From: Rariglobus sp.
Lineage (GTDB): Bacteria > Verrucomicrobiota > Verrucomicrobiia > Opitutales > Opitutaceae
NCBI GenBank assembly: GCA_029266495.1
Contig: JAQSWS010000005.1
Coordinates: 1 to 64,000 of the forward strand
DNA: 64,000 nt
Direction of reading: 5' to 3'
In this document: in pieces, positions 1-64,000 of the stretch
Position numbering within the stretch: the first letter of the stretch is position 1
Layout: every line of letters begins with the position of its first letter
Translations under genes and position numbers: made by a program
Notes under the pieces: model-generated
Told to the model about the DNA's origin: nothing
Seen by the model: only the letters and a program-made list of their open reading frames with translations
The model's database searches: none

Positions 1-190
1 CGTCAGCGTCGATGGCGGCACCCCGACGTCCGTCGATTGTTATGCGACAAGCCCGGCCTATCAGGTGAAGGTGTTTCAAGTGAGCGGCCTGCCCTACGGA
101 ACATACACACTGCGCGCCACGGTCGCCACCAAGAACCCCGCGTCCGGAGGAAACTACATCGGAATCGACTATTTCGAACACCAACCCTGA
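1..190 (+). CDS. C-terminal fragment of a secreted/carbohydrate-binding-like protein (truncated by window start)
   Basis: Open frame from nt 2 (VSVDGGTPTSVDCYATSPAYQVKVFQVSGLPYGTYTLRATVATKNPASGGNYIGIDYFEHQP*) to TGA at 188-190; not in ORF track because start is outside window. Confidence 0.6.
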   Translation, partial: VSVDGGTPTSVDCYATSPAYQVKVFQVSGLPYGTYTLRATVATKNPASGGNYIGIDYFEHQP

Positions 191-270
191 TCGACTCCGA
201 ACCCGGCCAGCCCCTCTCCCGGGGGCTGGCTTTTCTCGTTTATCCAACCGGCGACCTCGTTTTCCACCCG

Positions 271-1023
271 ATGAAAAACACCTGCGCATTCTTCCCCCGC
301 TCATCCGCACTCCTGCTCTTTCTTCTTGGAACGCTGCAAGCGGCATTGCCCGCCAAAGCTCAGCTCCCACACGGCGAGGATCCCGTTGTCATGACGATCA
401 ACGGCGAGCCCGTTTCCGCCCGCGAGTATACGCTTGTAATGATGCGCCGCGCTTCAGAGGTGTATTCCATTTTTAAGGACAACCAGGACCTGAACGATCA
501 CGCCGGATACTGGAACGAGCGCCCCGATTCCCCGGCCCCAAGTCCCATTCGTCATTTGCGCGACAAAGTTAAAGCGGAGCTTGTCCGCATCAAAGTCACA
601 CAGTCACTCGCCCGGGAAAAGGGACTGATCAACGATACGACGTTTGCCGCCTTTCAAGAAACCTGGCGGACGGAAAACATCCGCCGGCTCAACGCGATCA
701 AGGCCAGCGAAGTCGTTTACGGTCCGCGCCAATATGGTGAAACCGCCTACTATTACATTTGTTTCGGCGAGTTGAACCACCGGTTGCAACGAGCGCTTTC
801 AAGCTCCCCCGAATACAAGGTGACCGAAAAAGAACTTGAAGCCTGCTATGCCGCCAACAAGAGCCGCTACGAAGGCCTCTCCTTCTCCAACGTGCGTGTC
901 AAACTCGAGACGATCATCCGGACCGCCAACTATGAAGCCATGATCGATAAGCTGTGCGCTGCGGCCAAGGTTGAGAACGACGACACCCGGCTTCGTGCGC
1001 TTGTCCCCCGTCACGACAACTGA
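271..1023 (+). CDS. Secreted hypothetical protein with SurA/parvulin-like N-terminal character
   Basis: Signal-peptide-like MKNTCAFFPRSSALLLFLLGTLQAALPAKA then VVMTINGEPVSAREY; start inside longer ORF 37..1023. Confidence 0.55.
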   Translation: MKNTCAFFPRSSALLLFLLGTLQAALPAKAQLPHGEDPVVMTINGEPVSAREYTLVMMRRASEVYSIFKDNQDLNDHAGYWNERPDSPAPSPIRHLRDKVKAELVRIKVTQSLAREKGLINDTTFAAFQETWRTENIRRLNAIKASEVVYGPRQYGETAYYYICFGELNHRLQRALSSSPEYKVTEKELEACYAANKSRYEGLSFSNVRVKLETIIRTANYEAMIDKLCAAAKVENDDTRLRALVPRHDN

Positions 1024-1125
1024 ATACAGGACGGAAGCGGCGGTCTTTTGGCGCTCGCCACACCCACCCAACGAAGAACCCTCCCTGCGAGTCAAGGGAG
1101 GGCATCAAGCAACTCCGACAGTGTC

Positions 1126-1902
1126 TTAGCTGCGTCTCCTGCGATTCCAAATCGCAAGGCCCAGCACCCCGGCGCCACCGAGTAGCGCATAAGTGGACGG
1201 TTCCGGAATCGCGGACGAGGTCAGCGTAAAGTTATCCATTCGAATGATGTCATTCTGGGTCACGCCCAACCGAAAACCTACGTTCAATGCACTGACGTTG
1301 GTCGGCGTGTTATCGGTGATGGTCGTGAAGGTGCCAAAAACGGATGCGTCGGCACTGCTCAAAACGGACCCTGTGAAAGCAACCGATCCACCCGAGTTCA
1401 CCACGTCGAGATTCACGGTGTAATAGGAGCTTTCCGACCAGGTTCCGCTGCTACGGGTAATCGTCGACGAACCGATTTGCGTGCCCACCGCGCCAGTCGA
1501 GGTGTTGATACCTTCGAAAATACGGACATCAGCGGTGGTGGTGCCCGTCAGTCGGAAGATGGTCACATAACCGGTGCCACCGGCAACATGGGTGAGAAAC
1601 CCGCCGCTCAGGCCGTTTTGACTGAAGGCGTTCAACGAGGCATCAAAACGCAGATCCATTTTCAGTGAAAAATTCGCGCTGGTGGCCGCCGTGTTGAAAA
1701 GCACCATCGATGTTGTTCCAGAAGCGCCCCCGTTATCGTTCTTACGAAGGTTTGCACTCTCCCACACGACCGCGTTTCCACTGGAGAACGCAGGCGTAAA
1801 GTTGGATGTGTAATCGCTCGCGGCATTGAAGTTGATCGTAGCCGCATGGAGTGGCGCCAGCAGCACGCTGGCCCCGGCGAGGAGGTATTGGTTCGTTTTC
1901 AT
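1126..1902 (-). CDS. PEP-CTERM sorting domain protein
   Basis: Start MKTNQYLLAGASVLLAP; C-term IPEPSTYALLGGAGVLGLAIWNRRRRS. Confidence 0.85.
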   Translation of the reverse strand: MKTNQYLLAGASVLLAPLHAATINFNAASDYTSNFTPAFSSGNAVVWESANLRKNDNGGASGTTSMVLFNTAATSANFSLKMDLRFDASLNAFSQNGLSGGFLTHVAGGTGYVTIFRLTGTTTADVRIFEGINTSTGAVGTQIGSSTITRSSGTWSESSYYTVNLDVVNSGGSVAFTGSVLSSADASVFGTFTTITDNTPTNVSALNVGFRLGVTQNDIIRMDNFTLTSSAIPEPSTYALLGGAGVLGLAIWNRRRRS

Positions 1903-2127
1903 ATGGAGCAGGATTTTGGGGCTCGGCTGGAGAGTTTCCCGGGGGATTCGGCGAAACAATGCCCCTCTCCATTTAACCGTTAAGCATCTCTCATGGATAC
2001 GCACAGCCGCTGCCGGCACATCGGGAGCCACCCATCCATGGGAAGCTTCCTCCCTTAAGACCCGCCGGACGATTTGATCAATTGCGCCGATGCAGATGGC
2101 GCGCGCCACAATCCCGATCGAATTCCT

Positions 2128-2898
2128 TCAACTTCTTTTCCGGATTGCTCCAATTGCTTTTCGAAGACCCTGAACGGCCTCACGGAGTTTATGTGCGTCA
2201 GCACTATCCTGCGCCTCGGCCTCCAGGCGCTCGAAAGCGGGATGCGCGAAAATAGGACTTTCCACGGACGGGACGTCACCGGAAGAGCCCTCTACATCTT
2301 TGAGCGCACCAGCTAGGCCAGCGACCAGACGGTTGAGGCGTTCGACTGCCGCACGCAAAGCGACTTCGTCGCGCCCCGGCCAATAGCCGCCCTCGTCCTC
2401 GATACGCACCTCAAGACCAAGCGATTGCCCGGCAAGGGCAAGATCCACCGCGGCAAGATGACAGCGACGAAATGATTCCCAGCCATTCAGACTCGCGTAT
2501 TGAGTTTTGCACGACGCGAGAAAGTGCCAGCCATCATCCTTCCCCGACGGAAGCAGTCCGCCGCCTCCCGCCGCTTTTACCGTGGCCGGATACCGGCAGA
2601 GCCCGAGCACCAGCGGTTCACTGCCCTTCCCAAGTTGAACGAGGAAAATCCACCCCTCCGTAGGTTCGATGGCCACGCCAGTGCAAGTATCCGGATCGCC
2701 AGGAACCGGCACGCTGAGCCAGGCGGTCGCAAACTGGCTCAAGTCCGCAGCTTCGTTGCTAAGCTCAAAAACCCGATCAACCCGACCTTCGGTTGCGAGC
2801 GTTTCAGCCACGCCATGCCAGCGAGTGACGGTTGCCCTCACCGCCGGCTCATCAAGCGAGGCAGGCGCACGAACGTGGACGTGAAGAGAGAGGCCCAT
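2128..2898 (-). CDS. Hypothetical protein (256 aa)
   Basis: Intact ORF, no recognised motif; codirectional with RNA-repair locus. Confidence 0.6.
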   Translation of the reverse strand: MGLSLHVHVRAPASLDEPAVRATVTRWHGVAETLATEGRVDRVFELSNEAADLSQFATAWLSVPVPGDPDTCTGVAIEPTEGWIFLVQLGKGSEPLVLGLCRYPATVKAAGGGGLLPSGKDDGWHFLASCKTQYASLNGWESFRRCHLAAVDLALAGQSLGLEVRIEDEGGYWPGRDEVALRAAVERLNRLVAGLAGALKDVEGSSGDVPSVESPIFAHPAFERLEAEAQDSADAHKLREAVQGLRKAIGAIRKRS

Positions 2899-3018
2899 TC
2901 AGAGAGCTTCGGAATGGCACAGGCGCGGTCAAGCCACGCTCGTGCCGGGGTATGGAGCGCGGCTCGTCCGCTCCCGCGCATTGATCTCCCTTTTTTGAGC
3001 TCTCTTACGGTAAACCTG

Positions 3019-3963
3019 TCAGATCACCAGCATTCCCCGACGATCAGCCACGGTGATCTCCGCCTTGGTGCCTGAGTTAAACTCAAGAAAATCAGATTCG
3101 AAGCCATCGCTAAAAATCACGCCCCGTTCGGGCATGTGGGATTCAATGGCAAGCGACGTGGTTTGATCCACTTTTCCAAAAACGAGCTCCGTCGTTGTCG
3201 TTTGGCTGGGGAACGGCTCACGCACGGTAAAAACCAAATAAGGCGAATCCCATGCGAGCTTGGGGAAATTCGCCCGCGAGACGCCTGAATCGGCCTGGCT
3301 GATTCCCGCCATTAGTCCCTGCGCACCCGCGAGGAGACTGCTAAACCAGCCAGTTGATCCCATCCCAGTGGACACAATGACCCCGCTGGATGAATGCCGC
3401 TCTTTCTTCTCGCCGTGATGAAGGGTGTAACGCGCCGAACCATGACTCTTTGGGCCGATGAACAGATCGTTCACCGCGTAGAGAAACTGTCCGTCGTTCA
3501 ACGAAGCCTTGGCCATTGTCGCCGCCTTGAGTGGACGTTTCTGACGCAGAACCTCCGGGGCAACCTTCGCAAGATCGCGGACAAAAAAAGGAAGGAGCTT
3601 ACCGTCATAGCGGGATGGATCCGGGTTCACTCCGATGAGCGGCTGCCCATCAAGATACTTCAGCGTGTTCGCGACCAACCCATCTTGCCCGACCGCGACG
3701 ACAACATCGCCGGGACCAAAAATAAAATTGGGCAGGAACGACCGATGCACCACCTGAAGTCGGCCAAGCTGCGTCAACAGCTGCGAGGCTTCGCCGACCG
3801 CCTGTCGATAGACGGCGTCTTCCCGTTCGTAGTCGGAAAAATCGCCGCCCAACTGTTCCACATAAAAGCGAGCCTGACTTACCGTGTTGAAGCGCGCCTT
3901 GAGTTCTTCAAGGCGCGTCTCACGCACGATGAGCACGATTTTGCTCTCGGTGAGTCGGTCCAT
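3019..3963 (-). CDS. ATP-NAD kinase-like protein
   Basis: GDVVVAVGQDGLVANTLKYLDGQPLIGVNPDP and SSGVIVSTGMGSTGW motifs typical of NADK-like folds. Confidence 0.7.
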   Translation of the reverse strand: MDRLTESKIVLIVRETRLEELKARFNTVSQARFYVEQLGGDFSDYEREDAVYRQAVGEASQLLTQLGRLQVVHRSFLPNFIFGPGDVVVAVGQDGLVANTLKYLDGQPLIGVNPDPSRYDGKLLPFFVRDLAKVAPEVLRQKRPLKAATMAKASLNDGQFLYAVNDLFIGPKSHGSARYTLHHGEKKERHSSSGVIVSTGMGSTGWFSSLLAGAQGLMAGISQADSGVSRANFPKLAWDSPYLVFTVREPFPSQTTTTELVFGKVDQTTSLAIESHMPERGVIFSDGFESDFLEFNSGTKAEITVADRRGMLVI

Positions 3964-3964
3964 G

Positions 3965-4984
3965 TCAGGCTTCGCGCTTGCCCATGAGTTCGCGGAGCAG
4001 GTCCGGCGAGATGTTCAACTGACCGATCTTGTCGGCCCGGCCGGCCATTTCCTGAAAAGCGACTGCGATCAGTTGTTCCGGATTCATGCCCGCATTGGCC
4101 AATGCCTGAAGCGTGCGGGCATCCGCCGTGCCGAGGGCCTTCATGGTGGCTTCGATGCCATACGCGCGCGCATCCGACTCTGCCCGCGCATTCGTGGCCG
4201 TAAGCTCGACCAACTCCTTCTTCTTTTGCTCCAAGGCCACGCTCGCGGCCATTTCCGCCTCGCGCAGCAGGCGCTGCTTTTCCTGCACGGCGCGGTCCGC
4301 ATCCATTTTGGTTTCGCGGATCTGGCGCTTTTTGAGTTCGACCGCGTTCTCGGTATTGAACTCGTTTTCCTTGATTGCGCGTTCGTTTTCGACGGCCGCA
4401 TTCCGGCGGCGGAAGATCGCTTCGTCGGCCTCCTTCAAGAGTTGTTCGCGGGTTTCCGCTTCGAGTGCGCGTGCCGTTTCCGGCGTGGGTTTGATCGCCA
4501 GCACCGAGAATCCGATGATTTCCAACCCAAGGGCGGCGATCTCGGGCGAACCGATCAACTTAGGCCGAAGAGCCTCCACCAGCGCATCCGATTCGCGCAC
4601 GGCCTGACGCAACGGCAGTCGCTGAAGCTGCGCACGCGCCTGAACATTGACGATATTGATAAGACGCTGCGGGAGTTTTTCAGGATCGTCCGACGCATAG
4701 CGCTGGCCATTGGCCGCCAGCGTAAAGTCCATGAGCGCAGCCAGTTTTTTCGCATCGGTCACGCGATAGGTGATCTGCCCCTGGATGGTCACCTTCTGGA
4801 AATCCGTCGTGGTTTCTTCGAAGATGAACGGCACTTCGTTACTCGCTGTCGGGATCGCCACCAGCGAAGTGGTCGGCGCGTAATAGAAAAATGCGAGACC
4901 GGCGCCTTCGCGCACAAGCCTGCCCTTTTGATACTGGAGCAGATAGATGGTCGGTTGGACCTTGATGAAGCGAATGCCAAACAT
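3965..4984 (-). CDS. SPFH/Band-7 domain protein
   Basis: MFGIRFIKVQPTIYLLQYQKGRLVREGAGLAFFYYAPTTSLVAIP, followed by coiled-coil Ala/Glu-rich C-term. Confidence 0.75.
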   Translation of the reverse strand: MFGIRFIKVQPTIYLLQYQKGRLVREGAGLAFFYYAPTTSLVAIPTASNEVPFIFEETTTDFQKVTIQGQITYRVTDAKKLAALMDFTLAANGQRYASDDPEKLPQRLINIVNVQARAQLQRLPLRQAVRESDALVEALRPKLIGSPEIAALGLEIIGFSVLAIKPTPETARALEAETREQLLKEADEAIFRRRNAAVENERAIKENEFNTENAVELKKRQIRETKMDADRAVQEKQRLLREAEMAASVALEQKKKELVELTATNARAESDARAYGIEATMKALGTADARTLQALANAGMNPEQLIAVAFQEMAGRADKIGQLNISPDLLRELMGKREA

Positions 4985-5026
4985 GGTGGTGTGAGTTAAG
5001 GATGAGTTGAGAACGGAAAGTGAGAG

Positions 5027-6085
5027 TTATCGTGCCCGGGGAATCAGGCGGCCCAAACCATGAACAAGCACGATCAGCAGAAACCCCAGGTTACGAAGCG
5101 GCAGAGCCGGCCAAAACAGAGACAGCGCACCAAGGGGCTCGGTTTGAGATAACTGTCGGTCCAAGCGCTCCGCCAGAACCCGCAGCCACGAGATGGAGCG
5201 AGGCCAGTCGGAAACCCCGCGAACAAGGTGCTCGGGAATACCCCGCACACCCAAGTCCGCACCCGCCAAAGCCCCGGTGATCGCGCCGACAGTATCTGTA
5301 TCTCCGCCGCAATTCATCGCCGATTCCAAAGCCGCCTGAAAATCCCTTCGATGGCGCCACCAGGCATAAATCGCAATCGGCACACTGTGATAGGCATAAC
5401 CGCTCACGCCTTTGCCCAGGCCCAGTCGGATCGCAAAATCACACACGCTCATATCCGAAGACCGCGCATCACACATTTCAGTCACTATGCGCTGCCAGTC
5501 AGGCTCAGGACTAAGGCCTAGCAAAAGGGCGTTTGGACTCCCGTCAGCTTGGCTACAGGCGAAAGCCGCAATCTCAGCGACAGCCCGGGCTGCGACAATC
5601 GCCCGCGTATCCGTGTGCGTCAGCCGGGCCGAGGCTTCGACGAATTGACGACGACGCACTTCATCGTGCGCAAAAAACACACCCATGACGGCGCTCCGCA
5701 TCGCAGGGCCATTTCCTGCAGACGCAACACCGCTCCTCTTGGGCGAGAACCCCATCCATAACTTCACAATGGCCTTGGCTGTGGCCACCCCCACGCCTGC
5801 GGGCAAGGCGAGCAGCCACCACCGAAGTTTTTTCGCCAGCGCACGCTGGAATGCATCCGCATCGGTCGGATGCTCCAACAAACACTGCGCCACCATCGCG
5901 GTATGTTCCGTATCATCGCTGATCATTCCGCGCCCGCAGAAAAACCGATGCCGCCATTGGCCTTCCCATCGCGAAGCAATCACCTGCGGACCCAGCCCCT
6001 CGGCCGGCAAACCCAGCGCATCACCCACCGCCGTGCCCAAAAGCACGCCAGCCAGACGCTCTTGATAATTGAGACGGTCAGGCAT
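5027..6085 (-). CDS. ADP-ribosylglycohydrolase family protein
   Basis: RLAGVLLGTAVGDALGLPAEG, MISDDTEHTAMVAQ, NCGGDTDTVGAITGALAGA. Confidence 0.9.
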   Translation of the reverse strand: MPDRLNYQERLAGVLLGTAVGDALGLPAEGLGPQVIASRWEGQWRHRFFCGRGMISDDTEHTAMVAQCLLEHPTDADAFQRALAKKLRWWLLALPAGVGVATAKAIVKLWMGFSPKRSGVASAGNGPAMRSAVMGVFFAHDEVRRRQFVEASARLTHTDTRAIVAARAVAEIAAFACSQADGSPNALLLGLSPEPDWQRIVTEMCDARSSDMSVCDFAIRLGLGKGVSGYAYHSVPIAIYAWWRHRRDFQAALESAMNCGGDTDTVGAITGALAGADLGVRGIPEHLVRGVSDWPRSISWLRVLAERLDRQLSQTEPLGALSLFWPALPLRNLGFLLIVLVHGLGRLIPRAR

Positions 6086-6087
6086 GG

Positions 6088-6777
6088 TCAGAGTTCGAAG
6101 TTAAAACCGCGCTTGGCTAGTTGCTCATAACGTTGGCGGTTGAACCTGTAATATTGCGCAGCCCGATGGGCGACGTCCTGCTGGTATTCGTCCAGTGCTT
6201 CCAGCAATTCCATGCCCAGAATTTTTTTTCTGAAATTCCGCTTATCGAGCGGCTGTTCCAGGACTGCCTCATAAAGTCGCTGGAGTTCGCCCAACGTAAA
6301 CTTCACGGGAAGCAGCTCGAAGCCGATGGGCTCGTAACGCACCTTCGCCTTCAGGCGCTTGAGCGCGATTTCAACGATACGTTCATGATCGAAACCCAGT
6401 TTTGGAAGCTCCGCCACGGGGAACCAAGCAACGTTCTCCGCGTCACTGGCGGCCTGCAACGCATGGTCCGAAAGCTTCACGAGAGCGTAATAGGCCACAC
6501 TGATGACCCGCTCTCGCGGATCACGATCTGCCTCACCAAAAGTGTAAAGCTGCTCAAGATACAAACGGGTGATGCCGGTCTCATCCATTAACTCCCTGCG
6601 CGCGGCAGCCTCAAGATTCTCGTCAAGACGAACAAAACCACCCGGCAAAGCCCACGCCCCTTTGAACGGGGCGAGCTTTCGTTGAATCAGGAGGAGCTTT
6701 AGATCAGCGTCATCGAAACCAAAGACTACCGCGTCCACGGTCACCGCCGGATGAGGGTGCTGATAAGTGTAGGTCAT
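6088..6777 (-). CDS. Nudix hydrolase / NrtR-like transcriptional regulator
   Basis: Nudix box [24 protein letters not shown] plus C-terminal winged-helix-like [28 protein letters not shown]; start [15 protein letters not shown]. Confidence 0.85.
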
Positions 6778-6793
6778 CGCAAGACCGCCCATA

Positions 6794-6808
6794 GTGTTAA
6801 TTAAACAC
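6794..6808. promoter_or_regulatory. Palindromic operator candidate GTGTTAATTAAACAC
   Basis: GTGTT-N5-AACAC inverted repeat in promoter region of Nudix regulator. Confidence 0.5.
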
Positions 6809-6824
6809 AAAGAGTAAATCAAAA

Positions 6825-6841
6825 AGTGTAATTACTACACT
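6825..6841. promoter_or_regulatory. Palindromic operator candidate AGTGTAATTACTACACT
   Basis: AGTGTA-N5-TACACT inverted repeat; shares GTGT..ACAC half-sites with 6794-6808. Confidence 0.5.
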
Positions 6842-6891
6842 AAGAAAAACTCGTGACCTTCAAAACCCAAGTTCTATATCTCCCACGCAAC

Positions 6892-7662
6892 CTACCGCCC
6901 CTGATCCGCCACAAGGCGCACTCGCACGAGCAAGTCATTCAATTGCCCGCGAGTATCTTCACTCGGCAGTTCAATCAGGCGGCTGGCTTCATGTGCGGCC
7001 TGGAGCTCGGATCGCAGCCGCTGGTATTCCATCTCGTGAAAAACGACGTCTGCGTCTTCCAAGGTCGATTGTTCGGGACCACCCAATTTGCGGGCGATGA
7101 GTTCCGGCAGGTAAGGCAAACGAAACGATTCGTTCAATGTGACCAGGTTGGCCTCGATTTGCCCTGTCCTCATCAACCAGATGCCGGTGAGCAGCACCCG
7201 ATAAACGTAGAGGAGCGGTTTTACGCGACGCGGCGACTCCTTCAGGAACAGCTTCCACTGCGTTTCCGCGAAACCGAAGTAATGATGCGAATGATGTCGG
7301 GTGATGCATCCCTGCGCGATCGACTTGAGCTCGTCGTGCGCCGGCGACGAGCGAACGATCAACGGAGAATAAAGCTGCTCCAGAACGTAGCCGTTTTTCT
7401 TCAGCAGAAGATGCATGAACTTCCTCACGTCGTGACTCACGATGTCCATGTCGAGTCCCTCAATGATGCGGGCGTCCTCGATAGTTTCGTCGTCCACATC
7501 CAATCCGGCGATTTTGGCTAACGGAAGCACATGGCTCCCGCGCAAATCGAAATCCGAATCCGGCGAAGGGAACCCATAGAGATGCGCACCACTGATCGTC
7601 GCAAAAAGCAACGGATACGGCTGGGCGGCGACGATGTGGTGCAGGCGGGGATCAATGGTCAT
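6892..7662 (-). CDS. Nucleotidyltransferase (RlaP/COG3541-like)
   Basis: ISGAHLYGFPSPDSDFDLRG NTase core; RNA-repair-associated family. Confidence 0.8.
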   Translation of the reverse strand: MTIDPRLHHIVAAQPYPLLFATISGAHLYGFPSPDSDFDLRGSHVLPLAKIAGLDVDDETIEDARIIEGLDMDIVSHDVRKFMHLLLKKNGYVLEQLYSPLIVRSSPAHDELKSIAQGCITRHHSHHYFGFAETQWKLFLKESPRRVKPLLYVYRVLLTGIWLMRTGQIEANLVTLNESFRLPYLPELIARKLGGPEQSTLEDADVVFHEMEYQRLRSELQAAHEASRLIELPSEDTRGQLNDLLVRVRLVADQGR

Positions 7663-7681
7663 GGAACGAGAATCCTCTCAG

Positions 7682-8596
7682 TTAAAGTTGAGCGCGGCGT
7701 GCTTCGATCAGGAAGGCGTTCACTTTTTCGTAGTCTGGTCGTTCGGGCAGTCGGGTTTGCCGGAGAGCCGCTTCAAAATCGCGGTGCAACTCACGGCGCC
7801 AGGCATCGATTTCCTCCCAGGCAAGCTCTCCCCGCTTCACGGCCAGAAGCCGGTCGCGATGGGACTCAACGCGCACCGGCACGCGGTTTTCCCGCAGAGT
7901 GCCGGCACCGGTCAGCAACAGTCGGAGCAGATGCATCGCGTGTTTCCAGCGGATTTCTCCTTGGTTCCGCAGGTCCTGCTCCAGCTTTTTGAACTGGCTG
8001 AGCGCATAGCCATTGAAGGTCTGAAACACCATCTGCGACAGGAAACACTCCCGCAGTGAAAGCAGGCGGTCGCCGATCACGGTCGTTTTATCGACCAACG
8101 GAGAATACAGGCATTCCAGCACGTTGGGATTGGCCTTGAGGGCCATCACCAAAAATTTCTGGAGTTCCCAGTAACACGTTTGAGCCTCGTTGTCCTCGAA
8201 CTGCTCGGGTGCACCAAACAGAGACCACTGCATCTCGGGCGGCGCCTGATAGATCCCGCGCAGGTCCGTGTCCGAAACTTCGGTATCCAACCCGTAGGCA
8301 CGCGAGCCTACCGTGCAGCGGTAAATCACGCAGTCCTCCAGCTGAAAACTGATCAACGCATCGGACGCCGGCAGCCGATCTTTGAAATGTTTGAGCACCT
8401 CGAATTGCGCGCGTTCGATCGAGGTTTCGAAACCGTCCGAAAAGCGAATTAGATAGTGAACTTCCGTGCCGGCCGGTGTGCGCGCGACAATTCCCACCGC
8501 GCCGCGCGGGTGCACAGCGGCGCCGTTGCTGCCCTTCACTTCCTGATGAACGACCACTTGGGTGCCTGCGGATACCTTGGCGCTGTTGGATGTCAT
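7682..8596 (-). CDS. Second nucleotidyltransferase (RlaP/COG3541-like) with N-terminal extension
   Basis: CTVGSRAYGLDTEVSDTDLRGIYQAP NTase core; paralog of 6892..7662. Confidence 0.8.
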   Translation of the reverse strand: MTSNSAKVSAGTQVVVHQEVKGSNGAAVHPRGAVGIVARTPAGTEVHYLIRFSDGFETSIERAQFEVLKHFKDRLPASDALISFQLEDCVIYRCTVGSRAYGLDTEVSDTDLRGIYQAPPEMQWSLFGAPEQFEDNEAQTCYWELQKFLVMALKANPNVLECLYSPLVDKTTVIGDRLLSLRECFLSQMVFQTFNGYALSQFKKLEQDLRNQGEIRWKHAMHLLRLLLTGAGTLRENRVPVRVESHRDRLLAVKRGELAWEEIDAWRRELHRDFEAALRQTRLPERPDYEKVNAFLIEARRAQL

Positions 8597-8654
8597 TCGG
8601 TGAAGGGTTCAAAGCGTCATTGTTGGACGACGCGGGGCAGCATGCCGCACGAGC

Positions 8655-9551
8655 TCACGCCATCAATGCTTTGGTGTCGGTGCTGAGTTCGGCGTGTTTG
8701 TCGAAGCCGATAAAGATGCGGGCATTCGCGTTCTTGCCGACTTCCGAGAGGGTTTGCAGCTCGCGCAGGCGAACCAGAGCCGGGTGTTTGGCGTAGGCTT
8801 CGGCCGCCTGAGCTTGTTCGCGCAGCGCCTGCACCTCGGCTTCGGTGCGGATGCGGAGGGCTTCGGCCTCGGCACGAGCTTCACGGAGGTGGGCGTCGGC
8901 CAATGACACGGATGCCTTGGCGTCGCTTTCGACGGAGGCGGCGGCTTCGATCAGTTTAATCTGGGCCTTGGCCTCGGCGGCGATTTTCTGCTGCTCGGCC
9001 TGGGTGCGGCTTTCGACGAGCTGCGCTTGCGACAGGCGCTCGGCGGCGAGAACTTTGTTCATCACTTCCTGGAGGTTTCCGGGAAAGACGAGGTCCTTCA
9101 CGTCGGCTCGCTGGATCGCGATGCCGTAGCCGGCGGCGGTGCCTTTCACTTCGGCGAGGATGTCTTCGCTGAGGCGGTTCCGGTTGGTGAGAATCTGTTC
9201 GAGCGTCATCGACGCGAGGGAACGACGGGCGGCAAGCTGCACGTCGCTGTAGAGGCGTTCGTCGTGGTTGCTCACCTGATGCAGCGCGGCCACCGGGTCG
9301 GTGACTTTAAACTGCACGATGATGCTGACGCGGATCGCGACTTTGTCGGCGGTCAGGATTTCCTGCCCCTTGATCGTCAGGTCGCGCTCACGCACGTCCA
9401 CGAGCACGATCTCGACAAGCGGTGAGCGATAAAATGGCAAATTCCAGCGGCGGGGGATTTCGTAAAATCCGGGGCCGAGGACTTCCTGCATGATGCCGTC
9501 GGCATAACGCAGACCGCGGTGGGTGTCTTTGATGAGGAGGGTAGTTTTCAT
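8655..9551 (-). CDS. SPFH/slipin family protein
   Basis: MKTTLLIKDTHRGLRYADGIMQEVLGPGFYEIPRRWNLPFYRSPLVEIVLVDVRERDLTIKGQEILTADKVAIRVS. Confidence 0.85.
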   Translation of the reverse strand: MKTTLLIKDTHRGLRYADGIMQEVLGPGFYEIPRRWNLPFYRSPLVEIVLVDVRERDLTIKGQEILTADKVAIRVSIIVQFKVTDPVAALHQVSNHDERLYSDVQLAARRSLASMTLEQILTNRNRLSEDILAEVKGTAAGYGIAIQRADVKDLVFPGNLQEVMNKVLAAERLSQAQLVESRTQAEQQKIAAEAKAQIKLIEAAASVESDAKASVSLADAHLREARAEAEALRIRTEAEVQALREQAQAAEAYAKHPALVRLRELQTLSEVGKNANARIFIGFDKHAELSTDTKALMA

Positions 9552-9739
9552 TTTTAAAGCGGATGCTCCGAAGCGAGGCCCATGCTGAAGTAATGACCGA
9601 ATCAGATCGGTTTCGCCGATACGGTGAGGTGGCGAATCTTGTTGGCGGTCATCTTCATGGCGTCGCCGGAGCAAAGTCTGGAAAGGGTGTGTGAATGCCC
9701 GCAGACGGTGACACCGTGCGGGCGGGTTTGGCTAATTAA

Positions 9740-11272
9740 TCAGAGCTGGGTTTCAGTAAGGCCTTCGCGGCGCTCGCTCTTGTGTGCGGCGCGTTTTTCG
9801 CGACGGACACGCTGCCAATGCGGCTCCGGAGCTTCACCGGCCATGATGCAGCCTTGCGGGTGGATCTCACCGACTACGGTCGCGAGACCAAAGCGAGCGA
9901 TCTGGGCCTTTACTTTCGTCGCGTCCTTGTAGCCGAGCGGAGACTCGGAGAGGTCGGCGGCACCGTTATACCAGCGCACGTCGATTCCCTGCGTCACTGC
10001 GGACAGGACTTCCTTCAGGCGGGCCGGATCGATCTCACCCTCGGCGTCCTTGTAAGGACGCAGCATCGCGGTGCGCGACAGGTTGCGTCCGGCGCCGTGC
10101 GGGCAGAACGACAGGTAGTCGGTGTTATCCGAACCGAGCACGAGCAGGATTTCACGCGCCATGTTGAGCGGGATCAGACCAAGCAGCGGACGCCCTTGCT
10201 CATCCCGCCAGGCGGGCGTGGCACCTTTTCCATGGAAGAACACGTCGCCGCGTTTCCATACAAAGTTATGCTCGTTGCCGATCTGCACGAGGGCGCGCTG
10301 ACCCAGACGGCCCAAAAAGGCGGCATGGATCTGGGCGTGGTTTTCACGGGTCCAGCGACCGATGTATTGCAAGGCGTCCCAATAGGCGCGGCCTTCCTCG
10401 GAATCCGCCGGCAGCCAGACGGCGGCATCGGGGATACCTTGGGTGTTTTCGTCGCACCAACGGCGTGCGGCGATTTGACCACGCTTGTAGAGGTCCGCAC
10501 CGAGACCGCGCGACCCATGATGGGTCACGAGAACGCTAAACTTGCCTTCGCGGCGGACGATCCACTCAGCCAGCTCCGTGTAACCGGCGGTCTCGATGGC
10601 GAGACGTTGCTCCTCGGTGAACTGAATCTGCCCCACATAGGCGAAGTGGTTGCCGTCGCCCTGCGTGCCGAGGAAATCCTGGGCGCGGCTGCGCAGACCG
10701 GAAAGGAACGGATTATCCCACACCGACTCGTCGAGCACAGCGGACGAAAACTGCTTTCCACGCGGACGGCCACCGGCACCGAAATGCGTGATTTTTTGAA
10801 GATGATCCATCATCTCGCCCACCGGATGGTTGGCGTCGAAGAAGGTCGCGAACATCGAGCAGCAGATATCCGCCGAATGCGCGCCCGGGATGATGGCGTT
10901 TTCAACCGCAATGGCTCCGCCCACCGGGATGGTCGCGGTCCCACCTCCGGTCGGGCAGGTGTCGGGCATCAACACGCCGCGCTGCACCACCGGCACGTGA
11001 AGGAGTTCCTTCATACGGATACGGGATGAGGCCACATTGGCAGCCTCCTCAAGAGTGTCGGCTTCGACGGCCTCCGCCAACGGAGCACCCACCGGACGCG
11101 GCTGGATCAGCGGCGGCTGTTTCGGGAAGTCCTGTTCGAGTTGAGCAAAGAGGAGGGCGCGATCGAGGCCGGTGGCATCGAGTTCACGGGCACGGCGCAG
11201 GGCCGAACCAAGACGGCGGCCTTCGAGCCAGCCGGCCGCGATCAGGTCGCGGGCTTTGATTTCCATGGTCAT
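9740..11272 (-). CDS. rtcB: RtcB family RNA ligase
   Basis: MPDTCPTGGGTATIPVGGAIAVENAIIPGAHSADICCSM, GSRGLGADLYKRG, QIGNEHNFVW, FCPHGAGRNLSRTAM, VGEIHPQGCIMAGE. Confidence 0.93.
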   Translation of the reverse strand: MTMEIKARDLIAAGWLEGRRLGSALRRARELDATGLDRALLFAQLEQDFPKQPPLIQPRPVGAPLAEAVEADTLEEAANVASSRIRMKELLHVPVVQRGVLMPDTCPTGGGTATIPVGGAIAVENAIIPGAHSADICCSMFATFFDANHPVGEMMDHLQKITHFGAGGRPRGKQFSSAVLDESVWDNPFLSGLRSRAQDFLGTQGDGNHFAYVGQIQFTEEQRLAIETAGYTELAEWIVRREGKFSVLVTHHGSRGLGADLYKRGQIAARRWCDENTQGIPDAAVWLPADSEEGRAYWDALQYIGRWTRENHAQIHAAFLGRLGQRALVQIGNEHNFVWKRGDVFFHGKGATPAWRDEQGRPLLGLIPLNMAREILLVLGSDNTDYLSFCPHGAGRNLSRTAMLRPYKDAEGEIDPARLKEVLSAVTQGIDVRWYNGAADLSESPLGYKDATKVKAQIARFGLATVVGEIHPQGCIMAGEAPEPHWQRVRREKRAAHKSERREGLTETQL

Positions 11273-11372
11273 GATTATAAAGAAGAGAGTTGGAGGAATC
11301 GGACGGGGGTTTTTTCTGGGAAAAGAATAACCCATATTGTGCGATCCGGATAGAGGAGAGGGTGCATAATAC

Positions 11373-11388
11373 CTGACTATTTGGTCAG
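11373..11388. promoter_or_regulatory. Inverted repeat CTGAC-N6-GTCAG upstream of rtcB
   Basis: Symmetric ATAc-CTGAC-TATTTG-GTCAG-aTAT about 100 bp upstream of rtcB start. Confidence 0.35.
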
Positions 11389-11451
11389 ATATGCGGAGCG
11401 TGTGTTTTGTTCATCTCTGGTGATCAGCAGAGAGAATGCAGATCGTCTCCG

Positions 11452-11503
11452 GTAGGCAGCCTGCTTGCAGGCGCGGTTCGGAGCGCGAGCAAGCTCGCGG
11501 CCT
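11452..11503. repeat. REP-like palindromic repeat
   Basis: GTAGGC...GCCTAC ends with internal CCTGCTTGCAGG and GCGAGCAAGCTCGC palindromes. Confidence 0.5.
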
Positions 11504-11537
11504 ACTGGCGCAACCAACCTATCAAAGTAGAATTAGT

Positions 11538-12191
11538 TTATATTGGGGAGGGAGTGGAGAGCGCGGTCTCTTCACGAAGCGTAAGGCCGGCGGGACGGCG
11601 GCGGTGCCACCAATCTTTTCGACCGTGCAGATTGCCGAGACGTTCTCGTCCGCGCGTGTGCGTGAAACGGGCGTCGATCTCGGCGATGCGGCGACGCACT
11701 TCGGGGAGTTCCACGCGCTGATGCGTAATCATCCAGGGCTGCACGTCTTCCTCCAGCCACCACGGGTTGCGGATGGAGAAACCGACGACCAGGCGACGGC
11801 GGCGGTAAGACCGGCGCGGTAGCAGTTCCTCTTCCCACGGTCCGTAGGTGAACAGGCGGCGATGGCTGGCCGGCCAGGGCAGACGCTTCCACTCCAGCGG
11901 CAGAATGATACGCGGACGAAGACGATACGTCTGCCCGTCGGGCAGGATGAAATCGGGTTCACGCGACCAGATCCGCTGGTTAACGGCGGCCAGCACGGTG
12001 CGGAACACCGCGACGTCGATGCGGCGGCGAATGTCGTCGCGGAGCACATAGGTCTTGGTCCAGCCGCGTGGGTAGGGCTCGACCAACGGAACCACCGGCG
12101 CGAGGCTGAGCGCACGGCGTAGTTGGTCGTGTTCGCGCTCGAGACGGAGGAGTTCCTTGTCGCGGGCGGTGTGTTTATCGAGAAAGCGCAT
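11538..12191 (-). CDS. Hypothetical Arg-rich basic protein, RNA-repair locus associated
   Basis: Intact 217-aa ORF between rtcB and sigma factor, many Arg/Trp (RRSYRRRRLVVGFSIRNPWWLEEDVQPW). Confidence 0.7.
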   Translation of the reverse strand: MRFLDKHTARDKELLRLEREHDQLRRALSLAPVVPLVEPYPRGWTKTYVLRDDIRRRIDVAVFRTVLAAVNQRIWSREPDFILPDGQTYRLRPRIILPLEWKRLPWPASHRRLFTYGPWEEELLPRRSYRRRRLVVGFSIRNPWWLEEDVQPWMITHQRVELPEVRRRIAEIDARFTHTRGRERLGNLHGRKDWWHRRRPAGLTLREETALSTPSPI

Positions 12192-12212
12192 GGTGTGGGC
12201 GGCCGGGGAGGA

Positions 12213-12920
12213 TCAGTCGCGGCTGCGGTTGACGAAGGACTGCCAGAGGGCGAGGACAACGAAGTCGGCGCGGAGCTTTTTTTCGCCGGCTTCGCGGACC
12301 TGACGCGCACGCTCGCGCGAGACGCCGAGTTCGGCGGCGATGTCGTCGAGCGTGGCGTCTTCGAGGTAGTAACGGCGGAGCGCCAGCGACTGGTTGGCGG
12401 GCAGGCGCGTGAGCGCGACGCCGAGGCTGTCGCGGACGTCGTCGAGTTCGACAAACTCGGCGGGCGACGGCAGGTGGGTGTCGGGGATCGAATCCCACTC
12501 GATCTCGGTGGTGTCGGCGACTTGCGCGGCGGCGTTGATCACGGAGGCGACCTCGGCGATCGTGAGTTGGACGGACGCGGCGATCTCTTGCGCGGTCGGG
12601 ACGCGACCGAGACGGGTGGCGAGTTCGGTGCGAGTGCGCGCGATGAGGCCGATCCGGTCGCGTTGGCGGCGGCTCAGCGGATCGAGGCGGCGGAGTTCGT
12701 CGAGCATGGCGCCGCGCACGCGCACGTAGCAGTAGGCGCGCACGTCGTCGGGATCGCCGTCGCGTTGGCCGAGCGCGGCGATGAGCGCGAGTTTGCCGAC
12801 GGACGCGAGGTCATCGCGCGCGACGCCGGACGGCAGACGCCGGGCAAGGGTGGCGAGCGCGGTTTCCACTATGTCGAGGAAGTCGGCGAGCGCCGGAGGG
12901 AATGGAGACACACAGGTCAT
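12213..12920 (-). CDS. RNA polymerase sigma factor, FliA/WhiG (sigma-28) type
   Basis: YVRVRGAMLDELRRLDPLSRRQRDRI, LGRVPTAQEIA, DDIAAELGVSRERARQVREAGEKKLRADF. Confidence 0.88.
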   Translation of the reverse strand: MTCVSPFPPALADFLDIVETALATLARRLPSGVARDDLASVGKLALIAALGQRDGDPDDVRAYCYVRVRGAMLDELRRLDPLSRRQRDRIGLIARTRTELATRLGRVPTAQEIAASVQLTIAEVASVINAAAQVADTTEIEWDSIPDTHLPSPAEFVELDDVRDSLGVALTRLPANQSLALRRYYLEDATLDDIAAELGVSRERARQVREAGEKKLRADFVVLALWQSFVNRSRD

Positions 12921-12999
12921 GAGAGAGAGGCAGCCGTGCAGAGGAGGAAGGGCGGTCGGTTAAACGAACGCGGCGGCTTCCTCACCTGCGGGGCGGCCG

Positions 13000-13632
13000 T
13001 CAGTGCGTGAGGAAGTGTCGCCAGTCCGGGTGTCGGGCGTCGCGGATCGCGACGGACGCCGGCAGCGGCGCGGGGGCTTTGGGCCTGCGCAGCAACCGGA
13101 GTCCGGCTTCGTGCGGGAGTCGGTTGGCCTTGAGGGAGTTGATCTCCCGCTTGGCCCACACGAGGTTCTCGAACGTGTCGCGTCCGCCGCGGTCGCGGGG
13201 GACGACGTGGTCGAGGTTGCCCCCAAGCCGCCCGACACGTTCGCCGGTGTATTGGCAGACGCCGCCGTCGCGCTCGAAGATCGCCTCGCGAGAGAGACGT
13301 GGGGTGTGAACCGGCATTTTCGCGAACTGGGTCGCGACGATGACGGTGGGCACGCGGATGCGGAGTTTCGGCGTGGTGATCGCGAAATCGAAATCACGCA
13401 CGGGCAGTTCGATCCACTCGCTCCAGGGGAGCGGGTTGAGGAAAAGCGGGCGGTCGAAGTTCCAGCCACCGTCGTCGAGTTTCGGATACGCGATGTCGAG
13501 GCCGAGCGCGGGCGGCAGGCTGGCGTTGCCGCCGTTGAGGGCGACAAGTGCCTGCTTGACGGTGCGGTGACCGATGACCTGCCAGGCGCGGTTGAGCGAC
13601 AGGACGATGGGTTTGTCGAGGATGTCAGACAT
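13000..13632 (-). CDS. HNH endonuclease
   Basis: IVLSLNRAWQVIGHRTVKQALVALNGG then IFERDGGVCQYTGERVGRLGGNLDHVVPRDRGGRDTFENLVWAKREINSLKANR. Confidence 0.88.
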   Translation of the reverse strand: MSDILDKPIVLSLNRAWQVIGHRTVKQALVALNGGNASLPPALGLDIAYPKLDDGGWNFDRPLFLNPLPWSEWIELPVRDFDFAITTPKLRIRVPTVIVATQFAKMPVHTPRLSREAIFERDGGVCQYTGERVGRLGGNLDHVVPRDRGGRDTFENLVWAKREINSLKANRLPHEAGLRLLRRPKAPAPLPASVAIRDARHPDWRHFLTH

Positions 13633-13690
13633 GGGAAAAAGTGATGATGGTGAAAAAGGAGAGATCCTCGCGGAGCCCGGTCAGCCAACA

Positions 13691-13711
13691 ACGGTGTGTG
13701 TTCTTTTTTGT
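13691..13711. repeat. 21-bp terminal inverted repeat, left copy (ACGGTGTGTGTTCTTTTTTGT)
   Basis: Perfect reverse complement at 18746..18766; adjacent to last tRNA of array. Confidence 0.9.
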
Positions 13712-13717
13712 TAAAAT

Positions 13718-13792
13718 TGGATCTCCGCGCCGGGCTTGCGCCGGCCTCTGCGGTTTACAAAACCGCGGCATCGCTACCTATGCTTGCAGAGA
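13718..13792 (-). tRNA. tRNA-Thr(TGT), T-loop CGCAAGC
   Basis: Acceptor TCTCTGC/GCGGAGA, T73-CCA encoded, anticodon loop TTTGTAA. Confidence 0.85.
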
Positions 13793-13796
13793 GTTA

Positions 13797-13885
13797 TGGC
13801 GGAGGACTGAGGTCCTGCCCCCCAGCGACCACGTGTCGCCGCACGCGTTAGCACCGCGGCTCCCGACTTCCGGGATAAGTCCTCC
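13797..13885 (-). tRNA. tRNA-Ser(GCT), class II, T-loop GGCAGGA
   Basis: Acceptor GGAGGAC/GTCCTCC, G73-CCA, loop GTGCTAA, long variable arm. Confidence 0.8.
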
Positions 13886-13889
13886 AAAC

Positions 13890-13963
13890 TGGTCCACCCA
13901 CTTGGTATCGCGCCAAGGTCTGCCGGTTATCAGCCGGCTGCTCTGCTTTTGAGCTATGGGTGG
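13890..13963 (-). tRNA. tRNA-Ile(GAT), T-loop CGCGATA
   Basis: Acceptor CCACCCA/TGGGTGG, A73-CCA, D-arm GCTC-AAAAGCA-GAGC, anticodon arm GCCGG-CTGATAA-CCGGC. Confidence 0.9.
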
Positions 13964-13968
13964 AAAAT

Positions 13969-14058
13969 TGGCGGAGAGCGGAGGTCTTGCACCCCAACCG
14001 GTCTGGCCGGTCCATCTGTTTTCAAGACAGCGTCCGCGCCTCGGCGGATTCACTCTCC
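13969..14058 (-). tRNA. tRNA-Ser(TGA), class II, T-loop TGCAAGA
   Basis: Acceptor GGAGAGT/GCTCTCC, G73-CCA, loop CTTGAAA, long variable arm. Confidence 0.85.
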
Positions 14059-14060
14059 AA

Positions 14061-14220
14061 TGGTCTCCACGGCAGGAATTGCACCTGCGTTGATCCGCTT
14101 AGAAGACGGATGCCTGATCTATTGTTCGCCGTGCTGCCCGACGGGCACCCGCACGGCTCACCTTCGCTTCGCTCAGGCTACGCCCTCTCCGCGCTGCCGC
14201 GCTACGTCGGCCACACGGAG
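14061..14220 (-). tRNA. tRNA-Arg(TCT) with large D-loop insertion, T-loop TGCAATT
   Basis: Acceptor CTCCGTG/CGTGGAG, A73-CCA, loop CTTCTAA; hairpin insertion between D-stem halves. Confidence 0.75.
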
Positions 14221-14225
14221 AAAAG

Positions 14226-14301
14226 TGGCAGGCCCGGTCGGAATTGCACCGACACTATTCCGCGTTCGAAGCGCGGCTGACTATCTTTTGCCGACAGGCC
14301 T
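14226..14301 (-). tRNA. tRNA-Arg(TCG), T-loop TGCAATT
   Basis: Acceptor AGGCCTG/CGGGCCT, G73-CCA, anticodon arm CCGCG-CTTCGAA-CGCGG. Confidence 0.9.
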
Positions 14302-14306
14302 GAAAA

Positions 14307-14381
14307 TGGTCCTCCTGCCAGGAATTGCACCTGGGGCTCGGCCTTCGCACGGCCGCGTGATGGCTTCTTCACTACAGGAGG
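14307..14381 (-). tRNA. tRNA-Arg(GCG), T-loop TGCAATT
   Basis: Acceptor CCTCCTG/CAGGAGG, A73-CCA, anticodon arm CGGCC-GTGCGAA-GGCCG, D-arm GTGA-AGAAGCCA-TCAC. Confidence 0.9.
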
Positions 14382-14389
14382 AAAAGGGA

Positions 14390-14414
14390 ACGGAGCCGAA
14401 CATCGTCCGGCTCC
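14390..14414 (-). terminator. Hairpin downstream of Ro60 stop codon
   Basis: CGGAGCCG-N9-CGGCTCCG perfect 8-bp stem followed on minus strand by TTCCCTTTTCC. Confidence 0.4.
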
Positions 14415-14431
14415 GGCAGAAAACACGCAGG

Positions 14432-15871
14432 TCAATCCGCCAGAGGGACGGATTCCACCTCGTGGACAAGGGCCTCGGGATCGCGGTCGAGTTTCTGCAT
14501 GATCTCGAACACACGGTCGCTCCAACCGGCGAGGCAGTAGACCCGCTCCTGTGGGAACTGGAGCGTGCCGTTGCCTTTCAGGTCGAAGCTGTAAACCAGG
14601 GGCGCCACCGCATAACGCTTCTGATAAGCGGCAAACGGCTGCACCGGCGCACCGCCACCGATCCAGCCCTGCATGTCGGACAGAATCACGATGCGATCAT
14701 AAGCACGGTTGGCCCGCTCGAAGATCGCATTGAAGTTCGTCCCGCCCGCCGCAAACGGAATGCTGGCGGCCGCCGTAAGCGTGCTATCACGACGGTTCAG
14801 CGAGATGTAGCGGGCATCATCACTGAAGACCATGAGATCCGCCCCCGTTACCTTGACCAGCACGGCCGCAAACAGGGAGCCGATCGTTTGCGGACGACCC
14901 GCCATCGAGCCCGACGAATCGAGCGCGATCAGCGTGTTGCCTTCAAACTTCGGCACGTTTGCCAGCGAGAAATCAATCGCCTGGTTAAGCGCATCCATCA
15001 CTTTGTCCGCGCCCTGCAGGTTGCCCTGCTTGAGCACTTCGACCGCCGAGAGGAACTGAAACGGAAACACCAGCGAGCGGCGCACGGCACGCTCGTCGGT
15101 GAGTTGATCGCACAGCTCCTTCGCCACCTCGGGAGCATGAGTCAGGACGTTACGCACGTTACGCAGAAGGGCCAGGTAACCGAGCTTACGCTCACGCACC
15201 AGCTCCGCCCACGCTTGAGACTTGGCGACGGCGACATCGCCACCGGCCTCGCCCTGCCCTGCCTGGGTCAGCTTGGTTTCCCACGTTTCCGCAGGAGCCA
15301 GCTCATCCCGGACAAGCTTGGACAGGGCAGCCGATGACTTCGGACGAACCAGGTTAACGGCATCGACCAGCTTGAAGACGCCGTGATCCCGTCTGTATTT
15401 GGCGAGTTGATACTCGTCAAATCGGCCAAGCGCGGCACCCAGACCCTTTTTCAGGGAGTTCGGGATCGGACGGCCGTAGACCGCCAGATAGTAACCGAGC
15501 GTCTCCATGACATCATCCGGGCGGCGCACCACTTCGGCATAGAAATGCTTCGTCCATGACTGGCCCTTCACTGACTTGGCCAGCTCACCCGCGACCAGGT
15601 GACTGACCGACCGCATACCATGGGTATTGCGAGCATAGAGGGCGGCTTTGGCGACGAAACGCGGATCATTCACTTTCGTGATGAGTTCGCGGATGCGAGC
15701 CGTGGTCTGCTTCTCCGTGCGGTAGAACTCGTCCTCCAGAAACGTGGTCAGGAGAATCGAAACGAATTCGAGTTTGGCGGTCTGGGCGAAAGCCCGACCA
15801 CCTGCAAAGTTGACCGTGTCGGGCGCGGACTTGCGGCGCGACAGGGCGGTAAGAATACTGAATTTAGCCAT
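14432..15871 (-). CDS. rsr: TROVE domain protein (Ro60 ortholog)
   Basis: TROVE-type HEAT repeats (RELITKVNDPRFVAKAALYARNTHGMRSVSHLVAGELA) and C-terminal vWA MIDAS NTLIALDSSGSMAGRP. Confidence 0.92.
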   Translation of the reverse strand: MAKFSILTALSRRKSAPDTVNFAGGRAFAQTAKLEFVSILLTTFLEDEFYRTEKQTTARIRELITKVNDPRFVAKAALYARNTHGMRSVSHLVAGELAKSVKGQSWTKHFYAEVVRRPDDVMETLGYYLAVYGRPIPNSLKKGLGAALGRFDEYQLAKYRRDHGVFKLVDAVNLVRPKSSAALSKLVRDELAPAETWETKLTQAGQGEAGGDVAVAKSQAWAELVRERKLGYLALLRNVRNVLTHAPEVAKELCDQLTDERAVRRSLVFPFQFLSAVEVLKQGNLQGADKVMDALNQAIDFSLANVPKFEGNTLIALDSSGSMAGRPQTIGSLFAAVLVKVTGADLMVFSDDARYISLNRRDSTLTAAASIPFAAGGTNFNAIFERANRAYDRIVILSDMQGWIGGGAPVQPFAAYQKRYAVAPLVYSFDLKGNGTLQFPQERVYCLAGWSDRVFEIMQKLDRDPEALVHEVESVPLAD

Positions 15872-15892
15872 GATGGCTTCCTTTCATTAAAA

Positions 15893-15918
15893 AACCGCGA
15901 CGGAGATCCGTCACGGTT
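15893..15918 (-). terminator. Intrinsic terminator/attenuator between Y RNAs and Ro60 ORF
   Basis: Minus strand AACCGTGACGG-ATCT-CCGTCGCGGTT (11-bp stem, one G-U) followed by TTTT, just upstream of GAAAGGAAG RBS-like and ATG of the TROVE gene. Confidence 0.7.
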
Positions 15919-15951
15919 GGATTAGCCCGGAACGCCGGGACACGATGTTGA

Positions 15952-16085
15952 TTGTGGGAGAAATTCGCCCTCGGAGACGGTCTTGCGACCGCTGCTGCTC
16001 TACCACTGAGCTACGCGTGGAAACGCGGATGGAGTCGAACCACCGACCGACAGTTTAGAAGTAACCGAGAACTCACTGTCCACAA
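15952..16085 (-). ncRNA. YrlA-like Y RNA candidate (epsilon)
   Basis: Outer stem TTGTGG/CCACAA; ACAGTGAG...GGTTACTTC motif; T-arm GGTGG-TTCGACT-CCATC then CGCG-TTTCCA-CGCG closed acceptor then TAGCTCAGTGGTAGAGC D-arm (permuted order). Confidence 0.65.
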
Positions 16086-16092
16086 AGAGAGA

Positions 16093-16185
16093 CGAGGGAG
16101 AAACGTGAACGCGGGTTTCTGGGTTTGAACCAGATCATCTGTTTAGGAGGTTTTCCGAAGTAACCGCGCTCTCACCACCCTCGAA
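16093..16185 (-). ncRNA. YrlA-like Y RNA candidate (delta), truncated tRNA-like module
   Basis: Outer stem CGAGGG/CCCTCG; GTGAGAGCGCGGTTACTTC motif; T-arm TCTGG-TTCAAAC-CCAGA; no D-arm found. Confidence 0.5.
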
Positions 16186-16189
16186 GAGA

Positions 16190-16330
16190 TTCGGAGGAGA
16201 AAGCCGAACACAGGTTTTTTTATCTGAGCTACGGCTCCCGCGAGGGAACCGGTTGGCATCGAAACCAACGACCTTCCCCACCGAAATGGAGCTGCTCTAC
16301 CGAAGTAACTGCATTCTCACTGCCTCCGAA
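16190..16330 (-). ncRNA. YrlA-like Y RNA candidate (gamma), circularly permuted tRNA-like module opened in D-loop
   Basis: Outer stem TTCGGAGG/CCTCCGAA; CAGTGAGAATGCAGTTACTTC; GGTAGAGC...GTTGG-TTTCGATG-CCAAC-CGGTTCC then GGAGCCG-TA-GCTCAG: 7/7 acceptor pairing in permuted order. Confidence 0.7.
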
Positions 16331-16335
16331 ATAAA

Positions 16336-16483
16336 TTCTGGGAGAAACACAGGCGAAGTCCCCCTGGAGCCCTTCCCATCGCTTACTCACGTAAACGACA
16401 GGCGCTCGTATTTGCAGCCATGGTTCGCGCCAGGCACGGGGATTCGGGTTGGAGCGAAGTAGCTTCACCTTCACTGCCCAGAA
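16336..16483 (-). ncRNA. YrlA-like Y RNA candidate (beta), degenerate tRNA-like module
   Basis: Outer stem TTCTGGG/CCCAGAA; CAGTGAAGGTGAAGCTACTTC motif; trailing TTTCTCC. Confidence 0.5.
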
Positions 16484-16489
16484 AAAGAA

Positions 16490-16677
16490 TCCAAGAGACG
16501 GAGCGTAGCGGAGAAGGGGCCACCGAAGGTGGAGTCCGCAGGACCGCGCACAGCGCGCCAACACCGACCAGAGACGATAACGTGCTCTACCCATTGAGCT
16601 ACCTCCCCGTAAATGATGGGGAGGATCGGACTCGAACCGACAACCACGCGCGAAGTAACTCTGATCTCACTGCTTGG
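16490..16677 (-). ncRNA. YrlA-like Y RNA candidate (alpha), interrupted by a 70-bp insertion
   Basis: Outer stem CCAAG/CTTGG; CAGTGAGATCAGAGTTACTTC; T-arm GTCGG-TTCGAGT-CCGAT-CCTCCCC then GGGGAGG-TA-GCTCAATGGGTAGAGC (7/7 acceptor, permuted). Confidence 0.68.
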
Positions 16678-16720
16678 AAATAAATACACCTTTGCCGAGT
16701 CGCCTCGGACAAAAGAAAAA

Positions 16721-16805
16721 TGGTCGGCGGGACAGGACTCGCACCTGCACGGGCTCGCGCCCACGAGTTTCTGAGACTCGCGTGTATGCATTCCACCACC
16801 CGCCG
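16721..16805 (-). tRNA. tRNA-Leu(CAG), T-loop TGCGAGT
   Basis: Acceptor CGGCGGG/CCCGCCG perfect, A73-CCA, anticodon arm CGAGT-CTCAGAA-ACTCG, long variable arm. Confidence 0.88.
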
Positions 16806-16812
16806 AAAAAAC

Positions 16813-16903
16813 TGGTGCGGCCGGAGAGATTCGCACTCTCACGAGCTTGCGCTCCGCTCTTCCCGATACCAACGGGATGCGTCGCTTCCTACGCTTGGCC
16901 GGC
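16813..16903 (-). tRNA. tRNA-Thr(GGT)-like, degenerate acceptor, extended variable region, T-loop TGCGAAT
   Basis: A73-CCA, T-stem GAGAG/CTCTC, anticodon arm TCCCG-TTGGTAT-CGGGA; acceptor only about 4/7 paired. Confidence 0.6.
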
Positions 16904-16910
16904 ATAAAAA

Positions 16911-17082
16911 TGGTCGAGACGGAAGGACTCGCACCTTCGCAGTCCGTGAGGACGGCGCGTTTACAGCGCGCTGCAATTGCTGTTGTTCGCCATGCCGCCC
17001 AGACGGCACCCGCATGGCTCACCCCTCGCGGTGCTCAGGGCTACGCCGTCTCCGCGCTACGCGCTTCGTCTGCCACGTCTCG
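16911..17082 (-). tRNA. tRNA-Tyr(GTA) with large D-loop insertion, T-loop TGCGAGT
   Basis: Acceptor CGAGACG/CGTCTCG perfect, A73-CCA, anticodon arm GCGCG-CTGTAAA-CGCGC, class II variable arm. Confidence 0.8.
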
Positions 17083-17086
17083 AAAT

Positions 17087-17162
17087 TGGAGGCTCGGGCG
17101 GGATTCGCACCCGCACGGACACGGCGTATGAAACCGTCGCACTGCTGTTGTGCTACCGAGCC
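17087..17162 (-). tRNA. tRNA-Met(CAT) elongator-like, T-loop TGCGAAT
   Basis: Acceptor GGCTCGG/CCGAGCC perfect, T73-CCA, D-arm GCAC-AACAGCA-GTGC, loop TTCATAC. Confidence 0.85.
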
Positions 17163-17166
17163 AAAA

Positions 17167-17241
17167 TGGTGGGTCGCCTCGGTAATGCTCCGAGTTCTGC
17201 CGGTTAAGAGCCGGCTGCTTCACGGTTAAAGCTTACGACCC
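17167..17241 (-). tRNA. tRNA-Lys(CTT), T-loop AGCATTA
   Basis: Acceptor GGGTCGT/GCGACCC, A73-CCA, anticodon arm GCCGG-CTCTTAA-CCGGC. Confidence 0.85.
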
Positions 17242-17252
17242 GTGGGAAAATA

Positions 17253-17327
17253 TGGCTCCTCGGGCAGGTTCCGCCCCTGCACCTCCGCATTAACAGTGCG
17301 GCGTTCTGCTAGTTGAACTACCAAGGA
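17253..17327 (-). tRNA. tRNA-Asn(GTT), T-loop GGCGGAA
   Basis: Acceptor TCCTTGG/CCGAGGA, G73-CCA, D-arm GTTC-AACTAGCA-GAAC, anticodon arm CCGCA-CTGTTAA-TGCGG. Confidence 0.87.
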
Positions 17328-17334
17328 ATGAAAG

Positions 17335-17478
17335 TGGTCGAGGTGGAGGGATTGACTCGCGCTCACACGCTCGGGGCGTTGCCCCACGTCTGCGACGTGC
17401 CGGTCGGCCTGCTGGCCTCCCGCACCCCCGTTATGGCTGGGTGTAGGCCAGCTGCCCTAGCTGCTAGGCGACACCTCG
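17335..17478 (-). tRNA. tRNA-Val(TAC) with T-loop insertion and C33
   Basis: Acceptor CGAGGTG/CACCTCG perfect, A73-CCA, anticodon arm GCTGG-CCTACAC-CCAGC; T-stem GGGGG/CCCTC split by hairpin insertion. Confidence 0.72.
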
Positions 17479-17482
17479 AAAT

Positions 17483-17621
17483 TGGCGCTCGTGATCGGAC
17501 TTGCACCGATTGACTTCCCTTCGACAAAGGGCTGATTGGCTCGCTGCGCTCGGGTCTTTGACCTCCGCCTGCGGCGGCCCCTTCTCCGCTACGCTCCGTC
17601 GACTCCTTCATCTCCACGAGC
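17483..17621 (-). tRNA. tRNA-Asp(GTC) with D-loop insertion, T-loop TGCAAGT
   Basis: Acceptor GCTCGTG/CACGAGC perfect, G73-CCA, loop TTGTCGA, T-stem ATCGG/CCGAT. Confidence 0.78.
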
Positions 17622-17627
17622 AAAAGG

Positions 17628-17703
17628 TGGTCAGGTGGGTGGGACTTGCACCCACTTCCCCGGCTTCACGGGCCGGTGCCCCGCTGACTGGGCCACGCAC
17701 CTG
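17628..17703 (-). tRNA. tRNA-His(GTG) with C33, T-loop TGCAAGT
   Basis: Acceptor CAGGTGC/CCACCTG (6/7), A73-CCA, anticodon arm CCGGC-CCGTGAA-GCCGG. Confidence 0.82.
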
Positions 17704-17707
17704 AAAA

Positions 17708-17782
17708 TGGTCGGAGCGGCGTGATTTGCACACGCGTAGCCTCGGTCCCAAGCCGAGTGCCTGACTTCTAGGCTACGCCCCG
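17708..17782 (-). tRNA. tRNA-Pro(TGG), T-loop TGCAAAT
   Basis: Acceptor CGGGGCG/CGCTCCG, A73-CCA, D-arm GCCT-AGAAGTC-AGGC, anticodon arm CTCGG-CTTGGGA-CCGAG. Confidence 0.88.
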
Positions 17783-17787
17783 AAAAT

Positions 17788-17923
17788 TGGATGCGGGTGT
17801 CGGTGGAGCGAAGCGGAACAGCGCACCAGCATGTGCGGGGCAAGGCCCCGAGTGCCAGCGAGTCAATCGCACCGACGGGCATCGTGGCTTATGAGACCAG
17901 ATGGAGACCTCGCTCTACCCGCG
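17788..17923 (-). tRNA. Initiator-like tRNA-fMet(CAT) with T-loop insertion
   Basis: C1xA72 mismatch (CGCGGGT/ACCCGCA), T73-CCA, loop CTCATAA, GGT/GCC at 29-31/39-41; T-stem GTCGG/CCGAC split by insertion after TGCGATT. Confidence 0.72.
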
Positions 17924-17928
17924 AAAAT

Positions 17929-18004
17929 TGGTGGAGGCTCGCGGTTTTGCTCCGCGCTCTCGTGGTCTTCAGCCACGCGCCATCACTAGATCGGCTTAAC
18001 CTCC
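17929..18004 (-). tRNA. tRNA-Phe(GAA), T-loop AGCAAAA
   Basis: Acceptor GGAGGTT/AGCCTCC, A73-CCA, anticodon arm CGTGG-CTGAAGA-CCACG. Confidence 0.85.
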
Positions 18005-18098
18005 AAGTGCCGGACTTCACCCCCCGGCGGGTCTTTCTACCTATATGGGACTTTTACCCACCCTGCTTGCGCAGTGTTACTCTTCATTCAGTCGAAAT

Positions 18099-18174
18099 TG
18101 GCATCCGCGGTGAGGATCGCACTCACCCGTTAGGTTTTGGAGACCAGACCGACCGCCTAGATCGTCTCGCGGAT
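18099..18174 (-). tRNA. tRNA-Trp(CCA), T-loop TGCGATC
   Basis: Acceptor ATCCGCG/CGCGGAT perfect, G73-CCA, loop CTCCAAA, T-stem GTGAG/CTCAC. Confidence 0.82.
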
Positions 18175-18179
18175 AAAAT

Positions 18180-18252
18180 TGGTGGAGCTGGACGGTAACG
18201 CTGTCGCCTCCGCGTTGCAGGCGCGGCGTGCTGCTCTTACTACTACAGCCCC
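18180..18252 (-). tRNA. tRNA-Ala(TGC), degenerate short T-arm, C33
   Basis: Acceptor GGGGCTG/CAGCTCC, A73-CCA, anticodon arm CCGCG-CCTGCAA-CGCGG; T-arm GACAG..CCGTC with shortened loop. Confidence 0.68.
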
Positions 18253-18256
18253 AAAA

Positions 18257-18332
18257 TGGACACGACGGCGGGACTTGCACCCGCGAACCTCGGCTTTGCA
18301 GACCGGTCCCTTGGCTGCTCGGGCACGTCGTG
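18257..18332 (-). tRNA. tRNA-Cys(GCA), T-loop TGCAAGT
   Basis: Acceptor CACGACG/CGTCGTG perfect, T73-CCA, loop CTGCAAA. Confidence 0.87.
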
Positions 18333-18410
18333 ATGAATACCTGCGACTCAGGTCGCTCGGCGTAGGAAGACTTCTCCGACGTCCGCCCTCAATGACCGCA
18401 GGGTAAGTGT

Positions 18411-18486
18411 TGGTGGAGCCGGCGGGAGTTGCACCCGCACCGTGCGGATTAAAAGTCCGCTGTGCTGCTGTTGACACCACAGCTCC
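18411..18486 (-). tRNA. tRNA-Lys(TTT), T-loop TGCAACT
   Basis: Acceptor GGAGCTG/CGGCTCC, A73-CCA, D-arm GTGT-CAACAGCA-GCAC, anticodon arm GCGGA-CTTTTAA-TCCGC. Confidence 0.9.
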
Positions 18487-18487
18487 G

Positions 18488-18561
18488 TGGTGCGCCTGGG
18501 GAGATTCGCACTCCCCACTCCGGACTGGCAGACCGGCACGTTACTCCTACGCTACAGGCGC
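18488..18561 (-). tRNA. tRNA-Gly(GCC), T-loop TGCGAAT
   Basis: Acceptor GCGCCTG/CAGGCGC perfect, A73-CCA, loop CTGCCAG, T-stem GGGAG/CTCCC. Confidence 0.9.
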
Positions 18562-18570
18562 AAATTAAAA

Positions 18571-18647
18571 TGGCCGCCTCGACGGGAGTCGCACCCGCAT
18601 CCCTCGGCTTGAAAGGCCGGGATCCTGGACTGTTAGACGACAAGGCG
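18571..18647 (-). tRNA. tRNA-Glu(TTC), T-loop TGCGACT
   Basis: Acceptor CGCCTTG/CGAGGCG, G73-CCA, loop CTTTCAA, T-stem GCGGG/CCCGT. Confidence 0.88.
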
Positions 18648-18656
18648 GAAAAATTG

Positions 18657-18709
18657 AAACGCACGGCCGGCATCACCGTTTAACACCCATCGGGGTGCAC
18701 CGTGCGTTT
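18657..18709 (-). ncRNA. Structured leader RNA / small three-way-junction RNA upstream of tRNA array
   Basis: 10-bp outer stem AAACGCACGG/CCGTGCGTTT enclosing CACCC-CGAT-GGGTG and CGG-TGATG-CCG hairpins. Confidence 0.5.
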
Positions 18710-18745
18710 GGTCGCAGAACCGCTCGAAAGCGGGCCTGCATTTTC

Positions 18746-18766
18746 ACAAAAAAGAACACACACCGT
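18746..18766. repeat. 21-bp terminal inverted repeat, right copy
   Basis: ACAAAAAAGAACACACACCGT, perfect reverse complement of 13691..13711. Confidence 0.9.
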
Positions 18767-18930
18767 CGTCCCTCTCACGCCGACAAAGTCGGGGTGGTTT
18801 GGACGGCCGCAGGATTTTATGCGGTCGTTGGCTGATTGACTGGGCTCAGCGATGAAGCCGCTTACGGAATATGGAAAACGAGTGTGAACTCGGCTTTCCG
18901 GAAGCGGCCCGCTGGCTTGAGGCACAAAAA

Positions 18931-18954
18931 AGCCCACTTCCGGATAGAAGTGGG
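18931..18954 (-). terminator. Intrinsic terminator on minus strand
   Basis: GCCCACTTC-N6-GAAGTGGGC 9-bp stem followed on minus strand by TTTTTT. Confidence 0.75.
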
Positions 18955-19316
18955 CCGCGTGAGGCTATGAAAAGTCCTCGGCGCTAAAGGGCACCACTTC
19001 GATGATTGCCTGCGTAATCGGGTCGAATACCGACCGGTTCGCCACGCATGATCGTCTTGCTAAAATTCGCACACGACCAATGCCGCTCCGTTAGCCGGAG
19101 GGCTGAGGCAGTAATAAGTCGTGTGGATTGATTCATGGAAGGCAGAGACGATTAGGTGTTCGTAGAGTTACAACGGATTTGCCGGTTCGAAAATCAAGAG
19201 GGACTTTGAAAAATCTTTTCCGATGTCCGAAACCGCAAGGAACGTTGTCCCGGCATCCTACCAGAAGTGCCGGTGCTTGCCATGGCTCAAGACGCAGGAT
19301 ACCTGACTGGCAAATC

Positions 19317-20231
19317 ATGTTTGAAAAACTCTTCTCCGAACGCGGCCTGTCCCTTGATCGCATGCGCGTGCTGGTCGAGGTGCACGACGCCGGCAGCATC
19401 GCTCAGGCGGCGCCGGGGGATCCGATCCGCCAAAGCCAATACAGCCGCCAGTTGCGCGAACTCTCCGAGTTCTTCGGCTGCGAGGTGGCCCAACGGCAGG
19501 GAAAGCTGCTCAAATTGACCGAGCACGGTCGAAAACTCGCCGATCTCGCCCGCAGTCACCTTCGCTCACTGGAGGATTTCCGCGCGGAATGCCGGACGGA
19601 GTGCCCCGACTACACCATCGCCGCGGGCGACAGCATTCTTCACTGGCTGGTGATTCCGCGACTAGGGACACTGGCCGGAAGCAAGCCAGCGGTTCGCTTC
19701 GCGACCACCAGCCTGAGAACCAACGATGTTGTGCAACAACTGGCGGACGGACGGGTGGATTTCGGCGTGATTCGCCAGGATGCCTTGGTGGACGGCTTGG
19801 AATCAGCGCCACTCGGCGAACTCACCTACGTGGCAGTCGTGCCCAAGGCACTTGTTGGCCGAGGCAAGACACCGACGTTAAAGGATGTGCTGGGAGGCCT
19901 GCCTCTCGCTGCACAAACCGCAGACGGCCAGTTCACCCAACGACTGCGGCAGATCGCTTCGGATCTGCAGGTGGAGATTGAACCCGCCCTGGCCTGCCAG
20001 TCATTCCCGCAAACGCTAAGCGCGGTGCGCGCCGGTGGCTTTGCCGCAATCCTGCCGACCCTCGCGCTGGATGATCTTCCGGCGGGCTCCCATGTTCTCG
20101 TCAAAGCCGATCCGCTCAAACAACTGACCCGCAAGCTGGCCTTGGTGTGGAGCCGCCGCTCCACCCACGTCCGCCCGACAGCGACTCCATTGGCCCAACG
20201 CTTGGTGAAAATCTTTAAAATTGAGCGATAA
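19317..20231 (+). CDS. LysR family transcriptional regulator
   Basis: MFEKLFSERGLSLDRMRVLVEVHDAGSIAQAAPGDPIRQSQYSRQLRELSEFFG HTH plus substrate-binding-like domain. Confidence 0.75.
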   Translation: MFEKLFSERGLSLDRMRVLVEVHDAGSIAQAAPGDPIRQSQYSRQLRELSEFFGCEVAQRQGKLLKLTEHGRKLADLARSHLRSLEDFRAECRTECPDYTIAAGDSILHWLVIPRLGTLAGSKPAVRFATTSLRTNDVVQQLADGRVDFGVIRQDALVDGLESAPLGELTYVAVVPKALVGRGKTPTLKDVLGGLPLAAQTADGQFTQRLRQIASDLQVEIEPALACQSFPQTLSAVRAGGFAAILPTLALDDLPAGSHVLVKADPLKQLTRKLALVWSRRSTHVRPTATPLAQRLVKIFKIER

Positions 20232-20307
20232 GTCGCTATCCCGCGTTACCCTCAAATTCCGTCGGAAAACACCGGATTCGTATTTTCCCAAGCAACACTG
20301 GCCGCCC

Positions 20308-20775
20308 TTAAAGCGCGCCATCCGCCGTTGGCGCGGGACTGTTGTTCACGCCGTAGGACAGATTGAATTTCAGCCAGAAATCATTGATCGCGCGAACCAT
20401 CTCAACCAGGCCCTCAAAATTCGCGGGCTTGCACAAATAGGCGTTGGCACCCAGCCGGTAGGCCTCGGCGATGTCCGTTTCATTGCTGGAGGCACTCAAT
20501 ACAACGACAATCAAACTCCGGCCGGCCAGTTCACGGATGCGTTTAAGCACGTCCAGTCCCTTCACCTGGGGCAGCTTCAGATCCAGTAAAACGAGATAGG
20601 GCAACGGGAACTCCGCCCGGTTCGAAAACCGTCCGCAGCCCTCCACATAATCGAGCGCCTGCCGGCCGTCGTCCGCAACCTGAAGGGAATTTTCAATGCC
20701 CGCTTTCTTGAGCGCCCGCGTCAGAAGGAACACGTCGTTCTCATCGTCCTCCACCAGCAAAATAAGTTTTGTCAT
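20308..20775 (-). CDS. Response regulator (Rcp1/CheY-like receiver)
   Basis: ILLVEDDENDVFLLTRALKKAG ... YLVLLDLKLPQVKGLDVL. Confidence 0.88.
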   Translation of the reverse strand: MTKLILLVEDDENDVFLLTRALKKAGIENSLQVADDGRQALDYVEGCGRFSNRAEFPLPYLVLLDLKLPQVKGLDVLKRIRELAGRSLIVVVLSASSNETDIAEAYRLGANAYLCKPANFEGLVEMVRAINDFWLKFNLSYGVNNSPAPTADGAL

Positions 20776-21959
20776 GATGCGGCTCGCTTGAGTTGAAGCC
20801 AGAACCGGCTTCCCTCGCCGAGGTTCGATTCAAACCCGTATTGGCCGCTCATGCGTTCGACGGCTTTGCGCACGATGGTGAGCCCCACCCCCGTGCCGTC
20901 GTATTCACTGGGGGCGTTGACCTGCTCGAACAGGCCAAAAATGCGGCCGTGGTTTTTGGAATGAATGCCAATGCCGTTGTCCTCCACCCAGACGCGAACT
21001 TCGGTGTCCCTCGGTTCCGCCCAGATCCTCACGCGCGGGTGGTTTCCCTTCGGTTGAAACTTCACCGCGTTGCCCACCAGGTTGGAAAGGCATTGGGTCA
21101 AAAAGGCCTCGTTTCCAATGACGACCGGCAGCGTTCCCTCGATGAAAACATCAGCCCGGGGAGGCTGCCAGTCCGGGTAGGTCGCGATGATGTCGCGGGC
21201 GAGGTGGTCCAGGTCGAGCGGCTGCATCGGGGCGGGCGCGCGAAGGATCTTGGTGTAGCTCAAAACATCCTGGATGAGCCGGTCGAGGCGGGTCGCCGCG
21301 CTGTCGATGCGACGCAAATACTCCGAGCCCTCGGCATCAAGCTGGCTGGCATGCTCCTCCCGGAGGATGTGCGAAAAGCCCTGCATCGCCCGCAACGGAG
21401 CGCGCATGTCGTGGGCGATGCTGTAGGAAAACGCCTCCAGTTCCTGGACCATTTCGTTCAACTCGGCGGTTCGCTCGCTCTTCAGCTGGTTGGCCTCCTG
21501 CAACGCCGCCTCGACGAGCTTGCGCTCGGCGATTTCGGACTGAAGCGCGCTGTTGGCGACTTTGAGTTCGCGATTTTTCCGATAAAGCTCGGCGAAAACG
21601 GCGACCTTGGACCGCAGGATCGCCGCATTCAGCGGCTTCGTCACGTAGTCCACCGCGCCCGCGCCGTAGCCCGACAAGATATCCCCTTCCGCGTCGTGGT
21701 GGGCGCTCAGGAAGATGATGGGGACATCGCGCGTTTTCTGGCGCTCCTTGATCGCCCGCGCCAGTTCGATGCCGTTCATTTCGGGCATCTCCACATCGAG
21801 CACGATGAGGGCAAACTCGGTCTTGAGGAGCGCGATCATCGCCTCCCGCGCCGACGTGACCGAGGTCAGCTTGTAATCGGGAAACGCGAGCAGGCTCTCC
21901 AGCGCGACGAGGTTTTCGCGCTGATCGTCGACGAGGAGCAGGTTAAGATGGGGTTCCAT
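20772..21959 (-). CDS. Receiver-histidine kinase hybrid
   Basis: LLVDDQRENLVALESLL receiver, FSYSIAHDMRAPLRAMQGFS HisKA, VEDNGIGI and DGTGVGLTIVRKAVERMSG ATPase motifs. Confidence 0.9.
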   Translation of the reverse strand: MEPHLNLLLVDDQRENLVALESLLAFPDYKLTSVTSAREAMIALLKTEFALIVLDVEMPEMNGIELARAIKERQKTRDVPIIFLSAHHDAEGDILSGYGAGAVDYVTKPLNAAILRSKVAVFAELYRKNRELKVANSALQSEIAERKLVEAALQEANQLKSERTAELNEMVQELEAFSYSIAHDMRAPLRAMQGFSHILREEHASQLDAEGSEYLRRIDSAATRLDRLIQDVLSYTKILRAPAPMQPLDLDHLARDIIATYPDWQPPRADVFIEGTLPVVIGNEAFLTQCLSNLVGNAVKFQPKGNHPRVRIWAEPRDTEVRVWVEDNGIGIHSKNHGRIFGLFEQVNAPSEYDGTGVGLTIVRKAVERMSGQYGFESNLGEGSRFWLQLKRAAS

Positions 21960-21978
21960 ATCGCGGGGCGGCGGCTGG

Positions 21979-28311
<6,333 letters not shown>

Positions 28312-28612
28312 ACTAAAGGTTGCGTTGCTTTGCAGGTAGGCGCGCGGAGTTCAGATCATACACCGGTCAAATTTCTCCAGACGGGGTGATTTCAGCATAA
28401 GCCGGTGTAGTAAACCGCCAGACGAGAGCCCAAATTTCAGGGGAACTCCAGCAACAGCCCTCCAAAAACCTCCGATCATCCCGTAGGAGTTTCCCCCATG
28501 GGAGCTTTCTGACTCGCCCGGTGAGGCTTTCAAAAAAATTACGCAACTCAAATGCACTAGTCGGCGTCTTGCGAACCGGCGAAATGAGAGCCATGAATCT
28601 CGCCGCCAACCG

Positions 28613-29365
28613 ATGAATACCCTGCGCCTCCGTCTGCTTTGTTGTTTCTTCGGTGTCGTGCCTGCCGCCCACGCCGCAGACAGGGTCATTCTGCTCCACG
28701 GACTCGGCCGCAGTCCGCTGGCGATGTCCCGGCTCGCCCACGACTTGCGCAAGGACGGTTACGTCGTGAGCAACCTTGCTTATCCTTCGCAACGCGCCGA
28801 CATCCGCACGCTCGCCAATGTCACCCTCGGCCCGGTGTTCGCCGCGACACCGGCCGGCACGCGCATCCACATCGTCACCCATTCGCTCGGCGGCATCCTC
28901 GTGCGCCAATACCTCCACGATCACGGCACGCCCGCGTCCCTCGGTCGAATCGTGATGCTCGCCCCGCCCAATGGCGGCAGTGAACTCGTCGACCACCTGC
29001 GCAACTGGTCTCTTTACCGTTGGATCAATGGCCCCGCCGGCCTGCAACTCGGCACCGATGACACCTCCGTGCCCCGCATGCTCGGGCCGCTCCCTCCCGG
29101 CACCGAAGTCGGCATCATCGCCGGCAGCACCTCGCTCAACCCTCTTTTCTCCGCCCTGATCAACGGCCCCGATGATGGTAAAGTCTCCGTCGCCCGCACC
29201 CATCTCCGTGGCGAAAGCGCCCATCTCACCGTTCCTCATTCGCACACCTGGCTGATGTGGCGCCGCCCGGTCCTCACCGAGATTCAAAGTTTCCTCCGCA
29301 CCGGCCGCTTCACCCGCCCCACACCGCCGTCCAACGCGAAATCCCCCGACCCCTTTGTCACTTGA
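28613..29365 (+). CDS. Alpha/beta hydrolase (lipase-like)
   Basis: VILLHGLGRSPLAMSRLA and IVTHSLGGILVRQYL. Confidence 0.85.
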   Translation: MNTLRLRLLCCFFGVVPAAHAADRVILLHGLGRSPLAMSRLAHDLRKDGYVVSNLAYPSQRADIRTLANVTLGPVFAATPAGTRIHIVTHSLGGILVRQYLHDHGTPASLGRIVMLAPPNGGSELVDHLRNWSLYRWINGPAGLQLGTDDTSVPRMLGPLPPGTEVGIIAGSTSLNPLFSALINGPDDGKVSVARTHLRGESAHLTVPHSHTWLMWRRPVLTEIQSFLRTGRFTRPTPPSNAKSPDPFVT

Positions 29366-29473
29366 TAAGTGACAAGCTGCCTTCGCTAGGGCGCCGCAAC
29401 CCCGGTGCACCACGCTGCGGTTAATGGTTTGCAGCTGACGCCTCATCCGGTGCAAATCAGCCACCCTCGCGCC

Positions 29474-30778
29474 ATGAAGCCTCTGTCTTTGCTGCTCGCC
29501 CTCTCGCTCGTTGCCAATGCCGCGTTCATCACCACCCGCGTGATGCACTCGTCGTCCGCTCGCACCGACGAAAACCTTCACGCCCGCTCTTCGTCCGCCG
29601 ACGCCTCCGCCGCCAGCGCCAGCGGCAAATCGGACGCCGTCGCCCGCGCCGACTTCATCGCCGCGCTCAAAGCCGACAACGTCGAAGCCCTTCGCGACGT
29701 CCTTCGTGAGGCCGGTCTGCCCGATGCCACCGTCCGCATGATCGTCAGCTCGGCCATCTGGAGCCGCTATCGCGACCGCATGAAGTCCCTTCAGCCCAAA
29801 CCCGACCCGAACCAGCCTTGGTGGAAGAACCAGAACAACAACTGGTATGGCAACAGCACCCGTGAGCAACGCGCGGAAATGCGACGCCTGCAACGCGAAG
29901 CCAAGGACGAATCCGTCCGCCTGCTCGGCCCCGACAAGGACAGCAACGCCTGGGGCTGGCAGGACCCGCGGATCAGCTTTCTCCCGGAGGCCAAACGCGA
30001 GGACCTTCAGGAAATCGAACAGGACTACCAGGACCTGCTCAACGAGGTTCAGCAGGAGATGCAAGGCTTCAACCTGCCCTCCGATGCCGAAAAAATCCGC
30101 TTTCTCCAGGAAGAAAAGAAACGCGATCTCGCCGCCATTCTTACCCCGCAGGAAATGGCCGATTACGAACTGCGCATGTCCCCGACCGCCCAGCAACTCA
30201 GCTGGAAAATGAACCGCTTCGACGGCTCCGAGGACGAATACCGCAAGATCTTCGCCCTCCAGCAAGCCTTCGACTCCACCCAGCAACTCGACGCCTGGGG
30301 CAACCCCATCGGCCAGAGTCCCGACGACTGGAAAAAACGTCAGGACGCCGAGAAACAGCTCGGTGCCCAGATCAAGGAGGCCCTCGGGGCCGAACGCTAC
30401 GCCGAATACCTCCGTTCACAGAACCACGAATACCAGCAACTCGCGACTGCCGCCAAACGCCTCTCCCTTCCGCCCGAAACCGCCACCCAGGTCTACAACC
30501 TGCGCAACGAGGTCGCCGCCGAATCCCAACGCATCGCCGACAACACCAGCCTCGGTAACGACCAGAAAAAACAGGCGCTTGCCGATCTCGCCAAAAAGAT
30601 CCGCGGACAAGTCCGCGCCAGCCTCGGCGAAGAAGCCGCCCAGGTTTATCTCAAAAACGGCATGCACTGGCTGAGCAGCGTCGAACACGGAAACGTCGTC
30701 ACCTTCTCCGAAAACGGACAACACAGCGAGTCACGCGGTCTTCCGCCCGAACAAAAAAAGCCCGCGGCCAAACCCTGA
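29474..30778 (+). CDS. Secreted hypothetical protein, tandem paralog 1
   Basis: MKPLSLLLALSLVANAAF; shares architecture with next two genes. Confidence 0.75.
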   Translation: MKPLSLLLALSLVANAAFITTRVMHSSSARTDENLHARSSSADASAASASGKSDAVARADFIAALKADNVEALRDVLREAGLPDATVRMIVSSAIWSRYRDRMKSLQPKPDPNQPWWKNQNNNWYGNSTREQRAEMRRLQREAKDESVRLLGPDKDSNAWGWQDPRISFLPEAKREDLQEIEQDYQDLLNEVQQEMQGFNLPSDAEKIRFLQEEKKRDLAAILTPQEMADYELRMSPTAQQLSWKMNRFDGSEDEYRKIFALQQAFDSTQQLDAWGNPIGQSPDDWKKRQDAEKQLGAQIKEALGAERYAEYLRSQNHEYQQLATAAKRLSLPPETATQVYNLRNEVAAESQRIADNTSLGNDQKKQALADLAKKIRGQVRASLGEEAAQVYLKNGMHWLSSVEHGNVVTFSENGQHSESRGLPPEQKKPAAKP

Positions 30779-30868
30779 CCTCACTGCCCCGCCCCTCCGG
30801 CCGCCCGACTCCGTCTCCGTAAAAATTTGCCGCGCTCCCGCCGCGCGGTTTAGTTGGGCGCCTTCCCC

Positions 30869-32188
30869 ATGAAAGCGCTGCCCCTGTTCTTCGCCGCGTC
30901 GCTCGTCGCCAACGCCGCCCTTGTCACCGTCACGCTCCGCCAAGCCGCCTCCGGCCGGACCGATGGCGGACACCCGGGCCCGTCGTCCTCGATCGCGACC
31001 ACCAGCCAGACCTCGGCCACCACCCCCAAGGGCAACGGCATGCTCCCGCCCGAACTCGTCGCGGCGTTGAACTCCCAGAATGTCGAGGCCCTCCGTGATT
31101 TGCTTCGGGACGCCGGCCTGTCCGACGACATGGTTCGCGCGTTGGTCCAGATGCAGATCTGGAAAAAATACGAAACCCGTTTCAAGGCCCTCCAGCCCCA
31201 GCCTGATCCCAACAAGCCGTGGTGGAAGAACGACCGTGACCAGCAAAATGGTTACTTCGGCAGCATGACCAAGGCCCAGCGCGAGGAATCCCGCCGGCTC
31301 CAGCGCGAGGTCCGTGACGAAACCGAACGCCTCCTGGGCCCCGACGCCACCCAGCAACGCTGGCAGGATCCGCGCCTCTCCTTTCTTCCTGCCGAAAAGG
31401 TCAAGGCCCTCCAGCAGGTCCAGCAGGACTACCAGGAGCTGATCAGTGAAGTGAATCAGGATTCGCAAGGCTTCCGCCTCGCTTCCGACGCCGAAAAAAT
31501 CCGCTTCCTGCAGGAAGAACAGAAGCGCGACATCGAGGCGCTCATGACTCCCGAGGAACGCCAGGCTTACGAACTGCGCATGTCCAACACCGCCCAGCAG
31601 CTCCGCAATAAAATGACCCAGTTCGACGCCTCTGAGCAGGAATACCTCGCTATTTTCCCCCTCCAAAAGGCGTTCGACGAAAAATACAACCAGGCCAGCG
31701 ACGGCTACTCCCCGCAACCCGAGCGCGACCAGAACTACTGGAAGGAACGCCGCGAAGCCGAGCAACGGCTCCAGGAACAGATCAAGTCCGTCATCGGCGA
31801 ACAGCGTTACGCCGACTCGATCCGCCTTCAGGACAACGATTATCGGCAACTCGAAGCCGCCACCCAGCGCCTCCAGCTCCCCGCCGACACGCCCACCCGC
31901 CTCTACTCCCTGCGCGACACCGCCGCCGCCGCCGTGCAGCAGATCGCCGACAACCCCAACCTCGCCACCGATCAGAAAAAAGCCGCCCTCACCGCGCTCG
32001 CCGCCAGCACCCGTGACCAGGTTCGCGCCAGCCTCGGCAACGAAGGCGCCGACGCCTATTTCAACAATAACGGCATGCGCTGGATCAAGGAACTCGAGAA
32101 GGGCAACACGATCACCTTCAACAAGGACAGCTCCAACTGGAGCACCAAGGCCCTCCCCAAGGAGCCCAAGAAAGCCGTCGCAAAATAA
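30869..32188 (+). CDS. Secreted hypothetical protein, tandem paralog 2
   Basis: MKALPLFFAASLVANAALVTV; LQPQPDPNKPWWKN, QGFRLASDAEKIRFLQEEQKRD shared with paralog 1. Confidence 0.75.
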   Translation: MKALPLFFAASLVANAALVTVTLRQAASGRTDGGHPGPSSSIATTSQTSATTPKGNGMLPPELVAALNSQNVEALRDLLRDAGLSDDMVRALVQMQIWKKYETRFKALQPQPDPNKPWWKNDRDQQNGYFGSMTKAQREESRRLQREVRDETERLLGPDATQQRWQDPRLSFLPAEKVKALQQVQQDYQELISEVNQDSQGFRLASDAEKIRFLQEEQKRDIEALMTPEERQAYELRMSNTAQQLRNKMTQFDASEQEYLAIFPLQKAFDEKYNQASDGYSPQPERDQNYWKERREAEQRLQEQIKSVIGEQRYADSIRLQDNDYRQLEAATQRLQLPADTPTRLYSLRDTAAAAVQQIADNPNLATDQKKAALTALAASTRDQVRASLGNEGADAYFNNNGMRWIKELEKGNTITFNKDSSNWSTKALPKEPKKAVAK

Positions 32189-32203
32189 CCGCGCCCCCGG
32201 CCG

Positions 32204-33472
32204 ATGAAATCCCACGTCCTCGTCATCGCCGCCTCCCTGTGCGTCAACGCCGGCCTGCTCGGCTGGATCGCCCTGCGCCCTTCGTCCGGGGCAATGTCGT
32301 CACCGGCTTCTGAATACAACTCCCGGCGCGGCTCCGCCCCCGCCACGGAGTCGGAGCCCGCCCTCCCCGCGTCCACCGTTCCTCCCGCGCCCGACGCGCC
32401 GCCCCCCGAAACCTGGAACCGCCTCCAATCGACCGACCTCGCCACCTTCGTCGCCAACCTCCGTGCCGCCGGCCTCCCCGACCGCCAGGTCCGCATGCTC
32501 GTCAATGCCGAGATCAACGAACGCTTTCGCGCCCGCGAGGAAGCCGTCCGCCCGTCGCGCCCCTCGCGCAACTACTGGGAACCGGGCGATACCTACTACA
32601 ACGACCCCACCACGCTCGAACAACGCCTCGCCCAGCTCGATCTGCGCCGAGAAAAAGCCGCCTTGCGCCGCGAACTCCTCGGCGAAACCCCTCGTGCGGC
32701 CGACGACAACAACCCCGTCCCGCCCGGGAAACGCGACCTCCTTCGCGAGATCAACGAAGATTACAACACCATGATCTCGCAGATCCAGCGCGAGACCCGC
32801 GGCATCTCGCTGGCCTCGGATGAGGAAAAGATCCGCTACCTGCGCGCCGAAAAAGAAGCCGAATTGAAAACGCTCCTCTCCCCCGAGGAACTTCGTGAAT
32901 ACGAAATCCGCTCCTCGTCGACCGCCAACAATCTCCGCTCCGATCTCGCCGCCTTCGGCCCGACCGAACAGGAGTTCCGCTCCCTCTTCGCGCTCCGCAA
33001 GCAATTCGACGATCAGTTTCCCTCCCAACCCGCCGACCCCGGCCCCGATTATTGGACAAAACGCCAGGAGGCGCAAAAGGCCCTCGACGCCCAAATCGCG
33101 CAACAACTCGGCGCGGACCGCGCCCGCGATTACGCCCGCGCCAAGGATCACGAATATCGCAACCTCGCCACCCTCACCCATCGCCTCGGCCTGCCGCAGG
33201 AGACCGCCAGCCAGATTTACGATCTCCGCTACAGCGTCCCGACCGATGCCGCGCAGATTGCCAACAACAAAGCCCTCACTCCGGAGGATCGGAAGGCATC
33301 CCTGAAAGCCATCGCGCAAAAAACCCGGGATCAGCTTGTCACCCAACTTGGCGCCGAGGCGGCCGAAGCCTACCTCAAGCATAACGGCCAGTGGATCAAG
33401 TCGCTCGAACGCGGGCAGGTCATCGAATACAAAGCCGACGGCACCCAGCACACCCATCAGATCTCGCCGTAG
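32204..33472 (+). CDS. Secreted hypothetical protein, tandem paralog 3
   Basis: MKSHVLVIAASLCVNAGLLGWIA; RGISLASDEEKIRYLRAEKEAELKTLLSPEELREYEIR shared with paralogs. Confidence 0.75.
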   Translation: MKSHVLVIAASLCVNAGLLGWIALRPSSGAMSSPASEYNSRRGSAPATESEPALPASTVPPAPDAPPPETWNRLQSTDLATFVANLRAAGLPDRQVRMLVNAEINERFRAREEAVRPSRPSRNYWEPGDTYYNDPTTLEQRLAQLDLRREKAALRRELLGETPRAADDNNPVPPGKRDLLREINEDYNTMISQIQRETRGISLASDEEKIRYLRAEKEAELKTLLSPEELREYEIRSSSTANNLRSDLAAFGPTEQEFRSLFALRKQFDDQFPSQPADPGPDYWTKRQEAQKALDAQIAQQLGADRARDYARAKDHEYRNLATLTHRLGLPQETASQIYDLRYSVPTDAAQIANNKALTPEDRKASLKAIAQKTRDQLVTQLGAEAAEAYLKHNGQWIKSLERGQVIEYKADGTQHTHQISP

Positions 33473-33661
33473 AGCGGCTCTGGTAAACCATAGCCGTTGT
33501 TTTCATTGTAGGGCGACCTTGTGCCGGGCCGGTGAACCGCGCGCAGACGAAAAGCTCCCGGTGCCCGCGGCCCCTCGCCGGTTTCACCGGCCTCCCGCGC
33601 CACTTGACTGTCCAGTTAGCCCTGACTGGCAAGCCTGACACCGCCGTCCGAGGGTGAGCCC

Positions 33662-34393
33662 ATGCCCCTCCCGAGTCCGCCCACCCCCATCGTTTCCCGC
33701 CGCGGCTTCACGTTGATCGAACTCCTCACCGTGGTCGCCATCATCGGCATTCTGGCCGCCATCCTCCTGCTCACCGTGGGTCGCGTTCGCCAGTCGGCAC
33801 GCACGACCCAGGACATGGCCAACATGCGCACCTTCGGGCAGGCCATGCTGCAGTTCTCCGCCGACAACCAGGGCCTCATCAACCAGCATGCCACCTTTGT
33901 CGGCAAGGAAGGCTGGCCTCTCTCCACCTTCATGGGACGGGCCTGGCCCTATCTCGATACCCGCAACCTTTCCGGCAGTCTCAACACGTCCGAGATGAAG
34001 AAGGTTTCCGACCGCTATGTCAGCCAGGTCCTCCTTTACGAGCGCCCCGAACTCATCGGCAGCCCCGGCGGACAGGATAACACCCTGGCCTTCCACAAAG
34101 GCCTCCAGCAAAGCGTCACCACCGCCAACAAAAATCCACAGAACAGCACCGATAATTTCCTGCGTCTGATCACCATCGCCCGGCCCGCTTCCACCCTTTA
34201 CGCCACCGTCGGCACCTGGGGTTTCAACACCAGCGGCAATACCACCTATCGCCCCGAGCCTCTTCCGGAAAAACTTCCCGCCGAGGACATCTATTGGCCC
34301 TACGCCGGACAAAGCACGATTCTGATCTTTCTCGACGGACACATCGGCCTCTGGGGAAAACCCATTACACCCTCGATGTATAGGATCAACTGA
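33662..34393 (+). CDS. Type II secretion/pseudopilin-like protein (prepilin N-methylation motif)
   Basis: SRRGFTLIELLTVVAIIGILAAILL. Confidence 0.88.
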   Translation: MPLPSPPTPIVSRRGFTLIELLTVVAIIGILAAILLLTVGRVRQSARTTQDMANMRTFGQAMLQFSADNQGLINQHATFVGKEGWPLSTFMGRAWPYLDTRNLSGSLNTSEMKKVSDRYVSQVLLYERPELIGSPGGQDNTLAFHKGLQQSVTTANKNPQNSTDNFLRLITIARPASTLYATVGTWGFNTSGNTTYRPEPLPEKLPAEDIYWPYAGQSTILIFLDGHIGLWGKPITPSMYRIN

Positions 34394-34435
34394 CCGCCCA
34401 CGCTTCGTGCGTGCCGTTCCTCCCCGCCTCCTTGC

Positions 34436-35191
34436 TTGAACTCCTCCGATCACACCCGCTGCATCGTCTCCCTCACCTACGACGACGCCCTGCCCTGCCA
34501 CTTCGAAAGCGTCGCCCCGCTCCTCGAGGAACACGGTCTTCACGGCACGTTTTACGTTCCCTGCGGCGTCCCGTTCTTTCGCGACATCGAGGCGTGGCGC
34601 GAGGTCGCATCCCAAGGCCACGAGCTGGGCAACCACACGCTTTTCCACCCCTGCCACGACCAGGCCTGGCTCGACGAGGCGTATAATCTGCGCAACTACA
34701 CTGCCCGGCGCTGGAGCGACGAAGTTCTCCTCGCCAACAACATCCTCTCCCTGGTCGACGGTCGCACCGTCCGCTCCTTCGGCAACACCTGCCATCACAA
34801 CACCATCGGTTCCGGCAGGACCGCCTCCACCGTGGAGCAGCTCGCGCCCGAGTTTTTCATCGCCACACGCGGAGAAGAAAGCCTCAGGCCGGTCGACCTG
34901 AAAAAGATCAACTGGTTCAATCTCGGCACCCGCAAGGCCGATCATGCCTCCTTCGATCAGCTCAGCCTCGAAATCGGCCGCATGTGCCTCCGCGGCGGCT
35001 GGTTGATTCTCACCTGCCACGGCGTCGGCGCGCGCGATCACAAGCTTCACATGGACGAGGACGAGCATACCCGTCTGGTCGAATGGCTGGCCACCCGGCA
35101 GGAAACCATCTGGACCGCCCCCGTGCGAGTGGTCGCGGAAGCCATCAAACCGTCGCGCCGCGCCCTCGCCCAAGCCGCCTCCAAGACTTAG
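34436..35191 (+). CDS. Polysaccharide deacetylase family protein
   Basis: CIVSLTYDDALPCHFESVAPLLEEHGLHGTFYVPCG. Confidence 0.88.
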   Translation: MNSSDHTRCIVSLTYDDALPCHFESVAPLLEEHGLHGTFYVPCGVPFFRDIEAWREVASQGHELGNHTLFHPCHDQAWLDEAYNLRNYTARRWSDEVLLANNILSLVDGRTVRSFGNTCHHNTIGSGRTASTVEQLAPEFFIATRGEESLRPVDLKKINWFNLGTRKADHASFDQLSLEIGRMCLRGGWLILTCHGVGARDHKLHMDEDEHTRLVEWLATRQETIWTAPVRVVAEAIKPSRRALAQAASKT

Positions 35192-35220
35192 CCCGTCGCT
35201 CGCGACACGCCCCTCGCATC

Positions 35221-36906
35221 ATGCGCCCCGCCCTCTCCGATTACCTTCGTGCGATGGAACCGCTCTTCGATGCGGACATCGGCCTTCCCGTGACCACCTG
35301 GAAAGGACCCGGCTACCACACCCGTGTCCCCGCCGGAAAACCCGTCCACGAGGTGCGCGTTGCCCTTGATCACGCCCTCGCCCTTTTCGAGGAAAACTCC
35401 CCGGCCTCCGTTCACCGCGCCCTCGCCATTCTCGACCGCGTGTTGCCGCTCCAGGATCTCGACCCCGCCCGCGCCACCTATGGCATCTGGCCCTGGCTGC
35501 TCGAGGAACCGCTCGATCAGATGAGCCCGCCCGACTGGAACTGGGCCGATTTCTGCGGCGTGCGCCTCGTTCACCTCCTCGGCGCCTTTCACGACCGCCT
35601 GCCCTCCGCACACCTCCAGGCGGTGCAACGCGCCCTGCATGCCGCCGCCCGCTCCATCTTCCGTCGCAACGTCGGTCCCGGCTACACCAACATCTGTTTC
35701 AAGGGCGCCGTCGTCTGCGGCGCCGCCGGCGAACTGCTCGATGACCCCTTCCTGTGCGACTACGCGCTCTCCCGGCTCGAGCACTTTCTCGCCCACATTC
35801 GGTCCAGCGGCGGTTTCACCGAATATTCAAGTCCCCCCTACACATTCATCGTGCTTCATGAGGCCGAGCGCGCCCTGCTCACGTTGCGCTCACCCGCCCT
35901 TCGCGATACAGTCACCGCCGTCCACCGGCTGTGCTGGGACGACCTCGTCACCGCCCTGCACCTGCCCACGGGCCAGCTTTGCGGACCACTCAGCCGCACC
36001 TACGCCGACCTTCTCCAGCCCAATGTTGTCCACCATCTGGAACAACGCCTGGGCCTGCCGTTGTTCCGGCCGCCCGGTGAACCATCCACCGGCGCCCTCC
36101 CGGGGTCGCCGTCCTATCCCATTCCCCCGCTGCCCTGCCCCGATGACCTGCGCCGCGCCCTGCTGGATCGCCCGGCCGGATCGTTCATCCGCCGTCGTTA
36201 CGTATTTTCCGCCACCGAGCCCAAGCGCGAGCGCACCGCCTCGCGTTGGTTCGGTCCCGACGCCTGCCTCGGTTCCGCCAACTACGAAAACCTCTGGACC
36301 CAGCGTCGCCCGCTCCTCGGCTACTGGCGCACCGGCGACACGATCGCCACGCTTCGCGCAAGCATCCGCCACGATGGTGACCGCGACTTTTGCTCCGGCG
36401 CTTTGCGCGTCCATCAGGAAGGCCGCTCGGTCCTCGCGCTCGCCTCGCTGGTCACGGAACGCGGCGATTTCCACGATGTCCTCGACCGGCCCGCCGACGG
36501 TATTTTCCGCCTGGCCGATCTTCACCTGTCGATCCAGGTCCGCGGCCCCGGTGCCACCATCGTCGAGACCTTCCCCGGCGTCTTCACGCTCGCCTGCGGT
36601 CCCTGGCAGGCAGTCGTCCGCCCCGCTTGCGGGATCTTCGACGGACACACGATTTCCTGGCGCGCCGAACAACGCCCGGACGACGCCCTGCTCCGTGCCG
36701 TGGTTGATGATGGCGCGCCCCTCGTGCTGGAGCCCGCCGCCGTCGCGGCCTTCGCCATCGGCTTCACGCTCCATCTTCAACCTGCGGACCTGCCCGTGGC
36801 CTTCGGCGGCGAGATGACCCGCGACACCCGCACCGTCACGTTGCACGCCGCCTCGCCCGATGGACCGCTCGCGCTGTCCGCCCCGCTCAAACCGGAACCT
36901 CTCTGA
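35221..36906 (+). CDS. Hypothetical protein, possibly polysaccharide lyase/heparinase-like
   Basis: Alpha-helical N-term then beta-rich C-term; downstream of polysaccharide deacetylase. Confidence 0.55.
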   Translation: MRPALSDYLRAMEPLFDADIGLPVTTWKGPGYHTRVPAGKPVHEVRVALDHALALFEENSPASVHRALAILDRVLPLQDLDPARATYGIWPWLLEEPLDQMSPPDWNWADFCGVRLVHLLGAFHDRLPSAHLQAVQRALHAAARSIFRRNVGPGYTNICFKGAVVCGAAGELLDDPFLCDYALSRLEHFLAHIRSSGGFTEYSSPPYTFIVLHEAERALLTLRSPALRDTVTAVHRLCWDDLVTALHLPTGQLCGPLSRTYADLLQPNVVHHLEQRLGLPLFRPPGEPSTGALPGSPSYPIPPLPCPDDLRRALLDRPAGSFIRRRYVFSATEPKRERTASRWFGPDACLGSANYENLWTQRRPLLGYWRTGDTIATLRASIRHDGDRDFCSGALRVHQEGRSVLALASLVTERGDFHDVLDRPADGIFRLADLHLSIQVRGPGATIVETFPGVFTLACGPWQAVVRPACGIFDGHTISWRAEQRPDDALLRAVVDDGAPLVLEPAAVAAFAIGFTLHLQPADLPVAFGGEMTRDTRTVTLHAASPDGPLALSAPLKPEPL

Positions 36907-37055
36907 AAGGGCCCCATCCCGCCCCAAGGCAACCGGCAGGGGGACCGAAACCCGGCGGGCCGGCCGTGCACGGCCATTTTTCGTTCTCGTTATCCACGCG
37001 GTTCTCGTTCTCTTTTTCGGCAAACGAATCACGACAACGACCACCGCCGCACCCC

Positions 37056-37409
37056 ATGATCCTCAGCGTCTCCACCACCGAAGTCACCCCCACCGCCCAC
37101 ATCCTCCACCTCAACGGCATGTTGAGCGCCGTCACCTACCAGGGTCTCGAAAAGGAAATCCAAGGTCTCATCGAAAGCGGCGCGACCCTGCTCGTCCTCG
37201 ACCTGCAAGCGCTTGAGTTCCTCGGCTCCACCGGCATCCGCGTGCTCCTCCAGGCCTTGAAAACGTTGCGCGCCAAAGGCGGCGATGTCCGCACGATGCA
37301 GGTGCCAAAAGCCATCCAGGATGTCTTCGACCTCGTCCAGCTCTTCCCCGCCAGCCAGGCCTTCGCCAGCAAGGCCGATCTCCAGCGTTTCCTCGATACC
37401 GCCAAATAA
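37056..37409 (+). CDS. STAS domain anti-sigma factor antagonist
   Basis: HILHLNGMLSAVTY ... LLVLDLQALEFLGSTGIRVLLQALKTLRAKGGDV. Confidence 0.85.
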   Translation: MILSVSTTEVTPTAHILHLNGMLSAVTYQGLEKEIQGLIESGATLLVLDLQALEFLGSTGIRVLLQALKTLRAKGGDVRTMQVPKAIQDVFDLVQLFPASQAFASKADLQRFLDTAK

Positions 37410-37450
37410 GGAAGGGCGGGGACTCCGCTCCCCGCCTCCCTCCCGCTGGA

Positions 37451-38368
37451 TCACCCCACCCGCTTGAGCGCCGTGTAAAGCGTCTCAAGTCGCGGCGCCG
37501 GCACACCCGCCGCCTGCGCCCGGCGAAGCGGCTCCCCCCAAATCGGCTCCACCTCGAGCGGTTTGCCCGCGAGGTAATCGAGCATCGTCGAGGGTTTATA
37601 CGGGCCCATCGGACGCGTGCGCTCCACCTGGTCCTCCACGAACTCTTCAGGGATCGTCACGCCATGCGCCGCCGCGATCGCCTGCACCTCGTGCATCAGC
37701 GCCCACACCTCGGCCTCCTTTTCGGGTGATCGCAAAATATCCTCCGTTGTGATCCCGCCACCCGTGACCGCGAGTCCGTTGAACGGCACATTCCACACCA
37801 ACTTGCGCCAGCGCACCTCCGTGAGATGGCCGCTCACCGACATCTTCACGCCCGCCTGCACAAAAAGCTCCGCCAGCGTCCGTGTGCGCTCCCTCACCGG
37901 CCCGGCGACTTCGCCCGCCACCACGTGCCCGGCCATCGTGCACTCGGCGACGCCTGCATCGATGCGATTGACGCACACAAAGCACAACCCGCCCACCGTC
38001 CGCTCCGCGCCCGCGACCGCCATGACCGCCTCGTCCACCCCAAGTCCGTTCTGAAGGTTGAGCACCACCGTCCGCTCATGCAGCAACGGCGGCAGCAAAC
38101 GCGCGAGTTGATCATTCGCCGTGGCTTTGAGCGTGATGACCACCAGGTCGACCGCCCCGATTTCCTCCGGCGTTGCCGCCGCCTTCACGTCCGGAAGCGA
38201 AAACTCCCCGTCCGGCGCCTTCACCGTGAGCCCGCGCGTGCGCAGCACGTCGAGATCGCCGCGGGCGAGAAACGTCACGTTGTTGCCCGCCCGCGCGAGA
38301 CGCCCTCCGTAATAAAGACCAAGCGCACCCGCTCCGACGATCGCGATGGTTTTGAATTGCGAAGACAT
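37451..38368 (-). CDS. panE: 2-dehydropantoate 2-reductase
   Basis: TIAIVGAGALGLYYGGRLARAGNNVTFLARG; FVEDQVERTRPMGPYKPSTMLDYLAGKPLEVEPIWGEPLRRA. Confidence 0.88.
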   Translation of the reverse strand: MSSQFKTIAIVGAGALGLYYGGRLARAGNNVTFLARGDLDVLRTRGLTVKAPDGEFSLPDVKAAATPEEIGAVDLVVITLKATANDQLARLLPPLLHERTVVLNLQNGLGVDEAVMAVAGAERTVGGLCFVCVNRIDAGVAECTMAGHVVAGEVAGPVRERTRTLAELFVQAGVKMSVSGHLTEVRWRKLVWNVPFNGLAVTGGGITTEDILRSPEKEAEVWALMHEVQAIAAAHGVTIPEEFVEDQVERTRPMGPYKPSTMLDYLAGKPLEVEPIWGEPLRRAQAAGVPAPRLETLYTALKRVG

Positions 38369-38489
38369 GCCCAAAATTAAACGAAAAACCGTCCGGCGCA
38401 AAAAATGAAGCGTGCCGTTTTTGCAGGTGTCGCCGCAATCGCTTGGAACGCAAAATCCTGAACCAACGGCTCCCCTGCTGCCCGGAGCC

Positions 38490-39143
38490 TTATTTCGCCG
38501 GGAGCGCGGCGACCACCTCCGCGCCGAGCGCCAGCACGCCTTCGCTGAGCGCAGTCGCCAGCTTGCCAAAATCACGGCCGTCCCAGCCCGCCTCGGGCGC
38601 GACGAACACCTTGCGCAACACCACCGCGCCGCCCGTCTTCGCCTCGGTCACCTCGACGAGCGCGGAGAAGCTCGCCACGGTTTGCCCCCCGGCCTTGCGC
38701 TCGCCTTCGCAACGCAGCACGCGGACACTCACGTCGTAGTCACGCTCAACCTCGAAGGGAAACGGTTGCGGATACACACGGTTCACCTTGCCGGAACGCG
38801 CAAGGTTGCCGGCCAGCGTGCGGCCGATGCTCGTCGTGAGCGGCTCGGCCCAGCGGGCAAAGTTTTGGTAGGCGATTTCGTTGCCCGCCTCGCGCACAAC
38901 CATGTCCTTGCCGTTCAAATACGGGGCGATCTCGATGCGCTTCACGCCAAGCACCAGCGAGCCTTCCGCCGCCTGCTCGCCGGCGTCGGATAATGATCCG
39001 CCGGTGAGCACATAATAACGCGTCGGATCCGGCTTGGGCTGCGGCACCAGCGAACAACCGGCCAGACCCAGCAGCAGGACGGAGGACAGAAGACGGAAAC
39101 CGAAGGAAGGGAGAAGGTGGCGGAGGCGGACGGTGAAGGTCAT
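38490..39143 (-). CDS. ABC-type transport auxiliary lipoprotein (PqiC/ABC_trans_aux-like)
   Basis: Lipobox LLGLAGCSLVPQPKPDPTRYYVLTG; adjacent to MlaD/F/E homologs. Confidence 0.8.
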   Translation of the reverse strand: MTFTVRLRHLLPSFGFRLLSSVLLLGLAGCSLVPQPKPDPTRYYVLTGGSLSDAGEQAAEGSLVLGVKRIEIAPYLNGKDMVVREAGNEIAYQNFARWAEPLTTSIGRTLAGNLARSGKVNRVYPQPFPFEVERDYDVSVRVLRCEGERKAGGQTVASFSALVEVTEAKTGGAVVLRKVFVAPEAGWDGRDFGKLATALSEGVLALGAEVVAALPAK

Positions 39144-39160
39144 CGGACGTAACGAAGGGA

Positions 39161-40180
39161 TTACTTGGTGGCAGGAGGGGCGGACGGCTGCTTGCGGCCG
39201 GTGAGCAGCGCGCTCGGGTTGCGTTCAAGGAAATCGGCCAGTTCGCGCACCGCGGCGGCGGCTTCGCCGAGCTTGATGAGCGCCTGCGACGCGTCGTCAC
39301 CGAGGTTCTGCTGCGCGTTGATGAATTTCTGCACGGTGGCCGCGGTGGTGTTGAACGCGGTGACCGTCTCGCGAACGTCTTCGACCGTCTTCGCCAGGCT
39401 TTCACCCGTCGGGCCGTTTTGGCTGAACTCGGCGAGAATCGCGTCCAGCTTTTGCGAGGCGGCGCTGAGGCTGGTGAACGTCTGCTTCAACTCGGGCGAC
39501 GAGGCGAGCTCGCGCATGGAGGCGCCGGCCTTGGTCCATTCCGCGGTGAGCGCGGCGGTGTCCATCGCATTGATTTTCTTGCGCGTGTCGGCCAGCAGGC
39601 CCTGCACCTCGCGCGAGAGGCCGGCGAAGTCGATTTTTTTAACGTCGTTGAGAATCTCGGTGAGGTTCGCCTGAAACTCCGAGATCGCCGACGGCACGGC
39701 GGGCATCTCGGTGTATTTCGCCACGATGTCCGTGCGCGGATTCGCCGGATATAGCGCGGGATCGAGGAAATCGATCTCCACATAGAGAAGGCCCGTTGCC
39801 AGGCCGATCACGCCGAGTTGCGCGCGCATGCCGCGATCGATGAGCCCCTGCAATTTCCCGTCCTCGGTCACGTCGATCAGCTCGCCTTTCTCGTCGGCAA
39901 TGAGGTTGCGGTTGAGTTCGCACGCCACCGCGACGACCGACTGGTTGGTGGACGGCACGTAGCGCAGGCTGATCTCCACCACGCGACCGACCCGCACGCC
40001 CCGCAGCTTGACCGGCGACCCCAGGTCCAGCCCGTGAATCGACTCGTCGAAATACACGACAAAGCGCTCGGGACGGGAGAAAAAATTGATTCCGCCGAAC
40101 GAGAACAACGCAACAAGGCCGAGGACAAACGCGCCCAGCACAAACAAACCGACGACGGCGGGACTGACTTTGGTCTTCAC
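39161..40180 (-). CDS. MlaD/MCE family protein
   Basis: VVGLFVLGAFVLGLVALFSFGGINFFSRPERFVVYFDESIHGLDLGSPVKLRGVRVGRV. Confidence 0.88.
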   Translation of the reverse strand: MKTKVSPAVVGLFVLGAFVLGLVALFSFGGINFFSRPERFVVYFDESIHGLDLGSPVKLRGVRVGRVVEISLRYVPSTNQSVVAVACELNRNLIADEKGELIDVTEDGKLQGLIDRGMRAQLGVIGLATGLLYVEIDFLDPALYPANPRTDIVAKYTEMPAVPSAISEFQANLTEILNDVKKIDFAGLSREVQGLLADTRKKINAMDTAALTAEWTKAGASMRELASSPELKQTFTSLSAASQKLDAILAEFSQNGPTGESLAKTVEDVRETVTAFNTTAATVQKFINAQQNLGDDASQALIKLGEAAAAVRELADFLERNPSALLTGRKQPSAPPATK

Positions 40181-40208
40181 AAGAAAAGAGGGTTATGCGG
40201 GAGCGGGT

Positions 40209-41036
40209 TCAAGGGGAAGGCTGCTTTTGCCGGGCGGGCGCGCCGCCATCCTCGCCACGGCCCAGGAATTCGCGCACGCGCACGTCCTTGCTGTCCGTAA
40301 CGAGCACGCGGGGATCGCCTTCGGCGATGATCCCCTTCGCCTGCTTGTCGAGCATGATGACCCGGTCGGCGATGCCGAAGATCGAGGCGAGTTCGTGCGA
40401 CACCACCACGCAGGTCATGCCCAGCAGATCGCGCAGGTTGACGATCAACTCGTCGAGCTTGCGAGAAGTGAGCGGGTCCAGCCCGGCCGAGGGTTCGTCA
40501 AAAAAAACAATCGCGGGATCAAGCGCGAGCGCCCGCGCCAGGCCGGCGCGTTTCCTCATGCCGCCGCTGATCTCCGACGGATAATAATTGTCGTAGCCCG
40601 ACAGGCCGACCTGGGCGAGTTTCATGCAGGCGAGCTCGGCGCGCTCGGCGGCGTCGAGCGGCGTGTATTCCTCCAGCGGCAGCATGACGTTTTCGAGCAG
40701 ATTGAGCGAACTCCACAACGCACCGCCCTGATAGAGCACACCGATGCGCTTGAGCAGCTCCCGCTGGCGGTCACCGGTGGCCGCGTTGAAGCACTCCCCG
40801 AAAAATTGAACCGTGCCGGCCGTCGGCGCATGAAGGCCCACGAGATGACGCAGGAGCGTGCTTTTGCCGCAACCGGAGCCCCCGATGACGAAAAAAATCT
40901 CCCCGCGCTTCACCTGAAAGGTCACGTTCTTGAGCAAGACCTGTCCGTCGTAGCCGCACTCCAGCGCGGCGACATCAAGGGCGGGGGCGTTCGGGTGGGC
41001 GGTATTCATGAATGCGGGCTCACCAGCCAAAGACAT
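40209..41036 (-). CDS. ABC transporter ATP-binding protein (MlaF-like)
   Basis: FVIGGSGCGKSTLLRHLVG, ISGGMRKRAGLARALALDPAIVFFDEPSAGLDP. Confidence 0.9.
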   Translation of the reverse strand: MSLAGEPAFMNTAHPNAPALDVAALECGYDGQVLLKNVTFQVKRGEIFFVIGGSGCGKSTLLRHLVGLHAPTAGTVQFFGECFNAATGDRQRELLKRIGVLYQGGALWSSLNLLENVMLPLEEYTPLDAAERAELACMKLAQVGLSGYDNYYPSEISGGMRKRAGLARALALDPAIVFFDEPSAGLDPLTSRKLDELIVNLRDLLGMTCVVVSHELASIFGIADRVIMLDKQAKGIIAEGDPRVLVTDSKDVRVREFLGRGEDGGAPARQKQPSP

Positions 41037-42150
41037 TAAAGATTACCGCGAACAACGCATCCGACACGATGATGAGCAGCAGCCCCATCACCACCGCCGA
41101 GGTGGTGGCGCGGCCCACGCCCGCCGCGCTGCGCTCGGCGCGCAGGCCGCGATGGCACCCGGCCAGGCCGACGAGCACGCCGAAGGCCGAGGCCTTGATG
41201 AGGCCCGTGAGGATGTCGGACAGGTCGATCGCCGTCTGCGTCTCCACCCAGTAGGCCGTCGGCGGAATGTCGAGCAGGCCGAGCGACACCGCCATGCCGC
41301 CGAGAATGCCGAGGCCGTTCGCATAAAGCGCCAGCAACGGCATCATCACGGCTAGCGCGACCAGGCGCGGCATCACCAAAAAATCTACCGGACGAATGCC
41401 CAGCGTCTGCAACGCGTCGATTTCCTCACCGGCCTTCATGTTGCCCAAGGTCGCCGCAAACGCCGCGCCCGTGCGCCCGGCGAGGATGATCGCGGTCATC
41501 ATTGCGCCCATCTCGCGCACCATCACCAGGCCGACGGCATCGGCCACGTAAATGTCGGCGCCGAACTGCCGCATCAGCACCGCCGACTGGTAGGCCATGA
41601 TGATGCCGACCAGCAGGCTGATAAGACTCACGATCGGCAGGGCCATCGCGCCGCATTGCTGCATCTCGTCGACGCAATCCCGCCAGCGAAACTTGTGGGG
41701 TTTTTTAAGGAGGGCGGTGGCGCTGATCACGCATTCGCCGACAAACGTGGCAATCTCCTTGGTCTTGCCCCACACGTCCTGTGCCGCGAGGCCCACCATC
41801 GAGAGAAAGTCCCTCGAGCGATCCACCGTGAAGCGTGTCTCGTTCACCACCACGAGCTGGCGCAGGAGTTTTTGCAGCGCGTCCGGCAGGTCGGAGAGAT
41901 CGCAGTGCACGTTTTTCGTCCGGCACCACTGCCGCACTTCAAAAACAAACAACAGCAAGGCGCTGTCCCAGTCGTCCAGCCGGCCCCACACGAGTTTCAC
42001 GCGGACGGGGTCGCGGCCCGCGAGCAGTTCCATCCAGGACGGCCGCGTCTCGGTGATGCGCCACGCACCCTGGAGTTCAACCAGCAGCCACTCGCCCTCG
42101 GTGCGCAACTGCACACGGGTTTCGGGCGGCGTGATGATCGGCTCAGGCAT
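41020..42150 (-). CDS. MlaE family permease with N-terminal STAS-like domain
   Basis: ALPIVSLISLLVGIIMAYQSAVLMRQFGADIYVADAVGLVMVREMGAMMTAIILAGRTGAAFAATLGNMKAGEEIDALQTLG. Confidence 0.9.
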   Translation of the reverse strand: MPEPIITPPETRVQLRTEGEWLLVELQGAWRITETRPSWMELLAGRDPVRVKLVWGRLDDWDSALLLFVFEVRQWCRTKNVHCDLSDLPDALQKLLRQLVVVNETRFTVDRSRDFLSMVGLAAQDVWGKTKEIATFVGECVISATALLKKPHKFRWRDCVDEMQQCGAMALPIVSLISLLVGIIMAYQSAVLMRQFGADIYVADAVGLVMVREMGAMMTAIILAGRTGAAFAATLGNMKAGEEIDALQTLGIRPVDFLVMPRLVALAVMMPLLALYANGLGILGGMAVSLGLLDIPPTAYWVETQTAIDLSDILTGLIKASAFGVLVGLAGCHRGLRAERSAAGVGRATTSAVVMGLLLIIVSDALFAVIFNVFGW

Positions 42151-42235
42151 TGCAGGCAGGTTGAGCGCGCCCGCGGCCCGAAGGAATGAAAATTTTGTGT
42201 CGTTCGCATAAAGCCTGCCCGCATAGCCTCTCCGG

Positions 42236-42883
42236 ATGCGTTTTCGCACCGTGCTCTTCGATTTGGATGGAACCTTGCTCGATCACCTCCCGGCAATCCA
42301 CCGCAGCTATGTCCACACGCTGCCCCGGCTCGGCCTCCCCGAGCCCACCTACCAGCAGGTGAAACGCGCCATCGGCGGCGGCCTCGAGAACGCCATGCTC
42401 AAGTTCGTCCCGCACTCACGCCTCGACGAGGCGCTCGCGATCTACCGGCCCTTTTGGGACACCACCATGCTCGCAGGGGCGGAGCCCATGCCGGGCGCGA
42501 TGGCTCTGCTGGAGCGGCTGACCGTCACCGGCGTCACCTGCGCCGTCTTCACCAACAAACACGGACCTTCCGCGCGCCTGGTTTGCGCGCACCTCGGCTT
42601 CACCCCGTTTCTGCGCGAAGTATTCGGGGCGAAGGACACCCCGTGGCTCAAACCCGAACCCGCATTCACCGGCCATGCCTTGGACACCCTTGGTGCCGAT
42701 GCCGCCACGACCTGCCTCGTCGGTGACTCGCCGTGGGACGTGCAGGCCGCGCACAACGCCGGTTTTCCCTGCTTCGCCGTCACCACCGGCACGCACACGG
42801 CCGAAGAGTTGCGCGCAGCGGGTGCCGACGGGATCTACGACAACCTCACCAGCCTCGGCGCATCGGAGTTGGAAGTCATTTGA
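42236..42883 (+). CDS. HAD family hydrolase (phosphoglycolate phosphatase-like)
   Basis: RTVLFDLDGTLLDHLPAIHRSY; LVGDSPWDVQAAHNAGFPCFAV. Confidence 0.88.
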   Translation: MRFRTVLFDLDGTLLDHLPAIHRSYVHTLPRLGLPEPTYQQVKRAIGGGLENAMLKFVPHSRLDEALAIYRPFWDTTMLAGAEPMPGAMALLERLTVTGVTCAVFTNKHGPSARLVCAHLGFTPFLREVFGAKDTPWLKPEPAFTGHALDTLGADAATTCLVGDSPWDVQAAHNAGFPCFAVTTGTHTAEELRAAGADGIYDNLTSLGASELEVI

Positions 42884-43340
42884 CCGCCGGATGGTCGAGG
42901 GCCCGGGAGACCTCCAGCTCCAGCGCATTAAGCGCCAGATAAATATCCCTTAAAAACGCCGCCAGCGCCCCGAGCAGCAGGAGGATGCTCGTGACAAACA
43001 AAGTCAGAATCACCGCTGAAAAATTAGCCCCGAGGATCGCGTTGGAAAAAATCGCGATCACCAGCAAACCCGAGCTGAACATGCTGGCCGCGCCCAACGT
43101 CACCGCGAGTTGAACGATTTTGGAACGCCGATACATGATGCGAAGCTGATCCTCGATGTGCCGGCGCTCCGTCCCGCCCGCCGCATGCGCCTGCCCCGCG
43201 AGGATGCGGGTGCGATCCACGACCCGGCCCATGCGATTGGTCATCGTCAACAGCAATGAACCCAGGCCCGTGATCAGAATGACCGGCGTGATCGAAAGCT
43301 GAATCGTGCGCAGCAAAGACTCGGAAACCGGCATGTCCAT
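42876..43340 (-). CDS. DUF2721-like membrane protein
   Basis: ITPVILITGLGSLLLTMTNRMGRVVDRTRIL. Confidence 0.75.
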   Translation of the reverse strand: MDMPVSESLLRTIQLSITPVILITGLGSLLLTMTNRMGRVVDRTRILAGQAHAAGGTERRHIEDQLRIMYRRSKIVQLAVTLGAASMFSSGLLVIAIFSNAILGANFSAVILTLFVTSILLLLGALAAFLRDIYLALNALELEVSRALDHPAVK

Positions 43341-43385
43341 GCCGGCATACCGTCACGCCTCGGTCCGAATGGCAATTCCCCGCGT

Positions 43386-45650
43386 TTGATTTTTCAGCCG
43401 AAGCCGTGTTCATCTTCGCCCCACGTGGCCGCCTCTCCCGCCAATTCCGACACCCTGACCGGCGTTCTTGAACGCATCATCTTCTTCAACGAGGAGAACC
43501 ACTACACCATCGCGGAGTTCCGGCCCGACGCCACCGAGGGCAAGGACGCCAAGGTCACCATCACCGGCCCCCTCCCCGGCGTCCAATGCGGCGAAACCCT
43601 CCACCTGCGCGGCTCGTGGACCAGGCACGCGCAACACGGCGACCAGTTCAAAATCGACACTTTCCGCTCCGAACTCCCGTCGAGCGTGTATGGCATCCGC
43701 AAATACCTCGGCAGCGGCCTCGTCGAGGGCATCGGCAAGGTCTACGCCAACAAGATCGTCGACGCCTTCGGCACCGCGACCTTCCGCGTGCTCAGCGAGG
43801 AATCGGGCAAACTCCGCGACGTGCCGGGCATTGGCAAAAAACGCGCCTCCGCCATCAAGAAGGCCTGGGACGACCAGCGCGCCTTCCGCGAACTCTACAT
43901 CTTCCTCCAGACCTATGGCGTCACCACCGGCCAGTGCGTGAAGCTCGTCAATAAATACGGCGCCGAGGCCAGACGCGTCCTGACCACCGAACCCTACAAG
44001 GTTGCCCGCGAAATCGACGGCATCGGTTTCAAGACCGCCGATCGCATCGCCATCAACCTCGGCTACGCCAACGACGCCCCTCCCCGCCTCGACGCCGGCC
44101 TGCTCTACGCAATGGAGACGCTCCAGGAAGAGGGCCACACCGCGCTCCGCGAAGCCGGCCTCATCGAGCACGCCGCTCCGCTCCTTGAAACCGAGGCCCG
44201 CTTCCTCGAAGCCCGCATCAATGCCCTCGTCGAGGCCAGGCAACTCGTCCGCCATCCGCCCGCCGGCGTGGACAACCCGCTTCCCGGCTCCGCGTTGATC
44301 CAGCTGCCCGCCAACGACCGCGCCGAACAAAAGATCGCCGCCACCATCGTCCGCCTCGGCAAGGTCGGCAGCGGACTCCCGCCCATCAAGGCCGACGCCG
44401 CCGTCGAATGGGCCCAGCAAAAAGCCGGCTTCGCATTCGCCGACCTCCAGCGCGACGGCCTAAAAAACGCCCTTGTATCCAAAATATCGATTCTCACCGG
44501 CGGGCCTGGAACGGGTAAAACCACGATCCTTCGCGCCCTCGTCGACATCCTGAAGGCCAAAAAAGTCCGCGTGCACCTCGCCGCGCCCACCGGCCGCGCC
44601 GCCCAGCGCCTCGCCGAAACCACGGGCGGCTTTGCCTCCACCATCCACCGCCTCCTCAAATACGATCCATCCAAAGGCGGTTTCGTCGCCAACGAACACC
44701 AGCCCCTCGCCACCGATTTTCTCGTGGTGGACGAGGCTTCGATGCTCGATACGCGCCTCGCCGCCGCACTGCTCCAGGCCGTGCCGTCGCGCGCCCACCT
44801 CCTCCTCGTCGGCGACATCGACCAGCTCCCGTCCGTCGGCGCGGGCAACGTCCTCAAGGATCTCATCGCCACGCAGCAGGTGCCGGTCACGCGGCTCAAC
44901 GTCATCTACCGCCAGAAGGGCCAGAGCCAGATCGTCACCACCGCCCATTCGATCAACGCCGGCGAGACCACCCTCCCGCCCTCCGTCAACGAAGTCTCCG
45001 CCGCCCAGGCCTGGAGCGACCTCACCTTCATCGTCGCCGATTCCGCCGAGGACTGCGTGCGCAAGACGATCCAGCTCTGCACCGGGTTCATCCCCGCGCA
45101 CTACGCCTGGTTCAATCCCGTCAATGACGTGCAGATCCTCGCGCCCATGCACAAGGGCACCGCCGGGGTCAGCAACCTCAATGTCCAGCTCCAGGCCGCC
45201 CTCAATCCGCACGCCCGTGGACTCCGTGGCCCGCATGGTGAATACCGCCCGGGCGACAAGGTCATCCAGCTCCGCAACAACTACGACAAAAACCTGTTCA
45301 ACGGCGACATCGGCGTGATCGCCTCCGTCGACGCCGAGTCGGGCACGCTCACCGCAAAATTCGACGGGGACGCGCACACCTTCGATCGCGGCGAGTTCGG
45401 CGACCTCGCGCCCGCCTACGCGATCAGCATCCACAAGTCGCAGGGCAGCGAATACCCCGTAGTGATTATTCCACTACTGAAGGCCCATTTCATGATGCTC
45501 CAGCGCAACCTGCTCTACACCGCGATCACCCGCGGCAAGAAAAAGGTTTTTATCGTCGGCGAACCGGCGGCCTACGCCATGGCCGTGCGCGCCAACGATG
45601 CCCGCACCCGCACCACCCATCTCCGGGAAAAACTCGCCGCGGAAAAATGA
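43386..45650 (+). CDS. recD2: RecD2-like ATP-dependent helicase
   Basis: LTGGPGTGKTTILRAL Walker A, TIHRLLKY, VDEASMLDT, ISIHKSQGSEYPVVIIPL; N-terminal HhH region. Confidence 0.9.
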   Translation: MIFQPKPCSSSPHVAASPANSDTLTGVLERIIFFNEENHYTIAEFRPDATEGKDAKVTITGPLPGVQCGETLHLRGSWTRHAQHGDQFKIDTFRSELPSSVYGIRKYLGSGLVEGIGKVYANKIVDAFGTATFRVLSEESGKLRDVPGIGKKRASAIKKAWDDQRAFRELYIFLQTYGVTTGQCVKLVNKYGAEARRVLTTEPYKVAREIDGIGFKTADRIAINLGYANDAPPRLDAGLLYAMETLQEEGHTALREAGLIEHAAPLLETEARFLEARINALVEARQLVRHPPAGVDNPLPGSALIQLPANDRAEQKIAATIVRLGKVGSGLPPIKADAAVEWAQQKAGFAFADLQRDGLKNALVSKISILTGGPGTGKTTILRALVDILKAKKVRVHLAAPTGRAAQRLAETTGGFASTIHRLLKYDPSKGGFVANEHQPLATDFLVVDEASMLDTRLAAALLQAVPSRAHLLLVGDIDQLPSVGAGNVLKDLIATQQVPVTRLNVIYRQKGQSQIVTTAHSINAGETTLPPSVNEVSAAQAWSDLTFIVADSAEDCVRKTIQLCTGFIPAHYAWFNPVNDVQILAPMHKGTAGVSNLNVQLQAALNPHARGLRGPHGEYRPGDKVIQLRNNYDKNLFNGDIGVIASVDAESGTLTAKFDGDAHTFDRGEFGDLAPAYAISIHKSQGSEYPVVIIPLLKAHFMMLQRNLLYTAITRGKKKVFIVGEPAAYAMAVRANDARTRTTHLREKLAAEK

Positions 45651-45795
45651 GCATGCCGCCCCGGCTCACCCGCGTTCTCGGGACCGCCTGGGGATCATAC
45701 CCCAATTCCCCCGCCGGGGCTTTACCTCCCCCCGCGTTGATCTAGGGTCGCCTCTCCCTCCACCCTGCGACCCGTTTTCCAAGGAATATTCGCAC

Positions 45796-47409
45796 ATGCT
45801 CATTAACCGCATTCTTCACCTGGAAGATGATGCATCCGACGCCCTCCTGATTCGACGCACACTGGAACGTGCGGGCATCAACGTGAACGTCACGGTGGCG
45901 ATGGATGCCAGGGAATTCCACGCCGCGCTTTCCGGCGGCGGCCATGATTTGATTCTATCCGACAACTGCGTGCCGGGGTTCGGCAGCCTGGAGGCGTTGC
46001 GCGAGGCACGTTCCCGCCACCCCGACATCCCGTTCGTCTGCGTTTCCGGCATCTGGGACGAAAAAGCCGTCGACGAGCTGATGGCCCAGGGCGCCACCCA
46101 CTGCGTGTTAAAATCCAGGCCGGTCCAGCTCGTCGCCGTCGTCCGCCAGGCGCTCGCCTGCCAGCAGGCCCGGAGGGAAACGGCACGACTCGTCGGCATG
46201 CAGAAGGCGTCGGCCCTTCTGGTCAGCGCGGTGCAGGCGCTCTCCCACGCCCGTGACTTCGACACCATCCGCAGGATTGTCCGCCACGCCGCGCGCGAAC
46301 TGACCGGCGCCGACGGCGCGACCCTGGTCCTGCGCGAGGGCGATCACTGCCATTACGTGGACGAAGACGCGATCTCCCCGCTCTGGAAAGGAAAACGCTT
46401 TCCGCTTTCCGCCTGCATCAGCGGCTGGGCGATGATCCACCGGCAATCGGTCGCCATCGCGGACATCTACGCCGACCCCCGCATCCCGGCCGACGCCTAT
46501 CGCCCGACCTTCGTCAAGAGCCTGCTGATGGTGCCCGTTCGTTCCGACGATCCGATCGGGGCGATCGGCAATTATTGGGCGTCACCCCACCACGCGGAAC
46601 CACGCGAGATCGAGTTGCTGGAAGCCCTCGCCAACACCACCGCGGTCGCCTTGGAGAACGTGCGCATCTACGCGGAACTCGAACAGCGGGTGCAAGAGCG
46701 CACCCGTCAGCTCGAGGCGGCCAACCGGGAGCTGGAGACGTTCTCCTTCTCCGTCTCGCACGACCTCCGTTCGCCGCTGCACAGCATCGGCGCGTATGCC
46801 GAATTCCTTGAGGAAACCGCCCCTCCGCCCACCGACGCGGAACGCCGCGAATACCTGATGCACATCCGCCAGCAGACCGTGCGCATGGGCCGCATGATCG
46901 AGGATTTTTTGCGTCTCGCCCAGCTCACCCGCGCCGACCTCAAGCCCGAACCGGTCGACCTCGTTCAAATCGCGACCGAACTCGTTCCCCAACTGGAGGC
47001 CTCCTCCGCCGGCCGGCAGGTTGAATTCATCCACCCACCCGCCCTGCCCGCCCTCGGCGACCCGCGGCTGCTTCAGGCGGCCCTCCAGAATCTTCTCTCC
47101 AACGCATGGAAATACACCGGGCGTCGCAAAGGGGGTGCCCGGGTTGAACTCGGCAGGCTCGTGGCCGAAAGCGGACCGGCGGTTTTCTTCGTGCGCGACA
47201 ATGGTGCGGGCTTTGACCCGCGGTATCTCGACAAGCTGTTCACCCCCTTCCAGCGACTCCACTCGGCGGGCGAATTTCCCGGGTCGGGCGTCGGCCTCGC
47301 CACCGTGCAGCGCATCATCCACAAGCACGGCGGACGCATTTGGGCCGAGGGGAAACCCGAGGAAGGCGCGACCTTTTACTTCACGCTCGTGCCGGAGCCG
47401 GCCGCCTGA
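45796..47409 (+). CDS. Receiver-GAF-histidine kinase
   Basis: ILHLEDDASDALLIRRTLE, FSFSVSHDLRSPLHSIGAYAEF, VRDNGAGFDPRYLDKLFTPFQRLH. Confidence 0.88.
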   Translation: MLINRILHLEDDASDALLIRRTLERAGINVNVTVAMDAREFHAALSGGGHDLILSDNCVPGFGSLEALREARSRHPDIPFVCVSGIWDEKAVDELMAQGATHCVLKSRPVQLVAVVRQALACQQARRETARLVGMQKASALLVSAVQALSHARDFDTIRRIVRHAARELTGADGATLVLREGDHCHYVDEDAISPLWKGKRFPLSACISGWAMIHRQSVAIADIYADPRIPADAYRPTFVKSLLMVPVRSDDPIGAIGNYWASPHHAEPREIELLEALANTTAVALENVRIYAELEQRVQERTRQLEAANRELETFSFSVSHDLRSPLHSIGAYAEFLEETAPPPTDAERREYLMHIRQQTVRMGRMIEDFLRLAQLTRADLKPEPVDLVQIATELVPQLEASSAGRQVEFIHPPALPALGDPRLLQAALQNLLSNAWKYTGRRKGGARVELGRLVAESGPAVFFVRDNGAGFDPRYLDKLFTPFQRLHSAGEFPGSGVGLATVQRIIHKHGGRIWAEGKPEEGATFYFTLVPEPAA

Positions 47410-47666
47410 GTTTCGTTCCCCGCGTCCCCCACCACCGCCCCGACCTCGCTCGGGCGCGCGACCGCTGCCGCCAGCCTTCTTCCATGGCTTCATCGTTTCT
47501 CGCGTGAAAATGTCTCGTCATTGCCTCCGGATCTTCGCCACGGCGCGCCAATGAATTTTGCTTAAATTGCGCCAAGGGTTGAAATCGACGTCTTTGTATC
47601 GATGATTCAGGCGGATACGAATCCGCCCATCGTCACCCCCCTCTCACCCCCAACTTCCTTCACCTC

Positions 47667-48281
47667 ATGAATGTCCACGCCCGCATCTCCAAGGAATGGC
47701 GCCGTCGCATGACCTTGATGGCGCTTATTCTCAACGGCTCGGCCCTCTGGTTCTGCTACGACGGCCTGATCGCCTGGCCCGCCGAGGAAAAGCGCTATCA
47801 GCAACTCGTCACCCTCACCGCCGGCACCGTGTCCGAAGGCACCAAGCCTACCGAAAAAGACCCCGCCGTGACCCGCGCCTGGGAGCAATACGCCGCCGCC
47901 AACAACCTCAATCCCAAGGTCCCCAAGAACCGCTCGCCCGGCGACCTCGCAGGACAACGCATCATCGGCGGCGTCATGCTCTTCTTCGGTCTGAGCTTCC
48001 TCGGCTGGATGGCGCTCCAGCATCGCAAAAGCGTGCGCGCCGACGGCGACATCATCACGGGTGCCGGCGGGGAAACCGTCCACTTGGATACCATTGTCGG
48101 AATGGACCGTCGCAAATGGAGCAACAAGGGCATCGCCTACGCCATCTACGAAGTGAACGGCAAACGCCGCCGGCTCTGCCTCGACGATCACAAATTCGCC
48201 GGCTGCGAGAAAATCATCCTTGAAGCCGAACGCCGCATCGCCGCCCGCGCCGCCGCGTCCACCCCCGCCGACCCGGCATAA
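47667..48281 (+). CDS. Hypothetical membrane protein
   Basis: Two hydrophobic segments, intact ORF. Confidence 0.6.
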   Translation: MNVHARISKEWRRRMTLMALILNGSALWFCYDGLIAWPAEEKRYQQLVTLTAGTVSEGTKPTEKDPAVTRAWEQYAAANNLNPKVPKNRSPGDLAGQRIIGGVMLFFGLSFLGWMALQHRKSVRADGDIITGAGGETVHLDTIVGMDRRKWSNKGIAYAIYEVNGKRRRLCLDDHKFAGCEKIILEAERRIAARAAASTPADPA

Positions 48282-48376
48282 GGGATTCGAACGAAACTAA
48301 AGTGAATTTCTACGGCTAAGGTAGCGCGCGGATTCCGCTCCGCGCCCTCCGGCCACCGCCCTGCACCCGCGCCCCG

Positions 48377-48850
48377 TCACACCAGCGTCGGCTCCGCAAA
48401 CGCCAGCACCCGCGGCCGCACCAGTCGCTCGAAATCGGCATAGGCGATCGTCATGATGTCGGTATGCGTGCAGGCGTTGAACGAGATGTAGTCATCCTTC
48501 GTCAGCGACTCGGCGACATAGACTTCCATGTCGTAGAGATTGCCGAACGGCGGCATCGCACCGATCTCGCACCGGACAAACCGCGCCGCGAACTCCTCCT
48601 CCCGGGCGAGCCGGACGTTCCGCGCGCCGGTCAATTCGCGGAAATGAGCGAGGTCGATGTGCTGGGTCGAGGGCAGCACCGCCATGACCAGGCGATTGTC
48701 GAGCCAGACGATCACCACCTTGGCCAGCTCTCGTCCGGGAACATGCGCCGCCTCGGCCACGCGCGATGAACTAAACGCCGGACGATGACTGCGCACCATG
48801 TATTCAACATGCGCCTCATCAAGGTAGGCGCGGAGTAGTTTCGGTGACAT
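48377..48850 (-). CDS. YbaK/EbsC-type aminoacyl-tRNA deacylase
   Basis: FSSSRVAEAAHVPGRELAKVVIVWLDNRLVMAVLPSTQHIDLAHFRELTGARNVRLAREEEFAARF. Confidence 0.85.
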   Translation of the reverse strand: MSPKLLRAYLDEAHVEYMVRSHRPAFSSSRVAEAAHVPGRELAKVVIVWLDNRLVMAVLPSTQHIDLAHFRELTGARNVRLAREEEFAARFVRCEIGAMPPFGNLYDMEVYVAESLTKDDYISFNACTHTDIMTIAYADFERLVRPRVLAFAEPTLV

Positions 48851-48984
48851 GACAGACTCCTTTTTTGGGGTTGGAGATATGTGTCGAAAACGGTCGGGCC
48901 CGGCCGTTTTTCACAGAGCCAGAATGGTCAAAAAACCATCGAACGCAACCGCCCGTCCGCAGTGCGGACGACTATGAGCCGGGC

Positions 48985-49242
48985 TTACGATCCCACCCGG
49001 ATTACCCTGGTTCCCTCCTCCTCCAAATCCACTTCCGCCGTCCCCGCCCAGCACTCATGTTGGGTGCTGAAAACCTGGCCGCTGCGAAGGCTCAGCGGAT
49101 GCACACAGCGTCCAAACCCCTCCCAGCGATCCTGATCCAGCAGTTCAAAATGCCGGCACCAATCGCCGCAAGGCTGCACGCCCGAATGTCCTTGGTCAGG
49201 GATCTTCGTCATCCCTCCTTCACTCGGTCTGGAGCTGATCAT
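48985..49242 (-). CDS. Small hypothetical protein
   Basis: 85-aa ORF, plausible MTKIPDQGHSGVQPCGDWCRHFELLDQDRWEGFGRCVHPLSLRSGQVFSTQHECWAGTAEVDLEEEGTRVIRVGS. Confidence 0.4.
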   Translation of the reverse strand: MISSRPSEGGMTKIPDQGHSGVQPCGDWCRHFELLDQDRWEGFGRCVHPLSLRSGQVFSTQHECWAGTAEVDLEEEGTRVIRVGS

Positions 49243-49510
49243 ATTTAGGGAATCTTAAGAATTTCCGCACCTTATTCGCCGATGCGAGACACCAGCTTGC
49301 CTCATTCCTCTGGTCCACGCCACCGGCACGCACACGGTTTCGTCGGTTAATCGGTCAGCTCATACCTCCGAAAATCCCACCTGCTCGGGAATGGTCACTT
49401 CGCCTAATAGACTGTGAAGCCCGGAGACACTTGCAGTCCATTGTCGGCGAAGGCTTGGCCTCGGGAAACTTTCCCGCAACCTGCGGTCACACTCCCCACT
49501 CTCTCTTTTC

Positions 49511-50902
49511 ATGAAACTCCGCCTCCTCCTCGGCCTCGCATTGCTGCCCGCCCTTGCCCTCCGGGCCGAACCCCCGTCATCCACGCCAGCTTCCGCCCAG
49601 GCCCTCGTGGACGGCTTCACCTACGTAAAGACCCTCGGCGGCATCTCCGAATACATCCTCGATGCGAATGGCCTCCAGGTCCTCGTGCTCCCCGAGCACT
49701 CCGCGCCCGTCGCCACCTTCATGGTCACTTACCGCGTCGGCTCGCGCAACGAGGTCACCGGCACCACCGGCGCCACCCATCTCCTCGAACACCTCATGTT
49801 CAAGGGCACCGAGGCCTTCAACCGCGAGAAGGGCAACAGCGTCGACCAGCTCCTCGAAAAAGTCGGCGCCGAATACAATGCGACCACCTGGCTCGACCGC
49901 ACCAACTACTTTGCCAACCTCGGCAAGGACCACCTTGAGGCCTACATCGCCATCGAGGCCGACCGCATGCGCAACCTCTGGCTGCGCGACTCCGACCGCC
50001 GCCCCGAAATGACCGTCGTGCGCAACGAATTCGAAATCGGCGAAAACAATCCCATCCAGGCCCTCGACAAGGAAATCAACGCCGCCGCCTTCGTCGCCCA
50101 TCCCTATCACCACTCCACCATCGGCTGGCGCAGCGACATCGAGAACGTTCCCATCGAAAAGCTGAAGGCGTTCTACGACACCTTCTACTGGCCCGACAAC
50201 GCCACCGTCACGATCATCGGTGACATCGCGCCCGTCTCCGCCCTCGCCCTCGTCAAAAAATACTACGGCGCCATCCCCAAATCCCCCGCGCCCATTCCGC
50301 AACTCTACACCGAGGAACCCGCCCAGTCCGGACCCCGTCGCGTCATCGTCAAACGTGCCGGCCGTCTCGGCGTCGTCGGCATCGCCTTCAAAACCCCCGC
50401 CGCCCGCCACCCCGACATGCCTGCCCTCCAGGTCCTCGGCTCCATCCTCACCTCCGGCAAAAACAGCCGCCTTTACCGCGCCCTCACTGACAAAAACCTC
50501 ACCACCAGCGCGAGCGCCGACATCGGCTTTTTTCACGATCCGTCGCTCACCACGATCTACGCCAGCCTCGCCCCCGGAGCGAAACACGAAGAAGTCGAAA
50601 AGATCGCCCTCGCCGAACTCGAACGCGTTAAAAAAGACGGCGTGACCGACACCGAGGTCGGCTCCGCCATCAGCCAGTTGATCGCCGCCTCCGCCTACGC
50701 CCGCGACGGCGCCTTCGCCGTCGCCAGCAATCTCAACGAATACATCTCCAGCGGTGACTGGACCCTCTATGTCACCCTCGACGAAGCCATCAAGAAGGTC
50801 ACCGCCGCCGATGTGAAACGCATCGCCAACGACTACTTCAACGAGGACCGCAGCACCACCGGCTGGTTTGTCCCCGTGCTCGCCCCCGAAGCCGCCGAGT
50901 AA
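49511..50902 (+). CDS. M16 family zinc metallopeptidase (catalytic)
   Basis: GATHLLEHLMFKGT (HxxEH) and insulinase-like C-terminal domain. Confidence 0.92.
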   Translation: MKLRLLLGLALLPALALRAEPPSSTPASAQALVDGFTYVKTLGGISEYILDANGLQVLVLPEHSAPVATFMVTYRVGSRNEVTGTTGATHLLEHLMFKGTEAFNREKGNSVDQLLEKVGAEYNATTWLDRTNYFANLGKDHLEAYIAIEADRMRNLWLRDSDRRPEMTVVRNEFEIGENNPIQALDKEINAAAFVAHPYHHSTIGWRSDIENVPIEKLKAFYDTFYWPDNATVTIIGDIAPVSALALVKKYYGAIPKSPAPIPQLYTEEPAQSGPRRVIVKRAGRLGVVGIAFKTPAARHPDMPALQVLGSILTSGKNSRLYRALTDKNLTTSASADIGFFHDPSLTTIYASLAPGAKHEEVEKIALAELERVKKDGVTDTEVGSAISQLIAASAYARDGAFAVASNLNEYISSGDWTLYVTLDEAIKKVTAADVKRIANDYFNEDRSTTGWFVPVLAPEAAE

Positions 50903-50998
50903 CCTCCACCTCTTTTCATCGCAGGGCCTCACCTCGCGTGCGGCCGCGAATACCAGCGATTACCCAACGGCCGGACGCAAAGTCAGGCCCCACAAAAT

Positions 50999-52351
50999 AT
51001 GAAACGCCTCCTTTTCCCGTCCTCCATCCTCCGTCCCCTGTTCTCCGCCCTCTGCCTTCTCACCGCGGTCACCGCGCAAGCCGGCGTCGCCGATCAAGTC
51101 ACCCGGGTCCGCATCGCCGGCGTCGATGTGATCGCCTGCAAAACCGGCGTGGAGGACGTCGTCACCTTCCGCGGCTCCCTCCCCGCCGGTGACTCGTTCT
51201 CCCCGGATTCCAACCTCGCGATCGCCTCGCTCACCGGCGGCATGCTGGACAAGGGCACGACCACCCAGGACAAATTCGCGATCGCCCAAAAACTCGACGC
51301 CGTCGGGGCCGCGCTCTCCTTCTCCGTCGACAGCACGATGGTCAACTTCAGCGGCAAATGTCTGCGCAAAGACGTCCCCCTCGTGATCGCCCTGCTCGCC
51401 GAGCAACTCCGCTCGCCCGCCTTCTCCGAGGAGGAATTCACCAAGCTCAAAAAACAGATCGCCGGACGGCTCCAACGCGCCCTTGAGCAGACCGGTTATC
51501 GCGCCGGCCAGGCCTTTGCCTCCGCCATTTATCCTTCCGACCACCCCAATTACGAACCCTCCACCGAGGCCTTTCTCGCCGCCCTCGGGAGCGCCACGGT
51601 CGCCGACCTCCGTGCCTTCCATAAAAAATATTACGGTCCCGCCGAACTCACGCTCGTCGCCGTCGGCGACGTGGATGTCGACAGCCTTAAAACCGACGTC
51701 GAAAAGGCCTTCGCCGGCTGGTCCGGCGGCGTGAAACGCCCCGACTACCCGCGCGTCGCCGGCAAACGCGACCTCGACCGCGAGCAGACGATCTTCATGG
51801 CCGACAAACCGAACGTCAGCGTGATCCTCGGCCAGGCCAGCGAACTCCGCCACGCCGATCCCGAGGCGCTTCCCCTCCGCGTTGCCACCACCATTCTCGG
51901 CAGCGGCTTCACCGGCCGTCTCATGGCGACCGTCCGCGACCAGGAGGGCCTCACCTACGGCATCGGCGCACGCGTTGGCGGAGATACCTTCACCAACGGC
52001 GACTGGCGCATCATCGCCAATTTCGCACCCAACCTCCTCGAACAAGGCCTCGCCTCCACCCGCCGCGAATTGAAACTCTGGCACGAACAGGGCGTCACCG
52101 CCGCCGAGCTCGAACGCACCAAGACCAATCTCGCCGGCAGCTTTCAAGTCGGTCTTGCCACCACCGAGGGTCTCGCCGGCACCATCCTCACGACGGTCCA
52201 CCGCGGATACCCGCTCACCTGGATCGACGAGTATCCGGACAGGCTCAACGCCGTGACCCTCGACCAGGTGAACGCCGTCATCAAAAAGCACCTCACGCCC
52301 GACAACTTCATTCTCATCAAAGCCGGCACCGTGCCGGTCTCGGCAAAATAG
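50999..52351 (+). CDS. M16 family protein (non-catalytic partner-like)
   Basis: M16 fold motifs (AIYPSDHPNYEPSTEAFLAAL, GSGFTGRLMATVRDQEGLTYGIGA) but no HxxEH. Confidence 0.88.
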   Translation: MKRLLFPSSILRPLFSALCLLTAVTAQAGVADQVTRVRIAGVDVIACKTGVEDVVTFRGSLPAGDSFSPDSNLAIASLTGGMLDKGTTTQDKFAIAQKLDAVGAALSFSVDSTMVNFSGKCLRKDVPLVIALLAEQLRSPAFSEEEFTKLKKQIAGRLQRALEQTGYRAGQAFASAIYPSDHPNYEPSTEAFLAALGSATVADLRAFHKKYYGPAELTLVAVGDVDVDSLKTDVEKAFAGWSGGVKRPDYPRVAGKRDLDREQTIFMADKPNVSVILGQASELRHADPEALPLRVATTILGSGFTGRLMATVRDQEGLTYGIGARVGGDTFTNGDWRIIANFAPNLLEQGLASTRRELKLWHEQGVTAAELERTKTNLAGSFQVGLATTEGLAGTILTTVHRGYPLTWIDEYPDRLNAVTLDQVNAVIKKHLTPDNFILIKAGTVPVSAK

Positions 52352-52367
52352 CCGCCGCTCCGTCGCC

Positions 52368-53540
52368 TCACCCCGATCCCGATTCCTCCACGCCCTCCGT
52401 CACGATGATGTCGAGGCCGGGCAACTGCTGGCGAAACGCCTCGTCGATCCGTCCTGCTCCACCGCACGACGCACGAACAATCATCTGCAACCGCGGCAAC
52501 GACGTGGATTGGGCCACCTCCCCCCGCGCCAGCGCGAGCGCACTCTTGATGAGCCAATACCCCACGTAGTTAAAATTCTGGCAGACCGTCGTCAGGGGCG
52601 GATCGCTGTAGGCGCTCGCCTCCGTGTCATTGTAACCGATGATCTGAAAATCACCGGGCGCACTCAGCCCGAGCTTGTGCATTGCAGTCATGAACCGCAG
52701 CGCATGCTCATCATCATAACTGATCACCGCGAGATCGCCGCGCTGGTCCTTCCAGCGCTCCGCCAGCTGACTCATCGCCTGCGCCCCTGGTTTCGCCAGC
52801 CCGCAAAAATTAGGCAGGCCCAGTCGTGACGTATAACACGCGTAGGCGCTGATCAGGCGCTGCAGCACCACGTCTCCCGGCGAATCCGGCCCCAGCAACG
52901 CGATCCGCCGGTGTCCAAGCGCAAAAAAATACCCGCACAACTGCTCGGTCAGCACCTGCAGGCTGGCACCAAACACCTCCTGCTGCTCGAAGCTGTTTAC
53001 CTCCAGCCCGGGAACCACCATCGGCAGACTCACCGGCAAGGCGCAACCGCGCACAAACGTGCGCACCTCATCGACGCGATCATGCGGAAACCACGGCAGG
53101 ACGATTGCCACGCAGCCCTCCTTCGCCAGCAGCTTCGCCTGCTCCACGCCATCGTGATTGAAATCGCGCACCCAGCCTGAACGCAGATCCACCGCGTTGT
53201 TCACCGCCTCGTGCGCAAGGCCCTGCAACACGCGATTGGCATACGCGTCGCCACCCTGCCACACGAGCACGCCGATCCGGGGATTGGCCGTCTTGCCCTG
53301 CACGACACGCGTATGCCGCGCCACAAACGTCCCGCTCCCGATGCGACGCACCACCGTGCCGTCGTCGACCAACTCCTTCAGCGCGCGCCTCACGGTCAGA
53401 AAATTGCACCCATAAAACTCCGCCAGTCGCCGCTCCGAGGGCAGCCGCCCCGCGATCGGTATCGTCCCCACCAGTTGACGCAGCTCCGCCTCCACCTGCT
53501 GGTGCTTAAAACGCGGTGCCTCGACTGAGATAACTTCCAT
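52368..53540 (-). CDS. GntR-HTH / LacI-type ligand-binding regulator
   Basis: GRLPSERRLAEFYGCNFLTVRRALKELVDDGTVVRRIGSGTFVAR; periplasmic-binding-like C-domain. Confidence 0.88.
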   Translation of the reverse strand: MEVISVEAPRFKHQQVEAELRQLVGTIPIAGRLPSERRLAEFYGCNFLTVRRALKELVDDGTVVRRIGSGTFVARHTRVVQGKTANPRIGVLVWQGGDAYANRVLQGLAHEAVNNAVDLRSGWVRDFNHDGVEQAKLLAKEGCVAIVLPWFPHDRVDEVRTFVRGCALPVSLPMVVPGLEVNSFEQQEVFGASLQVLTEQLCGYFFALGHRRIALLGPDSPGDVVLQRLISAYACYTSRLGLPNFCGLAKPGAQAMSQLAERWKDQRGDLAVISYDDEHALRFMTAMHKLGLSAPGDFQIIGYNDTEASAYSDPPLTTVCQNFNYVGYWLIKSALALARGEVAQSTSLPRLQMIVRASCGGAGRIDEAFRQQLPGLDIIVTEGVEESGSG

Positions 53541-53827
53541 ATAATTGCCTCAAGACCAAGCGCCCGTCCCCTTTGTGTCAAGAGAATCGCTATGTCTGTT
53601 AAACTTAACAATAGAATAGGTAAGACTCTATTGAACAAAATATAATGATTAAAATCCAAGAGGGTAGTTTAACAAAAGTCATTTTGTTAAATGAACATTT
53701 CTACACAAAACAAAGTGCTTGCATAGCCATCGGCCGACATGCTTTATGACGGGCAAGACGCCAGCTTTTCCCGCGAAACCGCCGGTCAGCGTGCGCACTG
53801 TTCACCCCCCACCAACCCGACCAACCG

Positions 53828-55255
53828 ATGAAAAGTCCGTCCTCGTCCTCCCCGCGCCTCCGCCGCGCCATCGCCCTCCTCGCCCTCCCCGCGCTCAGCA
53901 CCCCCGCCGTCTTCGCCGGTGCGTTTTTACATACCGGTGCCGGCCCCTACGAATACACCAGCACCGCCAACTGGGGCAGCAGTGTTATCGGCAACAATTG
54001 GACCACCAATATCGTCGCCGACCAGACGATCACGTTCGCGACCGATTACACGACTGCGGACCAAGACGGAGCCAGCAGCGGTAGCACCTCTACTCTCAGC
54101 ATCGCCAATACCGGCACCTTTAACCACACCTTCATCGGTGGAGGCGCCAACCGCACGCTCACCCTCGGCGGCAACATCACGCTCGGAAACGGCGGGGCTA
54201 CCGCCAACAAAGTCATCATCGGCAGCCTCACCGCCGGCCAACAGCTCAACCTCGACCTGGGCGCCGCAAGCAGGACATTTACCATCGGAACCAATCGCAC
54301 GCTTGAAATCCTCAACGTCGTCTCCGGCGCCACCCGGGGCATCACCACGACTGGAAACGGCAAACTGATTCTTTCCAACGAAGCCAGCACCTACGGTGGC
54401 GCTACCGCCCTTCAAAGCGGCGCCATCGTCGAGGTCACCAAGCTCGCCAATGGTGGGGTCAACAGTAGCATCGGCACGGCGAACGCCACCACGTCTTCTC
54501 TCGTTTTCGGCGGAAGTTCTGCGGCCACCCTGCGCTATGTGGGCGGCGGCGACACCACAAACCGCTTGTTCAGCGTTGGCGGCGCCGGCGGCATGATCGA
54601 CTCCTCCGGCTCGGGCGCGCTCGTCTTCAATGCCACCGGATCATTAAACCTCATCACGAGCGGCACGGCTCGCACCATCACGTTCAAAGGCACGAACACG
54701 GACGACAACAGCATCTCCATCGTGCTCGCCGATGCCGGCAGCGGCAAAACCACCATTCAAAAGGATGGTGCCGGCAAGTGGATCCTCTCCGGCAATAATA
54801 CCTACACGGGGGACACGATCATCAATGCCGGCACCCTCCAGCTCGGCTCCGCGAACAGCGGCGGCAACGGCGGCAATGTCATCTTGAACGGCGGCACCTT
54901 CGCCACCGGCGGTTTCTCCGAGACCTTCGGCACCCTCGATGTGAACGGCAACGCCATCATCGACATGGGCAACCTTACCTCCGCCCTCGTATTCGCCGAC
55001 AGCAGCCTCGTTGCCTGGAGCGAGTCCGTCAGTCTCAGCATCATCAACTACACCGGGGACATCGACAGCATCTTCTTCGGCGTCGATGGACTCGACCTCT
55101 CTCAACTCGCGAAAATCACCATCAACGGCTTCGATGCCGCCCTCGAAAACGGCTTCCTCGTCGTCGCCATCCCCGAGCCCTCCACCTACGCCTTCCTCGC
55201 CGGCGCCGGAGGCCTGCTTCTCGCGGGCGTTCGTCGCCGCACCCGCGTCCAGTAA
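53828..55255 (+). CDS. PEP-CTERM protein with autotransporter-associated beta-strand repeat
   Basis: KWILSGNNTYTGDTIINAGTLQLG and AIPEPSTYAFLAGAGGLLLAGVRRRTR. Confidence 0.88.
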   Translation: MKSPSSSSPRLRRAIALLALPALSTPAVFAGAFLHTGAGPYEYTSTANWGSSVIGNNWTTNIVADQTITFATDYTTADQDGASSGSTSTLSIANTGTFNHTFIGGGANRTLTLGGNITLGNGGATANKVIIGSLTAGQQLNLDLGAASRTFTIGTNRTLEILNVVSGATRGITTTGNGKLILSNEASTYGGATALQSGAIVEVTKLANGGVNSSIGTANATTSSLVFGGSSAATLRYVGGGDTTNRLFSVGGAGGMIDSSGSGALVFNATGSLNLITSGTARTITFKGTNTDDNSISIVLADAGSGKTTIQKDGAGKWILSGNNTYTGDTIINAGTLQLGSANSGGNGGNVILNGGTFATGGFSETFGTLDVNGNAIIDMGNLTSALVFADSSLVAWSESVSLSIINYTGDIDSIFFGVDGLDLSQLAKITINGFDAALENGFLVVAIPEPSTYAFLAGAGGLLLAGVRRRTRVQ

Positions 55256-55375
55256 GTTACCCTCGTTACCCGCATCCGGGCGTCCCGCTTTCGGCGCCCG
55301 GCAGGGCGAGGATTCCCCTCCCCGCCTTGTTCGCCCCGCCCCGGACGACCCGCGGGTCTGCCCCGCCCCCCCCCC

Positions 55376-58300
55376 TTGGTCATCGGTCCTTCGCCATCGG
55401 TCATTCCACACCGGCGTCGCAGCGGCTTCGCGTTGCTCATCACGATCACGCTCCTCGCATTTCTCGTCCTCCTCCTCGTCTCGCTCGCCAGCCTCACCCG
55501 GGTCGAAACCCAGGTTGCCTCCAACAACCAGCACATCGCCCAAGCCCGTCAGAACGCCCTCATGGCGCTCAACCTCGCCTTGGGCCAATTGCAAAAACAT
55601 GCCGGCCCTGACCAACGCGTCACCGCCCGCGCCGATGTCCAACCCGCCGCGACCGCTCCCGCACCCTCTCCCTACCCCTCTGTCGACCCCGCCTCCGGCA
55701 CCAACCTCACCGCGAACACCGCAACCGCCCTCGGCTCCATCGACACCTACTGGCGCAACCGTCGCAACCGCCAATGGACCGGCGTCTGGCGCAACCGCAA
55801 CACCCCGGATTACACCCCGCCTGCCCCGGCCTTCGATTCCAACAACCCCGCCGCCTACAACCCCGTCCCCGCCCTCCAGTCCTGGCTGGTCAGCGGCAAC
55901 GAAAACGGCGCAGCCACGTTCTCTCCCTCCACCGCCGTTACGGGTCTCACCATCACCTCGACGCCCGTCGATCGCATCGCCGACGCCAACGGAGCGTTTC
56001 ACCGCCTCCTCGTCAAAGCCTCCGCGGGCGTCACGGCCGCCACGGACCTCGACCGCGCCGTCACCGCCCCCGAGATCGAAATCCGCTCTTCCGCGACGCC
56101 GGGTAATGGCACCACGGATACGTTGATCGGCCACTATGCCTGGTGGGTCGGCGATGAGGGCATCAAAGCCCGCGCCAACCTCGTCGACCCCCACGCCTCC
56201 GCCGGCACCGCCGAGGCCAACCTCACCCGCCTCCAGTCCGCCCAGCGCCCCGCCATCGAGGCCATGACCACCAACGGCACCGACGGCCTTGCCCCCCTCG
56301 CCCCTCCCACGGTCCAGACACAACTGGCCGCCTACCAGGCAAGCCTCCTCAACATCCAGAGCTCCGCCCAGTTCCCCTTCATCACTGCGGCCGCCCCCTT
56401 GTCCGCCGAACTCAAATCCCGTTACCACGACCTCTCCGTCAGCTCCCGCGGACTCCTCGCCGACGTAAAGAATGGCGGCCTCAAAACCGACCTCTCCTAT
56501 CTCTTCGGCCTATCCAACCTCACCGATTTCCGCACAGCCCTTCGCGCCCTCTACGGCACCAACTCCATCGCCCCGCTCAACCCCAATCCCGCCGTCTCCA
56601 CCGATTTGGCCAACCCTCTCCTCAACCCCGTCGCCACCCTCCGCGCCACGTTCCCGACCACGGCCGCGGACGGCGGTAACTACGCCGCTGCCACGCAATT
56701 TGCCAATACCTCCACCTGGGAACAGCTCTGGTCCTTCGCCAACCAAGGCTCGACCTTCAACGCCGCCGGCCAGGCCGCGCCGCGCGTCCAGACGGCCACC
56801 CAACACGGCCTCTACCCCCTGATCATCCAGACCAAGATGTTTTACCGCCTCCGCATTGAAGGCGGCAGCACCACAACCGACCCGGATGGCACTGTGGTGA
56901 ATCGCACCGGCGCCATTTACGTCGATGTGCTTCCGCTCTTCGTTCTGGCCAACCCCTATGCCGTTCCGTTGGCCGCCTCCGATTATCAAGTCCGGGTATC
57001 CGGCAGTAATCCGGCCCTCGTTTTCGGGAAGATTGATCCTGCGGCAACGACTCCCCCTTCGCCCACAAACGACTTCACCCCGGCCTACTCCGTTTACAAC
57101 CCCACTTGGGCCGGCAATAGAACCTTCGTTTTACGCACCACCGGAATGGCTGCTGGCGAGGCCCAAATCTTTACGATTGATCCGGATCCCGCCCTCAACA
57201 CCACCATCGATGCTGATGACCGCATTCTGGTGGCCCGGCAGTCAGGCAATTCCGTCCCTCAGATGGACAACAAACGGGTCTACATGAAGAACGAATTCGA
57301 CCCCGCGCCGGCCCTCACTTACCTCGCGGCCAGCCAGACCTCGCCTTATCCGCCTATCACGATTCCGTCTGACAAAACCCATGCGGCCTTACGCATCGGC
57401 ACATCGGGACTCATTACGATCCTCTTTCAAGGGTTTACGCCGGGAGATGCGCAGGGATACCTCAAGCTCCTGCAATTTACCACCGCACAAAATCTTACCG
57501 GTGATGCGGAGTTCGGCGGGGCAACCACGATGTTCGTCGTTGATCCCATGTCTGACGGCATCCGCCAAGGCGGCGGGGTAAACTCTATCGTCAACCAGCC
57601 GCCGACCACCGATCACCGCGCCGCCAAACCCCCCAGCGGCTCCGTCTTCTTCTCGCATCAACAGGCCCCCTTTCTTCAGGTCAACTACCGGACCAACCAG
57701 ATCATGTGGACGGGCAGCCCCTCCAACCCACACCCCTTGGAATGGGCCCGTCGCTTCACCAAAAACGGTTCCACCGGTTCCGCTGGCAACACCCCCAACC
57801 CGTGGTTCGGCGCCAACCTCATGCGCCCCTCCGGCTCCACCACCACCGTCCGCTGGGGCCTCGTCAACATCGGCGAAGGCCAGAACCAGACCGTCCCGCC
57901 CGCCTCCATCGGTGGCCCCTCCGCACTGGATGTCGGCTTCAACAACTACCTCTACGACATCCCCCGCGCCGGCCACCCGCTCGCCTCCCTCGGCCAGCTC
58001 CAGCACTTCAACACCACCGGCTACCATCCCATCGCCAGCACGCCGAACCAGGTCACCTCGTTAAGCAGCTGGCAAACCAACTACTCGTTTTCCAACTCCT
58101 ACCCCCAGCCCCGCGTCCCCCGCGATCAGCTCTTTAACTACGTCAACAACGGCAATATTTCCCTCCATTACCATTTCGACGGCTCCTCCATCTGGAACGA
58201 CCTCTTCTGGGACCGCTTTACTTTCTCGACCTACCCGCAGTCCGCAGCGGTCTCTTTCGACTTCGCCACGGACAAGCTCATCAACGCCCGCTACCGCCCT

Positions 58301-59188
58301 TTCCGGGATCGCACCACGGTGCCTTGGGACGACGAAACCAAATTCCGCGGCGACGGCAACCCCGCCACCGCCGCCAACACCCGCGCCGCCGCCGCCAACC
58401 TCCTCGTCGACGGCGCCTTCAACATCAACTCCACCTCCATCGAGGCGTGGAAAGCCGTCTTCTCTTCCCTCAAAAACGTCCCCGCCGGCTCCGAGACCAC
58501 TCCCTCCGCCCCCTTCCCCCGCACCCTCTCGCCCACCGCCGGTTCCGCCGCCGCCGCCACCGGCACCTCTCCCGACTCTTGGGCCGGCTTCCGCAACCTC
58601 TCCACCGCCGAGGTCCAGTCCCTCGCCGAGGAAATGGTCATGCAGGTCCGCAAACGCGGCCCCTTCCTCTCCCTCTCCGACTTCGTCAACCGCCGCCTCA
58701 TCAAGACCGCCGACGACACCCTTGGCCTCGGCCTCTCCGGCGCGCTCCAGGCCGCCCTCGACCGCGCCGTCAATCAGACCTCCCGCCTCACGCCCGCCTT
58801 CAACGTCAAATCCTCCGCCGTCAGCGCCACCTCCGCGACCAACCCCAACCTGATCGCCTTCTCCGAAATCGGCTATATCCTCCCCGCCGCCCTCGCCGGC
58901 TTCCCCGGTTACATGCTCCAGGGCGACGTCCTCTCCGCCCTCGGCCCCAGCCTCTCCGCCCGCTCCGACACCTTTACGATCCGCACCTACGGCGACGCCA
59001 CCAACCCCGCCACCGGCGAGGTCACCGGCCGCGCCTGGTGCGAAGCCGTCGTCCAGCGCCTCCCCGATTACGTCGATCCCGCGGCCGATGTCGCCACCGC
59101 CACACCCGCCGCCGGCACCCCCAACGCCACCTTCGGCCGCCGCTTCCAAATCATCAGCTTCCGCTGGCTCTCCCCCGAAGACGTCTGA
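55376..59188 (+). CDS. Verru_Chthon cassette protein A-like
   Basis: GFALLITITLLAFLVLLLVSLASLTRVETQVASNNQHIAQARQNALMALNLALGQLQKHAGPDQRVTARAD. Confidence 0.85.
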   Translation: MVIGPSPSVIPHRRRSGFALLITITLLAFLVLLLVSLASLTRVETQVASNNQHIAQARQNALMALNLALGQLQKHAGPDQRVTARADVQPAATAPAPSPYPSVDPASGTNLTANTATALGSIDTYWRNRRNRQWTGVWRNRNTPDYTPPAPAFDSNNPAAYNPVPALQSWLVSGNENGAATFSPSTAVTGLTITSTPVDRIADANGAFHRLLVKASAGVTAATDLDRAVTAPEIEIRSSATPGNGTTDTLIGHYAWWVGDEGIKARANLVDPHASAGTAEANLTRLQSAQRPAIEAMTTNGTDGLAPLAPPTVQTQLAAYQASLLNIQSSAQFPFITAAAPLSAELKSRYHDLSVSSRGLLADVKNGGLKTDLSYLFGLSNLTDFRTALRALYGTNSIAPLNPNPAVSTDLANPLLNPVATLRATFPTTAADGGNYAAATQFANTSTWEQLWSFANQGSTFNAAGQAAPRVQTATQHGLYPLIIQTKMFYRLRIEGGSTTTDPDGTVVNRTGAIYVDVLPLFVLANPYAVPLAASDYQVRVSGSNPALVFGKIDPAATTPPSPTNDFTPAYSVYNPTWAGNRTFVLRTTGMAAGEAQIFTIDPDPALNTTIDADDRILVARQSGNSVPQMDNKRVYMKNEFDPAPALTYLAASQTSPYPPITIPSDKTHAALRIGTSGLITILFQGFTPGDAQGYLKLLQFTTAQNLTGDAEFGGATTMFVVDPMSDGIRQGGGVNSIVNQPPTTDHRAAKPPSGSVFFSHQQAPFLQVNYRTNQIMWTGSPSNPHPLEWARRFTKNGSTGSAGNTPNPWFGANLMRPSGSTTTVRWGLVNIGEGQNQTVPPASIGGPSALDVGFNNYLYDIPRAGHPLASLGQLQHFNTTGYHPIASTPNQVTSLSSWQTNYSFSNSYPQPRVPRDQLFNYVNNGNISLHYHFDGSSIWNDLFWDRFTFSTYPQSAAVSFDFATDKLINARYRPFRDRTTVPWDDETKFRGDGNPATAANTRAAAANLLVDGAFNINSTSIEAWKAVFSSLKNVPAGSETTPSAPFPRTLSPTAGSAAAATGTSPDSWAGFRNLSTAEVQSLAEEMVMQVRKRGPFLSLSDFVNRRLIKTADDTLGLGLSGALQAALDRAVNQTSRLTPAFNVKSSAVSATSATNPNLIAFSEIGYILPAALAGFPGYMLQGDVLSALGPSLSARSDTFTIRTYGDATNPATGEVTGRAWCEAVVQRLPDYVDPAADVATATPAAGTPNATFGRRFQIISFRWLSPEDV

Positions 59189-59202
59189 CCACCTCGCCTG
59201 CC

Positions 59203-59970
59203 ATGCGCATCCTTCGCAAGTTCCTCCATTGGTCATTGGTCATTGGTCATTGTGCATTCGCGGCGGGCGCCCTCGCCCAGACTCCGACCCCTGACGCCCC
59301 CAAACCCGCCCGCCTGCGCTTCCTCTTCCTCGACGAAACCCCCGGCTACTACTCGCTCAAACTCGCCAACGGCTCCCGCCAGATCAGCTCCAACCCCTAC
59401 GAAATCAGCGCCCCCTACACGCCCGCCGACTTCAAATCCTTCGACGTTTATAAGACCCTTCCCGATCCGAAGACCGGTTCGATCCGTCCCGTTAAAATCG
59501 CCACCGTCACCCCTCCCGCCAACACCCCGTCCGCCCTCGTCATCATCACCCCGCGCCCCGCGGCATCCCCCGACGCCTCTCCCGTCTACAACGTCGAGCT
59601 CGTCGACAGCAACCCGGCCCTCTTCCCGGCCGGCTCCATCCGCATCATCAACCGCAGCCCCGTGTCGATGGCCGCACAGTTCAGCGACAGCCGCGTCGTT
59701 ACCGCACCAGGCGAAGTCAGCCTGGTCCAGCCCGTCACCGACGCCCGCCGCCGCATCCTCTTCAAGATCGCCATCCAGGTCCAGCAGGAGGCCGGTGGCT
59801 GGCAGCTCATTCAAGACGACATCACCGTCATCCGCCCCAAAGAGCGCATGGTCGGCATCCTCGTCTATTCGGCGGGGGGCATGAGGCACATGCTCACCGC
59901 CGAAGAAATCGCTGAGATGGGCGCGCCCAAACCCGGCTGCTTCTGGCTCACGTTCTCCGATTCCCCCTGA
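59203..59970 (+). CDS. Hypothetical secreted protein (Verru_Chthon cassette neighbour)
   Basis: Signal peptide MRILRKFLHWSLVIGHCAFAAGALAQ. Confidence 0.7.
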   Translation: MRILRKFLHWSLVIGHCAFAAGALAQTPTPDAPKPARLRFLFLDETPGYYSLKLANGSRQISSNPYEISAPYTPADFKSFDVYKTLPDPKTGSIRPVKIATVTPPANTPSALVIITPRPAASPDASPVYNVELVDSNPALFPAGSIRIINRSPVSMAAQFSDSRVVTAPGEVSLVQPVTDARRRILFKIAIQVQQEAGGWQLIQDDITVIRPKERMVGILVYSAGGMRHMLTAEEIAEMGAPKPGCFWLTFSDSP

Positions 59971-59983
59971 TCCGCGCCCCCTC

Positions 59984-61429
59984 ATGTCCGCCCCCCGTCC
60001 GAACCTCTACCGGCGCCTCACCGCGAGTGTGCCGATTCTCATCACCGTGATCGTTCACATCGTGCTGATCGCGATCGCCGGCTACTTCGTCACCGAACAA
60101 ATCGTCGGCAAAAAAAAGACTTTTGAGGCGGCCGCCGCGTCGGAGTCGATCGTTCAAAAACAGGTCGAGCACCGCCTCCAGGTCGCGCGAAAGGGCGGGG
60201 GATCCGCCAGTGCTTCACCCGTTTCGGCCTCGCGTATTTTTTCCACCGCGGAAAACGCGCTGCAAATGCCCGCCATGCCCGACCTCCCGTCAGTCGGCGC
60301 GAGTTCGCTCAGCGGCATGGGCTTCGGCAAGGGCATGGGCTCGGTCGGCACCGGCACCGGTTACAACACCGGCCTCGGCAATTCCGGCAGCCTCGGCCGC
60401 GGCTTCATGAGCATGAGCTTCCTCGGCGTCACCAACCAGCGCGTCAAAAAAGTCGTCTTCGTCGTCGACATCAGCACCGGCCTCATGGACATCCGCAAAG
60501 GCGGCTTCCGCGCCTTCGAAATCCTGCGCACCGAAATTTCCCGCCTGATCAGCCAGCTGCCCCCGACCAGCGAGTTCAACGTCGTGCTGTTCGACGGCCT
60601 CACCCTTCGCCTTTTTTCTCAGAGCCTCACCCTCGCCACGGTCGTCAACAAGACCGCCTTCTTCGACTGGATCAAACCGATCAACGCCAGTCTCTCCACC
60701 TTGGGCTCAAGCTCCATCCCCGCGTCGTCCCCCCGCTGGACCTTCAGCCGCCCCGAGAACCTCAAACTCGACCCCGAATACGGTCCTGCCTCCTGGGTTC
60801 AAGGCATCCATGCCGCCCTCGAACAAAAACCCGACACCGTCTTCGTGATCACCGGTTCCGGCGGCGCCGGCCAGATCCGTCTCAGCGACGAAACCATCGC
60901 GCGTCACCGCGAAGCCCGCGCCAAGCAGCTTGCCGAACTCAAGGCCTCGGGCCTCGACATCGCCAGCATCAGCGCCGCCCGCAACAAGGCCTTCGCGAAA
61001 CTTCGCGCCGAGTTCGATGCCATCAACCAAAAGCTCCTCGCCCAAGGGAAGGACCCCTTCGTCATCCAGGCAACCCGCCGCGTTCTCGACGCCGACTTCC
61101 AGGCCGCCCTCAAGCGAGCCGGCTTCACGCTCTCGCTCGACACCACCGGCTGGACCGACAAGGCCGGCCAGCCCATCTGGACCGACTTCAGCACCAATGT
61201 CGCCATGTCCCACAACGCCGGATTTTCCGACGTCCTCAGCCACGTATCGAAACTCCAATACGGGCTGCTCTCCGAACGCGCCTCGCTCAATCTCTTCCTC
61301 TTCGTCGGCCCGGGTGAAAAGACCGAGGCGACCGAGAAAAATCTCTCCACGTTCACTGCGAAAAATGGTGGCAAGTTCAACCTGCTCACCACCAGACGCC
61401 TCGAAGAACTGACTCGCAAGAAACCGTGA
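59984..61429 (+). CDS. Hypothetical membrane protein with vWA-like segment
   Basis: TM near N-term; VKKVVFVVDISTGLMDIRKGG..RAFEILRTEISRLI resembles degenerate vWA. Confidence 0.65.
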   Translation: MSAPRPNLYRRLTASVPILITVIVHIVLIAIAGYFVTEQIVGKKKTFEAAAASESIVQKQVEHRLQVARKGGGSASASPVSASRIFSTAENALQMPAMPDLPSVGASSLSGMGFGKGMGSVGTGTGYNTGLGNSGSLGRGFMSMSFLGVTNQRVKKVVFVVDISTGLMDIRKGGFRAFEILRTEISRLISQLPPTSEFNVVLFDGLTLRLFSQSLTLATVVNKTAFFDWIKPINASLSTLGSSSIPASSPRWTFSRPENLKLDPEYGPASWVQGIHAALEQKPDTVFVITGSGGAGQIRLSDETIARHREARAKQLAELKASGLDIASISAARNKAFAKLRAEFDAINQKLLAQGKDPFVIQATRRVLDADFQAALKRAGFTLSLDTTGWTDKAGQPIWTDFSTNVAMSHNAGFSDVLSHVSKLQYGLLSERASLNLFLFVGPGEKTEATEKNLSTFTAKNGGKFNLLTTRRLEELTRKKP

Positions 61430-61461
61430 TTCCTACCGATCCACCCCCGGTCTTCCCCTTC

Positions 61462-63099
61462 ATGAAATTGATCTTTCGGCGCCTGTTCCCGCTCTACCTG
61501 CTGCTCGCGGCCCTCCCCCTTGCCGCTCAAGGCACCGCCCCGACCAAGCCGCTCGTCGCCAACGGCGACTTCGAGGCACCCACCGCCGCCGATAATCTGC
61601 CCGCCGCCTGGGAGGGCAAATCCGAGGGCGTGGTCACGGTCGTCAAAGAGGAGGACCGCCAGTTCGTCCGTCTGGTTTCCCAGGCGCCCAATCAGCTCGT
61701 GCTGATTTCCCAGCTCGTGCCCGTCCCGCCGGACGTGAAGGGCCTCGTTGTCCAGGCCCGCTTCCGCACCGCCAATGTCAAATTCGGCAAAGATTTCCTC
61801 TGCGACGCCCGCACCCGTTTCTCCTTCCTCGACGCCGCCGGCCAGCCCGTCGGCAAGAGTCCGAGCGACGTGATCTTCAACGCCAACGCCAAGACGTGGA
61901 CCGATGTCGAGCGCAAGTTCCTCATCCCCGAGGGTGCCGCCACCCTCAAGGTCAACCTCTGCCTCAACCGCCCCGCCTCGGGCACCCTCGACGTCGATGC
62001 GATCCGCCTTTCGCCCATGGACGCAAGCGAGGCCGAGGCCCTCGCACAGGCCCCGCTCCGCGCCCAGCAGAAGAAACTCGCCGACGAGGAGGAATCCTCC
62101 CGCCTGATCCAACTGCCATCCCTTACCCGCGAGCTCAAAGTCTCCGGAAACAAACTCATCAACGACCAGGGCCGCCCGGTCATCCTTCAAGGCGTCAACG
62201 TCCCCAGCCTCGAGTGGTCCGCCAAGGGTGAGCAGGTCAACCGCTCCGCCAAGGTCGCGCTCCTCGACTGGAAGGCCAACGTCATCCGCGTCCCTGTTTC
62301 CAACAGCTATTGGTTTGGCCGCGGCAAGGGCGCCAAGGAACCGTCCAACGACGCGGACGCCTACCGCCGCATCGTGGATGACCTGGTCAAGATCGCCGCC
62401 GGCCAGGGCGCCTACCTCATCCTCGACCTCCACCTCTTCGGCGGCCCCAAGGCCAACGCCGTGGAGTTCTGGAAGGACGCCGCCGCGCGTTACGCCAACA
62501 ACCCCGCCGTGCTCTTCGACCTCTTCAACGAACCCACCGGCATCACTTGGGACCTGTGGCAAAAAGGCGGCGTGCGCGAGGTGAAGGACAAAAAAACCCA
62601 GGAGGTCACCCAGGTCGAAGTCGTCGGCATGCAGGCGCTCATCGATGCCGTCCGCTCCACCGGCGCCCGCAACATCGTCATCGCGGGCGGCGTGGGCTAC
62701 GCCTACGACCTTAGCGGCGTCCTTGAGGGTTACGCCTTGGCCGATCACGACGGCAATGGACTCGTCTACGCCACCCATTTCTACAACTGGCACCGCGGCT
62801 GGGAGAAGCGCTTTCTCCCGCTCGCGAACAAATATCCGATCCTCGTCGGCGAATTTGGAGCCGACGTAAAGAAGATGTCCTTCATCCCCGGCAACCAGCA
62901 GGAAAATCCCTACACTTGGATGCCCGACGCGCTCGGCATGATCCAAAAATACAACCTGAACTGGACCGCGTTCTCCTTTCATCCGGCGGCCTCTCCCGTG
63001 CTCATCAAAGACTGGACCTACGAACCCACGCCGTTTTTCGGCGCCTTCGTGAAGGACGCCCTCGCGGGCAAAAAATTCGAGTCCGTAAAACTCCGCTGA
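61462..63099 (+). CDS. GH5-type cellulase/glycosidase with N-terminal carbohydrate-binding-like domain
   Basis: VILQGVNVPSLEWS, VLFDLFNEPTGITWDLW, ILVGEFGAD motifs. Confidence 0.85.
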   Translation: MKLIFRRLFPLYLLLAALPLAAQGTAPTKPLVANGDFEAPTAADNLPAAWEGKSEGVVTVVKEEDRQFVRLVSQAPNQLVLISQLVPVPPDVKGLVVQARFRTANVKFGKDFLCDARTRFSFLDAAGQPVGKSPSDVIFNANAKTWTDVERKFLIPEGAATLKVNLCLNRPASGTLDVDAIRLSPMDASEAEALAQAPLRAQQKKLADEEESSRLIQLPSLTRELKVSGNKLINDQGRPVILQGVNVPSLEWSAKGEQVNRSAKVALLDWKANVIRVPVSNSYWFGRGKGAKEPSNDADAYRRIVDDLVKIAAGQGAYLILDLHLFGGPKANAVEFWKDAAARYANNPAVLFDLFNEPTGITWDLWQKGGVREVKDKKTQEVTQVEVVGMQALIDAVRSTGARNIVIAGGVGYAYDLSGVLEGYALADHDGNGLVYATHFYNWHRGWEKRFLPLANKYPILVGEFGADVKKMSFIPGNQQENPYTWMPDALGMIQKYNLNWTAFSFHPAASPVLIKDWTYEPTPFFGAFVKDALAGKKFESVKLR

Positions 63100-63188
63100 T
63101 TTCCCCATGCGCCTGTTTCGCAATCAGCGCTACCCCCACCAGGTCTACGCCAGGTTCCGGTGACCCCGGCCTTCCTGGTCGCTCCTCC

Positions 63189-64000
63189 ATGACCCGTCTC
63201 ATCACGATGAAGGAGATTGCGGTCGCGGCCGGCGTTTCCACCGCCACCATCAGCCGGGCACTCGGAACCCACCCCCGCATCCCCGACGCCACCCGCCAGC
63301 GTATCCGGAAACTGGCGATTTCGCTCGGCTACCGGCCCAATCCGCTGCTCTCCGCCTACGCCCGGCAGCGCCGGGGAAAAACCCTGGGCGCGGAGATCGC
63401 CACGCTCGCCTACGTCACCAATTTCCCGACCGCCGACGAATGGCGGGGGAATACCTTCTACCAGCTGCTGTTCAAGGGCGCCGTCGCACAGGCCCGGCGC
63501 AACGGCTACAAGCTGGAGCATTTCTGGCTGCGCGAACCCGGCATGACCGGCAAACGACTCAGCGGGATTCTCGACAGCCGCGGCATCTCCGGCGTTTGCA
63601 TCGCCCCGACCCCTGTGGTGCGGCGGATAGATCTTGAGTGGAGCCGTTTCTGCTGCGTGACGATCGGCTACTCGCTGCTGCAACCGTTGCTGCACCGCAC
63701 CGCACCCCATCACTTCCAGGCCGTCCTCATCGCCAGCCGCAAGCTATGGCGCCTCGGCTACACCCGGATCGGTCTGTGCATAAAGGCCGCCACCAGCCCC
63801 CAAGTGAACGATCTCTGGCTGGCCGGCGCATTGGTTACCCAGCAGCAAAATCCCCAGACTCCGCTAAAGGTGTTTCTTTATGAAGAAACCAGTCGCGGCG
63901 ACATCCCCGCCTGGATCGCGAAGGAACGTCTTGAGGTCATTCTGAGCGACAATCCCCAGGCGCTGCGGGACCTGACGCGCGGCGGTGCCCAGGCGGCGGA
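63189..64000 (+). CDS. LacI family transcriptional regulator (truncated by window end)
   Basis: Translated by eye: MTRLITMKEIAVAAGVSTATISRALGTHPRIPDATRQRIRKLAISLGYRPNPLLSAYARQRRG...; absent from ORF track because it is open at the window end. Confidence 0.88.
   Translation, partial: MTRLITMKEIAVAAGVSTATISRALGTHPRIPDATRQRIRKLAISLGYRPNPLLSAYARQRRGKTLGAEIATLAYVTNFPTADEWRGNTFYQLLFKGAVAQARRNGYKLEHFWLREPGMTGKRLSGILDSRGISGVCIAPTPVVRRIDLEWSRFCCVTIGYSLLQPLLHRTAPHHFQAVLIASRKLWRLGYTRIGLCIKAATSPQVNDLWLAGALVTQQQNPQTPLKVFLYEETSRGDIPAWIAKERLEVILSDNPQALRDLTRGGAQAA

Follow-up and report, generated by a model that had tools for sequence, protein, structure and literature searches.

Why does a Verrucomicrobial genome carry a second, tandem set of tRNA genes, and why do its members lack the G18-Psi55 contact, which is among the most conserved in tRNA? 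The set lies in a 64,000-nt stretch of Rariglobus sp. (contig JAQSWS010000005.1, positions 1 to 64,000; here called the window), for which the first-pass annotation described 25 tRNA genes on the minus strand at 13,718-18,647. This array is supported by ARAGORN (13 tRNAs called), Rfam (12), and a covariance model made from the array family (21, of which 20 are whole and one is partial); the total of 25 is that obtained after parsing against relatives. Nineteen of the 20 amino acids are represented, Gln being the only one missing, so that a near-complete tandem set exists besides a separate housekeeping set in the same genome. A Ro60 (TROVE) gene splits the array, together with five Y-RNA-like modules, and the whole is enclosed by an inverted repeat (Table 1), which is not a dispersed element since it has just two copies genome-wide.

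Table 1. Features of the array locus, in window coordinates.
Feature	Position	Strand	Support or remarks
Two RlaP nucleotidyltransferases (RNA repair pathway pol-beta family)	6892..8596	-	PF10127 E 5e-42, 2e-52
SPFH/Band 7 (slipin-like) protein	8655..9674	-	PF01145 E 5e-29
RtcB-family RNA ligase	9740..11335	-	PF01139 E 4e-33
217-aa protein, no family assigned	11538..12191	-	kept in several related loci
FliA/WhiG-type sigma factor, candidate regulator	12213..12920	-	
HNH protein	13000..13632	-	PF13395
Inverted repeat, right arm	13688..13717	.	16-nt core present in genome only at the two arms
tRNA block 2 (n=7): Arg-GCG, Arg-TCG, Arg-TCT, Ser-TGA, Ile-GAT, Ser-GCT, Thr-TGT	13718..14381	-	
Ro60-like TROVE protein, 479 aa, vWA DSSGS motif	14432..15871	-	PF05731 E 4.5e-21
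Five Y-RNA-like modules (CAGUGAG..GUUACUUC)	15968..16673	-	YrlA RF02553, motif survey
tRNA block 1 (n=18): Glu, Gly, Lys-TTT, Cys, Ala, Trp, Phe, fMet, Pro, His, Asp, Val, Asn, Lys-CTT, Met, Tyr, Thr-GGT, Leu-CAG	16721..18647	-	
Inverted repeat, left arm (30-nt, 93%), encloses array with right arm	18740..18769	.	kept upstream of first tRNA in related loci

The T-loops of 24 array tRNAs had been read as having G in place of U55, and this is the case: they contain TGC, or AGC, CGC or GGC, and G55 is present wherever the T-loop of an array tRNA can be read. The Ala T-arm is as degenerate as first described (loop AGCGTTA, T-stem unpaired). The accompanying claim that the D-loops have lost both G18 and G19 holds for the first residue only. 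The loops (AACAGCA, AAAAGCA, AGAAGCCA) conform to A14 R15 N A18 G19 N A21, so that G18 is replaced by A, while G19 remains in place as the match of C56; a few window tRNAs (Leu-CAG, Lys-CTT) have U or C at position 18. In terms of the canonical elbow, the G18-U55 contact is thus absent, with A18-G55 in its place, and the Watson-Crick pair between 19 and 56 is present. The first-pass annotation took the array for a special, parallel set, a view that depends on the housekeeping tRNAs not sharing G55. U55 is present in each of the 41 distinct host tRNAs that were read elsewhere (TTC in 40, TTT in one), and we therefore consider the array to be a special set. The strict A18/G55 pattern is found in only five of 401 genomes of the phylum, and a reversed control pattern in none; in the window it has two matches versus zero expected, far beyond chance. 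One named carrier of such an array is Ereboglobus sp. PH5-10 (locus L048). We found no description of an A18-G55 elbow replacement in the open-licence papers searched.

Positions 18 and 55 vary in concert. Among the tRNAs of Ro60-linked loci, A18/G55 occurs 167 times and G18/U55 61 times, with only two A18/U55 and no G18/G55 (Fisher 5e-54, uncorrected for kinship). The viral loci, counted with search-pattern hits removed, have 229 A18/G55, 448 G18/U55, two A18/U55 and four G18/G55, although at least three of these last four calls are D-loop register errors; G18/C55 is rare in the same counts (11 versus 229 A18/G55). Both states are present together in 52 loci, and a tree of 245 tRNAs, made without the loop columns, requires 64 changes of 18/55 state. 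Of 30 tRNAs with a base other than C at 56, 29 have its Watson-Crick partner at 19 (control mean 7, maximum 16). The coupling of 18 with 55 and the match of 19 with 56 indicate that the elbow is rebuilt rather than lost, and the latter rules out complete elbow loss. Stem pairing in the array-family tRNAs holds for 97.5% of cells, and the stems covary heavily. Together with the 18-55 coupling and the compensating 19-56 changes, this agrees with the original view that selection, and not decay, produced the altered elbow.

Five window tRNAs contain insertions of ~60-85 nt, located in the D-loop of Asp, Tyr and Arg-TCT and in the T-loop of Val and fMet. The insertions are absent from matched relatives (for fMet no good intact match was found), and these five tRNAs may be broken in this genome. 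A genome-wide repeat is unsupported, the Tyr insertion having no other copy bar a 23-nt partial match; the resemblance of part of the Tyr insertion (GGCAUGGCGAAC) to an HDV-like ribozyme is without Rfam support.

The near-full amino-acid coverage, the stem pairing and the mostly kept discriminator bases point to working translation. Discriminator bases are mostly regular across the arrays, most Verrucomicrobial tRNA-Ala have G3:U70, and the set includes an apparent initiator tRNA (C1xA72). Departures from the identity rules are found for His (A73 in 6 of 11), Met (C/U73 in 5 of 9) and Gly (A73 in all).

The array had also been associated with RtcB and Ro60, and both genes are indeed at the locus. 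The neighbouring proteins scanned, which cover part of the window, are of chromosomal or RNA-repair types, with no phage genes among them. The Y-RNA-like modules score 38-39 bits with YrlA RF02553 (E 4e-6, 8e-6), which is under the gathering score of 69, and their motif recurs in related loci. After at least two of the five comes a tRNA-mimic domain, in which TTCGA and GG are canonical. Among the 21 modules of operons of this kind in which both arms are readable, the mimics have U55 and GG in 18 and are swapped as a pair in two. The locus resembles the Salmonella-type rsr-yrlBA-rtcBA RNA repair operon in having a Ro60 homologue, RtcB and candidate YrlA-like RNAs. It differs from it in its tRNA array, of which we found no mention in PMC7790460, in its RtcB, which belongs to a distant subgroup, and in its other genes: RlaP and SPFH genes are the identified neighbours here, whereas RtcA and RtcR, which are part of that operon, are not among the neighbouring proteins scanned.

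The functional precedent for a backup set is the trn operon of Anabaena/Nostoc PCC 7120 (TrcR regulon, plasmid delta), which has 26 tRNAs, is silent until induced by translation inhibitors, aids survival under them, and is co-regulated with rtcB, slipin and an HNH gene (PMC10272220). The two share a near-complete tRNA set and a homologous HNH gene (38% identity over 110 aa, E 1e-22), and the window array is likewise linked with rtcB and slipin, here by location rather than by expression. Relatives of the window HNH accompany nearly all related arrays (tblastn across loci); a search of an anti-phage database gave only weak HNH matches. The candidate regulator in the window is a sigma factor instead of TrcR, and the window has Ro60 and candidate Y RNAs, neither of which is noted in the stretch of the Anabaena operon that was read. 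The Anabaena trn tRNAs are G18/U55 except for a swapped Glu-CTC, unlike the A18/G55 tRNAs of the window.

We consider the array to be, with a probability of roughly 0.55, a conditional, translation-competent backup tRNA set that would be induced under stress and whose alternative elbow would allow it to escape attack or modification directed at U55 or the elbow. Such escape, one of the two options in the first-pass annotation, appears to be the best remaining explanation of the swap. In this set an A18-G55 contact would replace G18-Psi55 with the 19-56 pair left in place, and G55-C56-R57-A58, in form a GNRA-type turn, could take the place of the U55 U-turn. With this rebuilt elbow the L-shape should be preserved, as the covariation supports. 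Because U55 is removed, TruB has no substrate at position 55 of the array tRNAs, and enzymes that recognise T54-Psi55 or G18 should act on them poorly. T-loop tRNases are known (PMC9086364), and Cas12a3 grips the tRNA T-arm (PMC12851939). The trigger would be the cutting or disabling of normal tRNAs by a putative T-loop- or elbow-reading tRNase, either the toxin of a rival or an effector of defence that phage infection also sets off. Induction of the operon would follow; the array tRNAs, once charged, would carry translation on, and RtcB and RlaP would mend cut RNAs, while Ro60 and the Y RNAs, with their normal-elbow mimics, may bait or sort damaged RNA.

Of the other explanations, the one that survives best, though we regard it as rather unlikely, is that no nuclease is involved and that the set works at once, without TruB, TrmA, TrmH, TadA and TilS, for rapid use under stress. 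G55 takes away the Psi55 substrate, the Verrucomicrobial arrays read CGN by Arg-GCG and Arg-TCG rather than by inosine-dependent ACG, and two of them have Ile-TAT rather than lysidine-dependent CAT. However, a swapped phage array (L164) uses Arg-ACG, C55 should do equally well and yet is rare, and lost modification alone leaves the canonical Y-RNA mimics unexplained. The tRNAs might instead be decoys or sponges that absorb a tRNA nuclease or feed Ro60, the other option in the first-pass annotation; the array is linked to Ro60 and Y RNA, and the tRNA-like domain of YrlA has been suggested to act as a competitive inhibitor (PMC7790460). We find this very improbable, because the array tRNAs keep their identity elements and a near-complete decoding capacity, and because a decoy should resemble its target, yet it is the Y-RNA mimics that mostly keep the canonical elbow and the array tRNAs that lose it; moreover, one array (G281/L208) has no detected TROVE gene or Y motif.

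The staphylococcal peptidoglycan tRNA-Gly also has G55 (GUGC in its T-loop), along with an altered D-loop that differs from A18 G19, and by this likeness the array tRNAs could be non-translational aminoacyl donors that avoid EF-Tu. Escape from EF-Tu is noted in PMC9976931. This is very improbable here, since the staphylococcal tRNA serves a single amino acid, and a donor would have no need of a full isoacceptor set that spans nearly all amino acids, with complete decoding anticodons and what appears to be an initiator. Relaxed drift of silent spare genes with G55 incidental, to which the five insertions and the Ala T-arm might be attributed, is strongly disfavoured, and a pseudogene reading is rejected, by the stem pairing with covariation, the strict 18-55 coupling with compensating 19-56 changes, and the recurrence of A18/G55 in unrelated phages.

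The 18-55 rule is also valid in viral contigs, two of which are phages that encode terminase and head proteins; the phages among these contigs that have terminase, portal or head genes carry mostly swapped arrays. Like the window array, phage tRNA arrays are large and have HNH genes, and some share A18/G55, RtcB or TROVE; one of the two phages encodes RtcB together with an HNH protein 51% identical to that of the window. No named phage with a swapped array was found by DNA similarity, and a match to a Klebsiella phage is to a different RNA. The arrays of mycobacteriophage and Gordonia phage (Myrna, GodonK) are wholly canonical at 55 which, with the Anabaena array (bar its one Glu), shows that backup function does not depend on the swap. 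Phage tRNAs serve as counter-defence against tRNA-targeting defence, the described escape being by anticodon-loop changes or supply (PMC10264068, PMC11555353) and not by the elbow as proposed here. The same exchange in phage arrays suggests spare tRNAs that go unrecognised by an attacker, or by a marker of normal tRNAs. More tentatively, the 18-55 pair could be a mark of self versus non-self that evolves in an arms race over tRNA. On this view, tRNases that recognise U55 or the elbow would serve as toxins or as effectors of phage defence, and bacteria and phages, independently of one another, would have switched complete sets to A18-G55, along with variants at 19-56 and 54-58, and so have escaped recognition; the canonical Y-RNA mimics would be bait.

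The recurrent exchange of G18-Psi55 for A18-G55 across whole sets means that the tRNA elbow can be rewritten when its base partners change together. A18/G55 is a sequence signature for locating backup and counter-defence tRNA sets, and such sets predict enzymes that attack tRNA by recognising U55 or the elbow. The tRNAs themselves may provide scaffolds that escape Psi55 synthase.

The 25-gene tRNA array reported by the first-pass annotation is present, as judged from tool calls and hand parsing against relatives, in two blocks, with a gene for a Ro60 (TROVE) protein and five Y-RNA-like modules between them. Of its tRNAs, ARAGORN detects 13 and Rfam 12 above cut-off, and the array-family covariance model finds 20 whole and one partial; array tRNAs left uncalled by the tools were parsed by hand against relatives. 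Acceptor stems are 7/7 paired in most, and every amino acid except Gln is covered. The T-loop reads NGC in 24 of the tRNAs, in agreement with the loss of U55 claimed earlier, and the Ala T-arm shows no pairing. The host's housekeeping tRNAs do not share this change, with U55 in all 41 distinct tRNAs read outside the array in the same genome. The D-loops, on the other hand, are not stripped of GG as had been proposed: they follow the pattern A14 R15 N A18 G19 N A21, in which A replaces only G18, and G19 is retained opposite C56. The change from G18-U55 (canonical) to A18-G55 (swapped) is a paired exchange, although U or C occurs at 18 together with G55 in a few array tRNAs.

Bases 18 and 55 are strongly coupled. 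The Ro60-linked loci contain 167 A18/G55 and 61 G18/U55 tRNAs, two A18/U55 and no G18/G55 (Fisher p = 5e-54). A scan of IMG/VR with a strict A18/G55 pattern yields at least 120 stretches; the viral loci among the matches listed, counted without the tRNAs hit by the search pattern, have 229 A18/G55, 448 G18/U55, 2 A18/U55, 4 G18/G55 and 11 G18/C55 (p = 6e-176; relatedness is ignored in both p values). Of the four G18/G55 calls, three or more come from a misplaced D-loop register (CCTAGTGG twice, AATAGTGG), and the C55 minority agrees with the ability of C to replace U in U-turns (PMC6061696). Two results speak against one ancient origin of the swap: both states occur within one locus in 52 loci, and a tree from which the loop columns were left out needs 64 state changes among 245 tRNAs, against 83 with shuffled labels (the tree is poorly resolved, and 64 is rough). 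Nor can G55 be put down to local mutation bias, since the Y-RNA tRNA mimics, placed between array and Ro60 in the same operons, mostly retain the normal elbow: of the 21 modules with both arms readable, 18 show U55 and GG, two show the paired swap (TGC with AG), and in one CTC is combined with an AG D-loop.

The elbow itself is retained in the swapped tRNAs. With G or A expected at 18 according to base 55, and the Watson-Crick partner of 56 expected at 19, the expected 18-19 dinucleotide is found in 29 of the 30 tRNAs whose base 56 is not C (control D-loops drawn from C56 tRNAs: mean 7, maximum 16). The 54-58 contact varies in a matched fashion (U-A, A-U, G-G, C-A), stems are paired in 97.5% of cells, and covariation far exceeds shuffles. 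Single tRNAs with 19-56 changed to A-U, C-G or U-A are found in four loci (L171, L179, L188, L043), in U55 and G55 classes alike. Going by its sequence, G55-C56-R57-A58 fits the GNRA form that the U-turn takes (PMC5311481), and we infer the geometry of A18-G55.

Of 301 genomes in the class, 9 encode a relative of the Ro60 protein (its own genome counted), and relatives lie on 30 genome contigs from Opitutaceae, Verrucomicrobiaceae, Chthoniobacter, Saprospiraceae and Holophagaceae. Many have tRNA arrays adjoining the Ro60 gene, mostly swapped in Verrucomicrobia and mostly canonical in Saprospiraceae and Holophagaceae; two genomes without a Ro60 search match (G281 and G163, at loci L208 and L209) also have swapped array tRNAs. 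Nearly all Verrucomicrobial loci that extend far enough encode an HNH protein, and RtcB, a sigma factor, a 217-aa protein, RlaP or SPFH accompany subsets. The 217-aa protein, conserved next to several arrays, has no match in Pfam, NCBIfam or PADLOC and none convincing in PDB. The window array is enclosed by a 30-nt inverted repeat (93%), whose 16-nt core is found nowhere else in the genome; in related loci, a matching core lies upstream of the first tRNA. The two arms of the repeat may pair with each other over the transcript, as in the processing stems of rRNA, or the repeat may mark a regulatory site. The GC-rich insertions (Table) are absent from matched relatives for four of the five tRNAs; they may be spliced out or may disable the tRNAs that carry them.

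Coordinates of the array and associated features
Feature	Locus	Coordinates
tRNA array, minus strand	window	13718-18647
Five array tRNAs with GC-rich insertions (~60-85 nt), in D-loop (Asp, Tyr, Arg-TCT) or T-loop (Val, fMet)	window	17483-17621, 16911-17082, 14061-14206, 17336-17477, 17788-17922
Structured gap between array tRNAs, no match to any assigned tRNA; overlapped by weak permuted-tmRNA hit	window	18333-18410
Structured gap between array tRNAs, no match to any assigned tRNA	window	18005-18096
Leader upstream of array, conserved across Opitutaceae: intrinsic-terminator-like hairpin and left inverted repeat	window	18648-18950
217-aa protein	window	11538-12191
DraG-like ADP-ribosylglycohydrolase and NrtR regulator, downstream of RNA repair genes	window	5027-6822
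Hybrid histidine kinase, 2110 aa, many repeated HAMP-like units	window	21979-28311
TROVE-like protein adjoining mostly swapped tRNA array	L187 (74-kb viral contig)	2857-4599
RNA element	L224 (Klebsiella phage)	12001-12123
RNA element	L188 (viral swapped array)	8984-9100
Weak permuted tmRNA hit near RNA element	L224	11738-11853
tRNA-Glu-CTC, A18/G55	L073 (Anabaena)	2507-2584

A terminase and a mostly swapped array occur together in 2 of the 16 viral records tested. One (G313) has G55 in 35 of 37 tRNAs, with terminase, portal and major head protein; the other (G314, locus L188) has G55 in 24 of 25 and encodes terminase, head proteins and RtcB, together with an HNH that shares 51% identity with the window's. 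Records with mixed arrays (L096, L129, L179) likewise have a terminase. Other records gave no match to terminase; these may be fragments, or not phage at all. G55 tRNAs are absent from the Myrna and GodonK arrays read. The two RNA elements in the table are 79% alike and have no Rfam assignment.

Several features suggest that array tRNAs could serve in translation. Nearly every amino acid is supplied. Among the discriminator bases, those are regular for Asn, Asp, Gln, Trp, Cys, Ile, Leu and Tyr, near-regular for Lys, Val, Pro and Thr, and irregular for His (A73 in 6/11), Met (C/U73 in 5/9) and Gly (always A73). Most Verrucomicrobial arrays have a tRNA-Ala with G3:U70, and C1 faces A72 in the window fMet.

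Many enzymes read the elbow (PMC4810234); the T-loop tRNase CdiA-CT E479 cleaves between T and Psi (PMC9086364), Cas12a3 takes hold of the T-arm (PMC12851939), and a counter-defence role is known for phage tRNAs (PMC10264068, PMC11555353). Because structure is kept, canonical bases are avoided, matched alternatives are tolerated and the change recurs in hosts and phages, the swap has the look of an escape from recognition, not of the acquisition of a single new partner; swapped tRNAs would evade something that reads the canonical elbow bases. The main rival is modification independence, U55 being the target of TruB. Verrucomicrobial arrays use Arg-GCG/TCG instead of ACG, and two have Ile-TAT, so that their decoding relies less on modification.

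The Anabaena trn operon, with 26 tRNAs, is silent until translation inhibitors induce it together with rtcB, a slipin and an HNH gene, and it promotes survival (PMC10272220). The HNH proteins of this operon and of the window are homologous, but the operon's tRNAs, unlike those of the window array, are canonical with the sole exception of Glu-CTC. The class of system is thus already known, and what is new is the elbow swap.

Follow-up and report, generated by a model that had tools for sequence, protein, structure and literature searches.

The window analysed here is the whole 64,000-nucleotide stretch of DNA from Rariglobus sp. (contig JAQSWS010000005.1, positions 1 to 64,000 of the forward strand), in a genome of 4.9 Mb. 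It harbours a locus in which, read along the minus strand, a tRNA array is followed by five units resembling Y RNAs, a Ro60 gene, further tRNAs, and the genes for an HNH nuclease, a sigma factor, a protein without family match, the RNA ligase RtcB and an SPFH protein (Table 1). An earlier note made from the sequence had recognised genes of the Y RNA type directly upstream of Ro60, and the PF05731 match bears this out; the rest of the setting, namely the tRNA locus with its altered elbow together with RtcB, HNH, the sigma factor and SPFH, had been overlooked. A PADLOC search returned no defence system apart from a weak HNH match.

Table 1. Positions of the features of the locus within the window
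Feature	Positions	Strand	Remarks
SPFH/band-7 (slipin-like) gene	8655-9674	-	PF01145 4.9e-29
RtcB RNA ligase gene	9740-11335	-	PF01139 4.3e-33
Conserved protein, without family match	11538-12191	-	
FliA/WhiG-like sigma factor gene	12213-12920	-	
HNH nuclease gene	13000-13632	-	
30-nt inverted repeat, array boundary	13688-13717	+	partner at 18740-18769
tRNA array, downstream part	13718-14381	-	first tRNA is Arg(gcg)
Ro60/TROVE (Rsr) gene	14432-15871	-	DSSGS motif; PF05731 4.5e-21; sequence profile also finds Ro60/Rsr structures
Y-like unit 5 (class E)	15952-16085	-	T-arm, closed acceptor, D-arm, GCAA-capped anticodon arm; YrlA 39.0 bits
Y-like unit 4 (class D)	16093-16183	-	short; T-arm hairpin on Y stem
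Y-like unit 3 (class C position)	16190-16330	-	tRNA body opened in D-loop; UUCG caps anticodon arm
Y-like unit 2 (class B)	16336-16483	-	conserved non-tRNA payload, two hairpins
Y-like unit 1 (class A)	16491-16677	-	T-arm, loop-closed acceptor, D-arm; Y stem joins at anticodon loop; YrlA 38.0 bits
65-nt repeat inside unit 1	16497-16561		second copy inverted at 17536-17600
tRNA array, upstream part	16721-18647	-	A18/G55 elbow
Partner arm of array-bounding inverted repeat	18740-18769	-	

The pair of inverted repeats (core ACGGTGTGTGTTCTTTTTTG) encloses the entire array, including the units and Ro60. Its arms are near-identical at both ends in most of the related arrays examined, with concerted changes in loci L030 and L033, and it could represent a stem closing a transcript, operators or the ends of an element. 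Between the upstream repeat and the first array tRNA lies a GC-rich, hairpin-like stretch (18650-18740) with GTTAAACGG, which is conserved in L028, L030, L164 and L165. Several tRNA-like genes of the array are split by GC-rich, palindrome-like inserts (14100-14220, 16980-17075, 17365-17425, 17536-17600 and 17800-17870), and unit 1 has been struck by one of these repeats as well.

The contact between G18 and pseudouridine 55 is a conserved element of the tRNA elbow (PMC4810234, whose references include studies of the 18-55 pair and rapid translocation). According to our own tRNA finder, A18/G55 is instead present in 12 of the 13 tRNAs of the window array, which cover many isotypes between 13718 and 18647, as well as in 101 of 118 array tRNAs of Opitutaceae loci, 110 of 146 tRNAs of Verrucomicrobiaceae loci and 21 of 25 tRNAs of a 225-kb phage contig. 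Elsewhere in the genome, G18/U55 was found in 31 of 32 sampled tRNAs, drawn from the best-scoring 30 of 55 matches, a choice which favours canonical tRNAs. A cruder ARAGORN count is consistent with the swap in the array, and the Rfam alignment of the window tRNA-Met displays both changes. The window array is partly degenerate relative to that of L028; the best-preserved ones, L079 and L080, hold 24-27 different anticodons according to the same finder. The phage contig (L150, IMGVR_UViG_3300006931_000029) carries 36 tRNAs, most of them with the altered elbow. It also has at least eight leaders of the Y type, and Ro60 (54%) with HNH, adjoined by portal and baseplate proteins. Contact-dependent toxins which cleave at T54-Psi55 exist, and the elbow change of the array may represent an escape from an elbow-reading enzyme.

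Leader, stems and trailer of the five units

The leader pattern GTGAN{6,10}GNTACTTC has five matches in the 64 kb, all located at the units and on the minus strand, against 0.02 in shuffled sequences, so the common leader and the five minus-strand units described previously are well founded. When the spacing is set to 7 nt, six matches are found in the 4.9 Mb of the genome, five of them at this locus; a genome-wide search with eight spacer bases had no match because the true spacing is seven. The constant part of the units is a double stem with the leader CAGTGAG..GTTACTTC and the trailer TTTCTCC. Outer stems close in all five units, and the complementary strands proposed for each were found exactly as written. 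The trailer had been attributed to every unit and is present in four of them, units 2-5. Its absence from unit 1 is explained by the 65-nt repeat, which has replaced the 3' part of the unit: it sits between the inner stem and CTTGG, where the intact relatives L028, L034 and L030 have TTTCTCC. The repeat is 82% complementary to its second copy inside the array, no further copy was found in the genome, and unit 1 of this genome may have been damaged by its insertion.

Homologous units were recovered from 15 related Opitutaceae loci, mostly metagenome bins, by a finder tuned on leader and trailer, which misses units with other ends. Several of these loci share the same classes (A-E, with boundaries of our own), and L028 keeps the exact class order A-B-C-D-E. 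Among the orthologues of unit 5, 19 of 37 pairs changed on both sides, and 93% of the alignment cells are paired, where shuffles reach 82% and slid alignments no more than 52%. For unit 2 the corresponding figures are 20 of 46 pairs and 95% of cells, and for unit 4, 10 of 23 pairs; the covariation of units 2 and 5 was reached in none of 500 shuffles. The structures were derived from the same alignments and the slid controls lean towards them, yet the gap is still large. The strong covariation claimed from the five outer stems thus holds among the orthologues of units 2, 4 and 5. As it is seen in both outer and inner stems, the 5' and 3' ends pair, which corresponds to a bacterial Y RNA in the broad sense. 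Folding, which the earlier note had suggested as a check, was less informative: single-unit energies are only moderately below those of shuffles (z -1.4 to -2.8), and since this is weak evidence the structural case is built on covariation.

Payloads and circular permutation

In order to detect permuted tRNAs, the payload ends of units 1, 2, 3 and 5 were joined, with trimming, and the resulting circles were searched with ARAGORN, using 60 shuffles per unit as a control; unit 4 was too short for this procedure. A tRNA spanning the junction was found in units 1, 3 and 5, whose linear payloads had no match and whose shuffles gave 0/60 each, and no tRNA was found by ARAGORN in the circularised payload of unit 2. 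The cut point lies in the anticodon loop in unit 1, the D-loop in unit 3 and the variable region of the tRNA body in unit 5. Of the permuted tRNA modules ascribed to five tandem units, those of units 1, 3 and 5 are therefore confirmed, unit 5 not having been called permuted before, while the payload of unit 2 does not resemble a tRNA and that of unit 4 is minimal. The distinct openings already proposed for units 1 and 3 are correct.

In the fold of unit 3 (z -2.8), the anticodon, T and acceptor arms form hairpins around a junction that is closed by the D-stem, and the acceptor itself ends in a 4-nt loop. Tetraloops cap the anticodon arm, UUCG in unit 3, GCAA in unit 5 and GAAA or GCGA in the class C relatives. 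With their acceptor ends fused by a short loop and without a 7-nt anticodon loop, units 3 and 5 lack the functional anticodon loop and the maturable 3' end of a permuted tRNA gene. More generally, units 1, 3 and 5 have no free 3' end, and a tetraloop wherever the anticodon arm is unattached, so neither charging nor decoding is possible. The payload of unit 2 consists of two hairpins with the conserved sequences ACGAGCGC and GGAAGGGCTCCAGGG, for which only chance-level matches were retrieved from Rfam and from the rest of the genome, and unit 4 amounts to a T-arm hairpin and little more. The notion of tRNA mimicry hence does not cover all five units.

In other Verrucomicrobia (L093, L094, L099 and L110), the same stem bears a tRNA body in normal order, attached at the acceptor, and several of these acceptor-attached units keep a 7-nt anticodon loop, as does a unit of the Ereboglobus type with an Arg(cct) body (L037, L038). 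The circularisation test was also positive for the acceptor-opened units of Verrucomicrobiaceae (L094, L099). Several lineages, phage contigs among them, also have bare stems of about 70 nt, devoid of any payload (L041 at 2258, L092 at 7830, L106 at 7395).

Among the units in which both arms were recognised, 33 have G18/U55, one of them (in L029) with a doubtful D-arm match, five have A18/G55, and none is mixed. All those of Opitutaceae are G18/U55; the T-loop of the class C unit of L034, for which no D-arm call was obtained, is of the TGC type. A rule by which all units are canonical and all array tRNAs swapped was rejected, as the five A18/G55 units, all outside Opitutaceae, break it.

Link with Ro60 and possible roles of the units

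Leaders are present in 16 of 16 Ro60-bearing Opitutaceae loci, with one to six in each, and in none of five arrays without Ro60 (L164, L165, L166, L168 and L170), which are elbow-altered and accompanied by HNH, the sigma factor and RtcB. A dependence of the units on the array was rejected, given that these Ro60-less arrays have none; the units are still present in L031 and L039, which have Ro60 but no detected array. In L028, the units and Ro60 are placed between Thr(tgt) and Arg(gcg), and in L164, which has no Ro60, the same two tRNAs are 5 nt apart, as in an empty site. The empty site and the co-occurrence indicate that units and Ro60 form one cassette, gained or lost within a locus composed of array, HNH, sigma factor and RtcB.

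On a broader scale, related units adjoin Ro60 in Verrucomicrobiaceae, Chthoniobacter, Saprospiraceae, Thermoanaerobaculia and IMG/VR contigs; the Opitutaceae units were found next to Ro60/TROVE and only together with it, and those of the phage and Verrucomicrobiaceae loci are likewise adjacent to it. Upstream of distant Ro60 genes, GNTACTTC occurs 44 times in 43 kb, with about two occurrences expected, and this enrichment gives it the appearance of a widespread Ro60-linked motif. In the 1.2 kb upstream of Ro60 in L114-L149, from alphaproteobacteria and others, tRNA-like modules come after the motif, and there are often several of them in one locus. Five copies at one locus had been considered unusual, an opinion which these counts weaken, as several Y-like genes per locus seem common. 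Two GNTACTTC motifs directly precede the Ro60 gene (47%) of the huge phage LR745206, where neither ARAGORN nor our own finder located a tRNA array.

We consider it reasonably probable (about 0.6) that the five units make up a diversified family of Y RNAs with Ro60 as their partner, and that they tether this protein to different faces of a surface shaped like a tRNA. The observations behind this reading are the anatomy of the units, their covariation, the class order in L028, the strict co-occurrence with Ro60 and the permutation; binding to Ro60, the identity of the bound enzymes, stress-dependent induction and an involvement in tRNA damage or translational stress are its predictions. Each unit would combine one constant stem with one variable payload. 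The double stem most likely docks on the Ro60 ring, a site proposed on the basis of co-occurrence because the leader does not match the corresponding 5' strand of the Rfam YrlA model; the payload-free stems are what would be expected if the stem alone were the docking part. The tRNA bodies, with their own ends fused, would have been opened elsewhere to take in the Y stem, and the cut point would decide which face of the tRNA shape is exposed. By analogy with the Ro60-YrlA-PNPase complex, the most likely ligands of the payloads are tRNA-handling enzymes, such as the RtcB of the locus, PNPase or tRNA-modifying enzymes.

A less likely alternative, though the strongest of those considered, is that the tRNA-shaped payloads are decoys which soak up a tRNA-directed nuclease or toxin, being stabilised and displayed by Ro60: they would offer a canonical elbow without anticodon or free 3' end, and the elbow-altered array tRNAs would sustain translation. 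The uniform G18/U55 of the recognised Opitutaceae units, set against array tRNAs of the same family which are predominantly A18/G55 (101/118), speaks in its favour, as do the tetraloops replacing the anticodon loops of units 3 and 5 and the suggestion by Hughes et al. that YrlA might act as a competitive inhibitor of an anticodon nuclease (PMC7790460). However, the contrast is not universal, considering the five A18/G55 units outside Opitutaceae and the TGC T-loop of the L034 class C unit, and array and units are also found apart, so that joint action is not required. A related and even more tentative idea is a two-layer answer to tRNA attack, in which a near-complete spare set of tRNAs with an orthogonal elbow (A18/G55) would be resistant or invisible to elbow-reading enzymes, and anticodon-less tRNA bodies with a normal elbow, opened at various points, would be displayed by Ro60 as bait or adaptors for these enzymes.

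It is very improbable that the units are permuted tRNA genes whose precursors are cut and re-ligated into functional tRNAs, for example by the neighbouring RtcB. Three units are truly circularly permuted and an RNA ligase is encoded in the locus, but units 3 and 5 have tetraloops in the place of 7-nt anticodon loops, a short loop joins the two acceptor ends, the conserved part is the closing Y stem, and the units track Ro60 rather than RtcB. Chance resemblance, or decaying array tRNA genes with an acquired common flank, would suit the interrupted unit 1 and the partly degenerate window array, yet it is hardly credible in view of the covariation (0/500 shuffles), the conservation across Opitutaceae, Verrucomicrobiaceae, Saprospiraceae and phage contigs, and the 0.02 leaders expected.

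Most of what is known about bacterial Y RNAs comes from YrlA, with its single way of opening the tRNA. If the tether reading is true, one docking stem with rotating cut points and non-tRNA payloads would make Ro60 RNAs modular adaptors, and the unit series would provide ready reagents for finding binding partners. Moreover, the coordinated change of the nearly universal 18-55 contact across many isotypes of the array turns a second, orthogonal tRNA set in cells and phages into a testable question.

Comparison with known systems

YrlA is a modular RNA: Rsr attaches to its basal stem and PNPase to its tRNA-like domain, which is also a substrate for modification by TruB and DusA (PMC8394870). Relative to tRNA, its module has been described as circularly permuted (PMC11472068), so a permuted module is not unusual in itself. 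The units described here resemble YrlA (RF02553; Salmonella structure 6CU1) in the Y stem closing a module of T-arm, closed acceptor and D-arm, and in the position beside Ro60/Rsr. This order on a long terminal stem is found in units 1 and 5, according to the cmscan alignment and folding, and not in units 2, 3 and 4. Scoring with the YrlA covariance model, as had been recommended, recovered these same two units (38.0 and 39.0 bits, E about 2-4e-6) below the gathering score of 69, and had no match for units 2-4. At gathering level Rfam reports ordinary tRNAs only at the locus, YrlA surfacing only at the E-value threshold, and with scores about 30 bits under the cut-off units 1 and 5 are divergent. 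The 5' strand of the Rfam model (GGCGAAUGC type) is absent from the units, which have leaders of the GRCAGTGAG type instead. In comparison with YrlA, both leader and trailer differ, modules opened in the D-loop, the variable region or, in relatives, the acceptor are also present, and the locus family adds stems without payload as well as a payload that is not tRNA-like. No description of Y RNAs opened elsewhere in the tRNA, or loaded with non-tRNA cargo, was found in the literature consulted, which covers the primary Y RNA studies through secondary sources, and the novelty of combining them on one stem is provisional. The Deinococcus Y RNA (RF01053) is likewise a Ro60 partner RNA; its model had only a chance-level match, to a homologue of unit 4 (16 bits, E 6.8).

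The circularly permuted tRNA genes known from algae and archaea (PMC3978253) share with the units the reversed order of tRNA halves. Those genes, however, mature via splicing motifs into functional tRNAs (PMC3978253), whereas here the ends are fused, anticodon loops are missing and a Y stem closes the RNA.

As for the locus as a whole, the Salmonella rsr-yrlBA-rtcBA RNA repair operon (PMC7790460) similarly unites Ro60, more than one Y RNA and RtcB. The present locus differs from it in the tRNA array, the FliA/WhiG-like sigma factor, HNH and SPFH, in a larger and more diverse Y set, and in that neither RtcA nor RtcR was found among the genes examined. The trn array of Anabaena is silent until translational stress and, as part of the TrcR regulon, is repressed jointly with rtcB and the genes for a slipin and an HNH protein (PMC10272220). 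Its T-loops are canonical except for Glu(ctc), and no Ro60 or Y units were noted there; on plasmid delta of Nostoc PCC 7120 (L163, locus 2507-2584), Glu(ctc) combines a TGC T-loop with a D-loop that lacks GG, and it is the sole such tRNA seen in that array. As a large tRNA array associated with rtcB, slipin and HNH, the Anabaena trn operon offers the closest working analogy for the locus.
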